NCBI GenBank assembly: GCA_949738465.1
Contig: CATJBQ010000170.1
Location: forward strand, 1-64,000
Length of the DNA: 64,000 nucleotides
DNA from: an uncultured Lachnospiraceae bacterium
Lineage (GTDB): Bacteria; Bacillota; Clostridia; Lachnospirales; Lachnospiraceae
Direction: 5' to 3'
Below the pieces are notes generated by a model. It searched no databases. It was not told where the DNA came from and worked only from the letters and a program-made list of their open reading frames with translations. The position numbers and the translations under genes are program-made. Positions 1 through 64,000 of this stretch are shown piece after piece; within the stretch, counting starts at the first letter, position 1, and the number at the start of each line of letters is the position of its first letter.

Positions 1-139
1 CAAAAGGAACTGAATAAATCAACCCAGAAGTAAATGGGGTTGTCACACTGACGATTGAAAAATCAAGAGTGCGACCGCCCCGGTTTTGTTTGCGCAGACT
101 TTTTTGTCACAGATTTTGTCACGACTTCCGCAATAACTT

Positions 140-925
140 CTATACAATATCCTTCCTGGTATACCAATAAAATGCCGCACCTGTTCCCGCAAGAGCCAGC
201 CCCATCCCCACAGCCAGATAAGCGCCGTTTAAGCTGCCGTTGGCAATGATGTCCGCCCCTTCCGTATAGCCGAAGGGGGTCAGATATTTCAGAACGGCCG
301 CTTTTTCCGTAAGATTGGCAATGATGTTCAAAAAATACAGCAGGGCGGCAATTCCAAGCCCGGCCCCCAGTCCACTGCCGTTTAGAAAAGCCGAAAGCCC
401 GAAGCAGATACAGGCAGTTTCAATCTGCAGGAGAAAATAAGCCAGGAACAGGAGGGCGAGGGTGTTAAGATCCGGTTGCTCCCCAATCGCCAGAATCGAA
501 ACGGCAGTAACGCTAATCACCAGAAGATTGAGGATCACAAGCTGCAGCAGGATTCCCAGAAGCTTCCCGGCCAGGATGCGGCTCCGGCTGACGGGGTGGG
601 TCAGCAGGAATTCGGCCGTCTGCTCCTTCGACTCCCGGGCCAGGGCGGAGATTCCCAGCAAAGCGGAAAAAAACGCGCCGCCCAGGCCCAGTATATTACC
701 GCATTCCACCCCAAAGAAACCGAGAAATTCACCAAAATTAATCCGGTCCATCCCAAATGCCGCGGAGAAGCTGCCCATATCGGCAAACATGCTGCTGATA
801 TCCCCCATCTGCGTGGACATTTCCGGGTAAATCATGATACAGATCCCCAGCATCCCGGCGATTACCGCCGTCCATATCAGCAGAGAAGTCCGTCCCTGCC
901 GGAGCTCATGTCGCAACAATGCCAT
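140..925 (-). CDS. ABC-2 type transporter permease
   Basis: Multi-TM protein; overlaps operon with ATPase at 927-1817. Confidence 0.85.
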   Translation of the reverse strand: MALLRHELRQGRTSLLIWTAVIAGMLGICIMIYPEMSTQMGDISSMFADMGSFSAAFGMDRINFGEFLGFFGVECGNILGLGGAFFSALLGISALARESKEQTAEFLLTHPVSRSRILAGKLLGILLQLVILNLLVISVTAVSILAIGEQPDLNTLALLFLAYFLLQIETACICFGLSAFLNGSGLGAGLGIAALLYFLNIIANLTEKAAVLKYLTPFGYTEGADIIANGSLNGAYLAVGMGLALAGTGAAFYWYTRKDIV

Positions 926-926
926 T

Positions 927-1817
927 TTATTGCTCCTCCCTTCCGTAATAATGTAAAAATATTTCCTCCAGGTCCGGTTCGCTGATGCTCACGTCTGTTA
1001 GAGGTAGCGGAGCAAGCGACGCCAGGAGCGGACCGGGTTTTCCATTGTACAAAAAGCGGACCGTATCCGCCTGGATCCGTTCAACGCTGGAAATCCCAGC
1101 ACAAAACTGCCGCAGCGCCGGATCGTCAAGAGGACCGCGGATCGTGACACGTTTCGCCTCCGTGTGGCCCAAAGCTTCGATACGGTCTGAGGCCAGCAGA
1201 CGTCCCTGGCGGATCACGGCTGCGTGCGTACAGTACCGCTGCACCTCGGAAAGCACATGGGAGGACAGGAAAATGGTTGCGCCTGCCTGATGGCGCTCCT
1301 TTAAAATTTCAAAAAACTCCCGCTGCATCAACGGATCCAGGCCGCTGGTGGGCTCGTCCAGGATACAGAGCCGGGGATGGTGCTGCAGGGCGCAGACAAT
1401 AGACACCTTTTTGCGGTTCCCCAGGGAAAGCTGGCGGATCCGCTTCTGGGTATCCAGTCCCAGCCGTTCACACAGCAGAGCCGCTTCCTCAGTACAGTCT
1501 ATGCGCCGGAGACGGGCGGACAACTGAATAATATCGCACACCTTCCGGTTAGAATAAAAGGATGCCTCCGAGGGCATGTAACCGATCCCGGCAAGAATAG
1601 CCGTCTTGTCCTTACGGATATCTCTGCCAAAAATCTCCGCCGTTCCGCTGGTGGGGGCAATCAATCCGAGAAGGGTGCGGATCGTCGTACTCTTCCCGGC
1701 GCCGTTGGGGCCGATGAAGCCGAAAAAATCCCCTTCCTCCACAGTTAGATCCAGGTCGGTTATCCCCCGGGATCGCCCGTAAAATTTGGTGAGAGCATGT
1801 GTCTGGATCGCATTCAT
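927..1817 (-). CDS. ABC transporter ATP-binding protein
   Basis: Walker A GPNGAGKST, LSLGNRKKV signature, Walker B LCILDEPTSGLDP. Confidence 0.95.
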   Translation of the reverse strand: MNAIQTHALTKFYGRSRGITDLDLTVEEGDFFGFIGPNGAGKSTTIRTLLGLIAPTSGTAEIFGRDIRKDKTAILAGIGYMPSEASFYSNRKVCDIIQLSARLRRIDCTEEAALLCERLGLDTQKRIRQLSLGNRKKVSIVCALQHHPRLCILDEPTSGLDPLMQREFFEILKERHQAGATIFLSSHVLSEVQRYCTHAAVIRQGRLLASDRIEALGHTEAKRVTIRGPLDDPALRQFCAGISSVERIQADTVRFLYNGKPGPLLASLAPLPLTDVSISEPDLEEIFLHYYGREEQ

Positions 1818-2470
1818 AGAGGATGCTCCTCCTTTCTAAGGTAAATTTTTTTCCAGAAGGCAAGCATTTCGGAAAAATCCGCTTCCAGCCTGTCTACATC
1901 GATGCAGCCGCCCCGCTGAAAGACCTCCCAGAGGTATCCCTCCGAGGCTAGATACATCTCCCGGTACATCATCTCCAGGTCAAGGCCGGGGATAAAATCC
2001 GCGGGGTCAACCCGGTCCAGGGCATGGATGGCCTTGACGTTAAAATGTTCCTGGTAGCTTTTCTGGATCGCGGTACAAATCTCCGGGTCGACTTCGTAAA
2101 AAGCTTTTACAACAAAAGCCGTCATGTGAGGATAAAGGCGCATCATGGACAGCTTAGCCTGCATGCCCCGCTCCATCATTTCAAATAAATCCGCAGGCTC
2201 ATAGCAGCCGTATTTCGTGAGATATTGGAGGGTAATATCACAGGCCCTCTCCCACAGGAACAGGTACAGTTCCTGCTTATTGCGGAAATAATGAAAGAGA
2301 AGGGATTTGCTGATTCCGGCGTGGTCCGCGATCTCCTGCATGGGGCTTTTCTTATAGGAATTCCGGGAAAAAACCAGAAATCCGGCATTTAAGATCCGCT
2401 GCTGCTTTTCCCGGGGCAGTTTATAAAATTTTTCATTCATAGGCGTCACCTCGCTGACCGGTCCGGTCAA
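1814..2470 (-). CDS. TetR/AcrR family transcriptional regulator
   Basis: N-terminal HTH (ILNAGFLVFSRNSYKKSPMQEIADHAGISKSLLFHYFRNKQELY); overlaps the ABC ATPase start. Confidence 0.9.
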   Translation of the reverse strand: MTGPVSEVTPMNEKFYKLPREKQQRILNAGFLVFSRNSYKKSPMQEIADHAGISKSLLFHYFRNKQELYLFLWERACDITLQYLTKYGCYEPADLFEMMERGMQAKLSMMRLYPHMTAFVVKAFYEVDPEICTAIQKSYQEHFNVKAIHALDRVDPADFIPGLDLEMMYREMYLASEGYLWEVFQRGGCIDVDRLEADFSEMLAFWKKIYLRKEEHPL

Positions 2471-2539
2471 TATCCATCATACGCCTGTTGACCGTTTTTG
2501 AGAAGACCCTTAAGAGAAAAATCGGTTCATTTCATAGCG

Positions 2540-5002
2540 TTAAATTGCGTGCAGCTCAATCAGACATAGTTCAAAAGGCAACAGCTCCCGCGTCAGACGG
2601 AGGATGCCGTTTTCCGGAAAAACAATCCGGACCTTCATCTGGGGGACACTGATACCCTTGATATAATCCAGTTCATCCTGGGTTAAGATTGTGATCATGC
2701 CCATATCCGTCCACTGGTCAAAGGCGCTTCCATGCTTCCGGTTCAGAATCCGGGTAGTGCATAGATACCGCAGGGCAGGTAAATCCGTCAGGGTCAGAGA
2801 GCAATGCAGATGTTTCTGATCCGGAAACGCGTCATAGCGGTTAGAAAAGGATTCGTTAAAATTTTCACCATTGGCATAAAGAACGGAAAAATGGCAGTAA
2901 TTATAAAATAAAATCTGGATATCGTGATCGTTCCGGGTTACTGCATAGCCATCTCCCTGGGCAATGAGGCGGCTGCCCAGACGGGAGAGCAGAAGAAATG
3001 CAAAAAAAGAGGGTTTTCTGATACCGTTGACGGTACATAAGCCAGGCCCACCGTAAAAGGTATCTGCTGATAAGGGGATTTCGCCCAGATGATCATTATA
3101 TGCCCAATAACTGATCCCGGTGACCAGGGAATTACAGTTTAAAATATTCTTTACAAGATAGGACGCCATAAAGCAGGTATCACTCAGATATTCCCGCTGG
3201 GAAATGCTGAAATTCCACTCTGCAAGATCCGGCTTTTCATAAGGAAGCCGGTTTTCCTTGCAGAATGCGTCTAATTGGGCCAGGACCTTTTCCATGATAT
3301 CCGGGTCAGACGGGCGTCGCAGAGCCTCGCTGTTTCCAGGATGAAAATTTGTACCAGGAAAGTAGGCTTGATAAAATGCAAAACGGAGCCTGTCCGGCAG
3401 GCAATTGTGCTTCCGGCAAGCCGCCAGAAAAGTGTTCAGCCAATTTTTCCGGAGTGGAAAGGCCAGAAACGCAGGGCTGGTAAAACAGAGCTGTCGGCTC
3501 ATCTTTTTAACGGTCTGGTATGTTTTCAAGTAAAAACGAAAGTAATCATCCGGAGCGGGAGGATCAAAATCCCAGAAAGCAGCCTCCGGCTTTCCCCATA
3601 AACAGAACTCCCAGGTTTCCACAACCTTTTGCCCATAAATGGAAAAAAGGAAATTTATAAATGCCTCTATCAGGTCTCCCCATTGATCCAGATGTTCCGG
3701 CAGAGAAATACAGCTCTTGCCGTCATGGATGATTGCGCTCCTGTTTTTTGCCAGGGCTGTCGGCATATGTCCAAGTTCAATGATGGGAGCCAGATTAACA
3801 GAAAGCAGAAAATGAATCACATTCCGGACAATGATAAACGAATAGGAAATCTGACCGTGTTCATTGAGGCGGATGATCTGCATATCATCATCCAGAAGGC
3901 CGTGGATTGTGGCCTGCCGGTAATGCAGTGCTTCCTGGAGAGCGCGCACATGGTTCTGGGACTGGGCCTCCAGAAGAAGGCTCGCCCTGCCAAGGCCGAT
4001 GGTCTGGTTCCAGGATGGAAGGAATTCCCGTGAAGGCTGTTTCAATGGATTCAGGGAAATCTCCGGCAGATCTCTGTAATCCTGGCGCACAGGCAGAGCC
4101 TCATGGACCTTGAGACTGGCCATGAATCGGGTCAGGAGATTTACATTTTCAACAGACAGAGTCTCCGGTGTGGCTGGGACGGGGGTTTTGCCAGGAAGGC
4201 GATAGCCCTTCCGGCTGCTGGGATTTTCCCCATATTTCTGACGATAGGCCCGGGTAAAGGCACGATAATCGGAAAAACCACACTGTTTTGCAATCTCGCT
4301 GATGCCGGCGCCCTGTGCCAGCAGCTTTTCTGCCTCTTGCATACGAAGCTGTGTGACGTATTTCATATAAGAAATACCGGCGATTCGGGAAAACAATTTG
4401 GAAAAATAGGGTATGGAATACTGGGCAATCTCTGCAGCATCCCGAATGGAGATATCCTCCAGGAAATGGGTATTCGTAAATTCAATGGCTTTAAGCACCG
4501 GAAGCTCAGTGGAAAAATCAGAGATTCTCTGATTTTCCATGGCGCAGTAGTCGGTGATGGCTGCAGTCAGACGGAACCCATGAATCATATAGTGAAGCGG
4601 CAGAAGCTTGTCATCGGTGGTCAGGCTGGTGCGGATCAGTTCCTCCAGAATCGAGGTCACCATTTCATATGCAGTCCGTTCTTCCGGGGTCAGAAGCATG
4701 GATTTGAGGGCTGGAAGCTGGAAATTAGGACAGTATTTTCCAATCAGTTCCGTATCGATCTGCAATAGAGCCAGCGTTCCATTGCCTTTTGTGATCGTAT
4801 AGATTTCCATGGGACTAATAATGGCAATGTGGCGTTCACTGATATGATAAGAAATTCCACGCAGTGTGAAGCTGCAGGAACCATCTACCACATACAGGAT
4901 CTGCAGGGAGGAATGCCAGGTGGCAGGAGAAGGCATCAGTTGGGAAAGGATCAGTGTTATGGGAGGCATTTGGGAAAAATAAGCGGTATCTTGTGAATTC
5001 AT
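2540..5002 (-). CDS. AraC family regulator with large C-terminal glycosidase-like (GH39/XynB-like) domain
   Basis: N-terminal cupin-like region, AraC HTH (IAKQCGFSDYRAFTRAYRQKYGENPSSRK), then ~500 aa TIM-barrel-like region. Confidence 0.8.
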   Translation of the reverse strand: MNSQDTAYFSQMPPITLILSQLMPSPATWHSSLQILYVVDGSCSFTLRGISYHISERHIAIISPMEIYTITKGNGTLALLQIDTELIGKYCPNFQLPALKSMLLTPEERTAYEMVTSILEELIRTSLTTDDKLLPLHYMIHGFRLTAAITDYCAMENQRISDFSTELPVLKAIEFTNTHFLEDISIRDAAEIAQYSIPYFSKLFSRIAGISYMKYVTQLRMQEAEKLLAQGAGISEIAKQCGFSDYRAFTRAYRQKYGENPSSRKGYRLPGKTPVPATPETLSVENVNLLTRFMASLKVHEALPVRQDYRDLPEISLNPLKQPSREFLPSWNQTIGLGRASLLLEAQSQNHVRALQEALHYRQATIHGLLDDDMQIIRLNEHGQISYSFIIVRNVIHFLLSVNLAPIIELGHMPTALAKNRSAIIHDGKSCISLPEHLDQWGDLIEAFINFLFSIYGQKVVETWEFCLWGKPEAAFWDFDPPAPDDYFRFYLKTYQTVKKMSRQLCFTSPAFLAFPLRKNWLNTFLAACRKHNCLPDRLRFAFYQAYFPGTNFHPGNSEALRRPSDPDIMEKVLAQLDAFCKENRLPYEKPDLAEWNFSISQREYLSDTCFMASYLVKNILNCNSLVTGISYWAYNDHLGEIPLSADTFYGGPGLCTVNGIRKPSFFAFLLLSRLGSRLIAQGDGYAVTRNDHDIQILFYNYCHFSVLYANGENFNESFSNRYDAFPDQKHLHCSLTLTDLPALRYLCTTRILNRKHGSAFDQWTDMGMITILTQDELDYIKGISVPQMKVRIVFPENGILRLTRELLPFELCLIELHAI

Positions 5003-5237
5003 GGCACAAAGCTCCTTTTTTCTTTCAGTGTATCAATTTTTACCGGAAGAAACAAGATATAAAATTGCATAATATATACAAAATTATATTTTAAAATTTC
5101 ACAAATAGAAAGAAAAACATAGAAATGCAAGAAATCTGTAAAAGAAAGCTGGGAAATTGGTGGATAGAAATTTGATCAAAATATAGAATATAAGTACAAA
5201 ATAACCAATAAAAGAATCGAAACAAGGAGGAAAAAGT

Positions 5238-7136
5238 ATGAATAAGTTGGGCAGACGTATTGTGGCCGGTATCCTTTCCGGCGTGTTGGTTCTGGGTATG
5301 GCAGGCTGTGATTCTTCTAAGGATTCCGGTCAGCAGACCAACACAGATCCGGTGCAGGCGTCCGGTGAAGAACCAGGACAGGCAGAAACGGATGAACAGC
5401 AGCCGGAGGATCAGGAGACGCCGGAAACACCGGAGGATCCGGGAGAGACGGATCAGGAGCCACAGGCGCCCACAGCGGTAACGCCGGATGTTCCTATGAA
5501 GGAGATCACCCTGACAGAGGGAGATGCCGATTATTACAAGGAGCTGCTGGATGCGGAGATCTACAATTATAAGCTCGTCAGAAATATTCCCACAGCCTAT
5601 GACGCGGCAAGCTGGGATAACTACTGCGCACAGGCCAACATCCTACTGACCTTGGATCCGGCGGAGATCGGAGAGGTTCAGGAGGGGCTGATCAAAAAGG
5701 CCTTTGACGCCCGCCAGGGGCTGGTCCAGATCCAGAAGCTTGAGGACAGCATCTGGTACATCTGGGGGGACACCATTCCCACGGTGGAGAATGAGGATGC
5801 CCTGAAATTTACCCTGGAAAGCTATGACAATTCCGACTTCAAGCCGTTTTTGGTGCCCTTCCTTTTGGAGGATCAGAGCAGCGCCAAGGGAAATATGATC
5901 ATCATTGCAGGCGGCGGCTTCAGCTCCAGAGGAAACAGCGGAGAGGGCTGGCCCATCGCGAAGGGCTTCAATGCACTGGGCTACAACTGCTATGTTCTGC
6001 AGCGCCGTGTGGAGCCCTACGGACCCGAGGATATCTGGATGGATATGCAGAGGAGTATCCGTTATGTCCGCCATCACGCGGAGGCGCTGGGGATCCAGGG
6101 GACAGACTGCATGATCGCTACCGGATTTTCCGGAGGCGGCGCAACGGTACTGGGAGCAGTGGAATTCCTGTATGGAGATATCCAGCCCACCATTTATGTG
6201 GATTCCTATGTTCCGGATGAAGTAGACGGTGAGAGTGCGGACCTTGATGTGGCAGTGGTGATGTACGGACCTCATGCACGGCTGGATAGCTGGGGGAATC
6301 TGGAAGGGCTGCAGTCGGATTTTGAGACAGACAATGAGAACCTTCCGGCAATGTTTTTGGCAGCAGGCGCTGACGACCCGCTGGGAACCTCCTTTGACAG
6401 CTTTGTGCTGGCGGAGGCCGTGAAGGACAGAACCCTTGTGGAGTACCACAATTTTGAAAACGTAGGCCATGGATTCGGCGTAGGAGTGACTGGAACCAAC
6501 TCTGCAAAATGGATGGACCTGGCAGATGGCTTTATCGATCTTGTCATTGCCAAGAATGCGCCCAAGGACAGCGGAGCAGGCGTGGCGGCCGAGGTTCCGG
6601 CAGAGTACACCAAGGTTCAGGTGATCACATATCCCTTCCAGTTCGGGGATACGGATGTGACCGTTGCCGTGAATGACGATAATACCAAGTTTTATGCCAC
6701 CTTTATCGCCTTTGAGGAGGAGCAGATCCTGGAGGGAACGGTGGATAACAATGTGGTGACCGTAACCTTCGACAAGTCCGGATTTATGTCGGGAGACGCT
6801 CAGGCGATCTACGATTCCATCGATCCCAATGGCTGGAACGGCGCGGCGGCTGGCGGCGGTGCGGCAGCAATGCCGGAGATTCCCTCCATTTATACAAAGG
6901 CCCAGACAATTACATATCCCTTCCAGTTTGGGGATACCGATGTGGTGGTGGCGGTTAGTGAAGATGGCGCGGGATTCTATGCGATCTTTACCGCCTTTGA
7001 GGAGGAACAGATCCTGGAGGGGATTGTAAATAATAACGTGGTAACCGTAATCTTCGATAAGTCCGGCTTCATGTCGGGGGATGCCCAGGCAATCTATGAT
7101 TCTGTTGATCCCGAGGCTTGGAAACCTGTCAATTGA
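5238..7136 (+). CDS. Secreted lipoprotein, alpha/beta-hydrolase-like, with duplicated ~95-aa C-terminal domain
   Basis: Lipobox-like VLGMAGCDSS, GFSGGGA nucleophile elbow, two near-identical ITYPFQFGDTD...SGFMSGDAQAIYDS repeats. Confidence 0.75.
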   Translation: MNKLGRRIVAGILSGVLVLGMAGCDSSKDSGQQTNTDPVQASGEEPGQAETDEQQPEDQETPETPEDPGETDQEPQAPTAVTPDVPMKEITLTEGDADYYKELLDAEIYNYKLVRNIPTAYDAASWDNYCAQANILLTLDPAEIGEVQEGLIKKAFDARQGLVQIQKLEDSIWYIWGDTIPTVENEDALKFTLESYDNSDFKPFLVPFLLEDQSSAKGNMIIIAGGGFSSRGNSGEGWPIAKGFNALGYNCYVLQRRVEPYGPEDIWMDMQRSIRYVRHHAEALGIQGTDCMIATGFSGGGATVLGAVEFLYGDIQPTIYVDSYVPDEVDGESADLDVAVVMYGPHARLDSWGNLEGLQSDFETDNENLPAMFLAAGADDPLGTSFDSFVLAEAVKDRTLVEYHNFENVGHGFGVGVTGTNSAKWMDLADGFIDLVIAKNAPKDSGAGVAAEVPAEYTKVQVITYPFQFGDTDVTVAVNDDNTKFYATFIAFEEEQILEGTVDNNVVTVTFDKSGFMSGDAQAIYDSIDPNGWNGAAAGGGAAAMPEIPSIYTKAQTITYPFQFGDTDVVVAVSEDGAGFYAIFTAFEEEQILEGIVNNNVVTVIFDKSGFMSGDAQAIYDSVDPEAWKPVN

Positions 7137-7204
7137 CGTGGATTATACAGAACAGGTTATAAAATAGAATGCGCATAGAATATGCATAAAATTCCGGAGA
7201 GGAA

Positions 7205-7241
7205 AAATAGAGCAGGCCCATGTATGAGGCCTGCTCTATTT
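7205..7241. terminator. Rho-independent-type hairpin
   Basis: Perfect 14-bp stem aaatagagcaggcc / ggcctgctctattt. Confidence 0.75.
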
Positions 7242-7330
7242 ACGTGGCGGATAGCTGTAAGCAGATACGTGGGCAGATTTGGAAATTCTGTTGTAGGATC
7301 ACAGGCAATATGATAAACTAAAATAGTACA

Positions 7331-9022
7331 TTGCAGAAGATAGGGGGGAGCGCTGTGGACAGGAAACGGGCAGTATGCGCTGTAATAACTTTATGCTTAT
7401 TATTCCTGGGATGTGGAAGTGAGCCGCAAGCCGGCCAAAGAGAACCGGATCCGGCAGTCGGCAGCCAGGAAGAAGCCTATGAGGTAGCAATTCAGGTGGT
7501 TATGCTTCCGGGAGAAGTTGTTGAGGAAGAAGCGGCCCTGGAGGCAGCTATCAATGAACTGACGCTGCCGGAAATAAATTGTACGGTGGATATTCAGTTT
7601 ATCGGGATTGATGAAATCCGTAAGAAAACAAATCTTGCCATTGCAGCAGATGAAAAGGCTGACCTGATCCATGTGGCTACCTTACAGCCTGTTTCTGCGA
7701 TGGCCGGAACCGATATGCTTTACGATATGAATACGGATAATCTGCTTAAAACCCATGGCGGAACGTTGTGCAGCCTGTTTGGCGATGTGATGGAGAGCGG
7801 TTTTGTCCGGGGAAAGCAGCTTGCGGTGCCGGCTCGTATCTATACTTCCGCCAGTGTTGGATTTTATTACAACAAAACGATTGCGGACAGGATCGGGGCC
7901 AGGGTTCCCGAAAAAGGGACAGTGGAGGATCTGGAAGAACTATTGTATTCTGTAAGAGATTCTGGCTGCGATATGATGCCTTTTTATGTGGGGGGCGGTG
8001 AGGGAAGTATGATTATGGGGTTCGGAACCTATGAAGGTTTTGGCAGCAATTGTGGCTGTGGCGTGGTGCTGGATGCATCCCGTTCTATGAAGGTGGAAAA
8101 TATGTATGCTACCGATACCTTTCGGGATTTCTGTCTGCGGATGGATCGTTGGCGCAGAGAGGGGATTCTTGCCAAGGATGCCACAGACACGATACCTTAT
8201 CTGGATTATGTGAAGGCTCAGAAGTTAATGGTTTTTATGGGAAATAGAGATCCCCAGCAATGGGCAGAGTACAAATACGAGGCAGAAAATGCCGGATTTG
8301 AACTGGGATATTGTGCATTTACAGACCCCGTGATTTCTGATCGGACGGTGACGGCGTATATGTGGGGCATTGCGGCAAACAGCAGGAGGCCGGATAAGGC
8401 CATGGATTTTTTGGATTTTCTGTATCGGAATGCAGAGGCCGCTAATCTGCTTCAGTATGGGCTGGAGGGAACAGATTACCAATTTGTGCAAGGGTCAGGG
8501 CGTGTGATAAAAAAGACAGGCACATATGCGCCGGCGTTTTATTATGCCGGTGATTCCAGCCAGATGTATATTCCTTTTCCGGCGGATGAGCATTTTGTTG
8601 AAGAATGGGAGCGGCAGGAAGCAGAAGCAGTCCGTTCACCGCTGATTGGCTATATGTTTGACGATTCCGGATATCAGGTAGAAGCTGCCGCTATTGCTGC
8701 GGTGATTGATCAATATCTCCCGGCTTTGCAAAACGGATCCTGTGGTGGGGAAGAAGAAACCCTTAAGATGCTGGATCAATTTGTTTGCAGTCTGGAGGAA
8801 GCGGGGATCAGCCAGGTAATTGCGGCCAATCAGGCACAACTGGATGAATTTCTGAAAAGCAGGACGCTAAGATCTGGCGGGAATTCACAGGCAGAGAGAT
8901 TATTCCGAAGAATAACGCCAGCGAGTTATATTTTGAAGAACGCGACATCGCGGGATTTGTGGAAAAGCTGGAGCGTTACAGCGAGGCCACGGGAGAACCG
9001 GTCCGGTACGTCAACCGCCTGA
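7331..9022 (+). CDS. Extracellular solute-binding lipoprotein; C-terminal tail after ~8860 is out-of-frame read-through of a VOC gene remnant
   Basis: Lipobox LLFLGCGS and SBP-like architecture; tail TLRSGGNSQAERLFRRITPAS... overlaps a VOC reading frame in another phase. Confidence 0.75.
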   Translation: MQKIGGSAVDRKRAVCAVITLCLLFLGCGSEPQAGQREPDPAVGSQEEAYEVAIQVVMLPGEVVEEEAALEAAINELTLPEINCTVDIQFIGIDEIRKKTNLAIAADEKADLIHVATLQPVSAMAGTDMLYDMNTDNLLKTHGGTLCSLFGDVMESGFVRGKQLAVPARIYTSASVGFYYNKTIADRIGARVPEKGTVEDLEELLYSVRDSGCDMMPFYVGGGEGSMIMGFGTYEGFGSNCGCGVVLDASRSMKVENMYATDTFRDFCLRMDRWRREGILAKDATDTIPYLDYVKAQKLMVFMGNRDPQQWAEYKYEAENAGFELGYCAFTDPVISDRTVTAYMWGIAANSRRPDKAMDFLDFLYRNAEAANLLQYGLEGTDYQFVQGSGRVIKKTGTYAPAFYYAGDSSQMYIPFPADEHFVEEWERQEAEAVRSPLIGYMFDDSGYQVEAAAIAAVIDQYLPALQNGSCGGEEETLKMLDQFVCSLEEAGISQVIAANQAQLDEFLKSRTLRSGGNSQAERLFRRITPASYILKNATSRDLWKSWSVTARPRENRSGTSTA

Positions 9023-9102
9023 TGACCCATAGCTGGGGCCAGCAGGTCGTCCGGTTTTATGATCCGGACGGGAATCTGATTGAGGTGGGAACGCCTAGGT
9101 GA
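8863..9102 (+). pseudogene. 5'-truncated VOC/glyoxalase-family gene
   Basis: Alternate frame reads DAKIWREFTGREIIPKNNASELYFEERDIAGFVEKLERYSEATGEPVRYVNRLMTHSWGQQVVRFYDPDGNLIEVGTPR*, ending with the FYDPDGNLIEVG signature. Confidence 0.8.
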
Positions 9103-9170
9103 CATTGAAATGGGATAGCTGTAAATGACAGGCAATTATAGAACCATAAAAGTGTTTTCAACGTACACAG

Positions 9171-9199
9171 TTGATTACTCCAATAAAATATGGTAAAAT
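9171..9199 (+). promoter_or_regulatory. Promoter of 34-aa peptide transcript
   Basis: TTGATT-17 bp-TAAAAT. Confidence 0.7.
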
Positions 9200-9308
9200 T
9201 TTTTTGGGTGCTGCCAAGATGGTAGGCGGTTAGCCCTCTGCGGAGGGACTGTGACCCTCTGTTTACATAGAAACCTGAAAAGGAATCTTTGAAAGGAGGG
9301 CTAAGTGG

Positions 9309-9413
9309 ATGTTGACGATTGAAGGATTAATGGCAGTGATAAGTTTGTGCATCGCTTGCTTCGGTCTCGGATACGCCATCGGAAGCAAGGATAATAATAA
9401 AACACAAAAATAA
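9309..9413 (+). CDS. 34-aa putative holin-like / type I toxin peptide
   Basis: MLTIEGLMAVISLCIACFGLGYAIGSKDNNKTQK, single TM helix with charged tail; GAAAGGAGGG RBS 8 nt upstream; not in ORF track because short. Confidence 0.75.
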   Translation: MLTIEGLMAVISLCIACFGLGYAIGSKDNNKTQK

Positions 9414-9447
9414 CCGCCCCGGTCTGCTAAACTGAGCGGTTATTTTT
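9406..9447. terminator. Bidirectional terminator overlapping the toxin stop codon
   Basis: Perfect 12-bp stem AAAAATAACCGC / GCGGTTATTTTT. Confidence 0.85.
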
Positions 9448-9493
9448 GACCAAACATTTATCGGGCTAGCTGTCTATCGGCAGCACCTATTCT
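9406..9493 (-). ncRNA. Putative antitoxin RNA convergent to the toxin mRNA
   Basis: Minus-strand promoter just upstream, terminates at the shared hairpin; ends estimated. Confidence 0.55.
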
Positions 9494-9499
9494 GTTTAT

Positions 9500-9528
9500 A
9501 ATATACCATATCGAATTGAAATATGCAA
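9500..9528 (-). promoter_or_regulatory. Promoter of putative antitoxin RNA
   Basis: Minus strand TTGCAT-17 bp-TATATT. Confidence 0.65.
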
Positions 9529-9568
9529 GAATTATAAAAAAATATAGTAATCCGGAAAAGAGGAACTT

Positions 9569-10270
9569 ATGCCAGAAAAAATCATGGTGGTAGACGACGA
9601 GGCAGCCATTGCCGACCTGGTGGAGGTCTGCCTGAAAAACGAAGGCTATCAGGTCTATAAATTTTACAACGCAAAAGATGCCCTGAGCTGTGTGGCGCAG
9701 GAGGATCTGAGTCTGGCGGTCTTAGACGTGATGCTGCCGGACATGGACGGCTTCGCGCTGTGCCAGAAGATCCGTCAGGAGCACTTTTTTCCTATTATAA
9801 TGCTGACGGCCAAGGTGGAGGCGGTGGACAAGATCACCGGCCTGACCATGGGAGCCGACGATTACGTCACCAAGCCCTTCCATCCCCTGGAGCTGATCAC
9901 CCGGGTAAAATCCCAACTGCGGCGGTATACCAGGTACAATCCGGCAGATGCCCACGCCAGGGAGGAAGAAAGCGACGAGATCGATATCCGGGGCCTGGCC
10001 ATTGCAAAAAGCAACCATAAATGCACGCTGAACGGCAAGGAGCTGTCGCTGACGCCCCGAGAATTTTCCATCCTGTGGTATCTCTGCCAGCGGCAGGGGA
10101 AGGTGGTGTCTTCGGAGGAGCTTTTCGAAGCCGTATGGGGCGAAAAATACCTAGACAGCAACAACACCGTGATGGCGCATATTGCCCGTCTGCGGGAGAA
10201 GATGCAGGAGCCGGCCCGCAGGCCGAAATACATCAAAACAGTGTGGGGGGTGGGGTACACCATTGAATAG
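9569..10270 (+). CDS. OmpR/VanR-family response regulator
   Basis: Receiver domain (VDDE, VLDVMLPDMDG, TAK, KPF) plus winged-helix C-terminus. Confidence 0.95.
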   Translation: MPEKIMVVDDEAAIADLVEVCLKNEGYQVYKFYNAKDALSCVAQEDLSLAVLDVMLPDMDGFALCQKIRQEHFFPIIMLTAKVEAVDKITGLTMGADDYVTKPFHPLELITRVKSQLRRYTRYNPADAHAREEESDEIDIRGLAIAKSNHKCTLNGKELSLTPREFSILWYLCQRQGKVVSSEELFEAVWGEKYLDSNNTVMAHIARLREKMQEPARRPKYIKTVWGVGYTIE

Positions 10271-11381
10271 AGACAGAAAGAGGCGGGAATACAGCCGGGT
10301 TTCCCGCGGGATTTTTACACGGTATATCCTGTCGCTGCTGGGCGTCCTTCTGATCTTAACCGGCGGCTATGTGGCGGCAGAATTCATGTTCGGCGGCGTT
10401 ACCTGGTACCGGGAAGACCCGCTCTACTGGTTTTTGAAGGCAATCCAGGCGCTGGCCCCATATATCATCCTCCTGGTCATGCTGGCCAGTGGCATTTTAT
10501 TTGCCCGCCGGGCGATCCGCAAGCCCCTGGGGTATCTGGATGAGGTGATCGAAGCGGCAAAAAGCCTGTCTGCGTCTGCAGAAACGCCCATCGAGCTGTC
10601 CCAGGAGCTGGTGGATATCCAGAATGAATTGAACCTGGCCCGGGAGCAATCCCTCAGGAACGCCAGGGCAGCCCGGGAAGCAGAGCAGCGGAAAAATGAC
10701 CTGGTGGTATACCTGGCCCATGACCTGAAGACGCCCTTAACCAGCGTCATCGGCTATCTGACCCTTCTCATGGAGGAGCCCCAGATCTCAGCGGAAATGC
10801 GGGCACGCTACACCGGAGTGGCCCTGGAAAAAGCGGAACGGTTGGAAGAACTGATCAATGAATTTTTTGATATCACCAGGTTTAACCTGACCACCATGAA
10901 TTTGGAGTTAGACAGAACTAACTTAAGCCGGATGCTGGAGCAGATCACCTATGAGTTCCAGCCGGTATTGAAGGAGAAGGCGCTGGAATGGAAGCTTGAG
11001 ATTCCGCCGCAAGTGGAGATTTTGTGCGATCCCGACAAGTTGGAGCGGGTATTCGACAACCTGATCCGCAACGCGTTAAACTACAGCTATCCCGACAGTG
11101 ATCTGCTTCTGACCGTAAGGCCAGGGCCGGAAACAGTAGAGATCTCCCTGAAAAATCATGGAAAAACCATATCCGCCGACAAGCTGGAGCGGATCTTTGA
11201 GCAGTTTTTCCGGCTGGATACGGCCCGCCGCTCCTCCAACGGAGGCTCCGGGCTGGGACTCGCCATTGCAAAAGAGATCGTGGAGCGGCATGGCGGCAGG
11301 ATCTGGGCTAAGAGCGCCGACGAGACCATTGTGTTTACGGTAGAGCTGCCGGTTGGGCTGCAGAAGAAACAGGAGGTATGA
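10263..11381 (+). CDS. VanS-like sensor histidine kinase
   Basis: H box YLAHDLKTPLTSVIGY, N/G boxes NLIRNALNYS, GGSGLGLAIAKEIVERHGG; TTG start overlapping RR stop is inferred. Confidence 0.93.
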   Translation: MNRDRKRREYSRVSRGIFTRYILSLLGVLLILTGGYVAAEFMFGGVTWYREDPLYWFLKAIQALAPYIILLVMLASGILFARRAIRKPLGYLDEVIEAAKSLSASAETPIELSQELVDIQNELNLAREQSLRNARAAREAEQRKNDLVVYLAHDLKTPLTSVIGYLTLLMEEPQISAEMRARYTGVALEKAERLEELINEFFDITRFNLTTMNLELDRTNLSRMLEQITYEFQPVLKEKALEWKLEIPPQVEILCDPDKLERVFDNLIRNALNYSYPDSDLLLTVRPGPETVEISLKNHGKTISADKLERIFEQFFRLDTARRSSNGGSGLGLAIAKEIVERHGGRIWAKSADETIVFTVELPVGLQKKQEV

Positions 11382-11382
11382 G

Positions 11383-11985
11383 ATGCTGGAAGAAATGTTA
11401 GCCCAGGCCCGGGAGGAAGAGACAGATCTCCGGGACCTGCGGATCGAAAATAAAGTGATTGAAAACCAGGATTTTTCCAAGCTGGATCTGGTAAAGGTGG
11501 TATTTTCCAGATGCCGCTTTGTGGAATGCGAATTTGTGGGTACCGGATTTTACCAGGTGGCCCTGGAACATTGTGATTTTTCTAACAATAATTTTGAGAA
11601 CAGCTACTGGAAGGATTGCCGTATTACCGGATCGAAGGGGGACGGCGCCCGGCTGATCCGCAGCCATATGAAGCAGACCGTCTGGCAGGACTGCTCCCTG
11701 TGCTACAGCAATTTTACCATGGCGGTACTGGAGCAGGTGCAGATTTCCGATACCGTCATGAAGATGAGCGCCATGCCCGAATGCCGTTTCAAACAGCTTA
11801 CGCTGCACCGCGTTTCCCTGGAAGAAGTGGACTTTTTTAAGACCAGCCTGAAAAATCTGGATGTATCCGATTGCGATATCCATGGCATTAGCGTGTCGGA
11901 CAGCTTCCGGGAGCTTTCTGGCATGAAGATCGATGCGCTGCAGGCGGCGGAGCTGGTGCATCTGCTGGGAGTGCGGATCGTGTGA
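11383..11985 (+). CDS. Pentapeptide-repeat protein
   Basis: Repeats such as FSRCRFVECEFVGTGFYQVALEHCDFSNNNFENSYWKDC. Confidence 0.85.
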   Translation: MLEEMLAQAREEETDLRDLRIENKVIENQDFSKLDLVKVVFSRCRFVECEFVGTGFYQVALEHCDFSNNNFENSYWKDCRITGSKGDGARLIRSHMKQTVWQDCSLCYSNFTMAVLEQVQISDTVMKMSAMPECRFKQLTLHRVSLEEVDFFKTSLKNLDVSDCDIHGISVSDSFRELSGMKIDALQAAELVHLLGVRIV

Positions 11986-11986
11986 G

Positions 11987-12009
11987 GGCGTTGTTTCAAA
12001 CGCCTTTTT
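11987..12009 (+). terminator. Rho-independent terminator
   Basis: GGCGTT-loop-AACGCC followed by TTTTT. Confidence 0.7.
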
Positions 12010-12116
12010 CCTTAAAGCTTTTTTCTTATAAGCATAGAATTTCATCAAAAAATTTCTTCTATTTCAATCCAAATCGTATATACTATGTTTACAATCACAC
12101 ATAGGAGGAACAAAAG

Positions 12117-12959
12117 ATGAATGCTGTATTAAGCTACGAAACCATAAGGGAGCTGGAAAATTTTATGCGGGAGGAGGAAAAAAGCGAAGCCACCATCAGC
12201 AAATACTGCCGTGACGCGCGGGCCTTCATCCATTACGCCAAGGAAGGGAACGGGATTACAAAGGAACTGGTAATCGCCTACAAAAATCATCTGGGAGAAC
12301 GGTACGAGATCAGCAGCGCCAACTCCATGCTGGCCGCCCTCAACTACTTTCTGCGGTTTCTGGGCAGAGAGGACTGCACCGTGAAGTCCTTCAAGGTACA
12401 AAAAGAAGCTTTCCGCCACCGGGAGCGGGAGCTGACACGCAAGGAATATGAGCGTCTCTTAGAGACAGCGCGGCAAAACGGAGACGAACGGCTCTGTCTG
12501 ATCATGCAGACCATCTGCGCCACCGGGATCCGCATCAGCGAGCTGGCCTTTATCACGGTGGAATCCCTTCACACCAGGCGCACCCGGGTGATGCTCAAAG
12601 GGAAGACCCGGACTGTGCTGCTGCCCTTAGAGCTCTGCAGGAAGCTTAAAAATTACATTAAAAAAAGGAGCATTACCACCGGAAGCGTGTTCGTAACCCG
12701 CAGCGGAAAGCCCATGGACCGCAGCAACATCCTTCATGCCATGAAGAAGCTCTGCGAGAAGGCAAAGGTGGCGTCCACGAAGGTCTTCCCCCATAACCTG
12801 AGGCATCTGTTTGCGGTTACATTCTATAAGGTAGAAAAGGATATCTGTCACCTGGCCGATCTTCTGGGCCATTCGAATATCAATACCACCAGGATCTATA
12901 CGCTGGTAAGCTGCGAGGAACAGGAACGGCAGCTAAACGGATTATGTCTGTGCCGATGA
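12117..12959 (+). CDS. Tyrosine recombinase / phage-type integrase, candidate invertase
   Basis: Catalytic motifs CATGIRISELAF, HNLRHLFA, LGHSNINTTRIYT; adjacent to a pair of 27-bp inverted repeats. Confidence 0.93.
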   Translation: MNAVLSYETIRELENFMREEEKSEATISKYCRDARAFIHYAKEGNGITKELVIAYKNHLGERYEISSANSMLAALNYFLRFLGREDCTVKSFKVQKEAFRHRERELTRKEYERLLETARQNGDERLCLIMQTICATGIRISELAFITVESLHTRRTRVMLKGKTRTVLLPLELCRKLKNYIKKRSITTGSVFVTRSGKPMDRSNILHAMKKLCEKAKVASTKVFPHNLRHLFAVTFYKVEKDICHLADLLGHSNINTTRIYTLVSCEEQERQLNGLCLCR

Positions 12960-13007
12960 AGACAGGCAGGGAATCTGCATTAAGGATTTTCTGACCAAAA
13001 ATAAAAA

Positions 13008-13034
13008 TACCTCATAATGTTGATTATGCGGTAT
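13008..13034 (+). repeat. Left inverted repeat of putative invertible element
   Basis: TACCTCATAATGTTGATTATGCGGTAT, exact reverse complement of 13324-13350. Confidence 0.97.
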
Positions 13035-13064
13035 CAGCGTGACATATTTTCAATCATCTGATTC

Positions 13065-13093
13065 ATTATAATACATACCCCAATGAAATTCAA
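13065..13093 (-). promoter_or_regulatory. Strong promoter inside invertible element, pointing away from the pilus operon
   Basis: Minus strand TTGAAT-17 bp-TATAAT. Confidence 0.75.
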
Positions 13094-13155
13094 CTGATTT
13101 TTGGAATTATATGCTGTAAATAAGTAAAAAAGTGGCATCCACCGTAATATCTGCC

Positions 13156-13185
13156 TGCCCTATGGAGTATCCAGGGGCATTTTTT
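13156..13185 (+). terminator. Terminator within invertible element facing the pilus operon
   Basis: TGCCC...GGGCA hairpin with inner TGGA-GTA-TCCA followed by T6 on plus strand only. Confidence 0.65.
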
Positions 13186-13201
13186 AATTTGAATACAGTA
13201 T

Positions 13202-13230
13202 ATCATATGCTACGTCAAAGAAAGCGTCAA
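13202..13230 (-). promoter_or_regulatory. Second promoter inside invertible element
   Basis: Minus strand TTGACG-17 bp-TATGAT. Confidence 0.6.
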
Positions 13231-13323
13231 AGAAAAGGAGAAAAAAAGGTTTTTTACAAAAAACTTTTTCATTTTCTTCTTTTATCATTGCGCCCTGGGG
13301 GATTCTGGGGCCAGCCGGCCGTA

Positions 13324-13350
13324 ATACCGCATAATCAACATTATGAGGTA
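13324..13350 (-). repeat. Right inverted repeat of putative invertible element
   Basis: ATACCGCATAATCAACATTATGAGGTA, exact reverse complement of 13008-13034. Confidence 0.97.
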
Positions 13351-13379
13351 AAGGCGTGGATCCGGGAGTGAGGAGCGAT

Positions 13380-13922
13380 ATGACAGAGAAGGAATTACAC
13401 AGGCTCCGCAGGCAGGATCTGCTGCAACTGCTGCTATCACAGGGCAAGGAGGCGCTGGCGCTCCAGACGAGGCTTTCGAATACAAGCTCCGCTCTGATAC
13501 AGACCAAGGCCGGTTACGACAGGCTCAAGGAGAAGCTGAATGAGAAGGATACCCTGATTGAGAAGCTGAAAAGCAGGCTTGACGCCAAGGACGCCCGAAT
13601 CGGCGAACTGAAGCGGGAGATGGATGCCCTGCGGCTTGGCAGGAAGATCCAGATTGAGGAAGCAGGATCCATTGCGGAAGCCGCATTAAGGCTGAACGGG
13701 ATTTTTGAAGCTGCCCAGAAGGCGGCGGACCAGTATCTCTATAATCTGCAGCGGATGAGCGATGAACGGGTGGCGGACCTGTTTGACAGCGAGGATTTTC
13801 TGGAACTGTCAGAGCAGGAAACCGGCGAGGGCTTTGGGGAATCGGAGGATGATTTCCTGGACCTGGAGGAAGAACTTTCGGATCTTGGAGAAGAGAAAGA
13901 ACCGAGGAATGCAGATGAGTAA
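13380..13922 (+). CDS. Coiled-coil protein at the head of the pilus operon
   Basis: Predicted coiled coil (LKEKLNEKDTLIEKLKSRLDAKDARIGELKREMDAL), acidic C-terminus; RBS aggag. Confidence 0.75.
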   Translation: MTEKELHRLRRQDLLQLLLSQGKEALALQTRLSNTSSALIQTKAGYDRLKEKLNEKDTLIEKLKSRLDAKDARIGELKREMDALRLGRKIQIEEAGSIAEAALRLNGIFEAAQKAADQYLYNLQRMSDERVADLFDSEDFLELSEQETGEGFGESEDDFLDLEEELSDLGEEKEPRNADE

Positions 13923-14520
13923 AAAAGAGAGCGGGAAGCCGGATGCGAAAAATCTGGAAAGCCTGGATCTTAAGGCCGTGGAAGCGGCGCTTAAGAAGGA
14001 GCAGTACAGACGGGGCTACAGCAAAGCCCTTCGGAGTACCATCTTTTCCCTGATTGTGGTGGCAGCCGCGGCAGTGCTGGTGGCGGTGTTGATCCTGCCG
14101 GTGCTGCAGATCAGCGGAACCTCCATGACGGAGACCTTACAGGATGGGGACATCGTGGTGGCAGTCAACAGCAAGAATTTTAAAACCGGCGATGTGATTG
14201 CATTTTATTACAACAACAATACCCTGGTGAAACGGGTAATTGCCTATGCGGGGGATTGGGTTGATATTGACGAGGATGGGAATGTGACGGTCAACGGGGA
14301 ACTACTTGACGAGCCTTATGTATCCGAGAAAGCACTGGGCGAATGCAATATCGAACTTCCCTACCAGGTGCCGGATGGAAAATGCTTTGTGATGGGAGAC
14401 CATCGTGCCACCAGCATCGACAGCCGCAATACGGCGGTAGGCTGTGTCGGCAAGGACATGGTTGTCGGCAAGATTGTGTTCCGGGTGTGGCCGCTCAGTG
14501 AGTTTGGGATAATCAACTGA
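13915..14520 (+). CDS. Signal peptidase I
   Basis: N-terminal TM, GTSMTETLQDGD Ser motif, VKRVIAYAGDWV Lys motif, MGDHRATSIDSR. Confidence 0.9.
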   Translation: MSKKESGKPDAKNLESLDLKAVEAALKKEQYRRGYSKALRSTIFSLIVVAAAAVLVAVLILPVLQISGTSMTETLQDGDIVVAVNSKNFKTGDVIAFYYNNNTLVKRVIAYAGDWVDIDEDGNVTVNGELLDEPYVSEKALGECNIELPYQVPDGKCFVMGDHRATSIDSRNTAVGCVGKDMVVGKIVFRVWPLSEFGIIN

Positions 14521-14583
14521 TAGATGCAGGAAGGGGCTCATAGAGGCCCGGGCTGGACGAGAGGAATGAAAGGAGGAAACGCA

Positions 14584-17500
14584 ATGAGATCTTTGATTAC
14601 GAAACAGGCGGAAAGATTCTTGCGTGAACGAAAGAATTATAAGCGCTGGCTGGCAGTGTTTACCTGTCTGGCGGCAATGGTGGTTCTGGGCACGGTGATG
14701 GTGCTGCGCTACACCGGCACGGCAATGACCGGGAATCCCCAGTGCGGACAGGAGGAACATTCCCATATGGAGGAATGCTTTTCGGAGGTTCTGGTCTGCG
14801 GTCAGGAAGCATCGGCAGAGCATGAGCACATGCCCGAATGTTATGAGAAGCAGTTGATCTGCCAGAATGAAGAACATGTCCATATCGATGCATGCTATGC
14901 GCAGAATGAGGATGCCACAGCACCGGAAGCGGATGATACCGAGCCTTGGGCGGATGATAAGGTACAGCCAACAGAAGTAGCGGGGGAACAGGATCAAGTG
15001 GAAGCATCAGCAGAGCAGGAGGCAGAGCCTGGCGATGGCAGGCATATTCTGGCCATGCAGGGCGAGGATTATATGGTAACCGTATCCTATGGCGATGAAG
15101 CGGGGATCCCGGAAAATGCAGAACTGCTGGTGAAAGAAATCCTGGCGGACAGTGCCGAGTATGAGGCTTATTACCAGGAAATGCTTGCGGCTATGGCACA
15201 GGAAACAGCCGCAGCAGGGGAAGCGGCAGCAGAAGAGGATGTTGAGGTATCATTTGCCAGATTTTTTGATATTACATTTTTGGCAGATGGCGTGAAGGTG
15301 GAACCGGCGGCTCCGGTAGATATCAAAATCAGTTATCCGGATACCATCCAGCTTGGCGAGAACGAGGCAGCGTCTGTCGTACATTTTGCAGAAGAAGGAA
15401 CAGAGGTTCTGGATGCGGAAGTTGTAGAAAAGGAAGAAGGAAGCGATTTTGAATTTACCCAGGAAAGCTTTTCGGTAACCTCCACTGTAATCAGCAAAGC
15501 CCCCGGCAAAGGGGGATCGCTTACGGCCAGCGGCAATGGTTATAAGGTTACCGTCACCTATGGGAAAAACAGCGGTATTACGAAGAATGACAGATTGGTT
15601 GTAGAAGAAGTAAAAGATAACGGGGAAAACGAAAACAACAGCTACCGGAAATATCTGAACAACAGCCAGGGCGCGATCAAGGAGAAGACCAAGCACAATG
15701 CGGAAGAAGTAAAGTCTTCGTTTGCCAGGGTATTCCAGATCTCCATTGAAAACGGCAGCGGCCAGAGAGTGTCCGTCAGTGATGTGGATGTTCAGATTCA
15801 ATATACCACTCCGGTTAAGGCGGAGACGGCAGGGGTAGCTGCAATGGTTCTGAATACAGAGGATGGCGGGGAAGTTCTGGGAATGGAAACGCTCGCGGCA
15901 GGACAGTCGGTCACCACCTTCTCCGGACGCCAGAGCTTTTCGACGGATGCTCCTAATGTGGCAACTACCATGCTGGCAGATGTATCGGCATTGGCGGATG
16001 GGGAAGGCAGCGGTACTCCGGAGGATTGGACGGATCTGGATAAGGACGGAACCATAGACGGAGTGAATGGCAGTGAGAAGAATGACTGGCAGATTGTAGC
16101 GGGAAAATATGAAGGAAATAGCAATAAGACAGTATATTCCGACGGCGACAGGATGGTGCGCGTCCAGAAGAACGTGATACCGACAGATGTGGAAAATGAG
16201 TTTTATGTGTATTTGTCGGTGGATATAAAAACATTAATAAGGAATGTGTTTAAACCAGAACATTTCAAGGCTCTTACGCATGTCGATAATGTAGAAGATG
16301 GAGCTATAACAAACTGGAGTAAGGAAATAGAGGTTGCATTTGAAAATATACCTAATAATTGGAGCAAAGGAACTTATATTGTCAAATCGCCTTATGGCGA
16401 AATAGTTTATGAGGGCGAGATTGGATGGAATCAGGCAAATAACGTAGTGCTTATTTATGTTGTTGAGGATACCCCCGGCAATAAAATAGCATATCAGATG
16501 GGAGGAATGAACAAGGGCGACAGAAATAAAGAAATTACGTTGTCTACAAGTGCCTGGAATGCGATAAAGAAAGAATTTAAGACATCAGTTGCCTTAAATG
16601 AAGTGAACGATCAGATGGGTGCTTATATTATTTTCGAAGGTTGTCAATATGTAGATGGGGTGGTTTCTCCCTCAGAGGTGCAAACAATCCCTGGCGGAAC
16701 GATAAAGTGGACACCAAAAGCCAAAGAGACTGAATGTCAGACTGAAAATTCGATAGGTTCGGACGGGAAAGTGGAAGGGATCTGGTTCAAAAATGTTGCG
16801 GAACTGCTCTATAAAGTAAAGCTTGATGTCACGAAGCCTGGCTTTGAAAGCTGCGGAGCTGAAGGCGTGGAAGATATGATTACGAATGCACCAAAATATC
16901 CGGTGAATCAAGACGCAACGTTAAAGTACCAGATCAAAGATGAAGAAGGAAAATTAGGTGATGTTAAGGAAGTACATTTCCCAATTCCCGAAGTCCGCGG
17001 CTTGCTCTACGACATTCCTCTGAAAAAGACGGATCTCGATGAAACAACGAAGCTGCTTCCAGGTGCGGAATTCATCTTGAAGGATGCCGATGGAAAACAG
17101 GTTGGAGATAAAATAACAACCGCTGACGGCGATTTGAAGGGAACAGCCACTTTTGCAGGGCTTCCGTGGGGAACCTATACGATCTGGGAGATGAAAGCTC
17201 CTGAAGGCTATCAGAGTGTTGGAAAAGATGGAAAATCGGTTGGCCAGGTTACGGTTTGCTATACGGAGGAGCGCAGTAAATTGCTGCCGGGAGAAGATGG
17301 CCAGGTAGACTTTTCATCGATGACTTTGCGGCCCGAAAGCGCCGGCCATATGGTTTATTATTCTTCCATCACGCAAAAGGAAGCCGGGGAAGAAGAACGG
17401 GTGCCGGTTACAATTACAAATGAAAAGATTCCTCCCATCCTACTGGAAAAGAAGTGGGAAGGCGATGAGGAAACGCCGGAGCTTCGCCCGGATGAGGTAA

Positions 17501-18261
17501 CGTTTATTGTCAGCGGGATTGATAAGAGTACCGGTGAACAAAAAGAGGTAGAAGTAACGTTCGGCAAGAATGACGAGAACCAATGGCGCAAGCAGTGCGA
17601 TGATATTTTTGAAGCAGAGACATATACCGTTACAGAAAAAGCGGACGGAACGCTGAAAAATTATACGGCATCTGGTTGTGTAGAGACAACAGAAACAGGA
17701 ACTACAGGGAAAACGGTCCGGGTTTATACCATCACCAATACGATGGTAGAACAGCAGGTGCTGATCTTGAAAAGGAGTATGGAAAGCGGTGATGAAGCGT
17801 CGTACCTAAATGGGGCGGAATTTTCGCTGTATGATACCGATCCCGGGGAAGAAGGCGCAGAACCTGTTGAGCCAATGGAGGGGAAGAAGAATCTGGTTTC
17901 AACTAAAGTTGGGGAACAGGATGGCGTCATTTACACGGACACTCTGCCGGCAGGAACATACTGGCTGGTAGAAACAAAGGAGCCGGATGGCTACGACAAG
18001 TTAAAAAAACCGGTTAAGATTACCGTTGACGCCGATGGAATCAAGGTTCTTGATCCGAATTGGCCAAATGCAACGGAACAGGTGATCGAAGTTGAAGATG
18101 GTAAATACACCATTTCCATTTTAAACAGCGCGGGATATGAGCTTCCGGAAACCGGAGGTCCTGGAACAATCATGTATACATTCGGTGGACTCGCAATCAT
18201 AGCAGCCGGCCTGGTGTACGCTCTTAGTATGAAGCGTAAGCAGGAAAGGGGGTATCACTAA
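14584..18261 (+). CDS. Large LPXTG-anchored adhesin / pilus tip protein with SpaA/Cna-B-like domains
   Basis: Signal/TM N-terminus, repeated GAEFxLxDxDG ... GTYxxxExxAPEGY modules, C-terminal LPETGG + TM + RK. Confidence 0.9.
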   Translation: MRSLITKQAERFLRERKNYKRWLAVFTCLAAMVVLGTVMVLRYTGTAMTGNPQCGQEEHSHMEECFSEVLVCGQEASAEHEHMPECYEKQLICQNEEHVHIDACYAQNEDATAPEADDTEPWADDKVQPTEVAGEQDQVEASAEQEAEPGDGRHILAMQGEDYMVTVSYGDEAGIPENAELLVKEILADSAEYEAYYQEMLAAMAQETAAAGEAAAEEDVEVSFARFFDITFLADGVKVEPAAPVDIKISYPDTIQLGENEAASVVHFAEEGTEVLDAEVVEKEEGSDFEFTQESFSVTSTVISKAPGKGGSLTASGNGYKVTVTYGKNSGITKNDRLVVEEVKDNGENENNSYRKYLNNSQGAIKEKTKHNAEEVKSSFARVFQISIENGSGQRVSVSDVDVQIQYTTPVKAETAGVAAMVLNTEDGGEVLGMETLAAGQSVTTFSGRQSFSTDAPNVATTMLADVSALADGEGSGTPEDWTDLDKDGTIDGVNGSEKNDWQIVAGKYEGNSNKTVYSDGDRMVRVQKNVIPTDVENEFYVYLSVDIKTLIRNVFKPEHFKALTHVDNVEDGAITNWSKEIEVAFENIPNNWSKGTYIVKSPYGEIVYEGEIGWNQANNVVLIYVVEDTPGNKIAYQMGGMNKGDRNKEITLSTSAWNAIKKEFKTSVALNEVNDQMGAYIIFEGCQYVDGVVSPSEVQTIPGGTIKWTPKAKETECQTENSIGSDGKVEGIWFKNVAELLYKVKLDVTKPGFESCGAEGVEDMITNAPKYPVNQDATLKYQIKDEEGKLGDVKEVHFPIPEVRGLLYDIPLKKTDLDETTKLLPGAEFILKDADGKQVGDKITTADGDLKGTATFAGLPWGTYTIWEMKAPEGYQSVGKDGKSVGQVTVCYTEERSKLLPGEDGQVDFSSMTLRPESAGHMVYYSSITQKEAGEEERVPVTITNEKIPPILLEKKWEGDEETPELRPDEVTFIVSGIDKSTGEQKEVEVTFGKNDENQWRKQCDDIFEAETYTVTEKADGTLKNYTASGCVETTETGTTGKTVRVYTITNTMVEQQVLILKRSMESGDEASYLNGAEFSLYDTDPGEEGAEPVEPMEGKKNLVSTKVGEQDGVIYTDTLPAGTYWLVETKEPDGYDKLKKPVKITVDADGIKVLDPNWPNATEQVIEVEDGKYTISILNSAGYELPETGGPGTIMYTFGGLAIIAAGLVYALSMKRKQERGYH

Positions 18262-18375
18262 TTCCCCCCAGGGGAAACCACAATGATGCGCCTGGTACTA
18301 AAAGCAATAGATGTAACAAATGTAACATAAAGTAATGCAACTCGCAATATGCGGACAAAGAAAGGAATGAAAGAT

Positions 18376-20088
18376 ATGAAAAAGATGTGGAAAAGAGTTT
18401 CTGCTGTCTTATTGGCCTTTGCAATGTGTATTATGACACTGCCTTTGACAGCGGCTGCAGCAACTGGCGATTATGAGCTGAAAATCAATACGCATGCAGG
18501 TCATACCTATAAGGTATATCAGCTTTTAACGGGTGATGTATCTACTCCGAATGGGGAGAATGAGGTGAAGCTGTCTAATGCAAAGCCAGGAAGTGCTGTT
18601 GCTTCTGGTACAACGGCTGAGGCAATTATAAGTGAATTGCAGAATAAGACAGGGATTGAGTTAGGCAATGCAGCAAAAGCATTGATTGCAGAAGATGCAG
18701 TACCGGTTGCAGAAATTGTGAATACCATTGCTGAAGATGGTACGGTAACAGTAAAAGTTAATGGTGAAGATATCACGGGTACATCAGCTACGATTACTGT
18801 GCCAGGTGGATATTATGTCATCGTTGATAGTTATACTGGTTCCAAACCTGATTCTGACCCGACAACAACAAATGACCCTACTACTACGATTTCTGCTACT
18901 ATGGTCAGAGTATTAGGTGATCAAGAGGTTACCCCCAAGGACTCTACTGTTCCGGATAAGCCTGGAAAGACTGTAAAAAAGGGTGAAACAGAAAATGTTA
19001 AGACAGTTTCAATCGGTGATGAATTGACATATACCCTGAGCGGTACGATTCCTGATATGGATCAATACAAAGAATATAAATTCCAATTGGTTGATACCAT
19101 GTCTAAGGGGCTGATGCCTACGGTAAAGGATAGTTTTACAGTTGAATTGACGAACGCAAATGGAGAAAAAACAGGCAATACGGTTACTTTTATAACGGGT
19201 ACCACTACAGATCAAACAACTGGAAAGACAACTATAACATTTGTATTGGAGAATGCAATTCAATATAAGGATTATAAGGGAGAAGCTTTTAAATTTGATT
19301 ACACTGCGGTTGTAACAAAGGATGCTGAACTGGAGTCAACAGGAGCTGGAGCTTTGACAAATAGCGTAAAAGTGGAATATTCCAGCAATCCGGATCAGGG
19401 TGGTACCCTTGATGGGGAGACCGCAGGTACAGATGTAACAGTATACACTACGCAACTGGTAATTAACAAAGTAATTGGTGGAACTGCAACTCCACTGGCG
19501 GGCGCCGAGTTTAAGCTTGAGGGCACAGGCGTGAATGTAGGATATGTGACTGGCTGGGCATTTGTTGAAGATGAAAATGGAACATATTATAAGCTGGTAG
19601 ATGGAGCATTTACGACGGTTGAACCAAATGATAAGAATAAAAATCAGTATGCTGATACGGATACAAAATATGTAAAAAAGGAAGTAAATAAAGCTGAGTA
19701 CACTAAGGCAGATACGAAAGCGCAGGCATTTGTAGACGATAAGACAGGCAAGGTAACGTTTACCGGCTTAGGAGAGGGAACCTACACGTTAAGTGAGATT
19801 ACTACTCCGGATGGCTATAATACGATAGATCCGATTGAAATTACGATTACCTTTGATGAGAAAACAAAGACTTTTTCGGCTACTACGGCAAATCCTGAGG
19901 CTGATAAAGCGGGGCAACCAGCTACTTTAACGGTAGATTTAAATGGATATAATGTTGAGAACTTTGCTGGCTCTCTTCTTCCTTCCACCGGTGGCATCGG
20001 TACAACGATCTTCTACGTGGTAGGCGGTATCCTGGTTGTAGCAGCAGTGGTTCTTCTTGTAACCAAGAAGCGCATGAACCGTGCATAA
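18376..20088 (+). CDS. Major pilin, isopeptide-forming fimbrial protein
   Basis: Signal peptide, GAEFKLEG, GTYTLSEITTPDGYN E-box-like motif, C-terminal LPSTGG + TM + KKR. Confidence 0.9.
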   Translation: MKKMWKRVSAVLLAFAMCIMTLPLTAAAATGDYELKINTHAGHTYKVYQLLTGDVSTPNGENEVKLSNAKPGSAVASGTTAEAIISELQNKTGIELGNAAKALIAEDAVPVAEIVNTIAEDGTVTVKVNGEDITGTSATITVPGGYYVIVDSYTGSKPDSDPTTTNDPTTTISATMVRVLGDQEVTPKDSTVPDKPGKTVKKGETENVKTVSIGDELTYTLSGTIPDMDQYKEYKFQLVDTMSKGLMPTVKDSFTVELTNANGEKTGNTVTFITGTTTDQTTGKTTITFVLENAIQYKDYKGEAFKFDYTAVVTKDAELESTGAGALTNSVKVEYSSNPDQGGTLDGETAGTDVTVYTTQLVINKVIGGTATPLAGAEFKLEGTGVNVGYVTGWAFVEDENGTYYKLVDGAFTTVEPNDKNKNQYADTDTKYVKKEVNKAEYTKADTKAQAFVDDKTGKVTFTGLGEGTYTLSEITTPDGYNTIDPIEITITFDEKTKTFSATTANPEADKAGQPATLTVDLNGYNVENFAGSLLPSTGGIGTTIFYVVGGILVVAAVVLLVTKKRMNRA

Positions 20089-20162
20089 AGCAGCATGACA
20101 AACCCGAAATAGTTCGAACCACTCCATTGCTGGTTGAACTTCGAAGCGATATTTTCAAAACC

Positions 20163-20260
20163 CCGGGGAGGGGGAAGCTTCCTTTCCCCGGAATACCGCA
20201 CAAGCTGGCACCTTCCCGTGGTGTGCGGTGAGCAACGGGTAAAAGAACATACGTTCTTTT
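20163..20260 (+). other. Highly structured pilin-sortase intergenic region
   Basis: Stems CCGGGG/CCCCGG, ACCGCAC/GTGCGGT with possible pseudoknot CCCGT/ACGGG, and AAAAGAAC-ATAC-GTTCTTTT. Confidence 0.6.
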
Positions 20261-20327
20261 GCGCCGGCCAACGTCAGCGAAGAGCCCAAAACGCTCAAAA
20301 ACAGAAAGCAAACTGTCAGGGAAGCCT

Positions 20328-21302
20328 ATGAAAGCAGAAAAGAACCAGGATAAAAAGGATAAGAAAATCAGAAAGAAAAAGAAAAAAGGAGTGTCCCTAT
20401 CCACCATCATCCTATTGGTGATCCTTTTGGCAGGATTAGGAGTAATGCTTTATCCTACAGTCAGTGATTACTGGAATTCCTTCCATCAAAGCCGGGCGAT
20501 CAATAGCTATGATGAGATCGTAGCCGGATTGGATGAAGCAGATTATGAAGCGCTGTTTGAAAAAGCAGAGGCCTATAATGAACATCTGAGCAGCCTTGCG
20601 GCGCCCTTTTCCCAGGCGGATACCCTGGCAGAGGAATATTACAGCGTCCTGGATGTGGCGGAAAACGGGATTATCGGCTATGTTACAATCGAAAAAATCG
20701 GTGTAGAGCTGCCGGTTTACCATGGAACCAGCGATGCGGTTCTGAATGTGGCAGTGGGGCATCTGGAAGGCTCCCATCTTCCCATCGGTGGGGAAAGCCG
20801 TCACAGCGTGTTATCGGCCCACCGTGGTCTGCCTTCCGCGAAGCTGTTTACCAACCTGGATAAAATGGAAATCGGGGATATATTTACGATTACCGTGTTG
20901 AACCAGATGTTAACCTATCAGGTGGATCAGATTTTAATTGTGGAGCCGGGCCAGTTGGAAGCGCTGAATATTGTTAAGGGCAAAGATTATTGTACGTTGA
21001 TGACATGTACCCCTTATGGTGTCAATTCCCACCGCCTCCTGGTGCGTGGGACGCGGATTGATAATATTCCAGGTACGGTTGTGGTACATAAGGAAGCCAC
21101 ACGTATCCCGACCTATATTGTAGCGCCGGCGGTAGCCATTCCCATTGTGTTCCTGCTGTTAATTGTCCTTTTGATCATATACCGGAAAAAACCGGAAAAA
21201 GTGACCACCAGGGATATCATGGATCTGAGCCGGAAGCTGCAAAAGGAGCAGGCGGAGGAAAGGCAGAAGGAAAAGGAGGAGCAGACCGATGAAACGAGCT
21301 GA
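20328..21302 (+). CDS. Class C (pilin-polymerising) sortase
   Basis: N-terminal TM, VGHLEGSHLPIGGESRHSVLSAHRGLP, TLMTCTPYGVNSHRLLVRGTR, C-terminal TM. Confidence 0.95.
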   Translation: MKAEKNQDKKDKKIRKKKKKGVSLSTIILLVILLAGLGVMLYPTVSDYWNSFHQSRAINSYDEIVAGLDEADYEALFEKAEAYNEHLSSLAAPFSQADTLAEEYYSVLDVAENGIIGYVTIEKIGVELPVYHGTSDAVLNVAVGHLEGSHLPIGGESRHSVLSAHRGLPSAKLFTNLDKMEIGDIFTITVLNQMLTYQVDQILIVEPGQLEALNIVKGKDYCTLMTCTPYGVNSHRLLVRGTRIDNIPGTVVVHKEATRIPTYIVAPAVAIPIVFLLLIVLLIIYRKKPEKVTTRDIMDLSRKLQKEQAEERQKEKEEQTDETS

Positions 21303-21346
21303 GAAACCCTTTTACAAAATATATCGCAAAATAAGGAGGAGACGCC

Positions 21347-22540
21347 ATGAAAGATAAAAAATATTTGGCTGTTGGAAAGAAAAAGATTTCCCTGATTGCT
21401 CTGGCACTGGTGTCCGTAATGCTGTTAAGCCTGCCAGGACAGGGTATTGGCAGGGCTAAGGCAGACCCCATTGACCTGGAGATTCCCTGTTCGCTGACTG
21501 TACAGCCGGGAGACATGGCGAATCGGGAAGAACTGGCAGAACTGAAAAATGAGGATGTGGTGATCGACTTATATAAAGTGGCCGGCGCCAAAAAAGTGCC
21601 TGGCTATGATACCTATGAATTTGATTTTGGAGAAAACAACCCTTACGGAGCGCTTGCCCGGATGCTGGAAGGGAAAGAAGCAGATTACAGGGCGGCAGCG
21701 CAGGCAGCGGCAGAAATTACATTTACAAAGGATGATAACGGCAGCTTTAGCCACGCAAGCATAGATGCGGGTCTTGTGCAGAAGAATCTGGCTTCCGGGA
21801 CGAAGATTGAAAACCTGGAAAGCGGCCTGTATCTGCTGGTGGCCAGAAGCCCGAAGCTGGCAGAGGCCAGCGATTATGTGACGGAGGTTACTGTTAAGGG
21901 CAGCGAAGGCCAGGCGGATTTTACACAGATTGCAACGATTGCCCATTCGGATCACTATACCTATACATTCCTTCCGGAGCTGATTGCACTGCCGACCAAG
22001 GACGCAGTTATGGTAAATGGGGAAAACCTGGTGAACACGGCCAATCCCGGGGATTGGATTACAGACCTCAACGTGACCTTGAAACCGCAGCCGGGGCCCA
22101 GGTATGGGGACTTACAGATCCGGAAGAACCTGGAAGGCTACGGCGGGCAGGAAGCGTCCTTCGTATTCCAGATTGAAGCGTATACGGCGGATCCGGCAGT
22201 GGAGCCTGATGCAGAGCTTGTTTACAGTGATGTCAGGACGATTCAGTTCGGGGGTGAAGGCAGCCAGGAACTGAAGCTAAGCGGCCTGATCCCGGTAGGA
22301 TCTTATGTACTGGTGACGGAGGTATATCCGGGCCCCTCATATCGGTTGGACGGGGCGCAGACACAGGACGTGGTCATTCCTGTTCCGGAAAATGGAGCGG
22401 CCGGGTTGGTAGAATTCACCAATATTTATCAGGGAACCACCACAAGCGGCGGCGTCATTACCAATCATTTTGAATACCATGAAGAAAATACAGAAACCAG
22501 AAACGCAGAGGAAGCCGGCTGGGAATGGACCCAGCAGTAA
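21347..22540 (+). CDS. Secreted pilus-associated protein (minor pilin-like)
   Basis: Signal peptide, VDLYKVAGAKKVPGYDTYEF opening and Cna-B/DUF5979-like C-terminal domain; no LPXTG. Confidence 0.7.
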   Translation: MKDKKYLAVGKKKISLIALALVSVMLLSLPGQGIGRAKADPIDLEIPCSLTVQPGDMANREELAELKNEDVVIDLYKVAGAKKVPGYDTYEFDFGENNPYGALARMLEGKEADYRAAAQAAAEITFTKDDNGSFSHASIDAGLVQKNLASGTKIENLESGLYLLVARSPKLAEASDYVTEVTVKGSEGQADFTQIATIAHSDHYTYTFLPELIALPTKDAVMVNGENLVNTANPGDWITDLNVTLKPQPGPRYGDLQIRKNLEGYGGQEASFVFQIEAYTADPAVEPDAELVYSDVRTIQFGGEGSQELKLSGLIPVGSYVLVTEVYPGPSYRLDGAQTQDVVIPVPENGAAGLVEFTNIYQGTTTSGGVITNHFEYHEENTETRNAEEAGWEWTQQ

Positions 22541-22555
22541 GGAGGGTGATCGAAG

Positions 22556-23077
22556 ATGAAGTATAAGAACATAATCCTGGCTGCCACGGCCTGTATGCTG
22601 GTTCTGTCTGCCGGGGCAGGCAGTGCCTGGGCATATTTTACCACTTATACGGAGGCTAGCGGCGGCTATGCCATCCGGCTGGGCAGCCAGTCCACAGCGG
22701 AAGAAGAAGTGGGAGATTGGACCAAGCATGTCGCCGTTTCCAATGATGCGGCTTCCAGCCAGCCGGTCTATATCCGGGTGAAGGCGTTTGCGGGAAGTCA
22801 GAATCCCTTGACATACAGCAGCGAAAGCGGCAAATGGAGCAGGGGCGAAGAAGAATACTATTATTACAATGATATTGTAGAACCGGGCGGAAAGACAGAG
22901 GTACTTGACATTAAGATTGACGGTGTGCCTGTTGAAGTAGAAGACGGCGACAGCTTCAACGTAGTCGTTGTCTACGAAAGCACCCCGGTCTGCTACCATG
23001 AGGACGGTACGCCCTATGCCGACTGGTCCAGGATCTTAGATACAGGAAGTACAACGGAAGGAGGCGTCACAGAATGA
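22556..23077 (+). CDS. Small secreted TasA/camelysin-like protein
   Basis: Signal peptide followed by AYFTTYTEASGGYAIRLGSQ, beta-rich. Confidence 0.6.
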   Translation: MKYKNIILAATACMLVLSAGAGSAWAYFTTYTEASGGYAIRLGSQSTAEEEVGDWTKHVAVSNDAASSQPVYIRVKAFAGSQNPLTYSSESGKWSRGEEEYYYYNDIVEPGGKTEVLDIKIDGVPVEVEDGDSFNVVVVYESTPVCYHEDGTPYADWSRILDTGSTTEGGVTE

Positions 23078-23835
23078 AGAAGCTGAAAAGGTTTATTTCC
23101 ATGCCGGCTGTGACCGTGGCAGCCTTTGTACTGGCAGCGGCGCTGCTTCTGACCTCCGGCATCGGAGGCGCAAGGGCGGCTTTGACCTACTATTCCGAGA
23201 CCTATGCGGCCCGGGTGGCCATGTCCAGTATCGGCGTTACCCTGAATGAAAACGGTGCGGCCATTTCCTGCCGGGACTACGACAAGGACGGGGAATGGAA
23301 CCATGTGGACGGCGCTCTCCTGGAAGGAATGCTGGGGGAAGATACCAGTGTAAAGCTTGGAAAAAAATACAAAGAGGAGCTTAGCGTTACCAATTCCGGC
23401 AGCATCAGCCAGTATGTCAGGGTCAGCATCCACAAATACTGGACGGACGCGGACGGGAAGAAATGCCGGGAGGTATCGCCGGCCATGATCGACTTAAACC
23501 TGGTAAACCAGGATACCCACTGGATCGTCGATCCGGAGGCGTCTACCGAAGAACGGACGGTGCTGTATTACAACCGGGTGCTTGGGCCTGGAGAGACGAC
23601 GCCGCTGTTTGCCGATACCTTAGCGATCAAGGAAGAGGTGGCCGCAAGGGTAACCCAGACAGAAACAAAGCGGGATGGTGGGACCGTTATCACCACAATG
23701 TATGATTATGACGGCTATCAGTTCTGTGTGGAGGCTAAGGTGGATGCCGTGCAGGAGCACAACGCAGAGGACGCTATTTACAGCGCCTGGGGCCGTCTGG
23801 TGTCTGTCAGCGACGGCACACTGAGTCTGAAGTAG
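23074..23835 (+). CDS. Secreted TasA/camelysin-like protein
   Basis: Signal peptide ending GGARAALTYYSETYAARVAMSSIGVTLNENG; overlaps previous gene. Confidence 0.6.
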   Translation: MKKLKRFISMPAVTVAAFVLAAALLLTSGIGGARAALTYYSETYAARVAMSSIGVTLNENGAAISCRDYDKDGEWNHVDGALLEGMLGEDTSVKLGKKYKEELSVTNSGSISQYVRVSIHKYWTDADGKKCREVSPAMIDLNLVNQDTHWIVDPEASTEERTVLYYNRVLGPGETTPLFADTLAIKEEVAARVTQTETKRDGGTVITTMYDYDGYQFCVEAKVDAVQEHNAEDAIYSAWGRLVSVSDGTLSLK

Positions 23836-23848
23836 GGAGGGGAAGACG

Positions 23849-24643
23849 ATGAAAAAGAAATTATACAGCCTGGCCCTTGGGGCCCTTCTGCTGATTAGCG
23901 TTCCCTTGACCGCTCACGCGGAGACGACCCATGGCGGTCCCTGGAGTGTTATTTTTACCGAGGAAGCCAAGATGGAGAGTGCCTTTTCCAGCGCGGAGAT
24001 GGCAAATGTGATCTCCGGCATGCAGCCGGGGGATGAAACGGTGGCGACACTGGAGCTTTCCAATAAAAACAGCTCTGCCACCGACTGGTACATGACAAAC
24101 AAGATTATAAGCAGTCTGGAGGATTCCGCTGAGGGAGCAAGCGGCGGAGCCTACACCTATCTGCTGACCTATACCGGCCCGGACGGGACCCAGACCGTGC
24201 TTTTTTCCAGTGATACCGTCGGCGGTGAGGGAACAGAGGGCGGAGAGGGCCTGCACAGTGTTTCCGGTGCCCTGGAAGACTATTTTTATCTGGGCACCCT
24301 GGCAAACGGCCAGAAGGGTATTGTAACGTTGACCGTGGCCTTAGACGGGGAGACCCAGGGCAACAGTTACCAGGATACTCTGGCAGATTTGCAGATGAAT
24401 TTTGCGGTGGAACTCAGCACCAATAACAATAACGGGAATCCCGGAAACGGGCCCGACGGCAATAATCCGGGAGGCGGTCAGCAAGGCGGCTCCGGCGGCA
24501 GTTCTACGCGGGTAGTAAAGACCGGAGACGAGACCAACCTGGGGCTTTTGATTGGCCTTGCGGGAGCCAGCGGCGCGCTGCTTATGATGTTCGGCTTTTT
24601 CGGTGTGGCCCAGAGGAAAAAGCAGAAAAAGGAGGTGCGGTGA
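23849..24643 (+). CDS. Cell-wall-anchored protein with LPXTG-variant sorting signal
   Basis: Signal peptide, Gly/Asn-rich spacer, VVKTGDETNLGLLIGLAGASGALLMMFGFFG + basic tail. Confidence 0.7.
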   Translation: MKKKLYSLALGALLLISVPLTAHAETTHGGPWSVIFTEEAKMESAFSSAEMANVISGMQPGDETVATLELSNKNSSATDWYMTNKIISSLEDSAEGASGGAYTYLLTYTGPDGTQTVLFSSDTVGGEGTEGGEGLHSVSGALEDYFYLGTLANGQKGIVTLTVALDGETQGNSYQDTLADLQMNFAVELSTNNNNGNPGNGPDGNNPGGGQQGGSGGSSTRVVKTGDETNLGLLIGLAGASGALLMMFGFFGVAQRKKQKKEVR

Positions 24644-24644
24644 G

Positions 24645-25640
24645 ATGCGTTTTGGAAGGAAGGCGGTAAAGGCAGCCGGGATGTGCCTGGCGTTGTGTCT
24701 GACGGTGCTTTCGGCATTTTCTGTCCGGCTGGATGCAAAAGCGGCCGGAGATTCTTATACGTATACCGTACGTATTTTCGCGGGAGCCCAGGGTACCATT
24801 GACGGGAAGGAGATGGTGGCCTATGAAGGACTCACCGATACGGAGGCAGACCGGGTGATCTTTAACCAGAACCGGGTGGCGTTGAAGGATAACAGCAAGT
24901 ATTATATCCGGGGAATCCGTAAGAGCGGCCGTGACAATGATGAAATCGTAGCGCTGGCGTCCTTTGTGGCGACGGAGGATGCGGATTACGTAGTTGCCTA
25001 TGGGATCCTGAGCGATGCGGTGATGTATACTGTGGAATATGTGGATGCGGCCGGGAATGTCCTGGCGCCCAGTGAGACCTACTATGGTAATGTGGGAGAC
25101 CGGCCGGTGGTTGCATTTACTTATATCGAGGGTTATCAGCCCCAGGCTTATAACCTGACGGGAACCCTGGATCGTGATGCATCCAACAATGTGTTCCGGT
25201 TTACGTATACGCCTGTGGCCCAGCCTCAGGAGCCAGCTCCGGCGCCTACGCCTGCACCGGTTCCGACACCGACGCCCGCGGCTCCGGAGGAACCGGCTCC
25301 GGAAACGCCAGCTCCGGAGGAACCGGTAACAGATCCGGAGACAGAGATCGAGGATGACCCGGTACCCCAGACAGAGCCGAATGAGCTTGAGGACATCAAC
25401 GATCCGGATGTGCCTCTGGCAGACGGATCCGGGCCCATGGAAGTTCCGGTTTCTCCTAACGGCTTTGCCCGTGTAATCGGGAATCTGCCGCTGGCAGCCA
25501 AGATCCTCATTGGTCTTGCGGCGGTTGCGGCTGTGGGCACGGCCTGGTTTTTCCTGGTGCGGCGCAAAAAGGCGGCTGCTACGGCAGACGGCAGGGAGCC
25601 GGCAGAAAAGCCGAAGAAGCGGAAAGATTCCGGCAAATAA
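24645..25640 (+). CDS. Membrane-anchored surface protein with MucBP-like domain and Pro-rich stalk
   Basis: Signal peptide; VEYVDAAGNVLAPSETYYGNVGD...GYQ; P/T/E-rich stretch; C-terminal TM + RRKK. Confidence 0.7.
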   Translation: MRFGRKAVKAAGMCLALCLTVLSAFSVRLDAKAAGDSYTYTVRIFAGAQGTIDGKEMVAYEGLTDTEADRVIFNQNRVALKDNSKYYIRGIRKSGRDNDEIVALASFVATEDADYVVAYGILSDAVMYTVEYVDAAGNVLAPSETYYGNVGDRPVVAFTYIEGYQPQAYNLTGTLDRDASNNVFRFTYTPVAQPQEPAPAPTPAPVPTPTPAAPEEPAPETPAPEEPVTDPETEIEDDPVPQTEPNELEDINDPDVPLADGSGPMEVPVSPNGFARVIGNLPLAAKILIGLAAVAAVGTAWFFLVRRKKAAATADGREPAEKPKKRKDSGK

Positions 25641-25658
25641 TCGTGTAAGGGGAAATAT

Positions 25659-26195
25659 ATGAGCAGTGAGACGCCGCCACAGGAGCGGCGTCCCGGGCAG
25701 AAGGGCAGGGGCATTGTTCCGGCCCTTTGCAACATCCTGGGGACGTTGATTCTGATAAGTGCGATATTGGTCTGCCTGCCGGCCGTTGCGCCGCAGGTGT
25801 TGGGATATGAGGTTTTTTGTGTGGTCAGCGGCAGCATGGAGCCGGCGATACCGGTGGGAAGCGCGGTTTTTGTAAAAAACACGCCGCCGGAGGAAATCGG
25901 GAAAGGCGATGTGATTGCTTTCAGGAGCGGTGATTCTGTGATTACCCATCGGGTGACAGCCAACCATAAGGTGGAAGGGGAGTTTTCCACGAAGGGTGAC
26001 GCCAACGAGGGGGAGGACATGAACCGGGTACCTTATGAGGCATTGATGGGGGAGGTTGAACACCAGTTTCCTATGCTGGGCGATCTTCTGACTGTGCTGA
26101 CCAGCACATTGGGAAAAGTGTATATGTTGTGTTTTGCGGCCTGCGGCGCCATGCTGAACATCCTGGCAGGGCGTCTGCGGGCGCGCAGGAGATAG
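25659..26195 (+). CDS. SipW-like signal peptidase I
   Basis: VVSGSMEPAIPVGSAVFV, KGDVIAFRSGDSVITHRV, TKGDANEGEDMNRV; C-terminal TM. Confidence 0.9.
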   Translation: MSSETPPQERRPGQKGRGIVPALCNILGTLILISAILVCLPAVAPQVLGYEVFCVVSGSMEPAIPVGSAVFVKNTPPEEIGKGDVIAFRSGDSVITHRVTANHKVEGEFSTKGDANEGEDMNRVPYEALMGEVEHQFPMLGDLLTVLTSTLGKVYMLCFAACGAMLNILAGRLRARRR

Positions 26196-26206
26196 GGGAC
26201 AGAGCG

Positions 26207-27430
26207 GTGAGAGACAAGGAAGGAATTTTGTATGTGCAGATGTTTGGCGGCTTTTCCATGGAATGGAACGGCAGAAAGGTGACGGCTGGGAAGGCGAAGG
26301 AATCCCAGTTCACCTATCTGATGCAGATGGTGCTGCATTACCGCCGGGAGGGCGTCCCACGGGAAGAAATCAAGGCGGTAGTGTTTGAGGAGCGGGATCT
26401 GGAAAATGCCAATCACGCACTGCGCAGTGTAATCTACAACGCGAGAAAGAAGCTGGCTGCGGCCGGCATGCCGGAGGGGAGCGGCTTCATCCAGCAGCGG
26501 GACGGGCGCTGTTACTGGACCCGGGAGATTCCCGTGGTGGAGGATGCCTGGGAGATGGAGCGTCTGGCCAGGGAGGCCGAAGAGGAGGAGCCTGGCCGCA
26601 GGCTCAGCCGCTACCTGGAAGCCTGCCATACCTATACCGGAGACTTCTTAAGCGCTCAGAACAGCGCTGTGTGGGCGGCCCAGGAGGCACGGAGATATCA
26701 TGGGCTGTTCTGTACCTGTGTGGAGCGTGCTGCCCAGCTTTTACGGGACGCAGAGGACTACGATGGTCTCTGGGAGCTTGGAATTTATGCCGCGAAGACG
26801 GATCCCCTGGCAGACTGGGAGACGCTGGCCATGGAGGCGCTGGTAGCTTCCGGCAGGCATCTGGAGGCCCGGAAATTTTATAATAATACGCTGGAGTTTT
26901 ATTTAAGGGAGCAGGGCTTTACTCCTTCCCAGAAAATGCACGATATGGTACATAAGCTCAGTGAGAAAATGGAACACAGCTACGGGGTTCTGGACGAGAT
27001 CCAGCGGGAATTGTCCCAGGAAAAGGAGCTTTATCCCGGCGGATACCTGTGTCCCTATCCGGTGTTTCTGGGAATCTATCATATGATGCAGCGGATGAGC
27101 GAGCGGGGCGGCCAGTCGGTGTACCTGATGCTGTGCACGGTGGTTGACAGCAAGGGGAACCCGATGGGCGAAGGGGCGAAGCTTGAGGAATTGTCCGTGC
27201 GGCTGGGGGAGGCGATCCGCTGTGCGGTACGCCGCAGCGATGTGATTAACCGCTATGGCCGGGGCCAGTATCTGGTGCTTCTGGTGAATACCACCCGGGA
27301 GGACTGTAAAGTGGTACAGCGGCGGATTACCCAGAATTTTACGGTGAACCGGCAGCGGATCAGCGTACAGTTCCATGTCAGCAGCGTGGAACGCCGGCTG
27401 GGCGAGGTACTTGATTTTTCGGGGAAGTAA
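26207..27430 (+). CDS. BTAD/SARP-type transcriptional regulator
   Basis: N-terminal winged helix (MFGGFSMEWNGRKVTAGKAKESQFTYLMQMVLHY...) then TPR-like BTAD region; GTG start inferred. Confidence 0.75.
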   Translation: MRDKEGILYVQMFGGFSMEWNGRKVTAGKAKESQFTYLMQMVLHYRREGVPREEIKAVVFEERDLENANHALRSVIYNARKKLAAAGMPEGSGFIQQRDGRCYWTREIPVVEDAWEMERLAREAEEEEPGRRLSRYLEACHTYTGDFLSAQNSAVWAAQEARRYHGLFCTCVERAAQLLRDAEDYDGLWELGIYAAKTDPLADWETLAMEALVASGRHLEARKFYNNTLEFYLREQGFTPSQKMHDMVHKLSEKMEHSYGVLDEIQRELSQEKELYPGGYLCPYPVFLGIYHMMQRMSERGGQSVYLMLCTVVDSKGNPMGEGAKLEELSVRLGEAIRCAVRRSDVINRYGRGQYLVLLVNTTREDCKVVQRRITQNFTVNRQRISVQFHVSSVERRLGEVLDFSGK

Positions 27431-27435
27431 CGGCG

Positions 27436-28023
27436 TTGGGAAAAGGGGGAGGAATCTATCTGGAATTGGGAAAGGAGAAGGTGATTTTGATGGAAGGGAC
27501 GCAGAGCTACATCGGTACGCCCTGCGGGCTTGTGGTGTGCATCGATGATACGACCGGGGGCAGGCTGTCGGGACGGTTCTATCATTTTTACAGCAGAAAG
27601 TGCCATCCTTTTTGCAGTATGGATGAACTGGTGTTTGGAATGGAGGAATTGTTTGAGGCGCTGAAATTTCCGTATCCGTCGGTGAAGAGACGGGATTTTT
27701 CGGGACGCAGCCAGAAGGGGAGGGCAGGCGGGGAAGCGTCCCCCGGGTGTAGCTGTAAGCGCGGAGAGCCGCATAATTTTGCGGAAAGGAGGAAGGTTAT
27801 GGGAGAAGAAGAACTGTTGGCAAAGCATGGTGATCTCGGGACATTCATTATACGTGTGCAGCATCGCCAGAACAGTAGCTGGCAGGGACGGATTACCTGG
27901 AGCGATAAGAATAAGACGGTGAACTTCCGGTCCATCTGGGAAATGGTGCGCCTGATCGGCGATGCGCTGGATACGGTCAGTCAGCCGGAGGGAGTTGAGC
28001 AAGAGGCGCAGTGGCCGGAGTAG
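27436..28023 (+). CDS. Conserved-looking hypothetical protein with two related small domains
   Basis: Internal similarity GLVVCIDD...GRFYHF...SMDELVFGMEELFEAL and FIIRVQ...GRITWSDK...SIWEMVRLIGDAL. Confidence 0.6.
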   Translation: MGKGGGIYLELGKEKVILMEGTQSYIGTPCGLVVCIDDTTGGRLSGRFYHFYSRKCHPFCSMDELVFGMEELFEALKFPYPSVKRRDFSGRSQKGRAGGEASPGCSCKRGEPHNFAERRKVMGEEELLAKHGDLGTFIIRVQHRQNSSWQGRITWSDKNKTVNFRSIWEMVRLIGDALDTVSQPEGVEQEAQWPE

Positions 28024-28070
28024 GCGGGGTATGGTGAAATCAGGTGGATCGTGTTTTGTTTGGTATAAAA

Positions 28071-28103
28071 AGGCCGGCACAGGCGAGGATTCCGTGCCGG
28101 CCT
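28071..28103. terminator. Bidirectional terminator between convergent genes
   Basis: 10-bp perfect stem AGGCCGGCAC / GTGCCGGCCT. Confidence 0.75.
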
Positions 28104-28145
28104 CTACCAGCTTTTGCACTGGTATGCCTCTGTATCCATATTCAA

Positions 28146-29834
28146 TTAGCCAATTAAAACCCGCTTCCCTTCAAAGGCGAAGCCGTAGTGGCGGATCTGC
28201 TCCTTCTCAAATCCCCGCTCCACCAGCACCGCATCATACGCCTTATCTTCAATCTGCTGTAAGGCGACCGCTACGGTTTCCTCCAGGGAGGCCTCCTTCC
28301 GGGGCTTTCGCACCTTGAATTCGATGACCATGGGATCCAATTGGCCCATTTTCCTGGGAATCAGCATAATATCGTAACGCCCGAAACCGCTTTCCCGGTT
28401 GGAAGTGACTTCATAGCTGCCTTTGAGCTCCACCATAAGCCCCAGCACGAAACCATGGTAGAAGCGCTCCGGCGCATCATTTTTGGCTGCGCTTTCTGCA
28501 ATATCAAAGCTGCTGAAGGTGGTCAGAGCGATCTCATTCATAAACTCATTCATGGCTTCCACATCATCCAGAAGCAGCGCCTTGATAAAATCATTGTAGG
28601 GTATGTCCTCCGCACCGAACCACCCCCGGATCATGTCTTCAAACATCATCTCCACTTCCCAGTTGGTCAGTTCCAGACGGTAGGTAAATCTTCTCGTGTC
28701 ACTGGAAAAATACCTGTCAACCACCTTCAGATACCCGCTGGCTAAAAGCATGCTCCAGATAGCCCCCGGCTTCTTCTGGAGCTGGTCAAAAATAATTTCT
28801 TCGTCCAGTTCCGTCTCCAGGACGCCGCCTTTCATCAGATCTTCCATGATCGTCTTTGTCCGGGCATTCCCCTGCCGGATCAGCAGACTAACCAGGCTGT
28901 TAGAACTGCTGTTTGCCCAATAAGGCTTAAGCTCTTTAAATCTCAAAAAATTAATAATCGACCATGGATTGTATATGTCCTTCTGGCTTCCAAAGGTAAA
29001 ACCATCATACCATTTTTTTACCATCTCTTTCTGTTCAGGAATTCCAAAGAAGTCTAAAGCGCCAAAAACCTCTTCTTCCGTAAAACCAAATTGTGTGCGG
29101 TAGTTTTCCGAGGTAGTAGTCACCACTGTCAGGTTATTCAGATCCGAAAAAATGGATTCCTTGCTCACCCGGGTAATTCCCGTCATAATTGCCCGCTCCA
29201 TACTTGGATTGGTCTTAAACGCGGAGTTAAACATACGCCGGATAAAACCTGCCAGTTCCTTCCAGTATCCATATACATATGCCTCCTGCAGCGGCGTATC
29301 ATACTCATCCAGAAAGATCAGAACCTTCTGTCCATAATAGGCCGCCAAATAATCCGACAGATATTTCAAAGCAAGCACAGCCACTGTATCTTCCATATCC
29401 GGGGATACGGAATCAAAAAATTCCAGTTCCCGTTTTCCTATGTCTTTTCTATCCCTCAAATATCCATGGGTCTCATATAGCTTTGCCAACGTATGCTTGA
29501 TCCCCTGCTTCGTTTCCTCAATGGTCTCTCCCTTAATATCCGCAAAGCTTAAAAAGATCACCGGACAACTTCCCTGGAGCTTCCGGTACTTCTCGTTCTC
29601 CCAGATGGACAATCCTTCAAACAGTTCTCCTCGCCCCTCATACGCCTTAGAGAAAAAGCAGTTCATCATATCCAGGTTCAAGGTCTTTCCAAAACGGCGG
29701 GGCCGGGGAATCAGGGGAACTGCGTCCGCATTCTCCCACCACTCTCTGATAAAATCTGTTTTATCCACAAAAAAGCACTCATTTTTCCGTATAAATTCAA
29801 AACTCTGTGCCCCAATGGAAATCGTTCTTCCCAT
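28146..29834 (-). CDS. AAA-ATPase-like / PD-(D/E)XK nuclease-superfamily protein
   Basis: FVDKTDFIREWWENADAVPLIPRPRRFGKTLNLDMM N-terminus and C-terminal YDIMLIPRKMGQLDPMVIEFKV nuclease-like motif. Confidence 0.85.
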   Translation of the reverse strand: MGRTISIGAQSFEFIRKNECFFVDKTDFIREWWENADAVPLIPRPRRFGKTLNLDMMNCFFSKAYEGRGELFEGLSIWENEKYRKLQGSCPVIFLSFADIKGETIEETKQGIKHTLAKLYETHGYLRDRKDIGKRELEFFDSVSPDMEDTVAVLALKYLSDYLAAYYGQKVLIFLDEYDTPLQEAYVYGYWKELAGFIRRMFNSAFKTNPSMERAIMTGITRVSKESIFSDLNNLTVVTTTSENYRTQFGFTEEEVFGALDFFGIPEQKEMVKKWYDGFTFGSQKDIYNPWSIINFLRFKELKPYWANSSSNSLVSLLIRQGNARTKTIMEDLMKGGVLETELDEEIIFDQLQKKPGAIWSMLLASGYLKVVDRYFSSDTRRFTYRLELTNWEVEMMFEDMIRGWFGAEDIPYNDFIKALLLDDVEAMNEFMNEIALTTFSSFDIAESAAKNDAPERFYHGFVLGLMVELKGSYEVTSNRESGFGRYDIMLIPRKMGQLDPMVIEFKVRKPRKEASLEETVAVALQQIEDKAYDAVLVERGFEKEQIRHYGFAFEGKRVLIG

Positions 29835-29918
29835 AGTCCTGCCTCCTTTCACAGTTCGAAATGTCTGCCCCATCCTTAGCTTTAGGATACGGGATTTTAC
29901 GGAAAACGTCAAGGGCTA

Positions 29919-30536
29919 TTAAGCCGGATTGTCCACATACCGCAGAATCCTGGCAGGGTTGCCGGCCACCACGGCATTGGCAGGAACGTCCCTGGTCACC
30001 ACAGAGCCCGCGCCGATCACCGCATTGCTGCCGATGGTGACGCCGGACAGCACCACGCAGTTTCCTCCAAACCAGACATTGTCGCCGATGGTGATGGGCC
30101 GGCCATAGACATAATTGGCTACCCGGGTTTTGGCGTCCATGGGATGGTTGACGGTGTAAAGGCAGGTCTGGGGGCCAAGAAGGCAGTTGTCGCCGATGGT
30201 AATGGGGGCGGCGTCCAGCATAACGCACTGGAAGTTTGCAAAAAAATTCTTGCCCACATGGATGTTGAAGCCGTAGTCGCAGTGGAAGGGAGGCTTGATG
30301 AAAATATCGTCGCTGCAGTCTCCGAACAGCTCCTTCAGCAGGGCCAGGCGCTTTTCCGGTTCCTCCTCGGTGGTGGCGTTAAAACGGTCCGCCAGCGTGC
30401 GGGCACGTTTTTTGGCGGCGCCAATCTCGGCATCGCTGTTCCAGAACATTTCGCCGTCCCTCATTTTCTGCATTTCCGATTTCGGAAAATCGGATTTCTG
30501 CATTTCTGCTTTTGGAAATTCTTTGTTTTCATGCAT
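29919..30536 (-). CDS. Sugar O-acetyltransferase (maltose/galactoside acetyltransferase family)
   Basis: Hexapeptide repeats, IGDNVWFGGNCVVLSGVTIGSNAVIGAGSVVTRDVPANAVVAGNPARILR. Confidence 0.92.
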   Translation of the reverse strand: MHENKEFPKAEMQKSDFPKSEMQKMRDGEMFWNSDAEIGAAKKRARTLADRFNATTEEEPEKRLALLKELFGDCSDDIFIKPPFHCDYGFNIHVGKNFFANFQCVMLDAAPITIGDNCLLGPQTCLYTVNHPMDAKTRVANYVYGRPITIGDNVWFGGNCVVLSGVTIGSNAVIGAGSVVTRDVPANAVVAGNPARILRYVDNPA

Positions 30537-30610
30537 AATGTTGTCGCTCCTGTTTTCATTTTAATGGCATATTTCATACTAAATCAGTAGGGATAAGCAC
30601 ACTGACACCT

Positions 30611-32002
30611 TTAAATCGCTGCCTGGGCAAATTTTCTGCGCCACAGCCCCCGCAGATACCGGTAGGAAAGCAGCGCGCAGCGGGTAGTGTTGTCCGCAAC
30701 CATGCAGCACCACAGCATTGGAAGCCCGCCGTGAAGCAGATGGATGCACAGCAGGGAACCGATAATGCGAACGCCCCACATGGCAAAAATAGAAATGATA
30801 AAGGGGGCTTTTGTATCGCCGATACCGTTAAATAAACCCTCAAAAATAGTGACCGCGCCAAACAGCGGCTCTGAGACGGCCACAATCCTAAGAACCACCA
30901 TGCCCCCGGCAATTACCCGGGCGTCCGGAGAGAAGATGGACATCATAAAGCCTGGAAAAGCAAATAGCAGACCGCCGGTGATCACCATCAGCCCCACGGT
31001 GATGGATACAATCAGATGGGTAACGGTACAAAAACGCTGCTGGTCTCCGGCCCCAAGGGCATTTCCGGCCATGGTGGAGGCTGCCGCCTGCATGCCGTAG
31101 CCGGGGATATAAAAGGCCTGCTCTGCCGTAATGGCAATGGAATGGGTGGCCAATGCTAACGTGCCAAGCCGCGCTACAATCGAGATGAAAACCACCTGGC
31201 CCAGACAGGCGCTTACCCGCTCTAAGGCCACCGGGATCCCGATCCGCAGACAGCGCTGTGCCAGGGGGCGCACAAGCCTTAGGGAGCATCCGCGGGGCTT
31301 AAGCAGGGGATTGCGGTAGTAGGCAGCAAACATCAGAAGGCCGCCACAGCAGTAGGCGATGGCGGTTCCCAATGCGGCGCCTGTCACGCCCAGGCCGGCC
31401 CCGGGCAGACGCAGCTTAAGATCTCCCAGGGAAACAGTCCTGGGGCCATAGATCAGGAAATAATTAAGGATCAGGTTTATCAGGTTCATGACCAGGTTGG
31501 CATACATAGGGCTCTTGGTATCCCCGGCCCCACGCAGCACGGAGCTGAGGATAATGGAAAAAGTACGGAACAGCATGGGAGCGCAGATGATGGCAAAATA
31601 AAGCCCTGCGTCCCGGCGGATGGAAGGGTCGGCCCCCAGCCAGCCCGGCAGGAAGGGGCTGATTGCGAGGGTGATGATTCCAAGGCCGACTCCAAGGAAA
31701 GCGGCAAAATGCAGAGCCTGAATGCCGAATTCCCGTGCCCGTTCCTGCTTTCCGGCGCCGATGGATTCCGCAATACAGGCCAGCACGCCGATGCCGATGG
31801 CAAAAGAAGGCGAGTTCACCAGCCAGGTCATGCTGGTGGTAAGCCCCACAGCCGCCGAGGCGTCGGCGCCGATCTGCCCCACCATGGCAGTATCAATATA
31901 TTGGACAATGGTCTGCAGCGCTTCCTGTAGAATCGCCGGCCAGGCCAGCAGGATTATGGTACGCAGCAGATCGCGGTTTTTTGTAAAAATTTTGTTGCTC
32001 AT
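30611..32002 (-). CDS. MATE family efflux transporter
   Basis: 12 TM-like, typical LAWPAILQEALQTIVQYIDTAMVGQIGADASAAVGL. Confidence 0.93.
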   Translation of the reverse strand: MSNKIFTKNRDLLRTIILLAWPAILQEALQTIVQYIDTAMVGQIGADASAAVGLTTSMTWLVNSPSFAIGIGVLACIAESIGAGKQERAREFGIQALHFAAFLGVGLGIITLAISPFLPGWLGADPSIRRDAGLYFAIICAPMLFRTFSIILSSVLRGAGDTKSPMYANLVMNLINLILNYFLIYGPRTVSLGDLKLRLPGAGLGVTGAALGTAIAYCCGGLLMFAAYYRNPLLKPRGCSLRLVRPLAQRCLRIGIPVALERVSACLGQVVFISIVARLGTLALATHSIAITAEQAFYIPGYGMQAAASTMAGNALGAGDQQRFCTVTHLIVSITVGLMVITGGLLFAFPGFMMSIFSPDARVIAGGMVVLRIVAVSEPLFGAVTIFEGLFNGIGDTKAPFIISIFAMWGVRIIGSLLCIHLLHGGLPMLWCCMVADNTTRCALLSYRYLRGLWRRKFAQAAI

Positions 32003-32270
32003 GAAAGCCTCCGGCTCCTTATGTAAACCTTATGAAACATTCCGTCAAAGAGATTTTGTCACGAAAAATTCACATCTATAGTTTACTATAGAGAGAAAGG
32101 AATGTAAAGCCGTAGTTGTCTGTGGGGCCTGCGGGGGCGGGAAAAACGTAAAATTACCTTTACGGAAAAATTAAGGTGTGGTATTCTGGTAAGAGATGGG
32201 AACCGCAGAGCAGCAGAAGCAGAGCAGTACCAGAATTTGGCTGAGAATGGAAATAAGAGAGGAAAACGTT

Positions 32271-33608
32271 ATGGACAATCAATTTGAACAGAGACCGGTG
32301 TGGCAGCCGGAGGAACCGGGGAAAAAAGGCAGGAGCGGGTTTGGCATAGGCGTGCTGGTGGGCGTGCTGTCTACCCTTATGGTTGTGCTTGTACTGGGGA
32401 CTGTACTGGCAGGCGTGTATACTGTATCCAGGAAGAATGCCGGGGGAGGGCCGGAAGGACCCGTGGCGGCAGAAAATGAGAACATCCCGGGAACGGATGG
32501 CCAGACAACCACCATCAATACGGATCTGATCACCCAGTCGGCGATGATCGACTCCTATCTGGATGATTATTTCATGTATGAGGTGGACCGGGAGGAGCTG
32601 CGGGACGGTATGCTGATGGGCATGGTGGCGTCCCTGGGAGATCCCTACTCCGAATATTACGATGAAGAAGCCTTACGCAGCTTTCAGGATTCCACCGAGG
32701 GCGAATATGTGGGGATCGGAGCGGCGGTCACCCAGGAGCGCAGCAGCGGCATCGTGCGGATTGCAAGGCCCTATGAGGGGACGCCGTCGGCCCAGGCAGG
32801 ACTTCTTCCGCGGGACGTGATTATCGCTGTGGATGATACGGACGTTACCGGCATGGAGCTGAACCAGGTGGTAAGCCTGATCAAGGGGGAAGAAGGCACG
32901 ACGGTGATGATGCACATTTACCGGGAAAGTGAAGAAGAATATCTGGACATTGAAGTAGTCCGGGCCAAGGTGGAGATCCCAACGGTGATTGCGCGGATGC
33001 TGGAGGGGAATATCGGCTATCTGGAGGTCACCGGCTTTGACGGTGTGACGGCAAATCAGTTTATCTCGTCCTATGAGGCGTTAAAGAGCCAGGGGATGGA
33101 GGCCGTAATCGTCGATCTTCGGGATAACGGCGGCGGCCTGGTGGATATTGTGGAGGAGATGCTGGACTACCTTCTCCCGGAGGGAACTATTTTCTATGCC
33201 CAGGATAAAAATGGCGTGAAGTCCATGGTATATGATTCGGATGCAGAGGCGGCCCTGGACATTCCCATGGTGGTGCTGGTGAACGGGAATACCGCCAGCG
33301 CGTCGGAGATTTTTTCCGGAAACATCCAGGCCTTCGGCATGGGAACCATTGTGGGCACCACCACCTATGGCAAGGGCGTTATGCAGCAGTTATTCTACAC
33401 CAACGAGGAGCATACGGCGGCGGTGAAGCTGACGGTGGCAGACTATTATATCAACGGAGATAAGAATGTAAACGGCGGTGGCATCGTCCCGGATGTGGAG
33501 GAGGAGCTTTCCGAGGAGGCGGCCGGCCAGATCGACCTTGCGGATGCGGATGACAATCAACTGCAGAAGGGGATCGAGGTGTTGAAGGAGCAGATGGCTG
33601 GAAATTGA
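32271..33608 (+). CDS. S41 family C-terminal processing peptidase
   Basis: TM, PDZ (VGIGAAVTQ...DVIIAVDDTDVTG), catalytic VNGNTASASEIFSGNIQ, TYGKGVMQ. Confidence 0.95.
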   Translation: MDNQFEQRPVWQPEEPGKKGRSGFGIGVLVGVLSTLMVVLVLGTVLAGVYTVSRKNAGGGPEGPVAAENENIPGTDGQTTTINTDLITQSAMIDSYLDDYFMYEVDREELRDGMLMGMVASLGDPYSEYYDEEALRSFQDSTEGEYVGIGAAVTQERSSGIVRIARPYEGTPSAQAGLLPRDVIIAVDDTDVTGMELNQVVSLIKGEEGTTVMMHIYRESEEEYLDIEVVRAKVEIPTVIARMLEGNIGYLEVTGFDGVTANQFISSYEALKSQGMEAVIVDLRDNGGGLVDIVEEMLDYLLPEGTIFYAQDKNGVKSMVYDSDAEAALDIPMVVLVNGNTASASEIFSGNIQAFGMGTIVGTTTYGKGVMQQLFYTNEEHTAAVKLTVADYYINGDKNVNGGGIVPDVEEELSEEAAGQIDLADADDNQLQKGIEVLKEQMAGN

Positions 33609-33644
33609 TGATAACGAGAGAATTGTGAAATTCTTCACAAACAA

Positions 33645-33697
33645 AACCTGCCCACAGCAGTCCGTACCCGGACTACTATGGGCAGGTTCTATATTTT
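33645..33697. terminator. Bidirectional terminator between convergent genes
   Basis: AACCTGCCCA...TGGGCAGGTT with inner AGTCCG/CGGACT and T tract. Confidence 0.85.
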
Positions 33698-33700
33698 TCT

Positions 33701-35020
33701 TTAATGATATTTTGGCAGATAATCTCCATGGGCGTCGATCAGGTCATCCACCATCTTCTTGATGGTATCGATATCCAGCTCGCTGCCGGTATGGGGATCC
33801 AGCATGGCGGCCTGGTAGATGTGCTCGCGCTTTCTGGTGCGTGCCGCCTCGATGGTCAGAAGCTGCACATTGATATTGGTCATATTCATGGCGGCGCACT
33901 GTACCGGAAGGGCGCCCACGTGACAGGGATGGATGCCGTTTCCATTTACCAGACAGGGAACCTCCACGCAGGCATCCTCCGGAAGATTCGTAATCAGGTG
34001 TCCGGTGTTTAAGACATTTCCGCCGATCTGGTAGGGAACGCCGGTGACGCAGGCCTCCATGATCCGGGAGCCGTACTCGATGGAGCGCTCGTGCTCCTTC
34101 ACGCCGTTTTCCAGAAGCTGGGCGTACTCCTTCTTCCAGCCCTCAATCTGCTCCACGCAACGGCGGGGATATTCATCCAGCGGGATATTGTAGCGTTCGA
34201 TCAGCTCCGGATACTTGCTCTTAATGTAAAAGGCATTGTATTCGGCATTGTGCTCGCTGGATTCGGTGCAGTAATAGCCAAAGTGGTTGATGTAATCCAG
34301 ACGCACCTTATTTTTGTAATCCGGATCCTCCATTTTGGCGGCTACCCGGGACTTGATCTCGGGGTAGAGGTCTTTGCCGTTCTGATCGCGAAGCTCCAGC
34401 AGCCAGGCCATGTGGTTGATGCCGGCGATCAGTTCCTTACGTCCCTCCAGCTTATCCTCCATGCCAAGCTCCGTAAGAAGATCCCTGGAGCAGACCTGTA
34501 CGCTGTGGCAGAGCCCGACGGTGCGTATGGGCGTAAAACGCTGCATATATCCGGTGAGCATAGCCATGGGGTTGGTGTAGTTTAAGAAAAGAGCGTCCGG
34601 GCAGACCTGGGCCATATCCGACGCAAAATCCTCAAGAACAGGAATGGTGCGCAGCGCACGCATGATACCGCCGATTCCCAGGGTATCGGCGATGGTCTGG
34701 CGCAGGCCGTATTTCTTGGGAACCTCAAAGTCGATGATGGTGCAGGGGTCATACAGGCCCACCTGGATGGCGTTGACCACAAAGTCGGCGCCCCGCAGGG
34801 CTTCCTTGCGGTTTTCTACCCCCAGATAGCATTCGATGGTTCCGTAGCCGCCCATGGTGTTGCGCATGGCCTCCAGAATGACCTGGCTTTCCTTCAGGCG
34901 GTCCCCGTCGATGTCGTAGAGGGCAAAGGTGCTGTCCCGAAGCGCCTCGCTGCACATGCAGTCCCCAATGACATTTCTTGCAAAAATGGTACTTCCGGCC
35001 CCCATAAATGTGATTTTCAT
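33701..35020 (-). CDS. GH4 family alpha-glucosidase/alpha-galactosidase
   Basis: MKITFMGAGSTIFARNVIGD NAD motif, NYTNPMAMLT, GLCHSVQ, GINHMAW. Confidence 0.93.
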   Translation of the reverse strand: MKITFMGAGSTIFARNVIGDCMCSEALRDSTFALYDIDGDRLKESQVILEAMRNTMGGYGTIECYLGVENRKEALRGADFVVNAIQVGLYDPCTIIDFEVPKKYGLRQTIADTLGIGGIMRALRTIPVLEDFASDMAQVCPDALFLNYTNPMAMLTGYMQRFTPIRTVGLCHSVQVCSRDLLTELGMEDKLEGRKELIAGINHMAWLLELRDQNGKDLYPEIKSRVAAKMEDPDYKNKVRLDYINHFGYYCTESSEHNAEYNAFYIKSKYPELIERYNIPLDEYPRRCVEQIEGWKKEYAQLLENGVKEHERSIEYGSRIMEACVTGVPYQIGGNVLNTGHLITNLPEDACVEVPCLVNGNGIHPCHVGALPVQCAAMNMTNINVQLLTIEAARTRKREHIYQAAMLDPHTGSELDIDTIKKMVDDLIDAHGDYLPKYH

Positions 35021-35153
35021 AGCATCTCCTCCTTGTTTTATTGTTGCTTGCTATATTTTGATTTTACTGATAAAATAGAGAAAAGAAAATTGTTTTTTGC
35101 AGAAAAAACTTGTCGTTTTGTGAGATGAAGGAAAAGGGCTTCGGGAGGGAAGG

Positions 35154-35984
35154 ATGAAGGAAGAACAGAGCGTTCCACATCTGGAGATTGTGGTAGACCA
35201 TCATTACGGGGGCTTGAATCCCATGCAGTTTGGCTGGCAGAATTGCGCGCCCAGCCATTCCTTTGGGCCGGCGGTGCGGACCCACTGGCTGCTCCACTAT
35301 GTAGTTTCCGGCTTTGGCAGCTTTTTGCGGGAGGAAGTTACCTACCGGGTAAGCCCCGGGCAGATTTTTGTGATTCCGCCTTTTCTGGAGACTTATTATG
35401 AGGCGGATGCCAGAAAGCCCTGGCATTATATCTGGATCGGCTTCACCACAGAGGAGAGGCTGCCGGAGGTTCTGGCACAGCCGGTAATCACCTGTCCGGA
35501 GGCGGGAGCGGTGTTTGCCGGGATGCGTTCCTGCACCAGGATGGAAAACGGGCGCAGCGCGTTTTTATCCGGCTGCCTGTGGAGACTTTTGAGCATTTTG
35601 CTGGAACAGACGCCGCCGAAAGCGGACTACATTGAGAAAGCCTTAAGCTGTATGCATTCGGAATATGCCAGAGAGATTACGATCCAGGACATTGCCGGCC
35701 GCCTGGGGCTGGACCGCAGCTATTTCAGCGCCTTGTTTTCCCAGCGCATGGGTGTTTCCCCAGGCGAGTACTTGATTAACCTGCGGCTTAGCAAGGCGGC
35801 GGAGCTGATGGCGGTCCATGGGGAGCGGCCTGCCACGGCGGCATTGTCGGTGGGCTACCACGACCTGTACCATTTTTCCAGGATTTTCAAAAAATACTTT
35901 GGCATGCCGCCCCGCAGCTACTGGAAGGAGCAGCAGGCTAAAAACGCCTGGTCAGGTAACGGGCCAGGCTCAGAAGCCCGGTGA
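35154..35984 (+). CDS. AraC family transcriptional regulator
   Basis: N-terminal cupin and C-terminal HTH (IAGRLGLDRSYFSALFSQRMGVSPGEYL...VGYHDLYHFSRIFKKYFGMPPRSY). Confidence 0.93.
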   Translation: MKEEQSVPHLEIVVDHHYGGLNPMQFGWQNCAPSHSFGPAVRTHWLLHYVVSGFGSFLREEVTYRVSPGQIFVIPPFLETYYEADARKPWHYIWIGFTTEERLPEVLAQPVITCPEAGAVFAGMRSCTRMENGRSAFLSGCLWRLLSILLEQTPPKADYIEKALSCMHSEYAREITIQDIAGRLGLDRSYFSALFSQRMGVSPGEYLINLRLSKAAELMAVHGERPATAALSVGYHDLYHFSRIFKKYFGMPPRSYWKEQQAKNAWSGNGPGSEAR

Positions 35985-37278
35985 CCGTCCAGGTAAGGCC
36001 GGTGCAGAGGAAGCAGGCCCATACGCCAAGGCCGGGAATCCTAACAAGCTGCGTTGCAAAGAGGATCCGGCAGCCCAGCTCCACGATTCCGTTCATGGCG
36101 GCGTATACCGTGTCCCCAGCGCCGCTTAAAATGCCCCTCGCTACATAGATCAGCCCCAGGAAAAAATAGAAAAAGCTGGTAAGGGACAGGGCCCGGGCTC
36201 CTAAGGAAATAATTTCCGGATCCTGGACGAAAACGGAAAGGATCTCGGAACCGAACATTTGTACGATCACCAGCATGAGGGCGCTGATGACGGCAATATA
36301 GCAAAGCCCGAAACGGAAGCCCTGGCGGACTCTCGCAGACTTCTTTGCGCCGATGTTCTGGCCGGTAAAGGAGCTTAGGCCGATGCTTAAGGAGTCGAAG
36401 GGCTGTATCACCAACTGCTCGATTTTGCCGATGGCGGTGGTGGCCGTTACCACCAGGGCGCCAAAGCCGTTGACCACGGCTTGAAGCACCATGCAGGAGG
36501 AGGCGATCATCATATTTTGCAGGGCCATGGGCAGCCCCAGACGCAGGCTCCGGCGGATCAGCAAAAGATCCGGCTGGAAGCAGCCGGGAAAGGGGCAGAA
36601 GGGCGGAAGTGAGCGGCGGGCGCACAGATAGCTTAACAGGGCGGAAAGGAACTGGCTGATCACCGTTGCGGCTGCCGCGCCCACAACGCCCCAATGGAAA
36701 ACAAGGATCAGAACCAGATCCAGGGCGATGTTGGCCAGGCAGGAAAAGACCAGGATCGCCAGGGGCGTTTTGGAATCCCCCAGAGCGCGCATCATGGAAG
36801 CAATTCCGCAGTAAAATATGGAAGCGGCGCTGCCAAGCATTGTAATGCGCAGGTACGTCAGGGCGTGGGGAAAAAGCGCCTCCGGCGTGGAAAGCAGCGA
36901 CAGAATCCAGGCAGAGCCGCAAAAGCCTGCCACGGTAATCAGCAGGGCGCAGGCCAGGAGGATGTAAAAGCTGTTGTAGATGGCGCGGGTCAGATGCTTT
37001 TTTTCCCCGGCCCCGAAAAGCATGGAGATCAGGATGCTGATGCCGGTTGCCATGCCGTAGCCAAGGGAAAAGATCAGATACTGGATGGAGCCGGTACATC
37101 CGATCCCGCCGAATTCATTGCTGCCCACATACCGGCCCACAATGATGGAGTCTGCCAGATTGTAAAGCTGCTGAAGAATATTTCCCATCATCAGCGGCAG
37201 GGAAAAACGCAGGATCAGTCCGGCAGGCTTTCCTACGGTCATGTCCCAGGTTGTGTCATGCTTTTTGGTATGCGGCAT
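35938..37278 (-). CDS. MATE family efflux transporter
   Basis: PLMMGNILQQLYNLADSIIVGRYVG; 12 TM-like. Confidence 0.93.
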   Translation of the reverse strand: MPHTKKHDTTWDMTVGKPAGLILRFSLPLMMGNILQQLYNLADSIIVGRYVGSNEFGGIGCTGSIQYLIFSLGYGMATGISILISMLFGAGEKKHLTRAIYNSFYILLACALLITVAGFCGSAWILSLLSTPEALFPHALTYLRITMLGSAASIFYCGIASMMRALGDSKTPLAILVFSCLANIALDLVLILVFHWGVVGAAAATVISQFLSALLSYLCARRSLPPFCPFPGCFQPDLLLIRRSLRLGLPMALQNMMIASSCMVLQAVVNGFGALVVTATTAIGKIEQLVIQPFDSLSIGLSSFTGQNIGAKKSARVRQGFRFGLCYIAVISALMLVIVQMFGSEILSVFVQDPEIISLGARALSLTSFFYFFLGLIYVARGILSGAGDTVYAAMNGIVELGCRILFATQLVRIPGLGVWACFLCTGLTWTVTGLLSLARYLTRRF

Positions 37279-37383
37279 GGAAATGCTCCTTTGCTGTTAT
37301 CGTAGAAATGTCGGGGCTGGTACTGCCTTACGGAAATAACGGTGAATATCAGTGCTTGATATTTGCGTTAGGGCAAGGCAGTA

Positions 37384-38274
37384 TTAGCGCCGTGCCAGCG
37401 CCCGGGTTACTTCCTCTGCCGTAGGGATTGAGCAGGAGGCGCCCAGGCGCGATACGCCGATGGAGGAGGCCATGGCGGCCCGCTCCATGCATTCCGTCAG
37501 GGGGTTACCCGCCAGCAGGGAGGCCAGGAAGAAGCCGGTAAAGGTATCTCCGGCTGCCGTGGTATCCACAGGAACAGCGGGGAAAACGGGCTGGATTACC
37601 TGCTCTGACGGGGTGAAGCACATAGCGCCTGCGCCGCCTAAGGTGAGCACCAGGCACAGGGAAGGGAAGCGTGCATGGAGCGCGTCCCAGATCTCCTCAG
37701 GCTGTGTCTTCCCGGTGATCTGTTCTGCCTCGATTTCGTTGACGAACAGCCAGGCGACGGCATGGTAGTCAAGCGCCCGCAGGGAATCCTCGAAGGGAGA
37801 GGGATTGAGCACGATGCGCATCCCCCGTTTGGAGGCCTGTTCCACCAGGTAGGGCAGGCAGCTTATCTCGTTCTGCAGGACCAGATAATCCCCGGCGTCA
37901 AAGGCCGACAGCGTTTCGTCGATCTGCTTTTGGGTGATGGCCTGGTTGGAGCCGCCATAGAGCATGATGAAGTTCTCGCCTTCGTCGTTGACGGCGATCA
38001 TGGCGTTCCCCTGCAGGACGTCTACTTGTCGGAGAAAACGGGTGTCCACGCCGTTTTCCGCAAGAAGGGCGGCCAGAGCTTCCCCGCCGGTTCCGATACA
38101 GCCGCCATGGAAGACCTCAGCGCCGGCCCGTGCCAGGGCGATGGACTGGTTTAAGCCCTTGCCGCCGGGATTGACGGTCTGGCTGCGGGCGGATATGGTC
38201 TCGCCGGGAGCGGCGAAGTGGGGCACCTGGTAGATATAGTCCAGATTGGCGGATCCAAAATTTAAAATGCGCAT
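37384..38274 (-). CDS. Ribokinase-like PfkB family kinase
   Basis: NPGGKGLNQSIALARAGA and DTTAAGDTFTGFF motifs. Confidence 0.92.
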   Translation of the reverse strand: MRILNFGSANLDYIYQVPHFAAPGETISARSQTVNPGGKGLNQSIALARAGAEVFHGGCIGTGGEALAALLAENGVDTRFLRQVDVLQGNAMIAVNDEGENFIMLYGGSNQAITQKQIDETLSAFDAGDYLVLQNEISCLPYLVEQASKRGMRIVLNPSPFEDSLRALDYHAVAWLFVNEIEAEQITGKTQPEEIWDALHARFPSLCLVLTLGGAGAMCFTPSEQVIQPVFPAVPVDTTAAGDTFTGFFLASLLAGNPLTECMERAAMASSIGVSRLGASCSIPTAEEVTRALARR

Positions 38275-38294
38275 AAAATAACCTCCTAAGATTC

Positions 38295-38310
38295 GAGTAA
38301 ACGTTTACGT
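38295..38310 (-). promoter_or_regulatory. LacI-type operator at ribokinase promoter
   Basis: gagtaaacgtttacgt; 12 nt beyond minus-strand -10 TATAGT (38323-38328), -35 TTGAAA (38346-38351). Confidence 0.75.
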
Positions 38311-38374
38311 ATTCTTTTTACCACTATATCATGTTGCGTTTTCTTTTTCAAGAAGATTTGAATGTAAAATTCCA

Positions 38375-38403
38375 TTGACTTTCTGTCCGATTCATGCTAT
38401 GCT
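38375..38403 (+). promoter_or_regulatory. Promoter of GH13 gene
   Basis: TTGACT-17 bp-TATGCT. Confidence 0.7.
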
Positions 38404-38414
38404 CTGTAGTACAA

Positions 38415-38430
38415 GAGTAATCGTTTACCC
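38415..38430 (+). promoter_or_regulatory. LacI-type operator at GH13 gene
   Basis: gagtaatcgtttaccc, 11 nt after the -10. Confidence 0.75.
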
Positions 38431-38457
38431 AACACAGACAAAAGGGGGAAATAAGAC

Positions 38458-40641
38458 ATGATTCGTTTGCGGAACGAAAATCTGTGCTGTCGTTTCGATG
38501 AGGCCTGGGGGAAGCTTCTGGCGGTGGAGGCCCATGGCCTTACGATTCCTTTCGACGGACTGGCCTTTGACTTCGGCTGTAACGGCGAGATGGCGCTGGG
38601 GCTTCTTACTTACGAGTCCATGCTGGAGTTTCGGACCTGGAATCTGCCGAAGATCCAGCCCACCGGCCGGGAATTTACGCTGCAGCCGGAGAGGACTGCT
38701 GAAGGGGAAGCCGGCGGGGGAGCGGGCAGAGAGAGGATTTGCGGGCTTTCTGGGGAGGCGGTTCAGGTAAGCTACCGGCTTCCGATGGGAACGGTGCAGG
38801 TGTGTTATACGCTTCTGGAAGATTCCCTGCGGGTGGATCTTGTGCTTTGCAATACCGGGGAGGAGGCGCTGTACCTCAATACCTGCGGGATGCTCCTTTT
38901 CCTGGAACAGGCGGAGGGCGTGAGCTTCGATTACCCGGCCAATGCGCCCATTTTCCATTATGAGGCGGAGAAGCTTCCGGAACTTCAGCCCATAGAGGCC
39001 GGCCTTGTGAACTTTGCCACTCATTTCCGGCTGCCGGAGGGGCATCTGAACGTCCTGTTCCTGGATGAGACTGAAAAATGGGGCTGCGGGACGTACCGAC
39101 AGGGGAACCGGGTCTGCCAGGTGTACCATGCCGGTCTGGAGATGGATCTTGGGCCAGGGGATACCTGCTTTGTGGGCAGCCTTTACATCCAGCCCTGCGC
39201 TCCGGCAAAGGGCGGGGAGGATGGAGAGGAGGGGAGTCTGGCGGAAATAAGGAATCCCTATTTGAAGATCCGGAGGCTGGTGGAGCGTCTGGGGTATGCG
39301 CCCTGTGCAGGCGGCATTGTGGACGGCGTCATGTATTCCGGCCATCCGGCGGGAACCATGGATAAGGATTTTCCGCTGCAGGACGACCTGTATGCTTACG
39401 CCGGGCAGCTTCCGGCGCTTCGCCAGATGGGGGTGGACCATATCTGGCTGCTGCCTGTATTTGACCACACCGAGGAGGGGGTATACCATTCCAACGACCA
39501 GTCCGTGATCCATGCGCGTTACGGCGGGGAAGCGGGATGCCGGCATTTCTGTGAGCGGGCCCATGAACTGGGGATGACGGTTTTGTTTGACTATGTGCCC
39601 CACGGTCCGGCGCCGGAGTATCCCTTAGTGGCCGATCATCCCGACTGGCCCAGCAAACGGCGTGACGGTTCCTTGCAGGACGAGTGGGAATGCGTTTCCA
39701 TGGATTACAACCATCCCGGCTACCAGGAGTACACCACAGAACTGGTGTACGATCATGTGCGGCGGTTCGGGATCGACGGGGCCAGGATCGACTGCGCCAT
39801 GGGCGGTCTCTCCAACTGGCGTCCTTACGGGGACAACCGGCCCAGCGGCAACAGCGTGTTGGCAGGGGTCCACATCACGGAAAGCATCCGCAACGGATTT
39901 TTGCGGGGCGAAAAGCCCTCCTTCATCCTGCCGGAGAATTTCAATCCGCTGCCGTTTTACTATCACTGCACGGATCTGTTTTACGGAATGAACCTGTACC
40001 GGGCCTTTGTGGAGCTGGAGCATTTGCTGAAGGAGCAGCCCGCAGCGTATGTGGAGGGGCTTACGGATTTCCTGGAGCGGGAAGCGTGGATTACGCCGGA
40101 GGGCTACCACAAGATGCGGTTTCTGGATAACCACGATACGGTTTCCTGGGTATGGCAGTCGGCCCGGGCGGTGGACTGCTACGGCACGGAGGCGGCCAAG
40201 GCGCTGTTTGCACTGATTTCCCTGATCGACGGCATGCCCATGATTTATCAGGGAGACGAGAACCCGGCCATCTACGGTGACGCAGGGGAGAATCTGGTTC
40301 CCTTTTTCACAAAATTATTCCATGACCGAAAGTCTTATCTCCCGGCAGGAAACCGGACCACTTATCTCCACACCGGTACGCCGGTAATGGCTTTCCTTAG
40401 GGAACCGGGAAAAGAAGCCGCCGGACCCAGTGCCCAATATGCCTCCCGGGGAGCGGGACCCGTTCTGGTGCTGATCAATCTGTCCGGGGTGAGTCAGCGG
40501 ACGGAATTTTTGGCGGACGCTTCGTTAAAATATGGTTTCTGTGCAGACGGAGCCAGGCTTTTGTCTGCCGGCTATGGCGGGGAAGTCTCCGGGCCGGATA
40601 CGATCCAGCCTTACGGATACAGGATTTTCAGAATCTGTTGA
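38458..40641 (+). CDS. GH13 alpha-amylase/alpha-glucosidase family protein
   Basis: GIDGARIDCAMG, DNHDTVSWVWQ, YQGDENPAIYGD motifs. Confidence 0.88.
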   Translation: MIRLRNENLCCRFDEAWGKLLAVEAHGLTIPFDGLAFDFGCNGEMALGLLTYESMLEFRTWNLPKIQPTGREFTLQPERTAEGEAGGGAGRERICGLSGEAVQVSYRLPMGTVQVCYTLLEDSLRVDLVLCNTGEEALYLNTCGMLLFLEQAEGVSFDYPANAPIFHYEAEKLPELQPIEAGLVNFATHFRLPEGHLNVLFLDETEKWGCGTYRQGNRVCQVYHAGLEMDLGPGDTCFVGSLYIQPCAPAKGGEDGEEGSLAEIRNPYLKIRRLVERLGYAPCAGGIVDGVMYSGHPAGTMDKDFPLQDDLYAYAGQLPALRQMGVDHIWLLPVFDHTEEGVYHSNDQSVIHARYGGEAGCRHFCERAHELGMTVLFDYVPHGPAPEYPLVADHPDWPSKRRDGSLQDEWECVSMDYNHPGYQEYTTELVYDHVRRFGIDGARIDCAMGGLSNWRPYGDNRPSGNSVLAGVHITESIRNGFLRGEKPSFILPENFNPLPFYYHCTDLFYGMNLYRAFVELEHLLKEQPAAYVEGLTDFLEREAWITPEGYHKMRFLDNHDTVSWVWQSARAVDCYGTEAAKALFALISLIDGMPMIYQGDENPAIYGDAGENLVPFFTKLFHDRKSYLPAGNRTTYLHTGTPVMAFLREPGKEAAGPSAQYASRGAGPVLVLINLSGVSQRTEFLADASLKYGFCADGARLLSAGYGGEVSGPDTIQPYGYRIFRIC

Positions 40642-40803
40642 AACATAGGAAGGATATCGTCGGGAGGAGAAGGCCAGTTGCTTCTTGACTACCCTGTGGA
40701 AATCTGCTAATATGATATTTAGAAAGAGTTGCCTGTCAGACAACTCCAGAATAGTATGCGAAGGATCCAGGATGAAAGCAGAAGGTTGTAGAGGGGAAGT
40801 ACC

Positions 40804-41814
40804 ATGGACACAGACCGGGATAAATCCATTTCCATGACTGATATTTCACGTATGGCAGGGGTCTCTGTAGCAACTGTTTCCAGGATCATCAACCAGAACG
40901 GCCGATATTCAGCGGAGACGGAGCGCAGAGTCCGGGATATCATAGAGAAGTATCACTATACGCCCAACATGGCGGCGAAGGGATTAAAGACGCGACGGAC
41001 GAATTTTGTGGGCATCCTTGTACCGGATATAACCAATGACTTCTTTGGGTGGATCGTCCGTGAGATCCAGAACGGTCTGCGGATCCATGGCTATATGGCC
41101 TTTGTATGTGATACTGATGAGAACGAGGAGATCGAACGTCAATATATCAGTATGCTGGGGGCGGTGAACCCTTCGGGAATGATTATCATTTCCGGCAATA
41201 CCAGTGAGCTGGGCAACGGGCTGGGCGATCTGCCGGCCATCTATATTGACCGTGCGCCGGTGGTGGGCGCCGGGGAAGTGACGGTGATCGAGTCCGATAA
41301 CTATGGCGGCGCTAAGCTGGCGGTGCAGGAGCTGTATGAGAAGGGCTGCCGCCGGATCGCCTGTATCCGTTCCGCAAGGGTGATTTCCACTTACAGCTCC
41401 CGTTACAGCGGATACCGGGACCAGTTGGAGTTGTACGGGCTTTATGCCGACGGGCGGCTGGATCTTCGGGTGGATGAGATTACCTTTCAGGCGGCCAGAC
41501 AGGCCGTGGAGGAGCTTCTGGACAGCGGAGCCGAGTTTGACGGGATTTTCGGTACGGCCGACTGGCTGGCGCTGGGGGCGGTGGAGGCCTTGAAGGGCCG
41601 GGGGCTTCGGGTACCGGAGGATGTGAAGGTGGTAGGCTTTGACGATATTTCCCTGGCTTCCTTAAGCACTACGCCGCTGACCACGATCCGGCAGAAGACC
41701 GACGTGCTGGGACGGACGGCGGCGGAGGAGATTGTGAAGATGATGCAGGGCTCCCCGGACTGGAAGCACCGGATCCTGGTGGATGTTTCCCTGATCCGCC
41801 GGGAGACTACATAG
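40804..41814 (+). CDS. LacI family transcriptional regulator
   Basis: ISMTDISRMAGVSVATVSRIINQNGRYSAETERRV HTH and periplasmic-binding-like core. Confidence 0.96.
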   Translation: MDTDRDKSISMTDISRMAGVSVATVSRIINQNGRYSAETERRVRDIIEKYHYTPNMAAKGLKTRRTNFVGILVPDITNDFFGWIVREIQNGLRIHGYMAFVCDTDENEEIERQYISMLGAVNPSGMIIISGNTSELGNGLGDLPAIYIDRAPVVGAGEVTVIESDNYGGAKLAVQELYEKGCRRIACIRSARVISTYSSRYSGYRDQLELYGLYADGRLDLRVDEITFQAARQAVEELLDSGAEFDGIFGTADWLALGAVEALKGRGLRVPEDVKVVGFDDISLASLSTTPLTTIRQKTDVLGRTAAEEIVKMMQGSPDWKHRILVDVSLIRRETT

Positions 41815-41848
41815 AAGCGAAGTCTTTACGTAACGATAACAGGAATAA

Positions 41849-41880
41849 AAAGAGCGATCGGAAAAGATCGTTTCTTTTTT
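41849..41880 (+). terminator. Terminator after LacI gene
   Basis: aaaaagagcgatc-ggaaaa-gatcgtttctttttt. Confidence 0.6.
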
Positions 41881-41887
41881 CAAGCAT

Positions 41888-41903
41888 GAGTAAACGTTTG
41901 CTC
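41888..41903 (+). promoter_or_regulatory. LacI-type operator upstream of epimerase gene
   Basis: gagtaaacgtttgctc near-perfect palindrome. Confidence 0.75.
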
Positions 41904-41967
41904 TCCGGCATAAAACGGACTGACGGACGGAATGCAGGATAATATGGAAGGAACAGGAGGATCTGCG

Positions 41968-42678
41968 ATGACGAAATTTTTGCTATCGGATTCTTTGATG
42001 TGCGTGGATATGCTGCACATCGGAAGACAGCTTAAGGCCCTGGATACCCGTATGGACTGGCACCATGCGGATGTGATGGACGGACATTTCTGTCCCAACC
42101 TGACCTTGTCCCCGGATATGGTGAAGGCGGTGTGCAGCGTCAGCAAAAAGCCGGTGGAGGTACATTTGATGACCACCCGGCCCCAGGACTGGATCGGCCG
42201 TTTCGCGGAGGCGGGAGCCTCCATGATCGCCATGCATGCGGAGACCATCAATACCGCGGCCTTTCGTCTGATTGGCCAGGTGCGGCAGGCGGGCTGCCAG
42301 GTGGGAATTGTGTTAAACCCGGCCACGCCCTTTGAAATGATCCGCCATTATATCGACGAGGTGGACCGGCTGACGCTGATGACGGTGGATGTGGGCTATG
42401 CCGGCCAGCCCATGGTTCCCCAGGTGGTGGAGAAGATCCGGGAGGCGGCGGCCTTTAAGCGGGAGCGGGGGCTGTCTTACGAGATCCAGATCGACGGCTG
42501 CTGCAACAAATCCACCTACCGCACCTATGCCCAGGCGGGGGCGGAGATACTGGTGATGGGTTCCGGCCTGTTCGGGCTGTCGGAGGATCTGGGAGAGGCC
42601 CTTACTCTGATGGAGCGGCAGCAGCAGGAGGCTCTTGCAGATGTGGAGCGGATTTTAGAAAAAAAGACGACGGAGTGA
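41968..42678 (+). CDS. alsE: Ribulose-phosphate / allulose-6-phosphate 3-epimerase family
   Basis: HHADVMDGHFCPNLTLSPDMVKAV, EVHLMTTRPQDWI, VDVGYAGQPMVPQV. Confidence 0.88.
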   Translation: MTKFLLSDSLMCVDMLHIGRQLKALDTRMDWHHADVMDGHFCPNLTLSPDMVKAVCSVSKKPVEVHLMTTRPQDWIGRFAEAGASMIAMHAETINTAAFRLIGQVRQAGCQVGIVLNPATPFEMIRHYIDEVDRLTLMTVDVGYAGQPMVPQVVEKIREAAAFKRERGLSYEIQIDGCCNKSTYRTYAQAGAEILVMGSGLFGLSEDLGEALTLMERQQQEALADVERILEKKTTE

Positions 42679-42682
42679 TGTT

Positions 42683-43606
42683 ATGGTGAAGAAAAACTAT
42701 GTATTAGGGCTGGATATAGGGGGAACAAATGTTCGGATTGGCGCGGTCCGGGATGATTTTTCCATGGAAGGCTTCGAGATGGCTTCCAGCGTGGAGATGT
42801 TTGGGGTTCCCGGCGGGGAGATTCCCGCGCTGGCTTCCTATGTGGAGGATTACTGCGGCAGGCATCCGCGGCTGGGGCGTCCGAAGGCCGTCTCCATCGG
42901 CTTTCCTTCCACCGTGGACAAGGAAAAGCGGGTGGTGCTTTCCACGCCAAACCTGCCGGGCTTTAACCAGCTTGCGGTGGTGGAGCTTCTGCAGAAGGAA
43001 ATCGGGATTCCGGTGTACATCAACCGGGACGTCAACCTTCTGATGATGAGCGATATCCACGCCCTTGGGCTGGAGGGGGCGGATATTGTGATCGGCTGTT
43101 ACATCGGTACGGGCCTGGGCAACGCCATCTGCATCGGGGGCCAGATGCTTTCAGGAAAAAACGGCGTGGCCGGGGAGCTGGGCCATGTTCCGGTGCTGGG
43201 GAGTAAGCGTGTCTGCCAGTGCGGCAATGTGGGCTGCATGGAAAATATTGCCTCCGGCAAATATCTGGAGGAGCTGCAGGAGAAGCATTTTCCGGGAGAG
43301 GTGATTTCCCGGCTGTTTGAAACCCACGGGGATAGTCCGGTGCTGCGGGAGTACGTGGAATACCTGTCGGTGGCCGTGGCCCTGGAGATCAATATTTTAG
43401 ATCCGGATTATGTGATTCTGGGAGGCGGCGTGCTGAAAATGCAGGATTTTCCCATGGAGCTTTTAAAAACCTTTATCCGGCAGCATACCAGGAAACCGCT
43501 GCCCCACGACAGTCTTGAGATTGTCATTTCAAAACAGAACCAGGAGAGCGGCGTCATCGGCGCCGGCATGTATGCATTCGCGAGGATGCGGGAAGGAGAT
43601 CTATGA
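42683..43606 (+). CDS. ROK family sugar kinase
   Basis: LGLDIGGTNVRIGAV, GTGLGNAICIGG, GELGHVPV...CQCGNVGCMENIASG. Confidence 0.93.
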   Translation: MVKKNYVLGLDIGGTNVRIGAVRDDFSMEGFEMASSVEMFGVPGGEIPALASYVEDYCGRHPRLGRPKAVSIGFPSTVDKEKRVVLSTPNLPGFNQLAVVELLQKEIGIPVYINRDVNLLMMSDIHALGLEGADIVIGCYIGTGLGNAICIGGQMLSGKNGVAGELGHVPVLGSKRVCQCGNVGCMENIASGKYLEELQEKHFPGEVISRLFETHGDSPVLREYVEYLSVAVALEINILDPDYVILGGGVLKMQDFPMELLKTFIRQHTRKPLPHDSLEIVISKQNQESGVIGAGMYAFARMREGDL

Positions 43607-44058
43607 TAGCGCTTGCATCAGACCATGTGGGTCTTACACTGAAAAAAACAATTATGGAGCTTCTTGAGGAAAAGGGTCTTACATACCGGGATTTTGGGAC
43701 CTACAGCCAGGAACGGTGCGATTATCCCGTTTACGGCTCGGCGGCGGCGAAGGCGGTGGCAGAGGGAACCTGTGAGCGGGGGATCGTGATCTGCGGAACC
43801 GGCGTGGGGATTTCCCTTTCCGCCAATAAAATCCACGGCATCCGCTGCGTGGTCTGCAGCGAACCCTATTCCGCAAAATTATCCCGGCTCCATAATAACA
43901 CCAATATGCTGGCCCTCGGCTCCCGGGTGGCGGGGGAGGATCTGGCACGGATGATTGTGGAAACATGGCTGGAGACGCCCTTTGAGGGTGGACGCCATCA
44001 GAGACGGGTGGAGCAGTTGGCAATTTTGGAAGAAAAACAGACATTGGGGGAAGAATAA
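43603..44058 (+). CDS. rpiB: RpiB/LacAB family sugar-phosphate isomerase
   Basis: IALASDHVGLTLKKTI, YPVYGSAAAKAVAEG, ERGIVICGTGVGISLSANKI. Confidence 0.93.
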   Translation: MIALASDHVGLTLKKTIMELLEEKGLTYRDFGTYSQERCDYPVYGSAAAKAVAEGTCERGIVICGTGVGISLSANKIHGIRCVVCSEPYSAKLSRLHNNTNMLALGSRVAGEDLARMIVETWLETPFEGGRHQRRVEQLAILEEKQTLGEE

Positions 44059-44059
44059 G

Positions 44060-46216
44060 ATGGAGCGTTCTGTTTATTTTGACGGATGGTTAAAAGACCA
44101 GTTTTGTTTTCATCCCAGCATGCCTATGCGTAGCGACTTGGCGCTGGAGGATCTTTTGAGTTTTCACGCCACGATGCTGGTGTGGGCAGGGCTGGGAGGC
44201 GGAAGTATTTCCCTGCCGTTTCTGCACCACGAGGCCTTCGGGCCGGTGGATCCGCGGCTTCGGATGTACGGCTATATGAACGACGCGGAGTTTATCCGCC
44301 GCTGCAACGAGAAGGGCATCAAGCTGTTCGGTATCGTTTTCGAGGTGCAGGGCTGGGAGTTTCCGGCGAAATTCGGGCAGAAGGGCGAGCTTCTGGGGTT
44401 GAATTTTACCGGCGGGGAAACCAACGGCTGGTATGGACTGCGGGAATTTTCCCAGGAGAAATACGAACATTTGTTTGAGAAAAAATGGCGGGATTTTTAT
44501 CCGGAGGGGGTAAAAAACAGCGAGGGACAGGAAGTGACCGATCTTCTGGAGGAGTGCGCCGCCCGGGATTACCACGGCAATCCCATCCATGCCCAGTGGG
44601 TGGAGCAGGAGGGGGACGGGCAGTACTGCTACCAGATGTGCCGGAACAACCCTGTCTGGCGGGAATACCTGAAAAAAATCATTATGCTGCAGATCGACGC
44701 CGGCGTGGCGGGGGTGCAGCTTGACGAGAGCGAGCTTCCCATCACGGCACTGCGCCACGGGGGGTGCTTTTGCAAGGACTGCCGGAAGGGCTTTACCCGG
44801 TATCTGAAGGAGCTTAGGGCAAAGGGAGCCCTCTCCCCGCGCTATGACGATCTGGACCTTGCGGACTTCGATTACAGGGATTATATTCTGGAAAATCACA
44901 TTGATTTCCCCAATGGGGAGGATGTGCCGCTGTTTCGGGAGTACTGGGAGTTCCAACTGACTCAGATCACCAGATATTTTACGGAGCTTACGGACTTTAT
45001 CCGCAGCTACAGCCGCAAGACCCGGGGGGAGGCCGTGCTGGTTTCCGGTAATTTCTTCAACGGTTCTCCGGTGTATTACACCATCCGTGACACCGTGGAT
45101 GTGGTGACCACGGAGATGGAGGCCACTTTGTTCCGGCAGCCCCACTGGTACCGCTATATCAGCGGATTTTCCGGGGATAAGGAGGCGGTGGTGGCGGAAA
45201 ATCCCTACGGGGGCATTGTGCCCGAGCTGGTGGACCAGCTCAATCAGGGGAAGGCGAAGGATCTCTACCGGCTGTTCCTTTTGGAGGCCAGCGCTTACGG
45301 CTGCAATATGGCCATTCCCTACGGCGGCTGGATGGGCAATACCAGGAAGGACGCGTTCTGTCCGCCCAAGGAGGTGACCCGGCAGGTGTCGGATTATCTG
45401 CTGGCCCATGACGGCTGCTTCAGCCGCAGGTCCGGCGCAAATGTGGCGGTGCTGTATAGCTGGCCCAGCTATTACTGGATCGAGTCCACCAAGAAATCCA
45501 CCGGAAATCTCAAGGAGGACGAAAACAGCATTTTATTCTTCACCCCCACCAACCTGGATGACCCAGATACCACGCGGCTGCCCTTCTGGGAGGCGATCCG
45601 CTGGATGAGCGCGCAGCAGGCCATTTACGATGTGGTGACGCTGGGGGGCGGCTTTGTGGAGGACACCTTCAAAGAAGATACCCTCCGGGGGTATGATCTG
45701 GCAGTGGCTCCGGAGTGCACCGTGCTCACGGAAAAACAGAAGAAGGGGCTTATGGCGTATGTGACAGGCGGCGGACGGCTGCTGATATTCGGCAGAATCG
45801 CGGAGGAGGATCCCGCGTTCTTCTCCTGGCTCAAGGATCAGCCCGGCGTATTTTTCTGTGAGAATCCCCAGGAAAAAGCAGCCGCTCTCAAATCCTTCCA
45901 GGAAGGCTACCAGAGGGCTGCGGCGGATCTTGTGACCGTAACCGTCAATAAGCCCGGCCTGGGCATCCAGACCCACTCCCCGAATGGGAGAACGTCAGTT
46001 CACCTTCTGAATTACCGGTACGACGCCCAAGAGGACGCCTGCGTACCCGAAACCGGAATTGTCCTGAAGGTTCCGGTAAAAGAGGAGCCCGAGAAGGTGT
46101 GGTGGCATCCCTTTGGGGAGGAATCAGCGGAACTGAGCCATACTTACGCTGAAGAATGCATTACAGTGGAGATTCCGGCGCTGCGCATCTATGGGATTTT
46201 GGAGGTTGTTTCATAG
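44060..46216 (+). CDS. Putative TIM-barrel glycoside hydrolase of unclear family
   Basis: GVQLDESELP...GGCFCKDCRKGFTRYLKEL, EVVTTEMEATLFRQPHWYR, beta-galactosidase-like late region. Confidence 0.6.
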   Translation: MERSVYFDGWLKDQFCFHPSMPMRSDLALEDLLSFHATMLVWAGLGGGSISLPFLHHEAFGPVDPRLRMYGYMNDAEFIRRCNEKGIKLFGIVFEVQGWEFPAKFGQKGELLGLNFTGGETNGWYGLREFSQEKYEHLFEKKWRDFYPEGVKNSEGQEVTDLLEECAARDYHGNPIHAQWVEQEGDGQYCYQMCRNNPVWREYLKKIIMLQIDAGVAGVQLDESELPITALRHGGCFCKDCRKGFTRYLKELRAKGALSPRYDDLDLADFDYRDYILENHIDFPNGEDVPLFREYWEFQLTQITRYFTELTDFIRSYSRKTRGEAVLVSGNFFNGSPVYYTIRDTVDVVTTEMEATLFRQPHWYRYISGFSGDKEAVVAENPYGGIVPELVDQLNQGKAKDLYRLFLLEASAYGCNMAIPYGGWMGNTRKDAFCPPKEVTRQVSDYLLAHDGCFSRRSGANVAVLYSWPSYYWIESTKKSTGNLKEDENSILFFTPTNLDDPDTTRLPFWEAIRWMSAQQAIYDVVTLGGGFVEDTFKEDTLRGYDLAVAPECTVLTEKQKKGLMAYVTGGGRLLIFGRIAEEDPAFFSWLKDQPGVFFCENPQEKAAALKSFQEGYQRAAADLVTVTVNKPGLGIQTHSPNGRTSVHLLNYRYDAQEDACVPETGIVLKVPVKEEPEKVWWHPFGEESAELSHTYAEECITVEIPALRIYGILEVVS

Positions 46217-46218
46217 GG

Positions 46219-46470
46219 TGAGAGGGGGCGGGCGGAGCAACTGGTATTCCTCTCTGCTCCGGTTTCGAATCTTAGAGCCTCTAAATGTTCTGGGGTGGTG
46301 TTTGAGGTGAGGACGCAACCGCCCGAGACGCGCCGTCCGTGGCGCGGTTCGGGCTTTCGCCGCCGTCCAGGCGGCGAATTGCTGGATTTTGCGCAGAACA
46401 TTAAGAGGCTCTAGGATTCTCCACAGTCGCAGAGAGAAATACCAGTTGCTCCGCCCGCCCAATCTCAGCT
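46219..46470. repeat. ~250-bp long imperfect inverted repeat with nested GC hairpins
   Basis: Arms 46219-46292 and 46394-46470 share GGGCGGGCGGAGCAACTGGTATT..CTCTCTGC..AATC.TAGAGCCTCT.AATGTTCTG as reverse complements. Confidence 0.9.
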
Positions 46471-46496
46471 ATGAAAAGCCTGCGTTCGGGTGGCTA

Positions 46497-46559
46497 GCGT
46501 CAGTTTTTGGCTTTATGGCAGCGAAATGGTTGGCGTCAGTTTTTGGCTTTATGGCGGCG
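46497..46559 (+). repeat. Two tandem copies, 36-bp period
   Basis: gcgtcagtttttggctttatggc(a/g)gcg at 46497-46523 and 46533-46559. Confidence 0.9.
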
Positions 46560-46693
46560 GATTGGCCGACGGAACGGATAGCGTTTCATCTGGTTTTGCT
46601 TTTAAGGCCCTGAATGCAATTTTGTTATGGAAATGTAATTTTTAGGCAAGAGACATGTCGGTTTTTCAAACGAGGCTTTCCAAAACTGTGACC

Positions 46694-46715
46694 GGCAAAT
46701 GGCGCCCCATTTGCC
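46694..46715 (+). other. Perfect 9-bp stem hairpin in leader of glycosidase gene
   Basis: GGCAAATGG-CGCC-CCATTTGCC. Confidence 0.7.
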
Positions 46716-46789
46716 CCGCACAATTTTGAAAACCCCTTTTTTCAAAAAAAGTTAAATCAAGAATAAAAAACAAGGAGGAATCCAACAAA

Positions 46790-49700
46790 ATGGCATCCTA
46801 CAACATTTTAACACAGGGAGCCCCCCTGACCCGCGAAAATTTCTTCTCCCCGGCCAGGGAGTTCGGCATCATGCCCTTCTGGTTCTGGAACGGGAAGCTG
46901 ACCTATGAGGAGATGGAATATCAGCTTAGGGAATACTACGACAAGGGAATCCCGGCCATCTACATTCATTCCCGGTTCGGCGTCAACGACCATGTGCCGT
47001 ATATTTCAGAGGACTGGTTTGACCGGGTAAAATTTACCGTGGAGAGGGCCCAGGAAATCGGCCTGCAGGTGTGGGTGTACGACGAATACAACTGGCCCAG
47101 CGGGACGGCGGGGCAGTCCATTATGCGGGATAAGCCCAAGCTCACCAACCGCTATCTGGAGGTGATCGAGGATGACATCCCGGGACAGTATTTTACCTTT
47201 ATGGAGGGGACGGATTCCCGCTATAACGACTTAGAGCAGAGCGAGCCGGTCTACGCCTGCGCCATTCTGAAAAAAGATCTGGAGGAGGGAAATCCCAATT
47301 TTATCAACCTGATGCCCTCCCTCTGCTTTGACAAGGTGATTTCCTGGGAAGCGCCTCCCGGCCCTTGGAAGCTGTTTTATTTTATCGAGCGGCAGGCTGC
47401 CTGGTACGCAGACGTACTCAATCCCGAGACCACCCAGGAGTTTTTGAAACGCACCCATGCGCGCTACAAGGAGACGGTGGGAAGCGAGAACTTCGGGGAT
47501 AAGCTGCGGGGCTTTTACACCGACGAGCCGGCCATGTTTTATTTTGAGATCTTTCACAACAACAAGGCTCTGCCCTGGTCCGCTCAGATGTTCAAGATCT
47601 TCCGGGAGCGGAAGGGCTACGACTTAAAGCCATATCTGCCCATGCTCTATTACGCAATCGGACCGCAGACGGAGCAGGTACGCTACGATTATTTCAGCGC
47701 CCTGTCGGAGCAGTACGAGGAGACCTACTACAAGCAGATCAGCGACTGGTGCCACGAAAACGATACGAATTTTACCGGACATCTTCTGTGTGAGGAGTCC
47801 ATCCGGCTGCATGCCCGCACCGGCGGAAATCTGTTTCACATGCTGCGGCATATGGATATGACGGGGGTGGACCACCTCTATCCGCGGGTGGGAAACCGGG
47901 AAATGCCCAGCGAGCATGTGGCTTTAAAAATCGCCTCCTCGGCGGCCCACCAGAACGGCAGCGAGCGTCTGCTGTGCGAATCCATGGGAGGCCTGTACTG
48001 GGACTGCACCATGGAGCGGATGAAATGGGTGGCTGACTGGGAGTATGTGCTGGGGGTAAACGTTTTAAATCCCCACGGCTTCCACTATTCCATCGAGGGT
48101 TCCAGGAAACGGGACTGGCCGCCCTCCCAGTTCTATCACCATACCTGGTGGCCGGAGTACGCGGATTTTAACCGCTATATCTCCCGGATGGGATATGCCT
48201 TAAGCGGCGGCCGCCATGTGGCGAAGCTGGCGGTGCTGTACCCCATTAATACGGTGTGGGCCACCTATACGCCCCAGGCGCCTACATCTGTAGGCGCGTT
48301 GATTGAGGCGGAATTCCCATACCTGGCGGATCGGCTTTTGCGGATCCATGTGGATTACGATTATCTGGACGAGGATGTGCTGGCTTCCTGTGAACTGCGA
48401 GGCGGCAGGCTTTGTATCCGGGAGGAAGCCTACGAGGCGCTGCTGCTTCCGGCCATGACCCATATTAAGGCTTCTACCCTGGAGGTCTTGGAGCGGTTCG
48501 TGGCGGTCGGCGGAAAGGTGCTGGCGGATACCCTGCTTCCCATGCAGTGCATTTCCGGGGAGGCGGAGAATTTCACGGAGCGCGTGAAAGCACTGTTCGG
48601 CTTTGACGGAAAAACCGTGCGGGAGGCTTACGAGGCGGGGGAGGCGGCCGCTTACGCCCTGCACCGGACAGACCACGGAGCCGGAAGGTGCCTGTTTGCG
48701 GGGGGGACGGGCTTTGCGGCGGAAGGCGGGTTGGAAACGCTGCGCAGCGCAATTCTTGCCCTGGTGGAGCCGGAAATCGCCATAGACAGCCCGGAGATTT
48801 TTTACCTGCATCACGAAAAGGACGGGGAAAACCTTTTTTTCCTGGTAAATCCCACGCCGGAGGCCATCGACGCAACGATCACCTTAGAGGGCCGGTTAGC
48901 CCCCAGCCTGTGGAACTTAGAGGACGGAAGCATCGCTCCCCTTCTGGTATACCAGGTGACAGAGAAGCAGACGACGTTCCAACTGCATTTTGAGCCCTAC
49001 GGCTCAGCATTGTTCAGCGGGGAGGAGTACAAGGGACAGCCCCATCTGGAGGAAGCGGACTTCACGGTGCTGTCCTTTGACGGGACCACCATACGGGGCG
49101 TGGGCGGCGGAGCGGAAAAATCTGCCCTTGCGATATGCCAGGATACCAGGAAACCGTTTTGTGAAAAAATTAACAATCCCACGGTGGAGATTCCGCTGCC
49201 AGATACCTGGGAGTTTACCTTGGACAAGCCCAACTGCATCCTCACCGGCGACTATAAAATGCGCTATGCTAAGGAAGGCGAGGGCGCGGAAACAGCCCGG
49301 GACATCTGCCGAAAGGACTATGACTTTACCGGGTGGTATGATTTTAAAATGGGCGCCTGGGAGATGCAGCTTCCCACCGAGCGGGATACGGAGGAGTATC
49401 CGGTAACGCTGTGGTACGCCGCCAGAATCCAGGCAGATTACGTGCCGGAGGATGCCATGCTCTTAATCGACGGATTTGCCGGGAGCAGCTTTGAACTGTA
49501 TGTAAATGGGGAACTGGTGGAAGGGCCCTTTGGCCGGAGCTGGCTTGACGCGGAGATTCTTTCGGCTCCGGTGGGATCCCTTCTTAAGGAGGGCGTAAAC
49601 ACCGTTGCCGTGAAGCTGACCGTCACCAAAAAGAGCGACGGCATGCTGGATCTTTTGAAAATTACCGGGGATTTCTGTGTGGAGCTTCGGGAGGGACTGC

Positions 49701-50083
49701 CGGTCATCACCGCGCCCCGGCGTCAGATGGCCCTGGGAGACTGGACCGGGATGGGCTATCCCTACTATTCCGGCGCAGGCTGCTACACGGGGACGGTTAC
49801 AGTACCCGAAGGCATGGAAAACTACCGCATCACCCTGAAGGGGGAGGCAGGCTCCGACATCCTGGAGGCTTCCGTCAACGGCGGAGAACTGAAAAAACGG
49901 CTCTGGAGGCCCTACGCCATCGACCTGACCGGGCAGCTTCAGTCCGGAGAAAACCGGCTGACAGTGCGGGTAGTAAACACCCTGGCCAACCTTCTGGAAG
50001 CCCAGATCCTCCCCTCCGGCCCCCAGGCCCTGGCTCTGGTAGCAGAGCCAGTATTCGAGAGAATAGTATCACGGCAACAGTAG
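46790..50083 (+). CDS. Large glycoside hydrolase, GH106/alpha-L-rhamnosidase-like
   Basis: MPFWFWNGKLTYEEMEYQLREYYDKGIPAIYIHSRFG, VWVYDEYNWPSGTAGQ, C-terminal galactose-binding-like domain. Confidence 0.75.
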   Translation: MASYNILTQGAPLTRENFFSPAREFGIMPFWFWNGKLTYEEMEYQLREYYDKGIPAIYIHSRFGVNDHVPYISEDWFDRVKFTVERAQEIGLQVWVYDEYNWPSGTAGQSIMRDKPKLTNRYLEVIEDDIPGQYFTFMEGTDSRYNDLEQSEPVYACAILKKDLEEGNPNFINLMPSLCFDKVISWEAPPGPWKLFYFIERQAAWYADVLNPETTQEFLKRTHARYKETVGSENFGDKLRGFYTDEPAMFYFEIFHNNKALPWSAQMFKIFRERKGYDLKPYLPMLYYAIGPQTEQVRYDYFSALSEQYEETYYKQISDWCHENDTNFTGHLLCEESIRLHARTGGNLFHMLRHMDMTGVDHLYPRVGNREMPSEHVALKIASSAAHQNGSERLLCESMGGLYWDCTMERMKWVADWEYVLGVNVLNPHGFHYSIEGSRKRDWPPSQFYHHTWWPEYADFNRYISRMGYALSGGRHVAKLAVLYPINTVWATYTPQAPTSVGALIEAEFPYLADRLLRIHVDYDYLDEDVLASCELRGGRLCIREEAYEALLLPAMTHIKASTLEVLERFVAVGGKVLADTLLPMQCISGEAENFTERVKALFGFDGKTVREAYEAGEAAAYALHRTDHGAGRCLFAGGTGFAAEGGLETLRSAILALVEPEIAIDSPEIFYLHHEKDGENLFFLVNPTPEAIDATITLEGRLAPSLWNLEDGSIAPLLVYQVTEKQTTFQLHFEPYGSALFSGEEYKGQPHLEEADFTVLSFDGTTIRGVGGGAEKSALAICQDTRKPFCEKINNPTVEIPLPDTWEFTLDKPNCILTGDYKMRYAKEGEGAETARDICRKDYDFTGWYDFKMGAWEMQLPTERDTEEYPVTLWYAARIQADYVPEDAMLLIDGFAGSSFELYVNGELVEGPFGRSWLDAEILSAPVGSLLKEGVNTVAVKLTVTKKSDGMLDLLKITGDFCVELREGLPVITAPRRQMALGDWTGMGYPYYSGAGCYTGTVTVPEGMENYRITLKGEAGSDILEASVNGGELKKRLWRPYAIDLTGQLQSGENRLTVRVVNTLANLLEAQILPSGPQALALVAEPVFERIVSRQQ

Positions 50084-50162
50084 AGAGATGAGTTGGGTCA
50101 AACCAGGCATTGCAATTTGCCCCAACATCATCAGAATTTAATGAGGAAACGAGGACAACCAT

Positions 50163-51563
50163 ATGAAGCTAGCATTAATCGGTGGCGGCAGCGTCCGCAC
50201 CTACTATTTCGTGGAATCTTTGTTAAAATTTTGTCAAAGGCTTCAGATTACGGAATTGTCCATTATGGACAACGATCCGGTGAAGCTTGAGATTTTCGGC
50301 GGCTTTGCCGTTTATCTGGCCAAAAACAGCGGGGAGAAGCTGGACGTGGAGCTGACCGGGGACTTGAAGATGGCGGTGAAGGATGCGGATTTTGTGGTGA
50401 CGACGGTGCGCGCCGGCCAGGACGCAGCCCGCTGCCAGGACGAGCGGATTGCCTTAAATTACGGGGTGATCGGCCAGGAAACTACGGGGGCGGGGGGATA
50501 TTCCTACGCCACCCGCTCCATCCCTGCCATGCTTGAAATCTGCAAAAATATCAAGGAATACGCAAAGCCGGAGGCGGTCACCTTTAATTTTACCAACCCC
50601 TCCGGGCTGGTGACCCAGGCCATGCACGACGCCGGTTATGAGGTGATCGGCATCTGCGACAACGCCACCGGGATCAAGATGGATCTTTCCAATGCCTTGA
50701 AGGTGGGCGGCGGCGACCTGTACGTGCGGGTGTACGGCCTGAATCATTTATCCTGGGCGGACCGGGTGGAAATCGGGGGCGTGGATATCCTGCCAAAGCT
50801 TTTAAAGCGGGACAGTTTTGTGGAAAATTTCCATCAGTTTGCCTATTTTGACCGGGATCTGATCCGCACCCTTCGAAAGATTCCCAACGGGTATCTGTAC
50901 TATTTTTACCACCGGGAAAAGGCCCTGGCCAATATTTTATCCTCCGGGGCCACCCGCGGGGAAAGTATCCATGCCATCAATCAGCGGATGATGGCGGAAT
51001 TGACAAAAATGGATGTGCATACACAGCCGGAGGAAATGATCGCGGTTTATAAAAAGTACATGCAGGAGCGGGAAGGAAGCTACATGCAGATGGAGACCGG
51101 CGGACTTTCCCATCCGGAGGAAATCGACGTATCCTCTCTGGGGATCGCGGAGCTTGCAGGGGCAAAGGAGAGTCCCGAGATCTACGAGGGTTATGCCGGC
51201 GTGGCATTTAACTACATTGAGAGCAAAATTTTAAATAAGCCCATCGACCTGGCTCTCTGTGTGCCCAATCGGGGCGCCATCGACGGCCTTTCGGAGGACG
51301 ACGTGGTGGAGGTCACCTGTATGGTGGATAAAAACGGCGCGCATCCGGTGCGCATTGGCGCGATGCCCGAGGACGAGTATCTGCTGACAAAAACCATCAA
51401 GCGGTACGAGAAGATGACGGCGGCGGCTGTGCGGGAGCGTTCCTTAGAGCTGGGTACCATGGCTCTGATGCAGCATCCGCTGGTGGGCAGCTATTCCCTG
51501 GCAAAAGCGCTGGTGAAGGAGTATGCGGCGTTAAACGAGCCTTATACCGGGGTCTGGAGGTAA
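50163..51563 (+). CDS. GH4 family (6-phospho-beta-glucosidase/alpha-glucosidase-like)
   Basis: MKLALIGGGSVRTYYFVESLL, FTNPSGLVTQA, GICDNATG, GLNHLSW. Confidence 0.92.
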   Translation: MKLALIGGGSVRTYYFVESLLKFCQRLQITELSIMDNDPVKLEIFGGFAVYLAKNSGEKLDVELTGDLKMAVKDADFVVTTVRAGQDAARCQDERIALNYGVIGQETTGAGGYSYATRSIPAMLEICKNIKEYAKPEAVTFNFTNPSGLVTQAMHDAGYEVIGICDNATGIKMDLSNALKVGGGDLYVRVYGLNHLSWADRVEIGGVDILPKLLKRDSFVENFHQFAYFDRDLIRTLRKIPNGYLYYFYHREKALANILSSGATRGESIHAINQRMMAELTKMDVHTQPEEMIAVYKKYMQEREGSYMQMETGGLSHPEEIDVSSLGIAELAGAKESPEIYEGYAGVAFNYIESKILNKPIDLALCVPNRGAIDGLSEDDVVEVTCMVDKNGAHPVRIGAMPEDEYLLTKTIKRYEKMTAAAVRERSLELGTMALMQHPLVGSYSLAKALVKEYAALNEPYTGVWR

Positions 51564-51567
51564 GGGT

Positions 51568-52479
51568 ATGTATGATGTATTGTGTGTCAGCGATTGCTGC
51601 TGTGATCTGATTTTCCAGGGGCTTGCCCGCGTGCCGGAGGCCGGGACGGAGGAATACTGCAGGGAGCTTTTTATGCAGGCCGGAGGCGGGGCCAATACGC
51701 CCATGGGCCTGGCCCGGCTGGGAAGCCGCACCGCTTATCTGACGGCAGTGGGAGCGGACGACCTGGGCGCGATCGTGCGGGCGGACCTGATCCGTGCCGG
51801 GGTAATGCCGGACCTTTTCCAGCAGGCCCAAAACAGCCGTACCTGGGTCAGCGCCGTGCTTTCAACTCCAAAGGACCGGGCCTTTGCTTCCTACGCGGGA
51901 ACCGATGTGGAAGTCAGCCGCAGTCAGTTGGAAGAACTGGTGCCGCAGGTGAAATGGGTGCATACCTACACCTGTTATTGTGAAAGGTTTCCTTTTCTGA
52001 CGGAGGTATGCCGCAGGGCGGGAGTGCCCCTGTCCCTGGACTCTACCTTTGGGGAGGAGGTGTCCCTTGGGGAGGTGCAGGAAATGCTGTCCCAGGCGGA
52101 AGTATTTACCCCCAATGACCGGGAAGCCTGTCTGCTGACCGGGGAGCGGGAGCCTTTGGAGGCTTTGAAACGGCTGGCGGCGGTCTGCCCCAACGTGGTG
52201 GTGACCATGGGGGAACAGGGAAGCCTTGCATCGCTTAATGGCGTGATGTATCGGGTTCTGCCCCCTAAGGTGGAAATGGTGGACGCCAACGGGGCGGGAG
52301 ATCTGTTTAACGCGGGGCTGATCCGGGCCAGGCTGAAGAATCTGGATCCCAGGGACCAGCTACGGTTTGCGGCAGCCTCGGGGGCCTTGGCGGTGACATA
52401 TCCCGGAGGTATGAGCCCGGCGTACGATCCTGGTTTGGTGGAGTCTTTGGCGAAGCAGGCAGAGGTCCGGGAATTGTAG
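51568..52479 (+). CDS. PfkB family carbohydrate kinase
   Basis: GGGANTPMGLARLG and DANGAGDLFNAGLI motifs. Confidence 0.92.
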   Translation: MYDVLCVSDCCCDLIFQGLARVPEAGTEEYCRELFMQAGGGANTPMGLARLGSRTAYLTAVGADDLGAIVRADLIRAGVMPDLFQQAQNSRTWVSAVLSTPKDRAFASYAGTDVEVSRSQLEELVPQVKWVHTYTCYCERFPFLTEVCRRAGVPLSLDSTFGEEVSLGEVQEMLSQAEVFTPNDREACLLTGEREPLEALKRLAAVCPNVVVTMGEQGSLASLNGVMYRVLPPKVEMVDANGAGDLFNAGLIRARLKNLDPRDQLRFAAASGALAVTYPGGMSPAYDPGLVESLAKQAEVREL

Positions 52480-52519
52480 ATAAGAAGTTTTCAAAACAAT
52501 ATCATGAGGAGGCAACAAT

Positions 52520-53569
52520 ATGGGAAGCAGTTTTCATAACATGATTGACGGGCATGTGCATATTTTCGGCCATGGAATCCAGGGCGTAAAGGATCTGCTG
52601 GCTTATGAGAAAAAACAGGGGTATGCGGCCTGTAATTATCTGAGCTGTGAGTGTATGGGCGACGCGGCCCAGAATGCCCTGGGCATTTATCTGAAAGCGG
52701 TGGCGCCGGAGAACTACGCCTTTGGAGGGCTTACCTACCGGTATGACTGTGATTTTGAAAAGGAGCTTTTGGACCTTTGGGAGATCGGCTTTGACGGGAT
52801 GAAAATGGTGGAGGATAAGCCCACTATCCGCAAGGAGCTGGGAGTGTCTTTTCACGATCCCCGCTATGACCGTTTTTATGCCAGACTGGAGGAAATGCAG
52901 ATTGCCCTGGTGGCCCATGTGGCGGACCCGGAGGAGTGCTGGGACAGGGAGCTGATTCCCGACTGGGCTTACGCGGCCGGATATTTTTACGGGGACGGAA
53001 CCTATGTGGAAAAGGAAACGCTGTACGAGGAGGTGGAGGATGTGCTCTGCCGTTTCCCGAGGCTTCGGATTGTGCTGGCCCATCTCTATTTTATGTCCGC
53101 TGACCTGGAACGGCTGACGGCGTTGATGGAACGACACAAAAACGTATGTTTGGATATTGTATCCGGCACGGAGATGTACTGGAACTTTGCCAAAAGGCGG
53201 GATGACTGGCGGGAATTTTTCCTCAAATACCAGGACCGCATCGTTTACGGGACCGACAATATGAACCTTTACGAGGAGGAGGAGATCCGCAACGCGGACA
53301 TCACCAACGATCTGCAGCGAGACTTTCTGGAGAGCAGCGGGGAGGTTCTGGCCTGGGATAAAAAGACGCTGGGGATCGCCCTTCCCAAGGAGGTTCTTAA
53401 GAAGATTTACCGGGATAATTTTATCCGGCTGACCGGGGAGCGGCCGCGGCCTTTGAACCGGGAAAAGGCTGCGCAATATCTGAAAGGACGGCTGGACAAT
53501 GGGGCGCTGGCCCTGACGGAAGAGGAGCGGGGCGTGATCCTGGAGGTGCTCAAGGTTTTGGAAGCGTAG
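52520..53569 (+). CDS. Amidohydrolase family metal-dependent hydrolase
   Basis: MIDGHVHIFGHG; FPRLRIVLAHLYF; YGTDNM. Confidence 0.82.
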   Translation: MGSSFHNMIDGHVHIFGHGIQGVKDLLAYEKKQGYAACNYLSCECMGDAAQNALGIYLKAVAPENYAFGGLTYRYDCDFEKELLDLWEIGFDGMKMVEDKPTIRKELGVSFHDPRYDRFYARLEEMQIALVAHVADPEECWDRELIPDWAYAAGYFYGDGTYVEKETLYEEVEDVLCRFPRLRIVLAHLYFMSADLERLTALMERHKNVCLDIVSGTEMYWNFAKRRDDWREFFLKYQDRIVYGTDNMNLYEEEEIRNADITNDLQRDFLESSGEVLAWDKKTLGIALPKEVLKKIYRDNFIRLTGERPRPLNREKAAQYLKGRLDNGALALTEEERGVILEVLKVLEA

Positions 53570-53581
53570 GAGAAATGTATT

Positions 53582-56500
53582 GTGAAATGGAAGAATGTGG
53601 ATCACAGGGTGCGGATTTTGCGTGAAGAAGGGGAGGTTTGCGTTTCGTTTCTGCGTTGCGGGGGTGTGAGGCTCTCCTTTGGAAAGAATGTGGAAGAAGA
53701 ATCTCCCATCTCCGTGCTGGATCGGGAACCGGAGCTTTTACCGGTCCGGATGGAGGAAACAGCGGAGGGGCTGGCGCTTGGGGCCGGGGAGCTTAAGGTA
53801 GTGTTTTCCGGGGATGGGAGCTTCCGGGTGGAAAAGGCGGGGGTGGAGCGGTTTCGTACGCCGCCGCATGCTTTTTTTGCAAAAGAGGAGGTGTGCGGGC
53901 TCCGGTTTGCCTTGGGAAAGGGAGAACTGGTGTACGGGCTGGGGCAGGATCCGGCGGCACGGGTGAACCACAACCACCAGGAGCGGCGGATGTGGAACCA
54001 GTGGGGCGGCCATGCGCGCAGCGGCAATAACGGGATCGGCCTGTTTGCGTCCTCCGGCGGTTATGGGATGCTGCTGACAACGGCGGCGGACGCGCGGTTC
54101 TGCTTCAATGAGAGCGAAAGCCAGCCCTTAGATCCCCTGGGGGAGGCCATGGTACCGTCCCAGTGGGAGAAAGCAAAGCCCTGTCCGGCAGGGTGCGGCC
54201 TTCTGGAGGTGCGTGGCGCTGTGGATGTGTGCCTGCTTTTGGGGGAGCCGGGGGAGGTGTTGCGGCAGTATTACGGCCTGACCGGATTTCCGGGGCTGAT
54301 GCCCAAGTGGGCTTACGGCTTTCTCCAGTGTAAGAACCGCTACATGAACCGGGAGGATCTGTTGGCGGCGGCCAGAAAGCTCCGGGCCCTTCAGATTCCC
54401 TGTGACGGGCTGGTGATCGACTGGCTGTGGTTTGCGGAATTCGGGGATCTGGAGTGGAGAGAGGACGACTGGCCGTGCCCGGAAGAGATGCTTTTGGAAC
54501 TGAAAGAGCTGGGATTTTCCGTGATATGCGCCCAGCATCCCTTTATCTCGGGACAGGGAAAATATTACGGGCAGTACCAAAAGGAGGGCTATCTGAACCA
54601 GGCGCCGGATACGAAGCGGATTACCTATGACCACACCAACCCCAAAGCCCGCGCCCACTGGTGGGAAAAAACGGCGAAGCTGTACCGCCAGGGAGTGCGG
54701 GGGTACTGGACGGATATGGGCGAACTGGAGGAGCATTTTGACGGTACCGTAAGTGCGGCCGGCGGGCGGAGTAAAACCCACAATGCCTATTCCCTTCTGT
54801 GGCTGAAGGGCCTGTATGAGGGCCAGCGGAAGGAGTTTGGTACCCGGGCCTTTCTTCTTTCCCGGGCTGCCTGCGCCGGAATCCAGAGATACGGTACGGC
54901 CATGTGGTCCGGGGATATCAACGCTTCCTGGCAGGTGCTTGGGGATCAGGTCAGGCTGGCACAGACCATGGCCATGTCCGGTATGCCCTGGTGGGGCACG
55001 GATATCGGTGGCTTTTTAAGCGGAGAGGAATGCACGCCGGAGCTTTATGTGCGCTGGATGGAATGGGGCGTGTTCTGCGGCCTGTTCCGCACCCACGGGA
55101 CACGGCCCGGCAACGAGGCCGACAGCTTCGGGGAAGAAGCCTGCGGGCTGATCCGCGGACTGATCCGGCTGCGCTACATGCTGCTGCCTTATATTTACTC
55201 CTTGGCGATGGGCTGCGCCCTGAAGGGCTCGCTACTGGTGACGCCCCTGTCCTGCGCTTTTCCAAAAGATCCTGAGGCGGCCGTTTTGGAGGGAGAATAT
55301 ATGTTCGGCCCTTCCCTTCTGACAGCGCCGGTGACGGAGCAGGGACAGCGAAGGGCGCAGGTGTATCTGCCGGAGGGGACCTGGTATCACTGGTGGTCCG
55401 GGAAAAAATATGAGACCGGCTGGCACACGGTTCCGGCTCCCCTGGGGCAGATCCCGCTTTTTGTACGTGCCGGGGCAATCCTGCCGGTTTATGCGGAGAT
55501 TGGCAGGAATGTGGAGGACTGCGGCGGCCTGGCTCTGCTGGACGTGCCGGGAGAGGCGGGGGAATTTGACTACTATGACGACGCCGGGGACGGATTCGGC
55601 TATGAGACAGGGGAATATACCCATGTGCGGTTTGTGCGGGAGCCCCAGGGAATCCGGGGCCAGGTTCTTTCGGGAGCGCTGCCGGAGTATGGGATTATAA
55701 AATTCGATGGAAATTTTGCGGCGGAAATGTTTTCGACGCGGCAGGCAGAGGCGCCGGGAGCGCTTAAGGGGGCAGGACGGCCGGAGATTTACGCGGCGGC
55801 AGACACAAGCTGGCAGGGGGACCTGGCCGGCATCCGCCTGACCTTCCTGGCGGACGGAACTTATCGTGTCTGCCTGACGCCGGAGGAGGGCTGGTATGTG
55901 ACCCGCTGTACCCATGGGGGCTGCGGCTATGACATGGAGGAGCCTGCCTATCTGCCCCTCTGGCAGGAGGAGATTGCCGCAAAAGCCGGTGAAACCATAA
56001 GGTGGCAGCTCTGTCACACCCAGCTTCTGCGCCGGGTGGGCACACAGAACGCAAAGATCAGCTTACAGCGGATCGACGGGCCGGAGAAAAAAGGTGGCAG
56101 AAGCCAGCTTCTTACGGCATGCTGGGACGGCCCCTTCCTCTCCGCGCCGGCAATGTTAGGCTGTCTTCCGAAGGGCGCGTCCGCTAAGGGCATTGCGCCC
56201 CAGACGGATCCCTGGGCCTTTGAATACCTTTACGAAGGAGAAACCTGGCGATGGATAAAAGACCCGCTCTTTGGGCATAATTGTTTTGGATATGTGGAAT
56301 TCCGCCGGCTGAATCCGAAGCGTGAGGGCGAAAAAATGCTGGGCGAAGCCTGGGCAAGGGAAAACCTTTACTCAAAAATCGCACAAAACGTTGACTTTTT
56401 GCTCCGATACGACAGTCCCATCACAATCTGGCTCAACGGCGCGGAAATTTACCGGGGAGACCAGAAAAACGCCCCGGAAATTCCGGTTACGTTTCGTCTG

Positions 56501-56623
56501 GCAAAAGGAGAAAATACCCTTGTAATCCGCCAAATTGCGGACATTCCGCGGCCTTACAGCGGCGGGGAATTCGGCTATCGTTTAAAATTGGCAGGTACGC
56601 ATAAAATTTATACAATAAAATAG
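53582..56623 (+). CDS. GH31 family alpha-glycosidase
   Basis: GLVIDWLWFAEFGDLEW, GYWTDMGELEE, SGDINASWQVLGDQV, GTDIGGFL. Confidence 0.92.
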   Translation: MKWKNVDHRVRILREEGEVCVSFLRCGGVRLSFGKNVEEESPISVLDREPELLPVRMEETAEGLALGAGELKVVFSGDGSFRVEKAGVERFRTPPHAFFAKEEVCGLRFALGKGELVYGLGQDPAARVNHNHQERRMWNQWGGHARSGNNGIGLFASSGGYGMLLTTAADARFCFNESESQPLDPLGEAMVPSQWEKAKPCPAGCGLLEVRGAVDVCLLLGEPGEVLRQYYGLTGFPGLMPKWAYGFLQCKNRYMNREDLLAAARKLRALQIPCDGLVIDWLWFAEFGDLEWREDDWPCPEEMLLELKELGFSVICAQHPFISGQGKYYGQYQKEGYLNQAPDTKRITYDHTNPKARAHWWEKTAKLYRQGVRGYWTDMGELEEHFDGTVSAAGGRSKTHNAYSLLWLKGLYEGQRKEFGTRAFLLSRAACAGIQRYGTAMWSGDINASWQVLGDQVRLAQTMAMSGMPWWGTDIGGFLSGEECTPELYVRWMEWGVFCGLFRTHGTRPGNEADSFGEEACGLIRGLIRLRYMLLPYIYSLAMGCALKGSLLVTPLSCAFPKDPEAAVLEGEYMFGPSLLTAPVTEQGQRRAQVYLPEGTWYHWWSGKKYETGWHTVPAPLGQIPLFVRAGAILPVYAEIGRNVEDCGGLALLDVPGEAGEFDYYDDAGDGFGYETGEYTHVRFVREPQGIRGQVLSGALPEYGIIKFDGNFAAEMFSTRQAEAPGALKGAGRPEIYAAADTSWQGDLAGIRLTFLADGTYRVCLTPEEGWYVTRCTHGGCGYDMEEPAYLPLWQEEIAAKAGETIRWQLCHTQLLRRVGTQNAKISLQRIDGPEKKGGRSQLLTACWDGPFLSAPAMLGCLPKGASAKGIAPQTDPWAFEYLYEGETWRWIKDPLFGHNCFGYVEFRRLNPKREGEKMLGEAWARENLYSKIAQNVDFLLRYDSPITIWLNGAEIYRGDQKNAPEIPVTFRLAKGENTLVIRQIADIPRPYSGGEFGYRLKLAGTHKIYTIK

Positions 56624-56672
56624 TATAATATGACGAAAAGACGAAAATAAATAAAAATTTTTCATGTTCTAC

Positions 56673-56701
56673 TTGCAATATGCTAAAAAGTGTGGTATCG
56701 T
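56673..56701 (+). promoter_or_regulatory. Promoter of sugar-binding protein gene
   Basis: TTGCAA-17 bp-TATCGT. Confidence 0.55.
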
Positions 56702-56713
56702 ATCTTATACAAA

Positions 56714-56729
56714 GGGTAAACGATTACTC
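56714..56729 (+). promoter_or_regulatory. LacI-type operator at sugar-binding protein gene
   Basis: gggtaaacgattactc, exact reverse complement of the site at 38415-38430. Confidence 0.8.
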
Positions 56730-56756
56730 AACAATACAAAACAGGAGGATAAGACT

Positions 56757-58220
56757 ATGAAAAGAAAAGTTTTAGCAATGGTTCTGGCGCTTACCATGGT
56801 TACGGCGGCTTTTGCAGGGTGTGGCAAGGACGATGGCGGCAAGGCGCCGGATTCCGGCAGCAATGAGCAGCAGGGCCAGACCGGGGACGACGGCAGCCAG
56901 GGCGGCGAGGAAGACGGGGACACCGGAGCGGACGAAGGAGAGGATGCCGGCGGCCAGGTGGATATCACTTTCTGGACCCACTACACCGACGACATTAATT
57001 TTACCAAGCAGAAGGTAGAAGACTTCAATAATGAGTTTGCTGGGAAGATCCATGTGGAACTGAACCATGTTTCCGACGACTACAACAACGTGCTTCTGCT
57101 GGCGCTGCAGAACGGCAACGGCCCGGACATTTACGCAGACGGAATCCAGTTGGCACAGCTTGTGGAGATGAATTACGCGGCTCCCCTGGACAACCTGATG
57201 AGCGACGACATGAAGGCCCGGGTAGAGGGCATGAACATGGTCGGCAACAACTGGCTCAACGGAAACTGGTATTCCTTACCCTTCCGCGGCTACAATTTCC
57301 GTCTGGTATGGAACAAGGATCTGTTTGAAGCAGCGGGCTTAGATCCGGAAGCTCCGCCTAAGAGCTACGACGAAGTGATCGAGTATGCCAAGAAGATCAC
57401 CGAGTACGGCAAGGATCAGGAATCCCAGAAATACGGCTTTATGCTTCCGACCGGTGAGGACTGGATCTGGTGGATTTATGGTTCCCAGATGGCATATGCC
57501 AACGGCGAGAGTATGATTGACCTGAACACATGTACGTATCAGTGGGAAGCTTACAACAAGGTTATGGATCTGTGGCTGAAGCTGCAGGAGGATGGCAGCC
57601 TGTTCCCGGGCGGAACCACCATGCAGAACGATCCGGCCCGTGCACAGTTTGCGGCAGGCAATGTGGGTATGATCCTGGCAGCCTCCTGGGATATCGGCGT
57701 ATTCAACGACCAGTTCCCCTGTGAAAATGAGTGGGGCGTTGCCACACTGCCCACCTACGATGGAGAGTTCCATGGTTATACACAGCTTGACGCAGGCAGC
57801 TATCTGCTGATCAACGGCGCCAGCGATGAGGCCCACCAGAAAGCGGCAATGGAGTTTTATGAGTACCTGTTAAGCGAGCAGACGCTGATGGAGTACTGCG
57901 AAGGCGGATACGGCGTGCCGGTATATGAAGGTGTTGCCGAAAAGGTGGAGAAGAAGTCCGACCGTCCTGGATTTGAGGAGTTCTCCGATGTGACCACGGA
58001 TCGTTTCTATCCTTACGAGCCGCCAATCTCCGTAGAGGGCGACGGTTACGGCATGGTGATGAACGCAGTTCTGAACGGCGCGGTTACCATGGAGGATGCG
58101 GTAACGGATCTGAATACACGCTACAACGCGGCCGTGCAGGCAGCGGTAGATGCCGGGGATATCAACCTGGATGATTACATTATCAATGGTTTCTCCTGCA
58201 TGAATCCGGCTGGTGAATAA
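56757..58220 (+). CDS. Sugar ABC transporter substrate-binding lipoprotein
   Basis: Lipobox TAAFAGCGKD; ITFWTHYTDDINFTKQKVEDFNNEFAGKIHVELNHV. Confidence 0.94.
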   Translation: MKRKVLAMVLALTMVTAAFAGCGKDDGGKAPDSGSNEQQGQTGDDGSQGGEEDGDTGADEGEDAGGQVDITFWTHYTDDINFTKQKVEDFNNEFAGKIHVELNHVSDDYNNVLLLALQNGNGPDIYADGIQLAQLVEMNYAAPLDNLMSDDMKARVEGMNMVGNNWLNGNWYSLPFRGYNFRLVWNKDLFEAAGLDPEAPPKSYDEVIEYAKKITEYGKDQESQKYGFMLPTGEDWIWWIYGSQMAYANGESMIDLNTCTYQWEAYNKVMDLWLKLQEDGSLFPGGTTMQNDPARAQFAAGNVGMILAASWDIGVFNDQFPCENEWGVATLPTYDGEFHGYTQLDAGSYLLINGASDEAHQKAAMEFYEYLLSEQTLMEYCEGGYGVPVYEGVAEKVEKKSDRPGFEEFSDVTTDRFYPYEPPISVEGDGYGMVMNAVLNGAVTMEDAVTDLNTRYNAAVQAAVDAGDINLDDYIINGFSCMNPAGE

Positions 58221-58237
58221 AGGAATGAATTGATGGA

Positions 58238-58269
58238 GGGGGGGCGCCTTTTTGAGGGCGTCCCTTTTT
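58238..58269 (+). terminator. Terminator after substrate-binding protein gene
   Basis: GGGGCGCC-tttttgag-GGCGTCCC-TTTTT. Confidence 0.6.
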
Positions 58270-58301
58270 CAGCAAAGGAATCAAATAAGGAGGGATTTTC
58301 T

Positions 58302-59543
58302 GTGAGTAGTGAATTGATGGAAAGAGCAAGGCGGCGTATAAAAGAGGTACGCAGGAAGGACGTGGAACTGGTGGTTTTGCGGGATGGGGAGCCGGTGGAG
58401 AATGCCTGTGTCAGCTTTCGTATGAAAAATCACCAGTTTTTGTTCGGGGCGGTTTGTTATTCCCATGGGACCCTGGGGCATTTTGGGAAGGAGGAAAAGT
58501 TCACCAGGCATTTTACGCGGCTTTTTAATTATACCATGGTGCCTTATCACTGGAGCTGGTATGAGCCCCGGCGGGGGGAGTACCATGAGCCTTATACCGG
58601 GAATCTGGTGCGCTGGGCCGATGAAAACGGGCTAAAGAAAAAGCTTCATGCCCTGATCTGGCATGAGTGCTGCCCGGACTGGCTTATCGACGACATGGTG
58701 GAGGAGGAATATGTCCGCCGGATCAATTTTCTGATGAGCCGTTACGGCCAGGATTTTGATTTTTTTGACCTTGCAAATGAGACGACGGTCAACGACCGCT
58801 TTGACAATCCCATTTCCCGGTGGGTGAAACGTGTTGGACCCATCCAGATGATGAAGTTTGGAACCGGACTTGTCCGGGCCTGGAAGCCGGACGCAAAGCT
58901 TTTGTACGGGGACTGGAACGTCCATGGGGAGGAATATTTTGATTTCCTACGGGAAATGCGGGAGCAGGACGTGGACATCGATATCATCGGTATGCAGAGC
59001 CATATGCACCGGGATCTGTGGACCCAGGAGGAGACCTTGCGGGTGATCGAGCGGGCGTCGGAATTTGGCTGGCCCATCCATTTTCCCGAGTGCTCAGTCT
59101 GCAGCGGAAAGCCCATCGGCGAGATGAGCTATGGAGCCGGGGCGGTGAACCAGTTTACGGAAACGGAGGAGGATCTGTACTGGCAGGCTGATTTTACAAA
59201 GGATTTCTATACGCTGGTGTTCAGCCAGCCGGCGGTGGAGGCTCTGTCCTGGTTTGATTTTACGGAGCACCGCTGGCTCAATGCGCCGGCCGGGGTGGTG
59301 GACGACGGTCTGAATCCCAAGCCGGTTTACAGCGCCCTGTATGACCTGATCCACCGGGAATGGCATTCGGATGTGGACGTGGTCACCGGAACGGAAGGCA
59401 ACTGCCGGGCAACGCTGTTTTGCGGCAATTATGACATTACGGTGGAGGCGGACGGGGTAAGAAAGACCGTCAACCGTGATATTTTCCGGGAAAGCTTTTA
59501 TGGCGGCGGCGGCGCGCCCTTAAAGCTCAGCGTGAACCTGTAA
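58302..59543 (+). CDS. GH10-like endo-xylanase family protein
   Basis: FLFGAVCY, MVPYHWSWYEPRRGEY, HALIWHECCPDWL, FFDLANETTVND, HFPECSV; GTG start with aaggaggg RBS. Confidence 0.82.
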   Translation: MSSELMERARRRIKEVRRKDVELVVLRDGEPVENACVSFRMKNHQFLFGAVCYSHGTLGHFGKEEKFTRHFTRLFNYTMVPYHWSWYEPRRGEYHEPYTGNLVRWADENGLKKKLHALIWHECCPDWLIDDMVEEEYVRRINFLMSRYGQDFDFFDLANETTVNDRFDNPISRWVKRVGPIQMMKFGTGLVRAWKPDAKLLYGDWNVHGEEYFDFLREMREQDVDIDIIGMQSHMHRDLWTQEETLRVIERASEFGWPIHFPECSVCSGKPIGEMSYGAGAVNQFTETEEDLYWQADFTKDFYTLVFSQPAVEALSWFDFTEHRWLNAPAGVVDDGLNPKPVYSALYDLIHREWHSDVDVVTGTEGNCRATLFCGNYDITVEADGVRKTVNRDIFRESFYGGGGAPLKLSVNL

Positions 59544-59562
59544 GGACGGGAGGTGTGCAGGT

Positions 59563-60750
59563 ATGGAATGGATTCGTTCCGGAACACCCCAGGAGGGGGA
59601 AAAATTAAGGGAATTTGCAGAAAGCTGTTATGGAACGGCGGACGAGACGCCGGACTTTGTTAAAATTTTGCCAAAGGTATACAAGGAGCCCCATGCCTGC
59701 GCCAAAAACCACCTTGTGCTGGAGACGGAGGAAGGGGTGAAGGGGCAGCTTTACCTTGGGATCACCGAATGGCTGGTGGATGGCCGGAGGCTGAAAATGG
59801 GCCATATCGGCGCTGTGTGCGTGGCGTCCCACTACCGGGGGCGGGGGGCCATGAAACGGCTGATGGAGGAGGCCCGGTACCTGCTGGAGCGGGAAGGCTG
59901 CCTGATCATCGCCTTAAGCGGCCAGCGGCAGCGCTATGAGCGCTATGGGTTTGTGCCCACCGGCCAGAAGCTGGAATATGTGTTTTATCCGGAAAATGTG
60001 GGGGAAAGGGCCGGGGAAGGATATCAGCTCCGTCCCATGGAGCCTGGGGATCTGGCGCAGGTGGAAGCCTTACATCACGGGTATCCGGTACACATGGACC
60101 GGAACAGGGAGACATTTTTGGACCTTCTGAACTCCTGGGAAGCGAGAACGTTTGTCCTGACAAATCAAAAAGGACTCTGTGGCTACTGCACCGTATTCGA
60201 TCAGGAAGGATACGGAGTAATTTCTGAGCTGCGGCTGCAATCTGCGGAGCAGCTAAAGCCCCTGTGCGCCCTCCTGTTTGGCCAGGGACAGCGGGCGCTG
60301 AAGCTGTGCCTCATGCCAGGAAGCCCGGAGGCCGCTATGGCAGAACGGCTCTGTGAACGCTACATCATCGGCCCGGACCATAATTACTGTGTTCTGCGGC
60401 CGGATCTGCTGGCAGAAGCGCTACTGGCCGCAAAACATAAGGAAAGAAATCTTCCCTCAGGCCGGACAGCGCTTATGATTACGGGTTACGGATGCTTTAT
60501 TATGGAAGTAAAAGAAGATGCAGTCCGTGCCGGATGGGCAGATCCGGAGGCGGACGATGACAATCAGAAGGAAGGAAATGCGAAAGCCGGACAGCAAGAT
60601 CCGCCGCCCATAGAGATTTCCTATCAGCAGGCGGTACATATCCTGTTTTCTCCCCTGTCCCAGGACCGGAACCGGTTAGCGGCAAAGGAGCCGTTGCTGG
60701 ATTCGTGGCTCCCATTGCCACTCTGTGTCGAGCAGAACGACTGCTATTAA
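59563..60750 (+). CDS. GNAT family N-acetyltransferase
   Basis: IGAVCVASHYRGRGAMKRLMEEA, YERYGFVPTGQ. Confidence 0.9.
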   Translation: MEWIRSGTPQEGEKLREFAESCYGTADETPDFVKILPKVYKEPHACAKNHLVLETEEGVKGQLYLGITEWLVDGRRLKMGHIGAVCVASHYRGRGAMKRLMEEARYLLEREGCLIIALSGQRQRYERYGFVPTGQKLEYVFYPENVGERAGEGYQLRPMEPGDLAQVEALHHGYPVHMDRNRETFLDLLNSWEARTFVLTNQKGLCGYCTVFDQEGYGVISELRLQSAEQLKPLCALLFGQGQRALKLCLMPGSPEAAMAERLCERYIIGPDHNYCVLRPDLLAEALLAAKHKERNLPSGRTALMITGYGCFIMEVKEDAVRAGWADPEADDDNQKEGNAKAGQQDPPPIEISYQQAVHILFSPLSQDRNRLAAKEPLLDSWLPLPLCVEQNDCY

Positions 60751-60798
60751 TAAAAACTGGAAAAACAGGGCTTCCCGGACCGGAGATCGGAAAATGGG

Positions 60799-61509
60799 TT
60801 GAGATTTTTTCTTTTTTATGACAATCCAGATTTTAACAGGCAGATGTTTTACGGCGCTTATGTCCGGACCTACATGGAACGGGATGTAAGGGAATTGTCT
60901 GAGATTGGCGATACTGTCAGGTTCACAAAATTTATGGTGGCTGTTGCTGCATCTACGGGACAGCTTCTGAATCTTTCGTCCCTTGCCAGAGACGTAGGCA
61001 TCAGTCAGCCAACTGTGAAACGATGGCTGTCCATCCTTGTTGCTTCCAATCTTGTGTACCTATTGCAGCCATACTACAACAATATCACAAAACGGGCCGT
61101 TAAGACACCAAAGCTGTACTTCCTTGACACGGGACTTGCTGCGTATCTGACAAAGTGGAATACCTCGGATGTTTTAAAAAACGGTGCAATGGCAGGCGCA
61201 TTTTTTGAGAGCTTTGTTGTTTCGGAAATAATAAAAAGCTACTACAACAAGGGTGTTCTTGATCTTCCGCTCTATTTCTATCGGGACAAAGACAGGAACG
61301 AAATAGACCTTCTGATTGAAGAAAACGGTACTCTTTATCCGATTGAAATGAAAAAACATGCAGATCCACAGAAAAAAGATGCTGATGCCTTTGCTCTCCT
61401 TGATAAAATTCCGGGAATGAAACGTGGTCCGGGTGGGGTTGTCTGCCTGTATGGCAAACTCATAACGCTTTGTGGGGAAGATAAATTGATCCCGATTCAT
61501 TATCTGTAA
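60799..61509 (+). pseudogene. 5'-truncated DUF4143-type ATP-binding protein
   Basis: YVRTYMERDVRELSEIGD...YFLDTGLAAYLT...YRDKDRNEIDLLIEENGTLYPIEMK without the N-terminal AAA/Walker region. Confidence 0.75.
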
Positions 61510-61561
61510 GCGTTTTATGTAATTTGCCAGGCATGAAAAGCCCACCCTTTTCACCGGTTTT

Positions 61562-62512
61562 TCACTCCCTCAAAAGCCCGGTAACAAACACCAGTTCGTT
61601 GTCAACCCCGCCCGAGACAGCGGCCTTACGCAGCGCCTCTGTCTCCTCTTTTCTCAGAAGCGGCACATCCTGACAGGCCCAGGGCAGACCCAGCCGCTGA
61701 TACTTGGTGATACAGCTATTGTTAAAGGCGCACAGCTCCCAGCGCCGCACCTGGCCCTCCATCTGGCCGGCGATAAAGTCGCCGATAGCCGCAAGATTTT
61801 CCGCTGTGGCGGTAGCGCCCGGGATCAGGGGCGTCCGGATCCAGAGCTCGGCGCGGAAGCGTTCCTCCTTCACGGCGGAAGCGATTTTACGTGCATTTTC
61901 CAGGATGAAGGAATTGTCCTGGCCGGTAAACTGGCGGTGGGCCGACGCATCCAGCAGCTTCAGATCATAGAGCACGTAGTCGACGTAAGGCAGCACCTCC
62001 TCGAAGGCGGAAAAAGCCGCAAAGCCGCTGGTATCCAAGGCTGTATTCACGCCCTGCGCTTTAAGCTCCTGAAAGAATCTGGCCACAAAGGCATGCTGGA
62101 CCATGCATTCCCCGCCGGAGGCCGTCACGCCGCCTCCGGTCTTCTGGTAGAAGGCCTGATCCCGGAGCACCTCGTCCAAAAGGGCGGGAAGGCTCCACTC
62201 CCGGGCGATGAAGGACATGGCCCCGGTGGGGCAGGCATCCACGCAGGAGCCGCAGCGGATGCAGCGCTCCCGGTCAATGTGGATGCCCGTTTCTCCTGCC
62301 GGGTTGGCGCTTACCGGGCAGGCGTCCTGGCACAGCATACATCCGATGCAGCTTCGCGCCTCCCACCAGACGCCGGGGGCGGCCGTTATCCCCTCCGGGT
62401 TGTGGCACCATCTGCAGGAAAGGGGGCAGGACTGGAAAAATACAGTGGACCGAAGCCCCGGGCCGTCGTGGGTGGTGCCACGGTAAATATCAAAAACAGA
62501 TGCGGTTTCCAT
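61562..62512 (-). CDS. Glycyl radical enzyme activase (radical SAM)
   Basis: CPLSCRWCHNPEG radical SAM CxxxCxxC, plus CIGCMLCQDACP and CIRCGSCVDACP ferredoxin-like clusters. Confidence 0.95.
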   Translation of the reverse strand: METASVFDIYRGTTHDGPGLRSTVFFQSCPLSCRWCHNPEGITAAPGVWWEARSCIGCMLCQDACPVSANPAGETGIHIDRERCIRCGSCVDACPTGAMSFIAREWSLPALLDEVLRDQAFYQKTGGGVTASGGECMVQHAFVARFFQELKAQGVNTALDTSGFAAFSAFEEVLPYVDYVLYDLKLLDASAHRQFTGQDNSFILENARKIASAVKEERFRAELWIRTPLIPGATATAENLAAIGDFIAGQMEGQVRRWELCAFNNSCITKYQRLGLPWACQDVPLLRKEETEALRKAAVSGGVDNELVFVTGLLRE

Positions 62513-62522
62513 AGCGTCCCCC

Positions 62523-63992
62523 TTACATGGATTCGTAGTTGGTGCGGCCGCAGAATTCGATCTGGAAGGGCTTTGCCAGACAGATGAACCGTGTCGTGTA
62601 GCCGGTAACCTTGATGATGATATTCTGGTATTCCGGATTTTCCGGGTGGTCGATGGCATCCTTTAATTTTTCCAGGTCGATGATATTCAAATTGATCTGG
62701 AAGGTATTCATGGCAAAAAAGGCTTCCGTAAAGGTCCGGATATAATCGGCAAGATTTTCCTTTCCATCGAAAAACTTCGGCTGCAGCTCCACCTGAAGGG
62801 TTCCGCCCAGGAACTTGTAGTTGTGGATCTTGGCCAGAGAGTTGGCGGTGGCCATCAGTCCCTTGGTATTGCGGCCAGCCGTGGGATTGCAACCGTGGGC
62901 CAGAGGCTCCTGGGCCAGGCGTCCGTCGGGAGTGGCCGGCAGCACACTTACGGCCGTATGCCCCTGGAACTGGAACAGGGAAGCCCGGTACTGCTGGCCC
63001 CGGTTATTGTAGGTGTGGTCTAAGACCTCCGCAATCATATCCGTAATGCGCACCAGCAGGAAATCCACGTCGTCGATGTCGTTGCCGTATTTGTCCTGGT
63101 GAAGGAAACGCTGGCGCATCACCTCGTTGTTTTCCCAGTTTTCCGAGACAGCCTTGCGGACTTCTGCCAGGGTGTAGGCATGCTGCTCGAACACCAGTTT
63201 CTTCATGGCATACATGGAATCCGCCACATTGGGAATTCCTAAGATATTGACGGAGGTGTACTGCACATCCACGCCGCGGTGGCCGGTAATATCGGTGCCC
63301 CGCTCAATGGGCCCGTGGAAATGGAGGGACGTGGCCATTTCGGGCCAGATTTTATCCAGCACCTCATACTGGGCGTCCTTAAAAATGCGCAGGGCTTCGG
63401 TGGTGCGTTTAAATTCCTCCACAAACATCTGGTAAAATACTTCGAAGTCCGAAGTATTTGTCTGGATCGCCCGGTCCATGGCCCGCCACATGGGATCTAA
63501 GAGCACGATGGAATTCACATCCTGGTCGCAGTATTCCCGGCCGGGGATGGAGAACCACTGGCAGCCGCCCACGGCCACCGTCCAGGCCACCTCCGGATCC
63601 ACGCCGGAGCGCAGCTCGCAGTCCACCATTAGGTCATAATTGCAGAAGGTGGGCACGCTGGCCCCATGGCGCGCCAGAACGTCGCAGGCATAGGAAAAGA
63701 CCTCCTGGTCCATATCCTTGTGCCACATGAGGAACAGGTTGTTGTAGTCGTCCACCATATCGTAGGATTCCAGGATCACCCGGCTCATTTCGTTGGTGGC
63801 GTCGGAGCCGTCCTTTAAGCGGCCGCAGATGGTAAAATGCTGTCCCCGGACTTTCAAAAACAGCTCCGCCAGATATTCCCGGGCGTCCTGGCGGGTGAGT
63901 AGTCCGGCCGCGGTGTCCTTGAGGAAAAAGTCATTTAAGTACAGATCCAGATGGCCGTACCCGTTGCCGTGGCCCACCATGCGGTCCGTCAT
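62523..63992 (-). CDS. Glycyl radical enzyme, pyruvate formate-lyase-like, substrate unknown; probably N-terminally incomplete at the window edge
   Basis: C-terminal IIIKVTGYTTRFICLAKPFQIEFCGRTNYESM glycyl-radical motif; putative thiyl Cys in AVGGCQWF; adjacent activase. Confidence 0.9.
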   Translation of the reverse strand: MTDRMVGHGNGYGHLDLYLNDFFLKDTAAGLLTRQDAREYLAELFLKVRGQHFTICGRLKDGSDATNEMSRVILESYDMVDDYNNLFLMWHKDMDQEVFSYACDVLARHGASVPTFCNYDLMVDCELRSGVDPEVAWTVAVGGCQWFSIPGREYCDQDVNSIVLLDPMWRAMDRAIQTNTSDFEVFYQMFVEEFKRTTEALRIFKDAQYEVLDKIWPEMATSLHFHGPIERGTDITGHRGVDVQYTSVNILGIPNVADSMYAMKKLVFEQHAYTLAEVRKAVSENWENNEVMRQRFLHQDKYGNDIDDVDFLLVRITDMIAEVLDHTYNNRGQQYRASLFQFQGHTAVSVLPATPDGRLAQEPLAHGCNPTAGRNTKGLMATANSLAKIHNYKFLGGTLQVELQPKFFDGKENLADYIRTFTEAFFAMNTFQINLNIIDLEKLKDAIDHPENPEYQNIIIKVTGYTTRFICLAKPFQIEFCGRTNYESM

Positions 63993-64000
63993 AATGGCAA

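Follow-up and report, generated by a model that had tools for sequence, protein, structure and literature searches.

The question raised by this locus is whether the short stretch of DNA between a tyrosine recombinase gene and a sortase-pilus operon is a switch that turns pilus synthesis on and off in an uncultured member of the Lachnospiraceae. In the window, by which is meant the whole stretch of 64,000 nucleotides that was analysed, perfect 27-bp inverted repeats (27 of 27 bp, 100% complementary) enclose 289 bp containing a minus-strand sigma-A-like promoter; the left arm, at 13008-13034, reads TACCTCATAATGTTGATTATGCGGTAT, and the right arm, at 13324-13350, is the exact reverse complement of the left. 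Each arm is itself palindromic and capable of forming a hairpin. Between the recombinase ORF and the left arm there are 48 bp, and 29 bp separate the right arm from the first ATG of the operon (13380), gaps that bear out the placement of the two genes given in the preliminary description. The repeat is unique to this switch in the 3.88-Mb assembly, with no other copy even when three mismatches were allowed, and a search of viral contigs with the core of the repeat for an inverted copy from a second strain gave no match. With a probability of about 90%, what was caught here, in the OFF orientation, is a recombinase-linked promoter inverton responsible for phase variation of a sortase-dependent pilus operon. 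The features on which this reading rests are listed in Table 1.

Table 1. Features of the switch and the adjoining pilus operon, with coordinates in the window.
Feature	Coordinates	Strand	Evidence or remark
280-aa tyrosine recombinase, presumed to be the switch invertase	12117..12959	+	PF00589 E 3.7e-29
U-tract TTTTTATTTTT flanking the left arm on the outside; predicted to terminate OFF transcripts together with the arm hairpin	12997..13007	-	Sequence, hairpin, family asymmetry
Left inverted repeat / recombination site	13008..13034	+	TACC(T)CATAAT-GTTG-ATTATG(C)GGTAT
Invertible segment, 289 bp, drawn OFF	13035..13323		Promoter orientation; inversion seen in family
Switch promoter TTGAAT-17-TATAAT, faces recombinase (OFF)	13065..13093	-	Family-typical position; sequence-level prediction
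Predicted intrinsic terminator TGCCCT..GGGGCA + T6	13156..13185	+	Would stop recombinase-to-operon read-through in OFF orientation
Second promoter-like site TTGACG-17-TATGAT	13202..13230	-	Not where the family promoter lies; may be a chance match
Right inverted repeat / recombination site	13324..13350	-	Perfect reverse complement of left arm
RBS (GGAGTGAGGAG) and ATG of first operon gene, outside the segment	13365..13382	+	Sequence
First operon gene, encoding a coiled-coil-like protein of 180 aa	13380..13922	+	Same place in L033, L135, L051, L201
Signal peptidase I	13915..14520	+	TIGR02227 E 3e-34; PF10502
1245-aa SpaA-domain LPXTG protein, probable tip/ancillary pilin	14524..18261	+	PF17802; LPETG C-terminus
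Backbone pilin, SpaH/EbpB-like, isopeptide D2 domain, LPSTG	18349..20088	+	PF16569, PF00746; TIGR04226 E 1.6e-15
Class C (pilus) sortase	20259..21302	+	NF033745 E 2.9e-82, above cut-off
Five further secreted-type proteins and SipW-like signal peptidase (25659-26195)	21347..26195	+	All kept after the sortase in L201; first two also in L135, L051

The catalytic residues R139, K163, H226, R229, H252 and Y261 of the recombinase were invariant in an alignment of 15 family members. The closest curated models were of the Xer type, all of them below their cut-offs, and the models for DNA invertases of the FimB/FimE type were not reached (NF007370, 40 bits against a cut-off of 221; NF007371, 35.6 bits against 222). 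A profile search returned 80 relatives with 50-67% identity, nearly all from genomes of Clostridia. In a near one-per-genus sampling of the family to which the window belongs, 37 of 299 genomes contained a close relative (E 1e-75 or better), and in five congeneric genomes only distant recombinases were found, the best with an E value of 2.6e-16. The type of repeat site tracks this recombinase family, and the gene in the window is intact and adjacent to the repeat; the enzyme encoded at 12117-12959 is presumed to be the cognate site-specific recombinase of the switch. Upstream of the recombinase gene, at 9569-11381, are genes encoding a response regulator and a histidine kinase, with a 210-aa protein in between.

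Across the family the recombinase gene is accompanied by a conserved module: the palindromic site CATAAT-N4-ATTATG begins 0-100 bp past the gene and is followed by a segment of 200-400 bp with one outward promoter ~60 bp from one end. An inverted-repeat score of at least 18 was obtained for 65 of 83 family loci, compared with none of 21 unrelated tyrosine recombinases and 2 of 341 random stretches. With a score of at least 20 within 560 bp, the figures were 53 of 83 family loci, none of the 21 regions downstream of unrelated tyrosine recombinases and none of 341 random stretches of comparable loci; the repeat pair originally described for the window was exact in coordinates, match and interval. 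The arm consensus was ACC[AG]CATAAT-N4-ATTATG[TC]GGT, in which all 54 aligned arms had the C of CATAAT and the central four bases showed no strong preference. The best promoter was located 45-85 bp from a segment end at 64 of 77 loci, as against 132 of 770 shuffles. Elsewhere in the family the module precedes genes for LRR, Listeria-Bacteroides-repeat, dockerin, collagen-like and other large proteins.

Several recombinase-plus-switch loci were present in Hungatella hathewayi WAL-18680 (L063, L064, L075, L081, L082, L094, L161-L168), all callable ones being OFF in the assembly, and eight in G177, which is probably the same genome. In Fournierella massiliensis (L093) the inverted repeat is ~103 bp and takes in the last part of the recombinase gene, so that the 3' end of this gene is present a second time, inverted, across the switch. 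The recombinase contigs of L061, L103, L110, L115 and L181 end in the site or a few bases away; contig ends within 500 bp numbered 14 downstream and 5 upstream.

Comparison of related loci gave evidence that such segments invert. The flanks of L071 and L076 are collinear, 83% identical on the recombinase side and 73% on the operon side, whereas the segment matches in the opposite orientation (74% identity), its inversion bounded exactly by the repeats; the promoter call flips as well. In L084 and L095 the recombinase flank is again collinear and the segment, 80% identical, is inverted, and more opposite-strand segment matches exist among the family loci. These sequence comparisons indicate that both orientations occur in nature for this recombinase family, in support of the earlier proposal of a phase-variable invertible promoter; from the family we infer that inversion also takes place in the species of the window. 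The likely crossover point was indicated by a comparison of 20 arm positions per locus at 29 loci re-examined with an independent arm finder. The 4-nt centre was identical in the left and right arms at all 29 loci (0 of 116 positions differed) while the arms differed at 47 of 580 positions, and the centres varied between loci. Matched centres between diverging arms are as expected of the overlap region of a tyrosine recombinase, which would place the crossover of the window element in or around GTTG. Selection for unlike centres within a genome, which would block crossing between switches, was considered and found unsupported, since 1 of 35 within-genome pairs shared a centre compared with 4 of 371 pairs between genomes. 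Pairs of switches with an identical centre in the same genome (L072/L077, L171/L174 and L104/L107) were observed, and exchange between these loci would therefore be possible.

The orientation of the window element was read from its promoters. Two minus-strand promoters had been described, and both are present with 17-bp spacers; only that at 13065-13093, with 57 bp between the end of its -10 element and the outer end of the arm, has the family-typical position, and that at 13202-13230 was rejected as a family feature. Three promoter-like sites were found in the segment against 1.6 expected in shuffles, so that the promoter evidence from the window is weak by itself and becomes strong only through the family-conserved position. 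Since the promoter at this position faces the recombinase, the element was evidently assembled in the OFF orientation, as first proposed, and the promoter prediction scores agree (11.3 in the direction of the recombinase, 2.7 in that of the operon). The assembly shows a single orientation. By the same prediction, the promoter faces the recombinase (OFF) at 56 family loci and the downstream operon (ON) at 15, with 6 unclear.

The two sides of the element differ in their predicted terminators. For the left arm of the window element a hairpin of -10.3 kcal/mol is predicted, and the sequence that comes after it is UUUUUAUUUUU. Over the family, the first 10 nt out of the site contained a mean of 4.95 T on the left, towards the recombinase, versus 2.49 on the right, towards the operon, with a paired-test p of 8.5e-8 that is optimistic because the loci are related. 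Predicted terminators comprised of a hairpin and U-tract numbered 52 on the left versus 19 on the right at 76 loci, and those built from the site hairpin itself 30 versus 5. Hairpin terminators were also predicted inside the family segments in both directions (29 of 69 and 38 of 69, versus 5 and 4 when shuffled). The asymmetry suggests that transcription in the OFF state would end before it could cross the recombinase gene in antisense, and that ON transcripts would pass the operon side, where there is no U-tract. Whether this holds as a general property of the family is about evenly balanced: the recombination site may double as a one-way insulator, the palindrome with its outside U-tract terminating transcripts bound for the recombinase and the operon-side site letting ON transcripts pass. 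If true, a single sequence would serve as crossover site and one-way transcriptional insulator across a family of Clostridia.

In the proposed mechanism, the Xer-like recombinase would bind the palindromic sites within the two 27-bp repeats and crossover in the 4-nt centre GTTG would reverse a 343-bp element. In the OFF state the promoter would be aimed at the recombinase, with the transcript predicted to stop at the left-arm hairpin and U-tract, and the terminator predicted within the segment would face the operon. In the ON state the promoter would lie at 13265-13293 facing the operon, and transcription would proceed through the right arm, which has no U-tract, to give a ~80-nt leader whose RBS is encoded shortly beyond the segment. 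Pilus expression is expected to change accordingly. The inverted junction at the left flank would read ...AAAAATACCTCATAATGTTGATTATGCGGTATTACGG.

The internal terminators admit another explanation: the switch is real, but its orientation would matter chiefly in deciding whether transcription arriving from the recombinase side is terminated or attenuated, a mechanism proposed for cwpV of Clostridioides difficile, and not in moving a promoter. The predicted terminator at 13156-13185 faces the operon in the OFF segment, and no comparable operon-facing terminator was found in the window segment after inversion; for cwpV the promoter is not part of the segment, and the OFF state is brought about by termination (PMC2784873). 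However, no internal feature of the family is more constant than the strong outward promoter at a fixed distance from the segment end, and internal terminators in both directions look like insulation and not a switch. Control by termination is thus considered unlikely, and promoter inversion is the preferred reading.

That reading assumes an element still able to move. The single assembled orientation, together with the excess of OFF over ON loci in the family, would also be consistent with a locked or decaying element, with relic repeats, a segment that has lost the ability to invert and a pilus operon that is either permanently off or on another promoter. Against such decay are the recombinase with all catalytic residues, the matching spacer, the open reading frames of the operon and the perfect arms, the last because unused sites are expected to diverge; a locked element is accordingly judged very unlikely. 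The palindromic, hairpin-capable arms, of which the left is terminator-like, could in principle be structural, either paired hairpin terminators or the ends of a small inserted element of the MITE type, and not recombination sites at all. The linkage of the repeats to one recombinase family and the locus-specific 4-nt centres matched between arms argue against this explanation, and the exact inversion between the repeats of L071 and L076 largely excludes it, which leaves it a close to negligible probability.

Among known systems, fimS of E. coli is an element of ~314 bp with 9-bp repeats. Like the promoter inverton proposed here, it is an invertible promoter flanked by short repeats that drives a pilus operon and is adjoined by tyrosine recombinase(s), FimB and FimE. 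It differs in serving chaperone-usher pili (type 1 fimbriae) with two dedicated recombinases, whereas the window enzyme is Xer-like. Termination close to the recombinase gene depends on how fimS is oriented (cited in PMC2784873). The RecV switches of C. difficile (flagellar and cwpV) share with the window an Xer-type tyrosine recombinase, short segments upstream of surface genes and a host within the Clostridia. In contrast to the window, recV is not beside cwpV and the cwpV promoter is external (PMC2784873), and the flagellar repeat AAGTT(A/G)CTAT(A/T)TTACAAAAAA (PMC5386303) is without the CATAAT-N4-ATTATG site, so that the window repeats are not of the RecV type. Of the analogies drawn in the preliminary description, that with fimS is therefore apt for the mechanism but not for the enzyme, while that with RecV falls short in both repeat and promoter placement. 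The SZO08560 switch of Streptococcus zooepidemicus (PMC2654543) resembles the window in being Gram-positive with an adjacent recombinase gene, a promoter segment between inverted repeats and a sortase-anchored protein downstream; reverse reads were observed and the reverse transcript heads towards the recombinase. Unlike the window, it has 10-bp repeats (GTAGACTTTA), a ~115-bp segment and a single surface protein, and belongs to another lineage.

The closest counterpart is inverton group 139 with invertase group 35 of the hCom2 gut community, described as 33 invertons, 32 from Clostridia and almost all beside a tyrosine recombinase (PMC11892184). Examples given there have 14-26-bp repeats and a total length of 255-257 bp; flipping was seen in sequencing reads over time and, in one member, depended on surface attachment. 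The window family is probably the same as group 139, the agreement being in size, class and recombinase linkage. The main text of that report names no sortase or pilus cargo, unlike the operon in the window, and describes gut Clostridia as having fewer invertons per genome than Bacteroidota. In Bifidobacterium breve (PMC9187656), also a gut bacterium, sortase-dependent pili are phase-variable between ON and OFF, but through replication slippage in a G-tract with no recombinase. In the open-licence literature, no paper was found on promoter inversion of a sortase-pilus operon or on sortase/pilus invertons in Lachnospiraceae or Hungatella; the phase-variable sortase pili that were found are slippage-based and not based on promoter inversion. 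The anatomical signature of recombinase, CATAAT-N4-ATTATG sites and promoter ~60 bp from one end allows such switches to be listed, and their state read, from sequence.

The operon downstream of the window switch contains the class C sortase and the LPXTG backbone and ancillary pilins that define a sortase-dependent pilus operon. Two more pilus operons of the genome are located beside close paralogues of the recombinase, one on C244 (81%) and one on C173 with C139 (79%), with site centres ACGG and ATTG. The third switch spans two contigs (L034, G000:C173; L135, G000:C139), the operon contig stopping exactly at the inner edge of the repeat. Such a break is what an assembler would make with both orientations present, although it is suggestive only. 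The gene content of a fourth operon (L201, G000:C129, minus strand, ~8000-23483) matches as far as the SipW-like peptidase, apart from a second copy of one signal peptidase. Neither a recombinase nor inverted repeats were detected in the 1.7 kb upstream of L201, which indicates that the switch is separable from the pilus. Three switched pilus operons and a fourth with neither switch nor recombinase in one genome constitute a natural system for asking why only some pili flip. The position of the 21347-26195 cluster directly after the pilus sortase suggests a composite unit of pilus and matrix fibre. Two secreted proteins encoded in this cluster are weakly similar to SipW-dependent proteins of the BsaA type.
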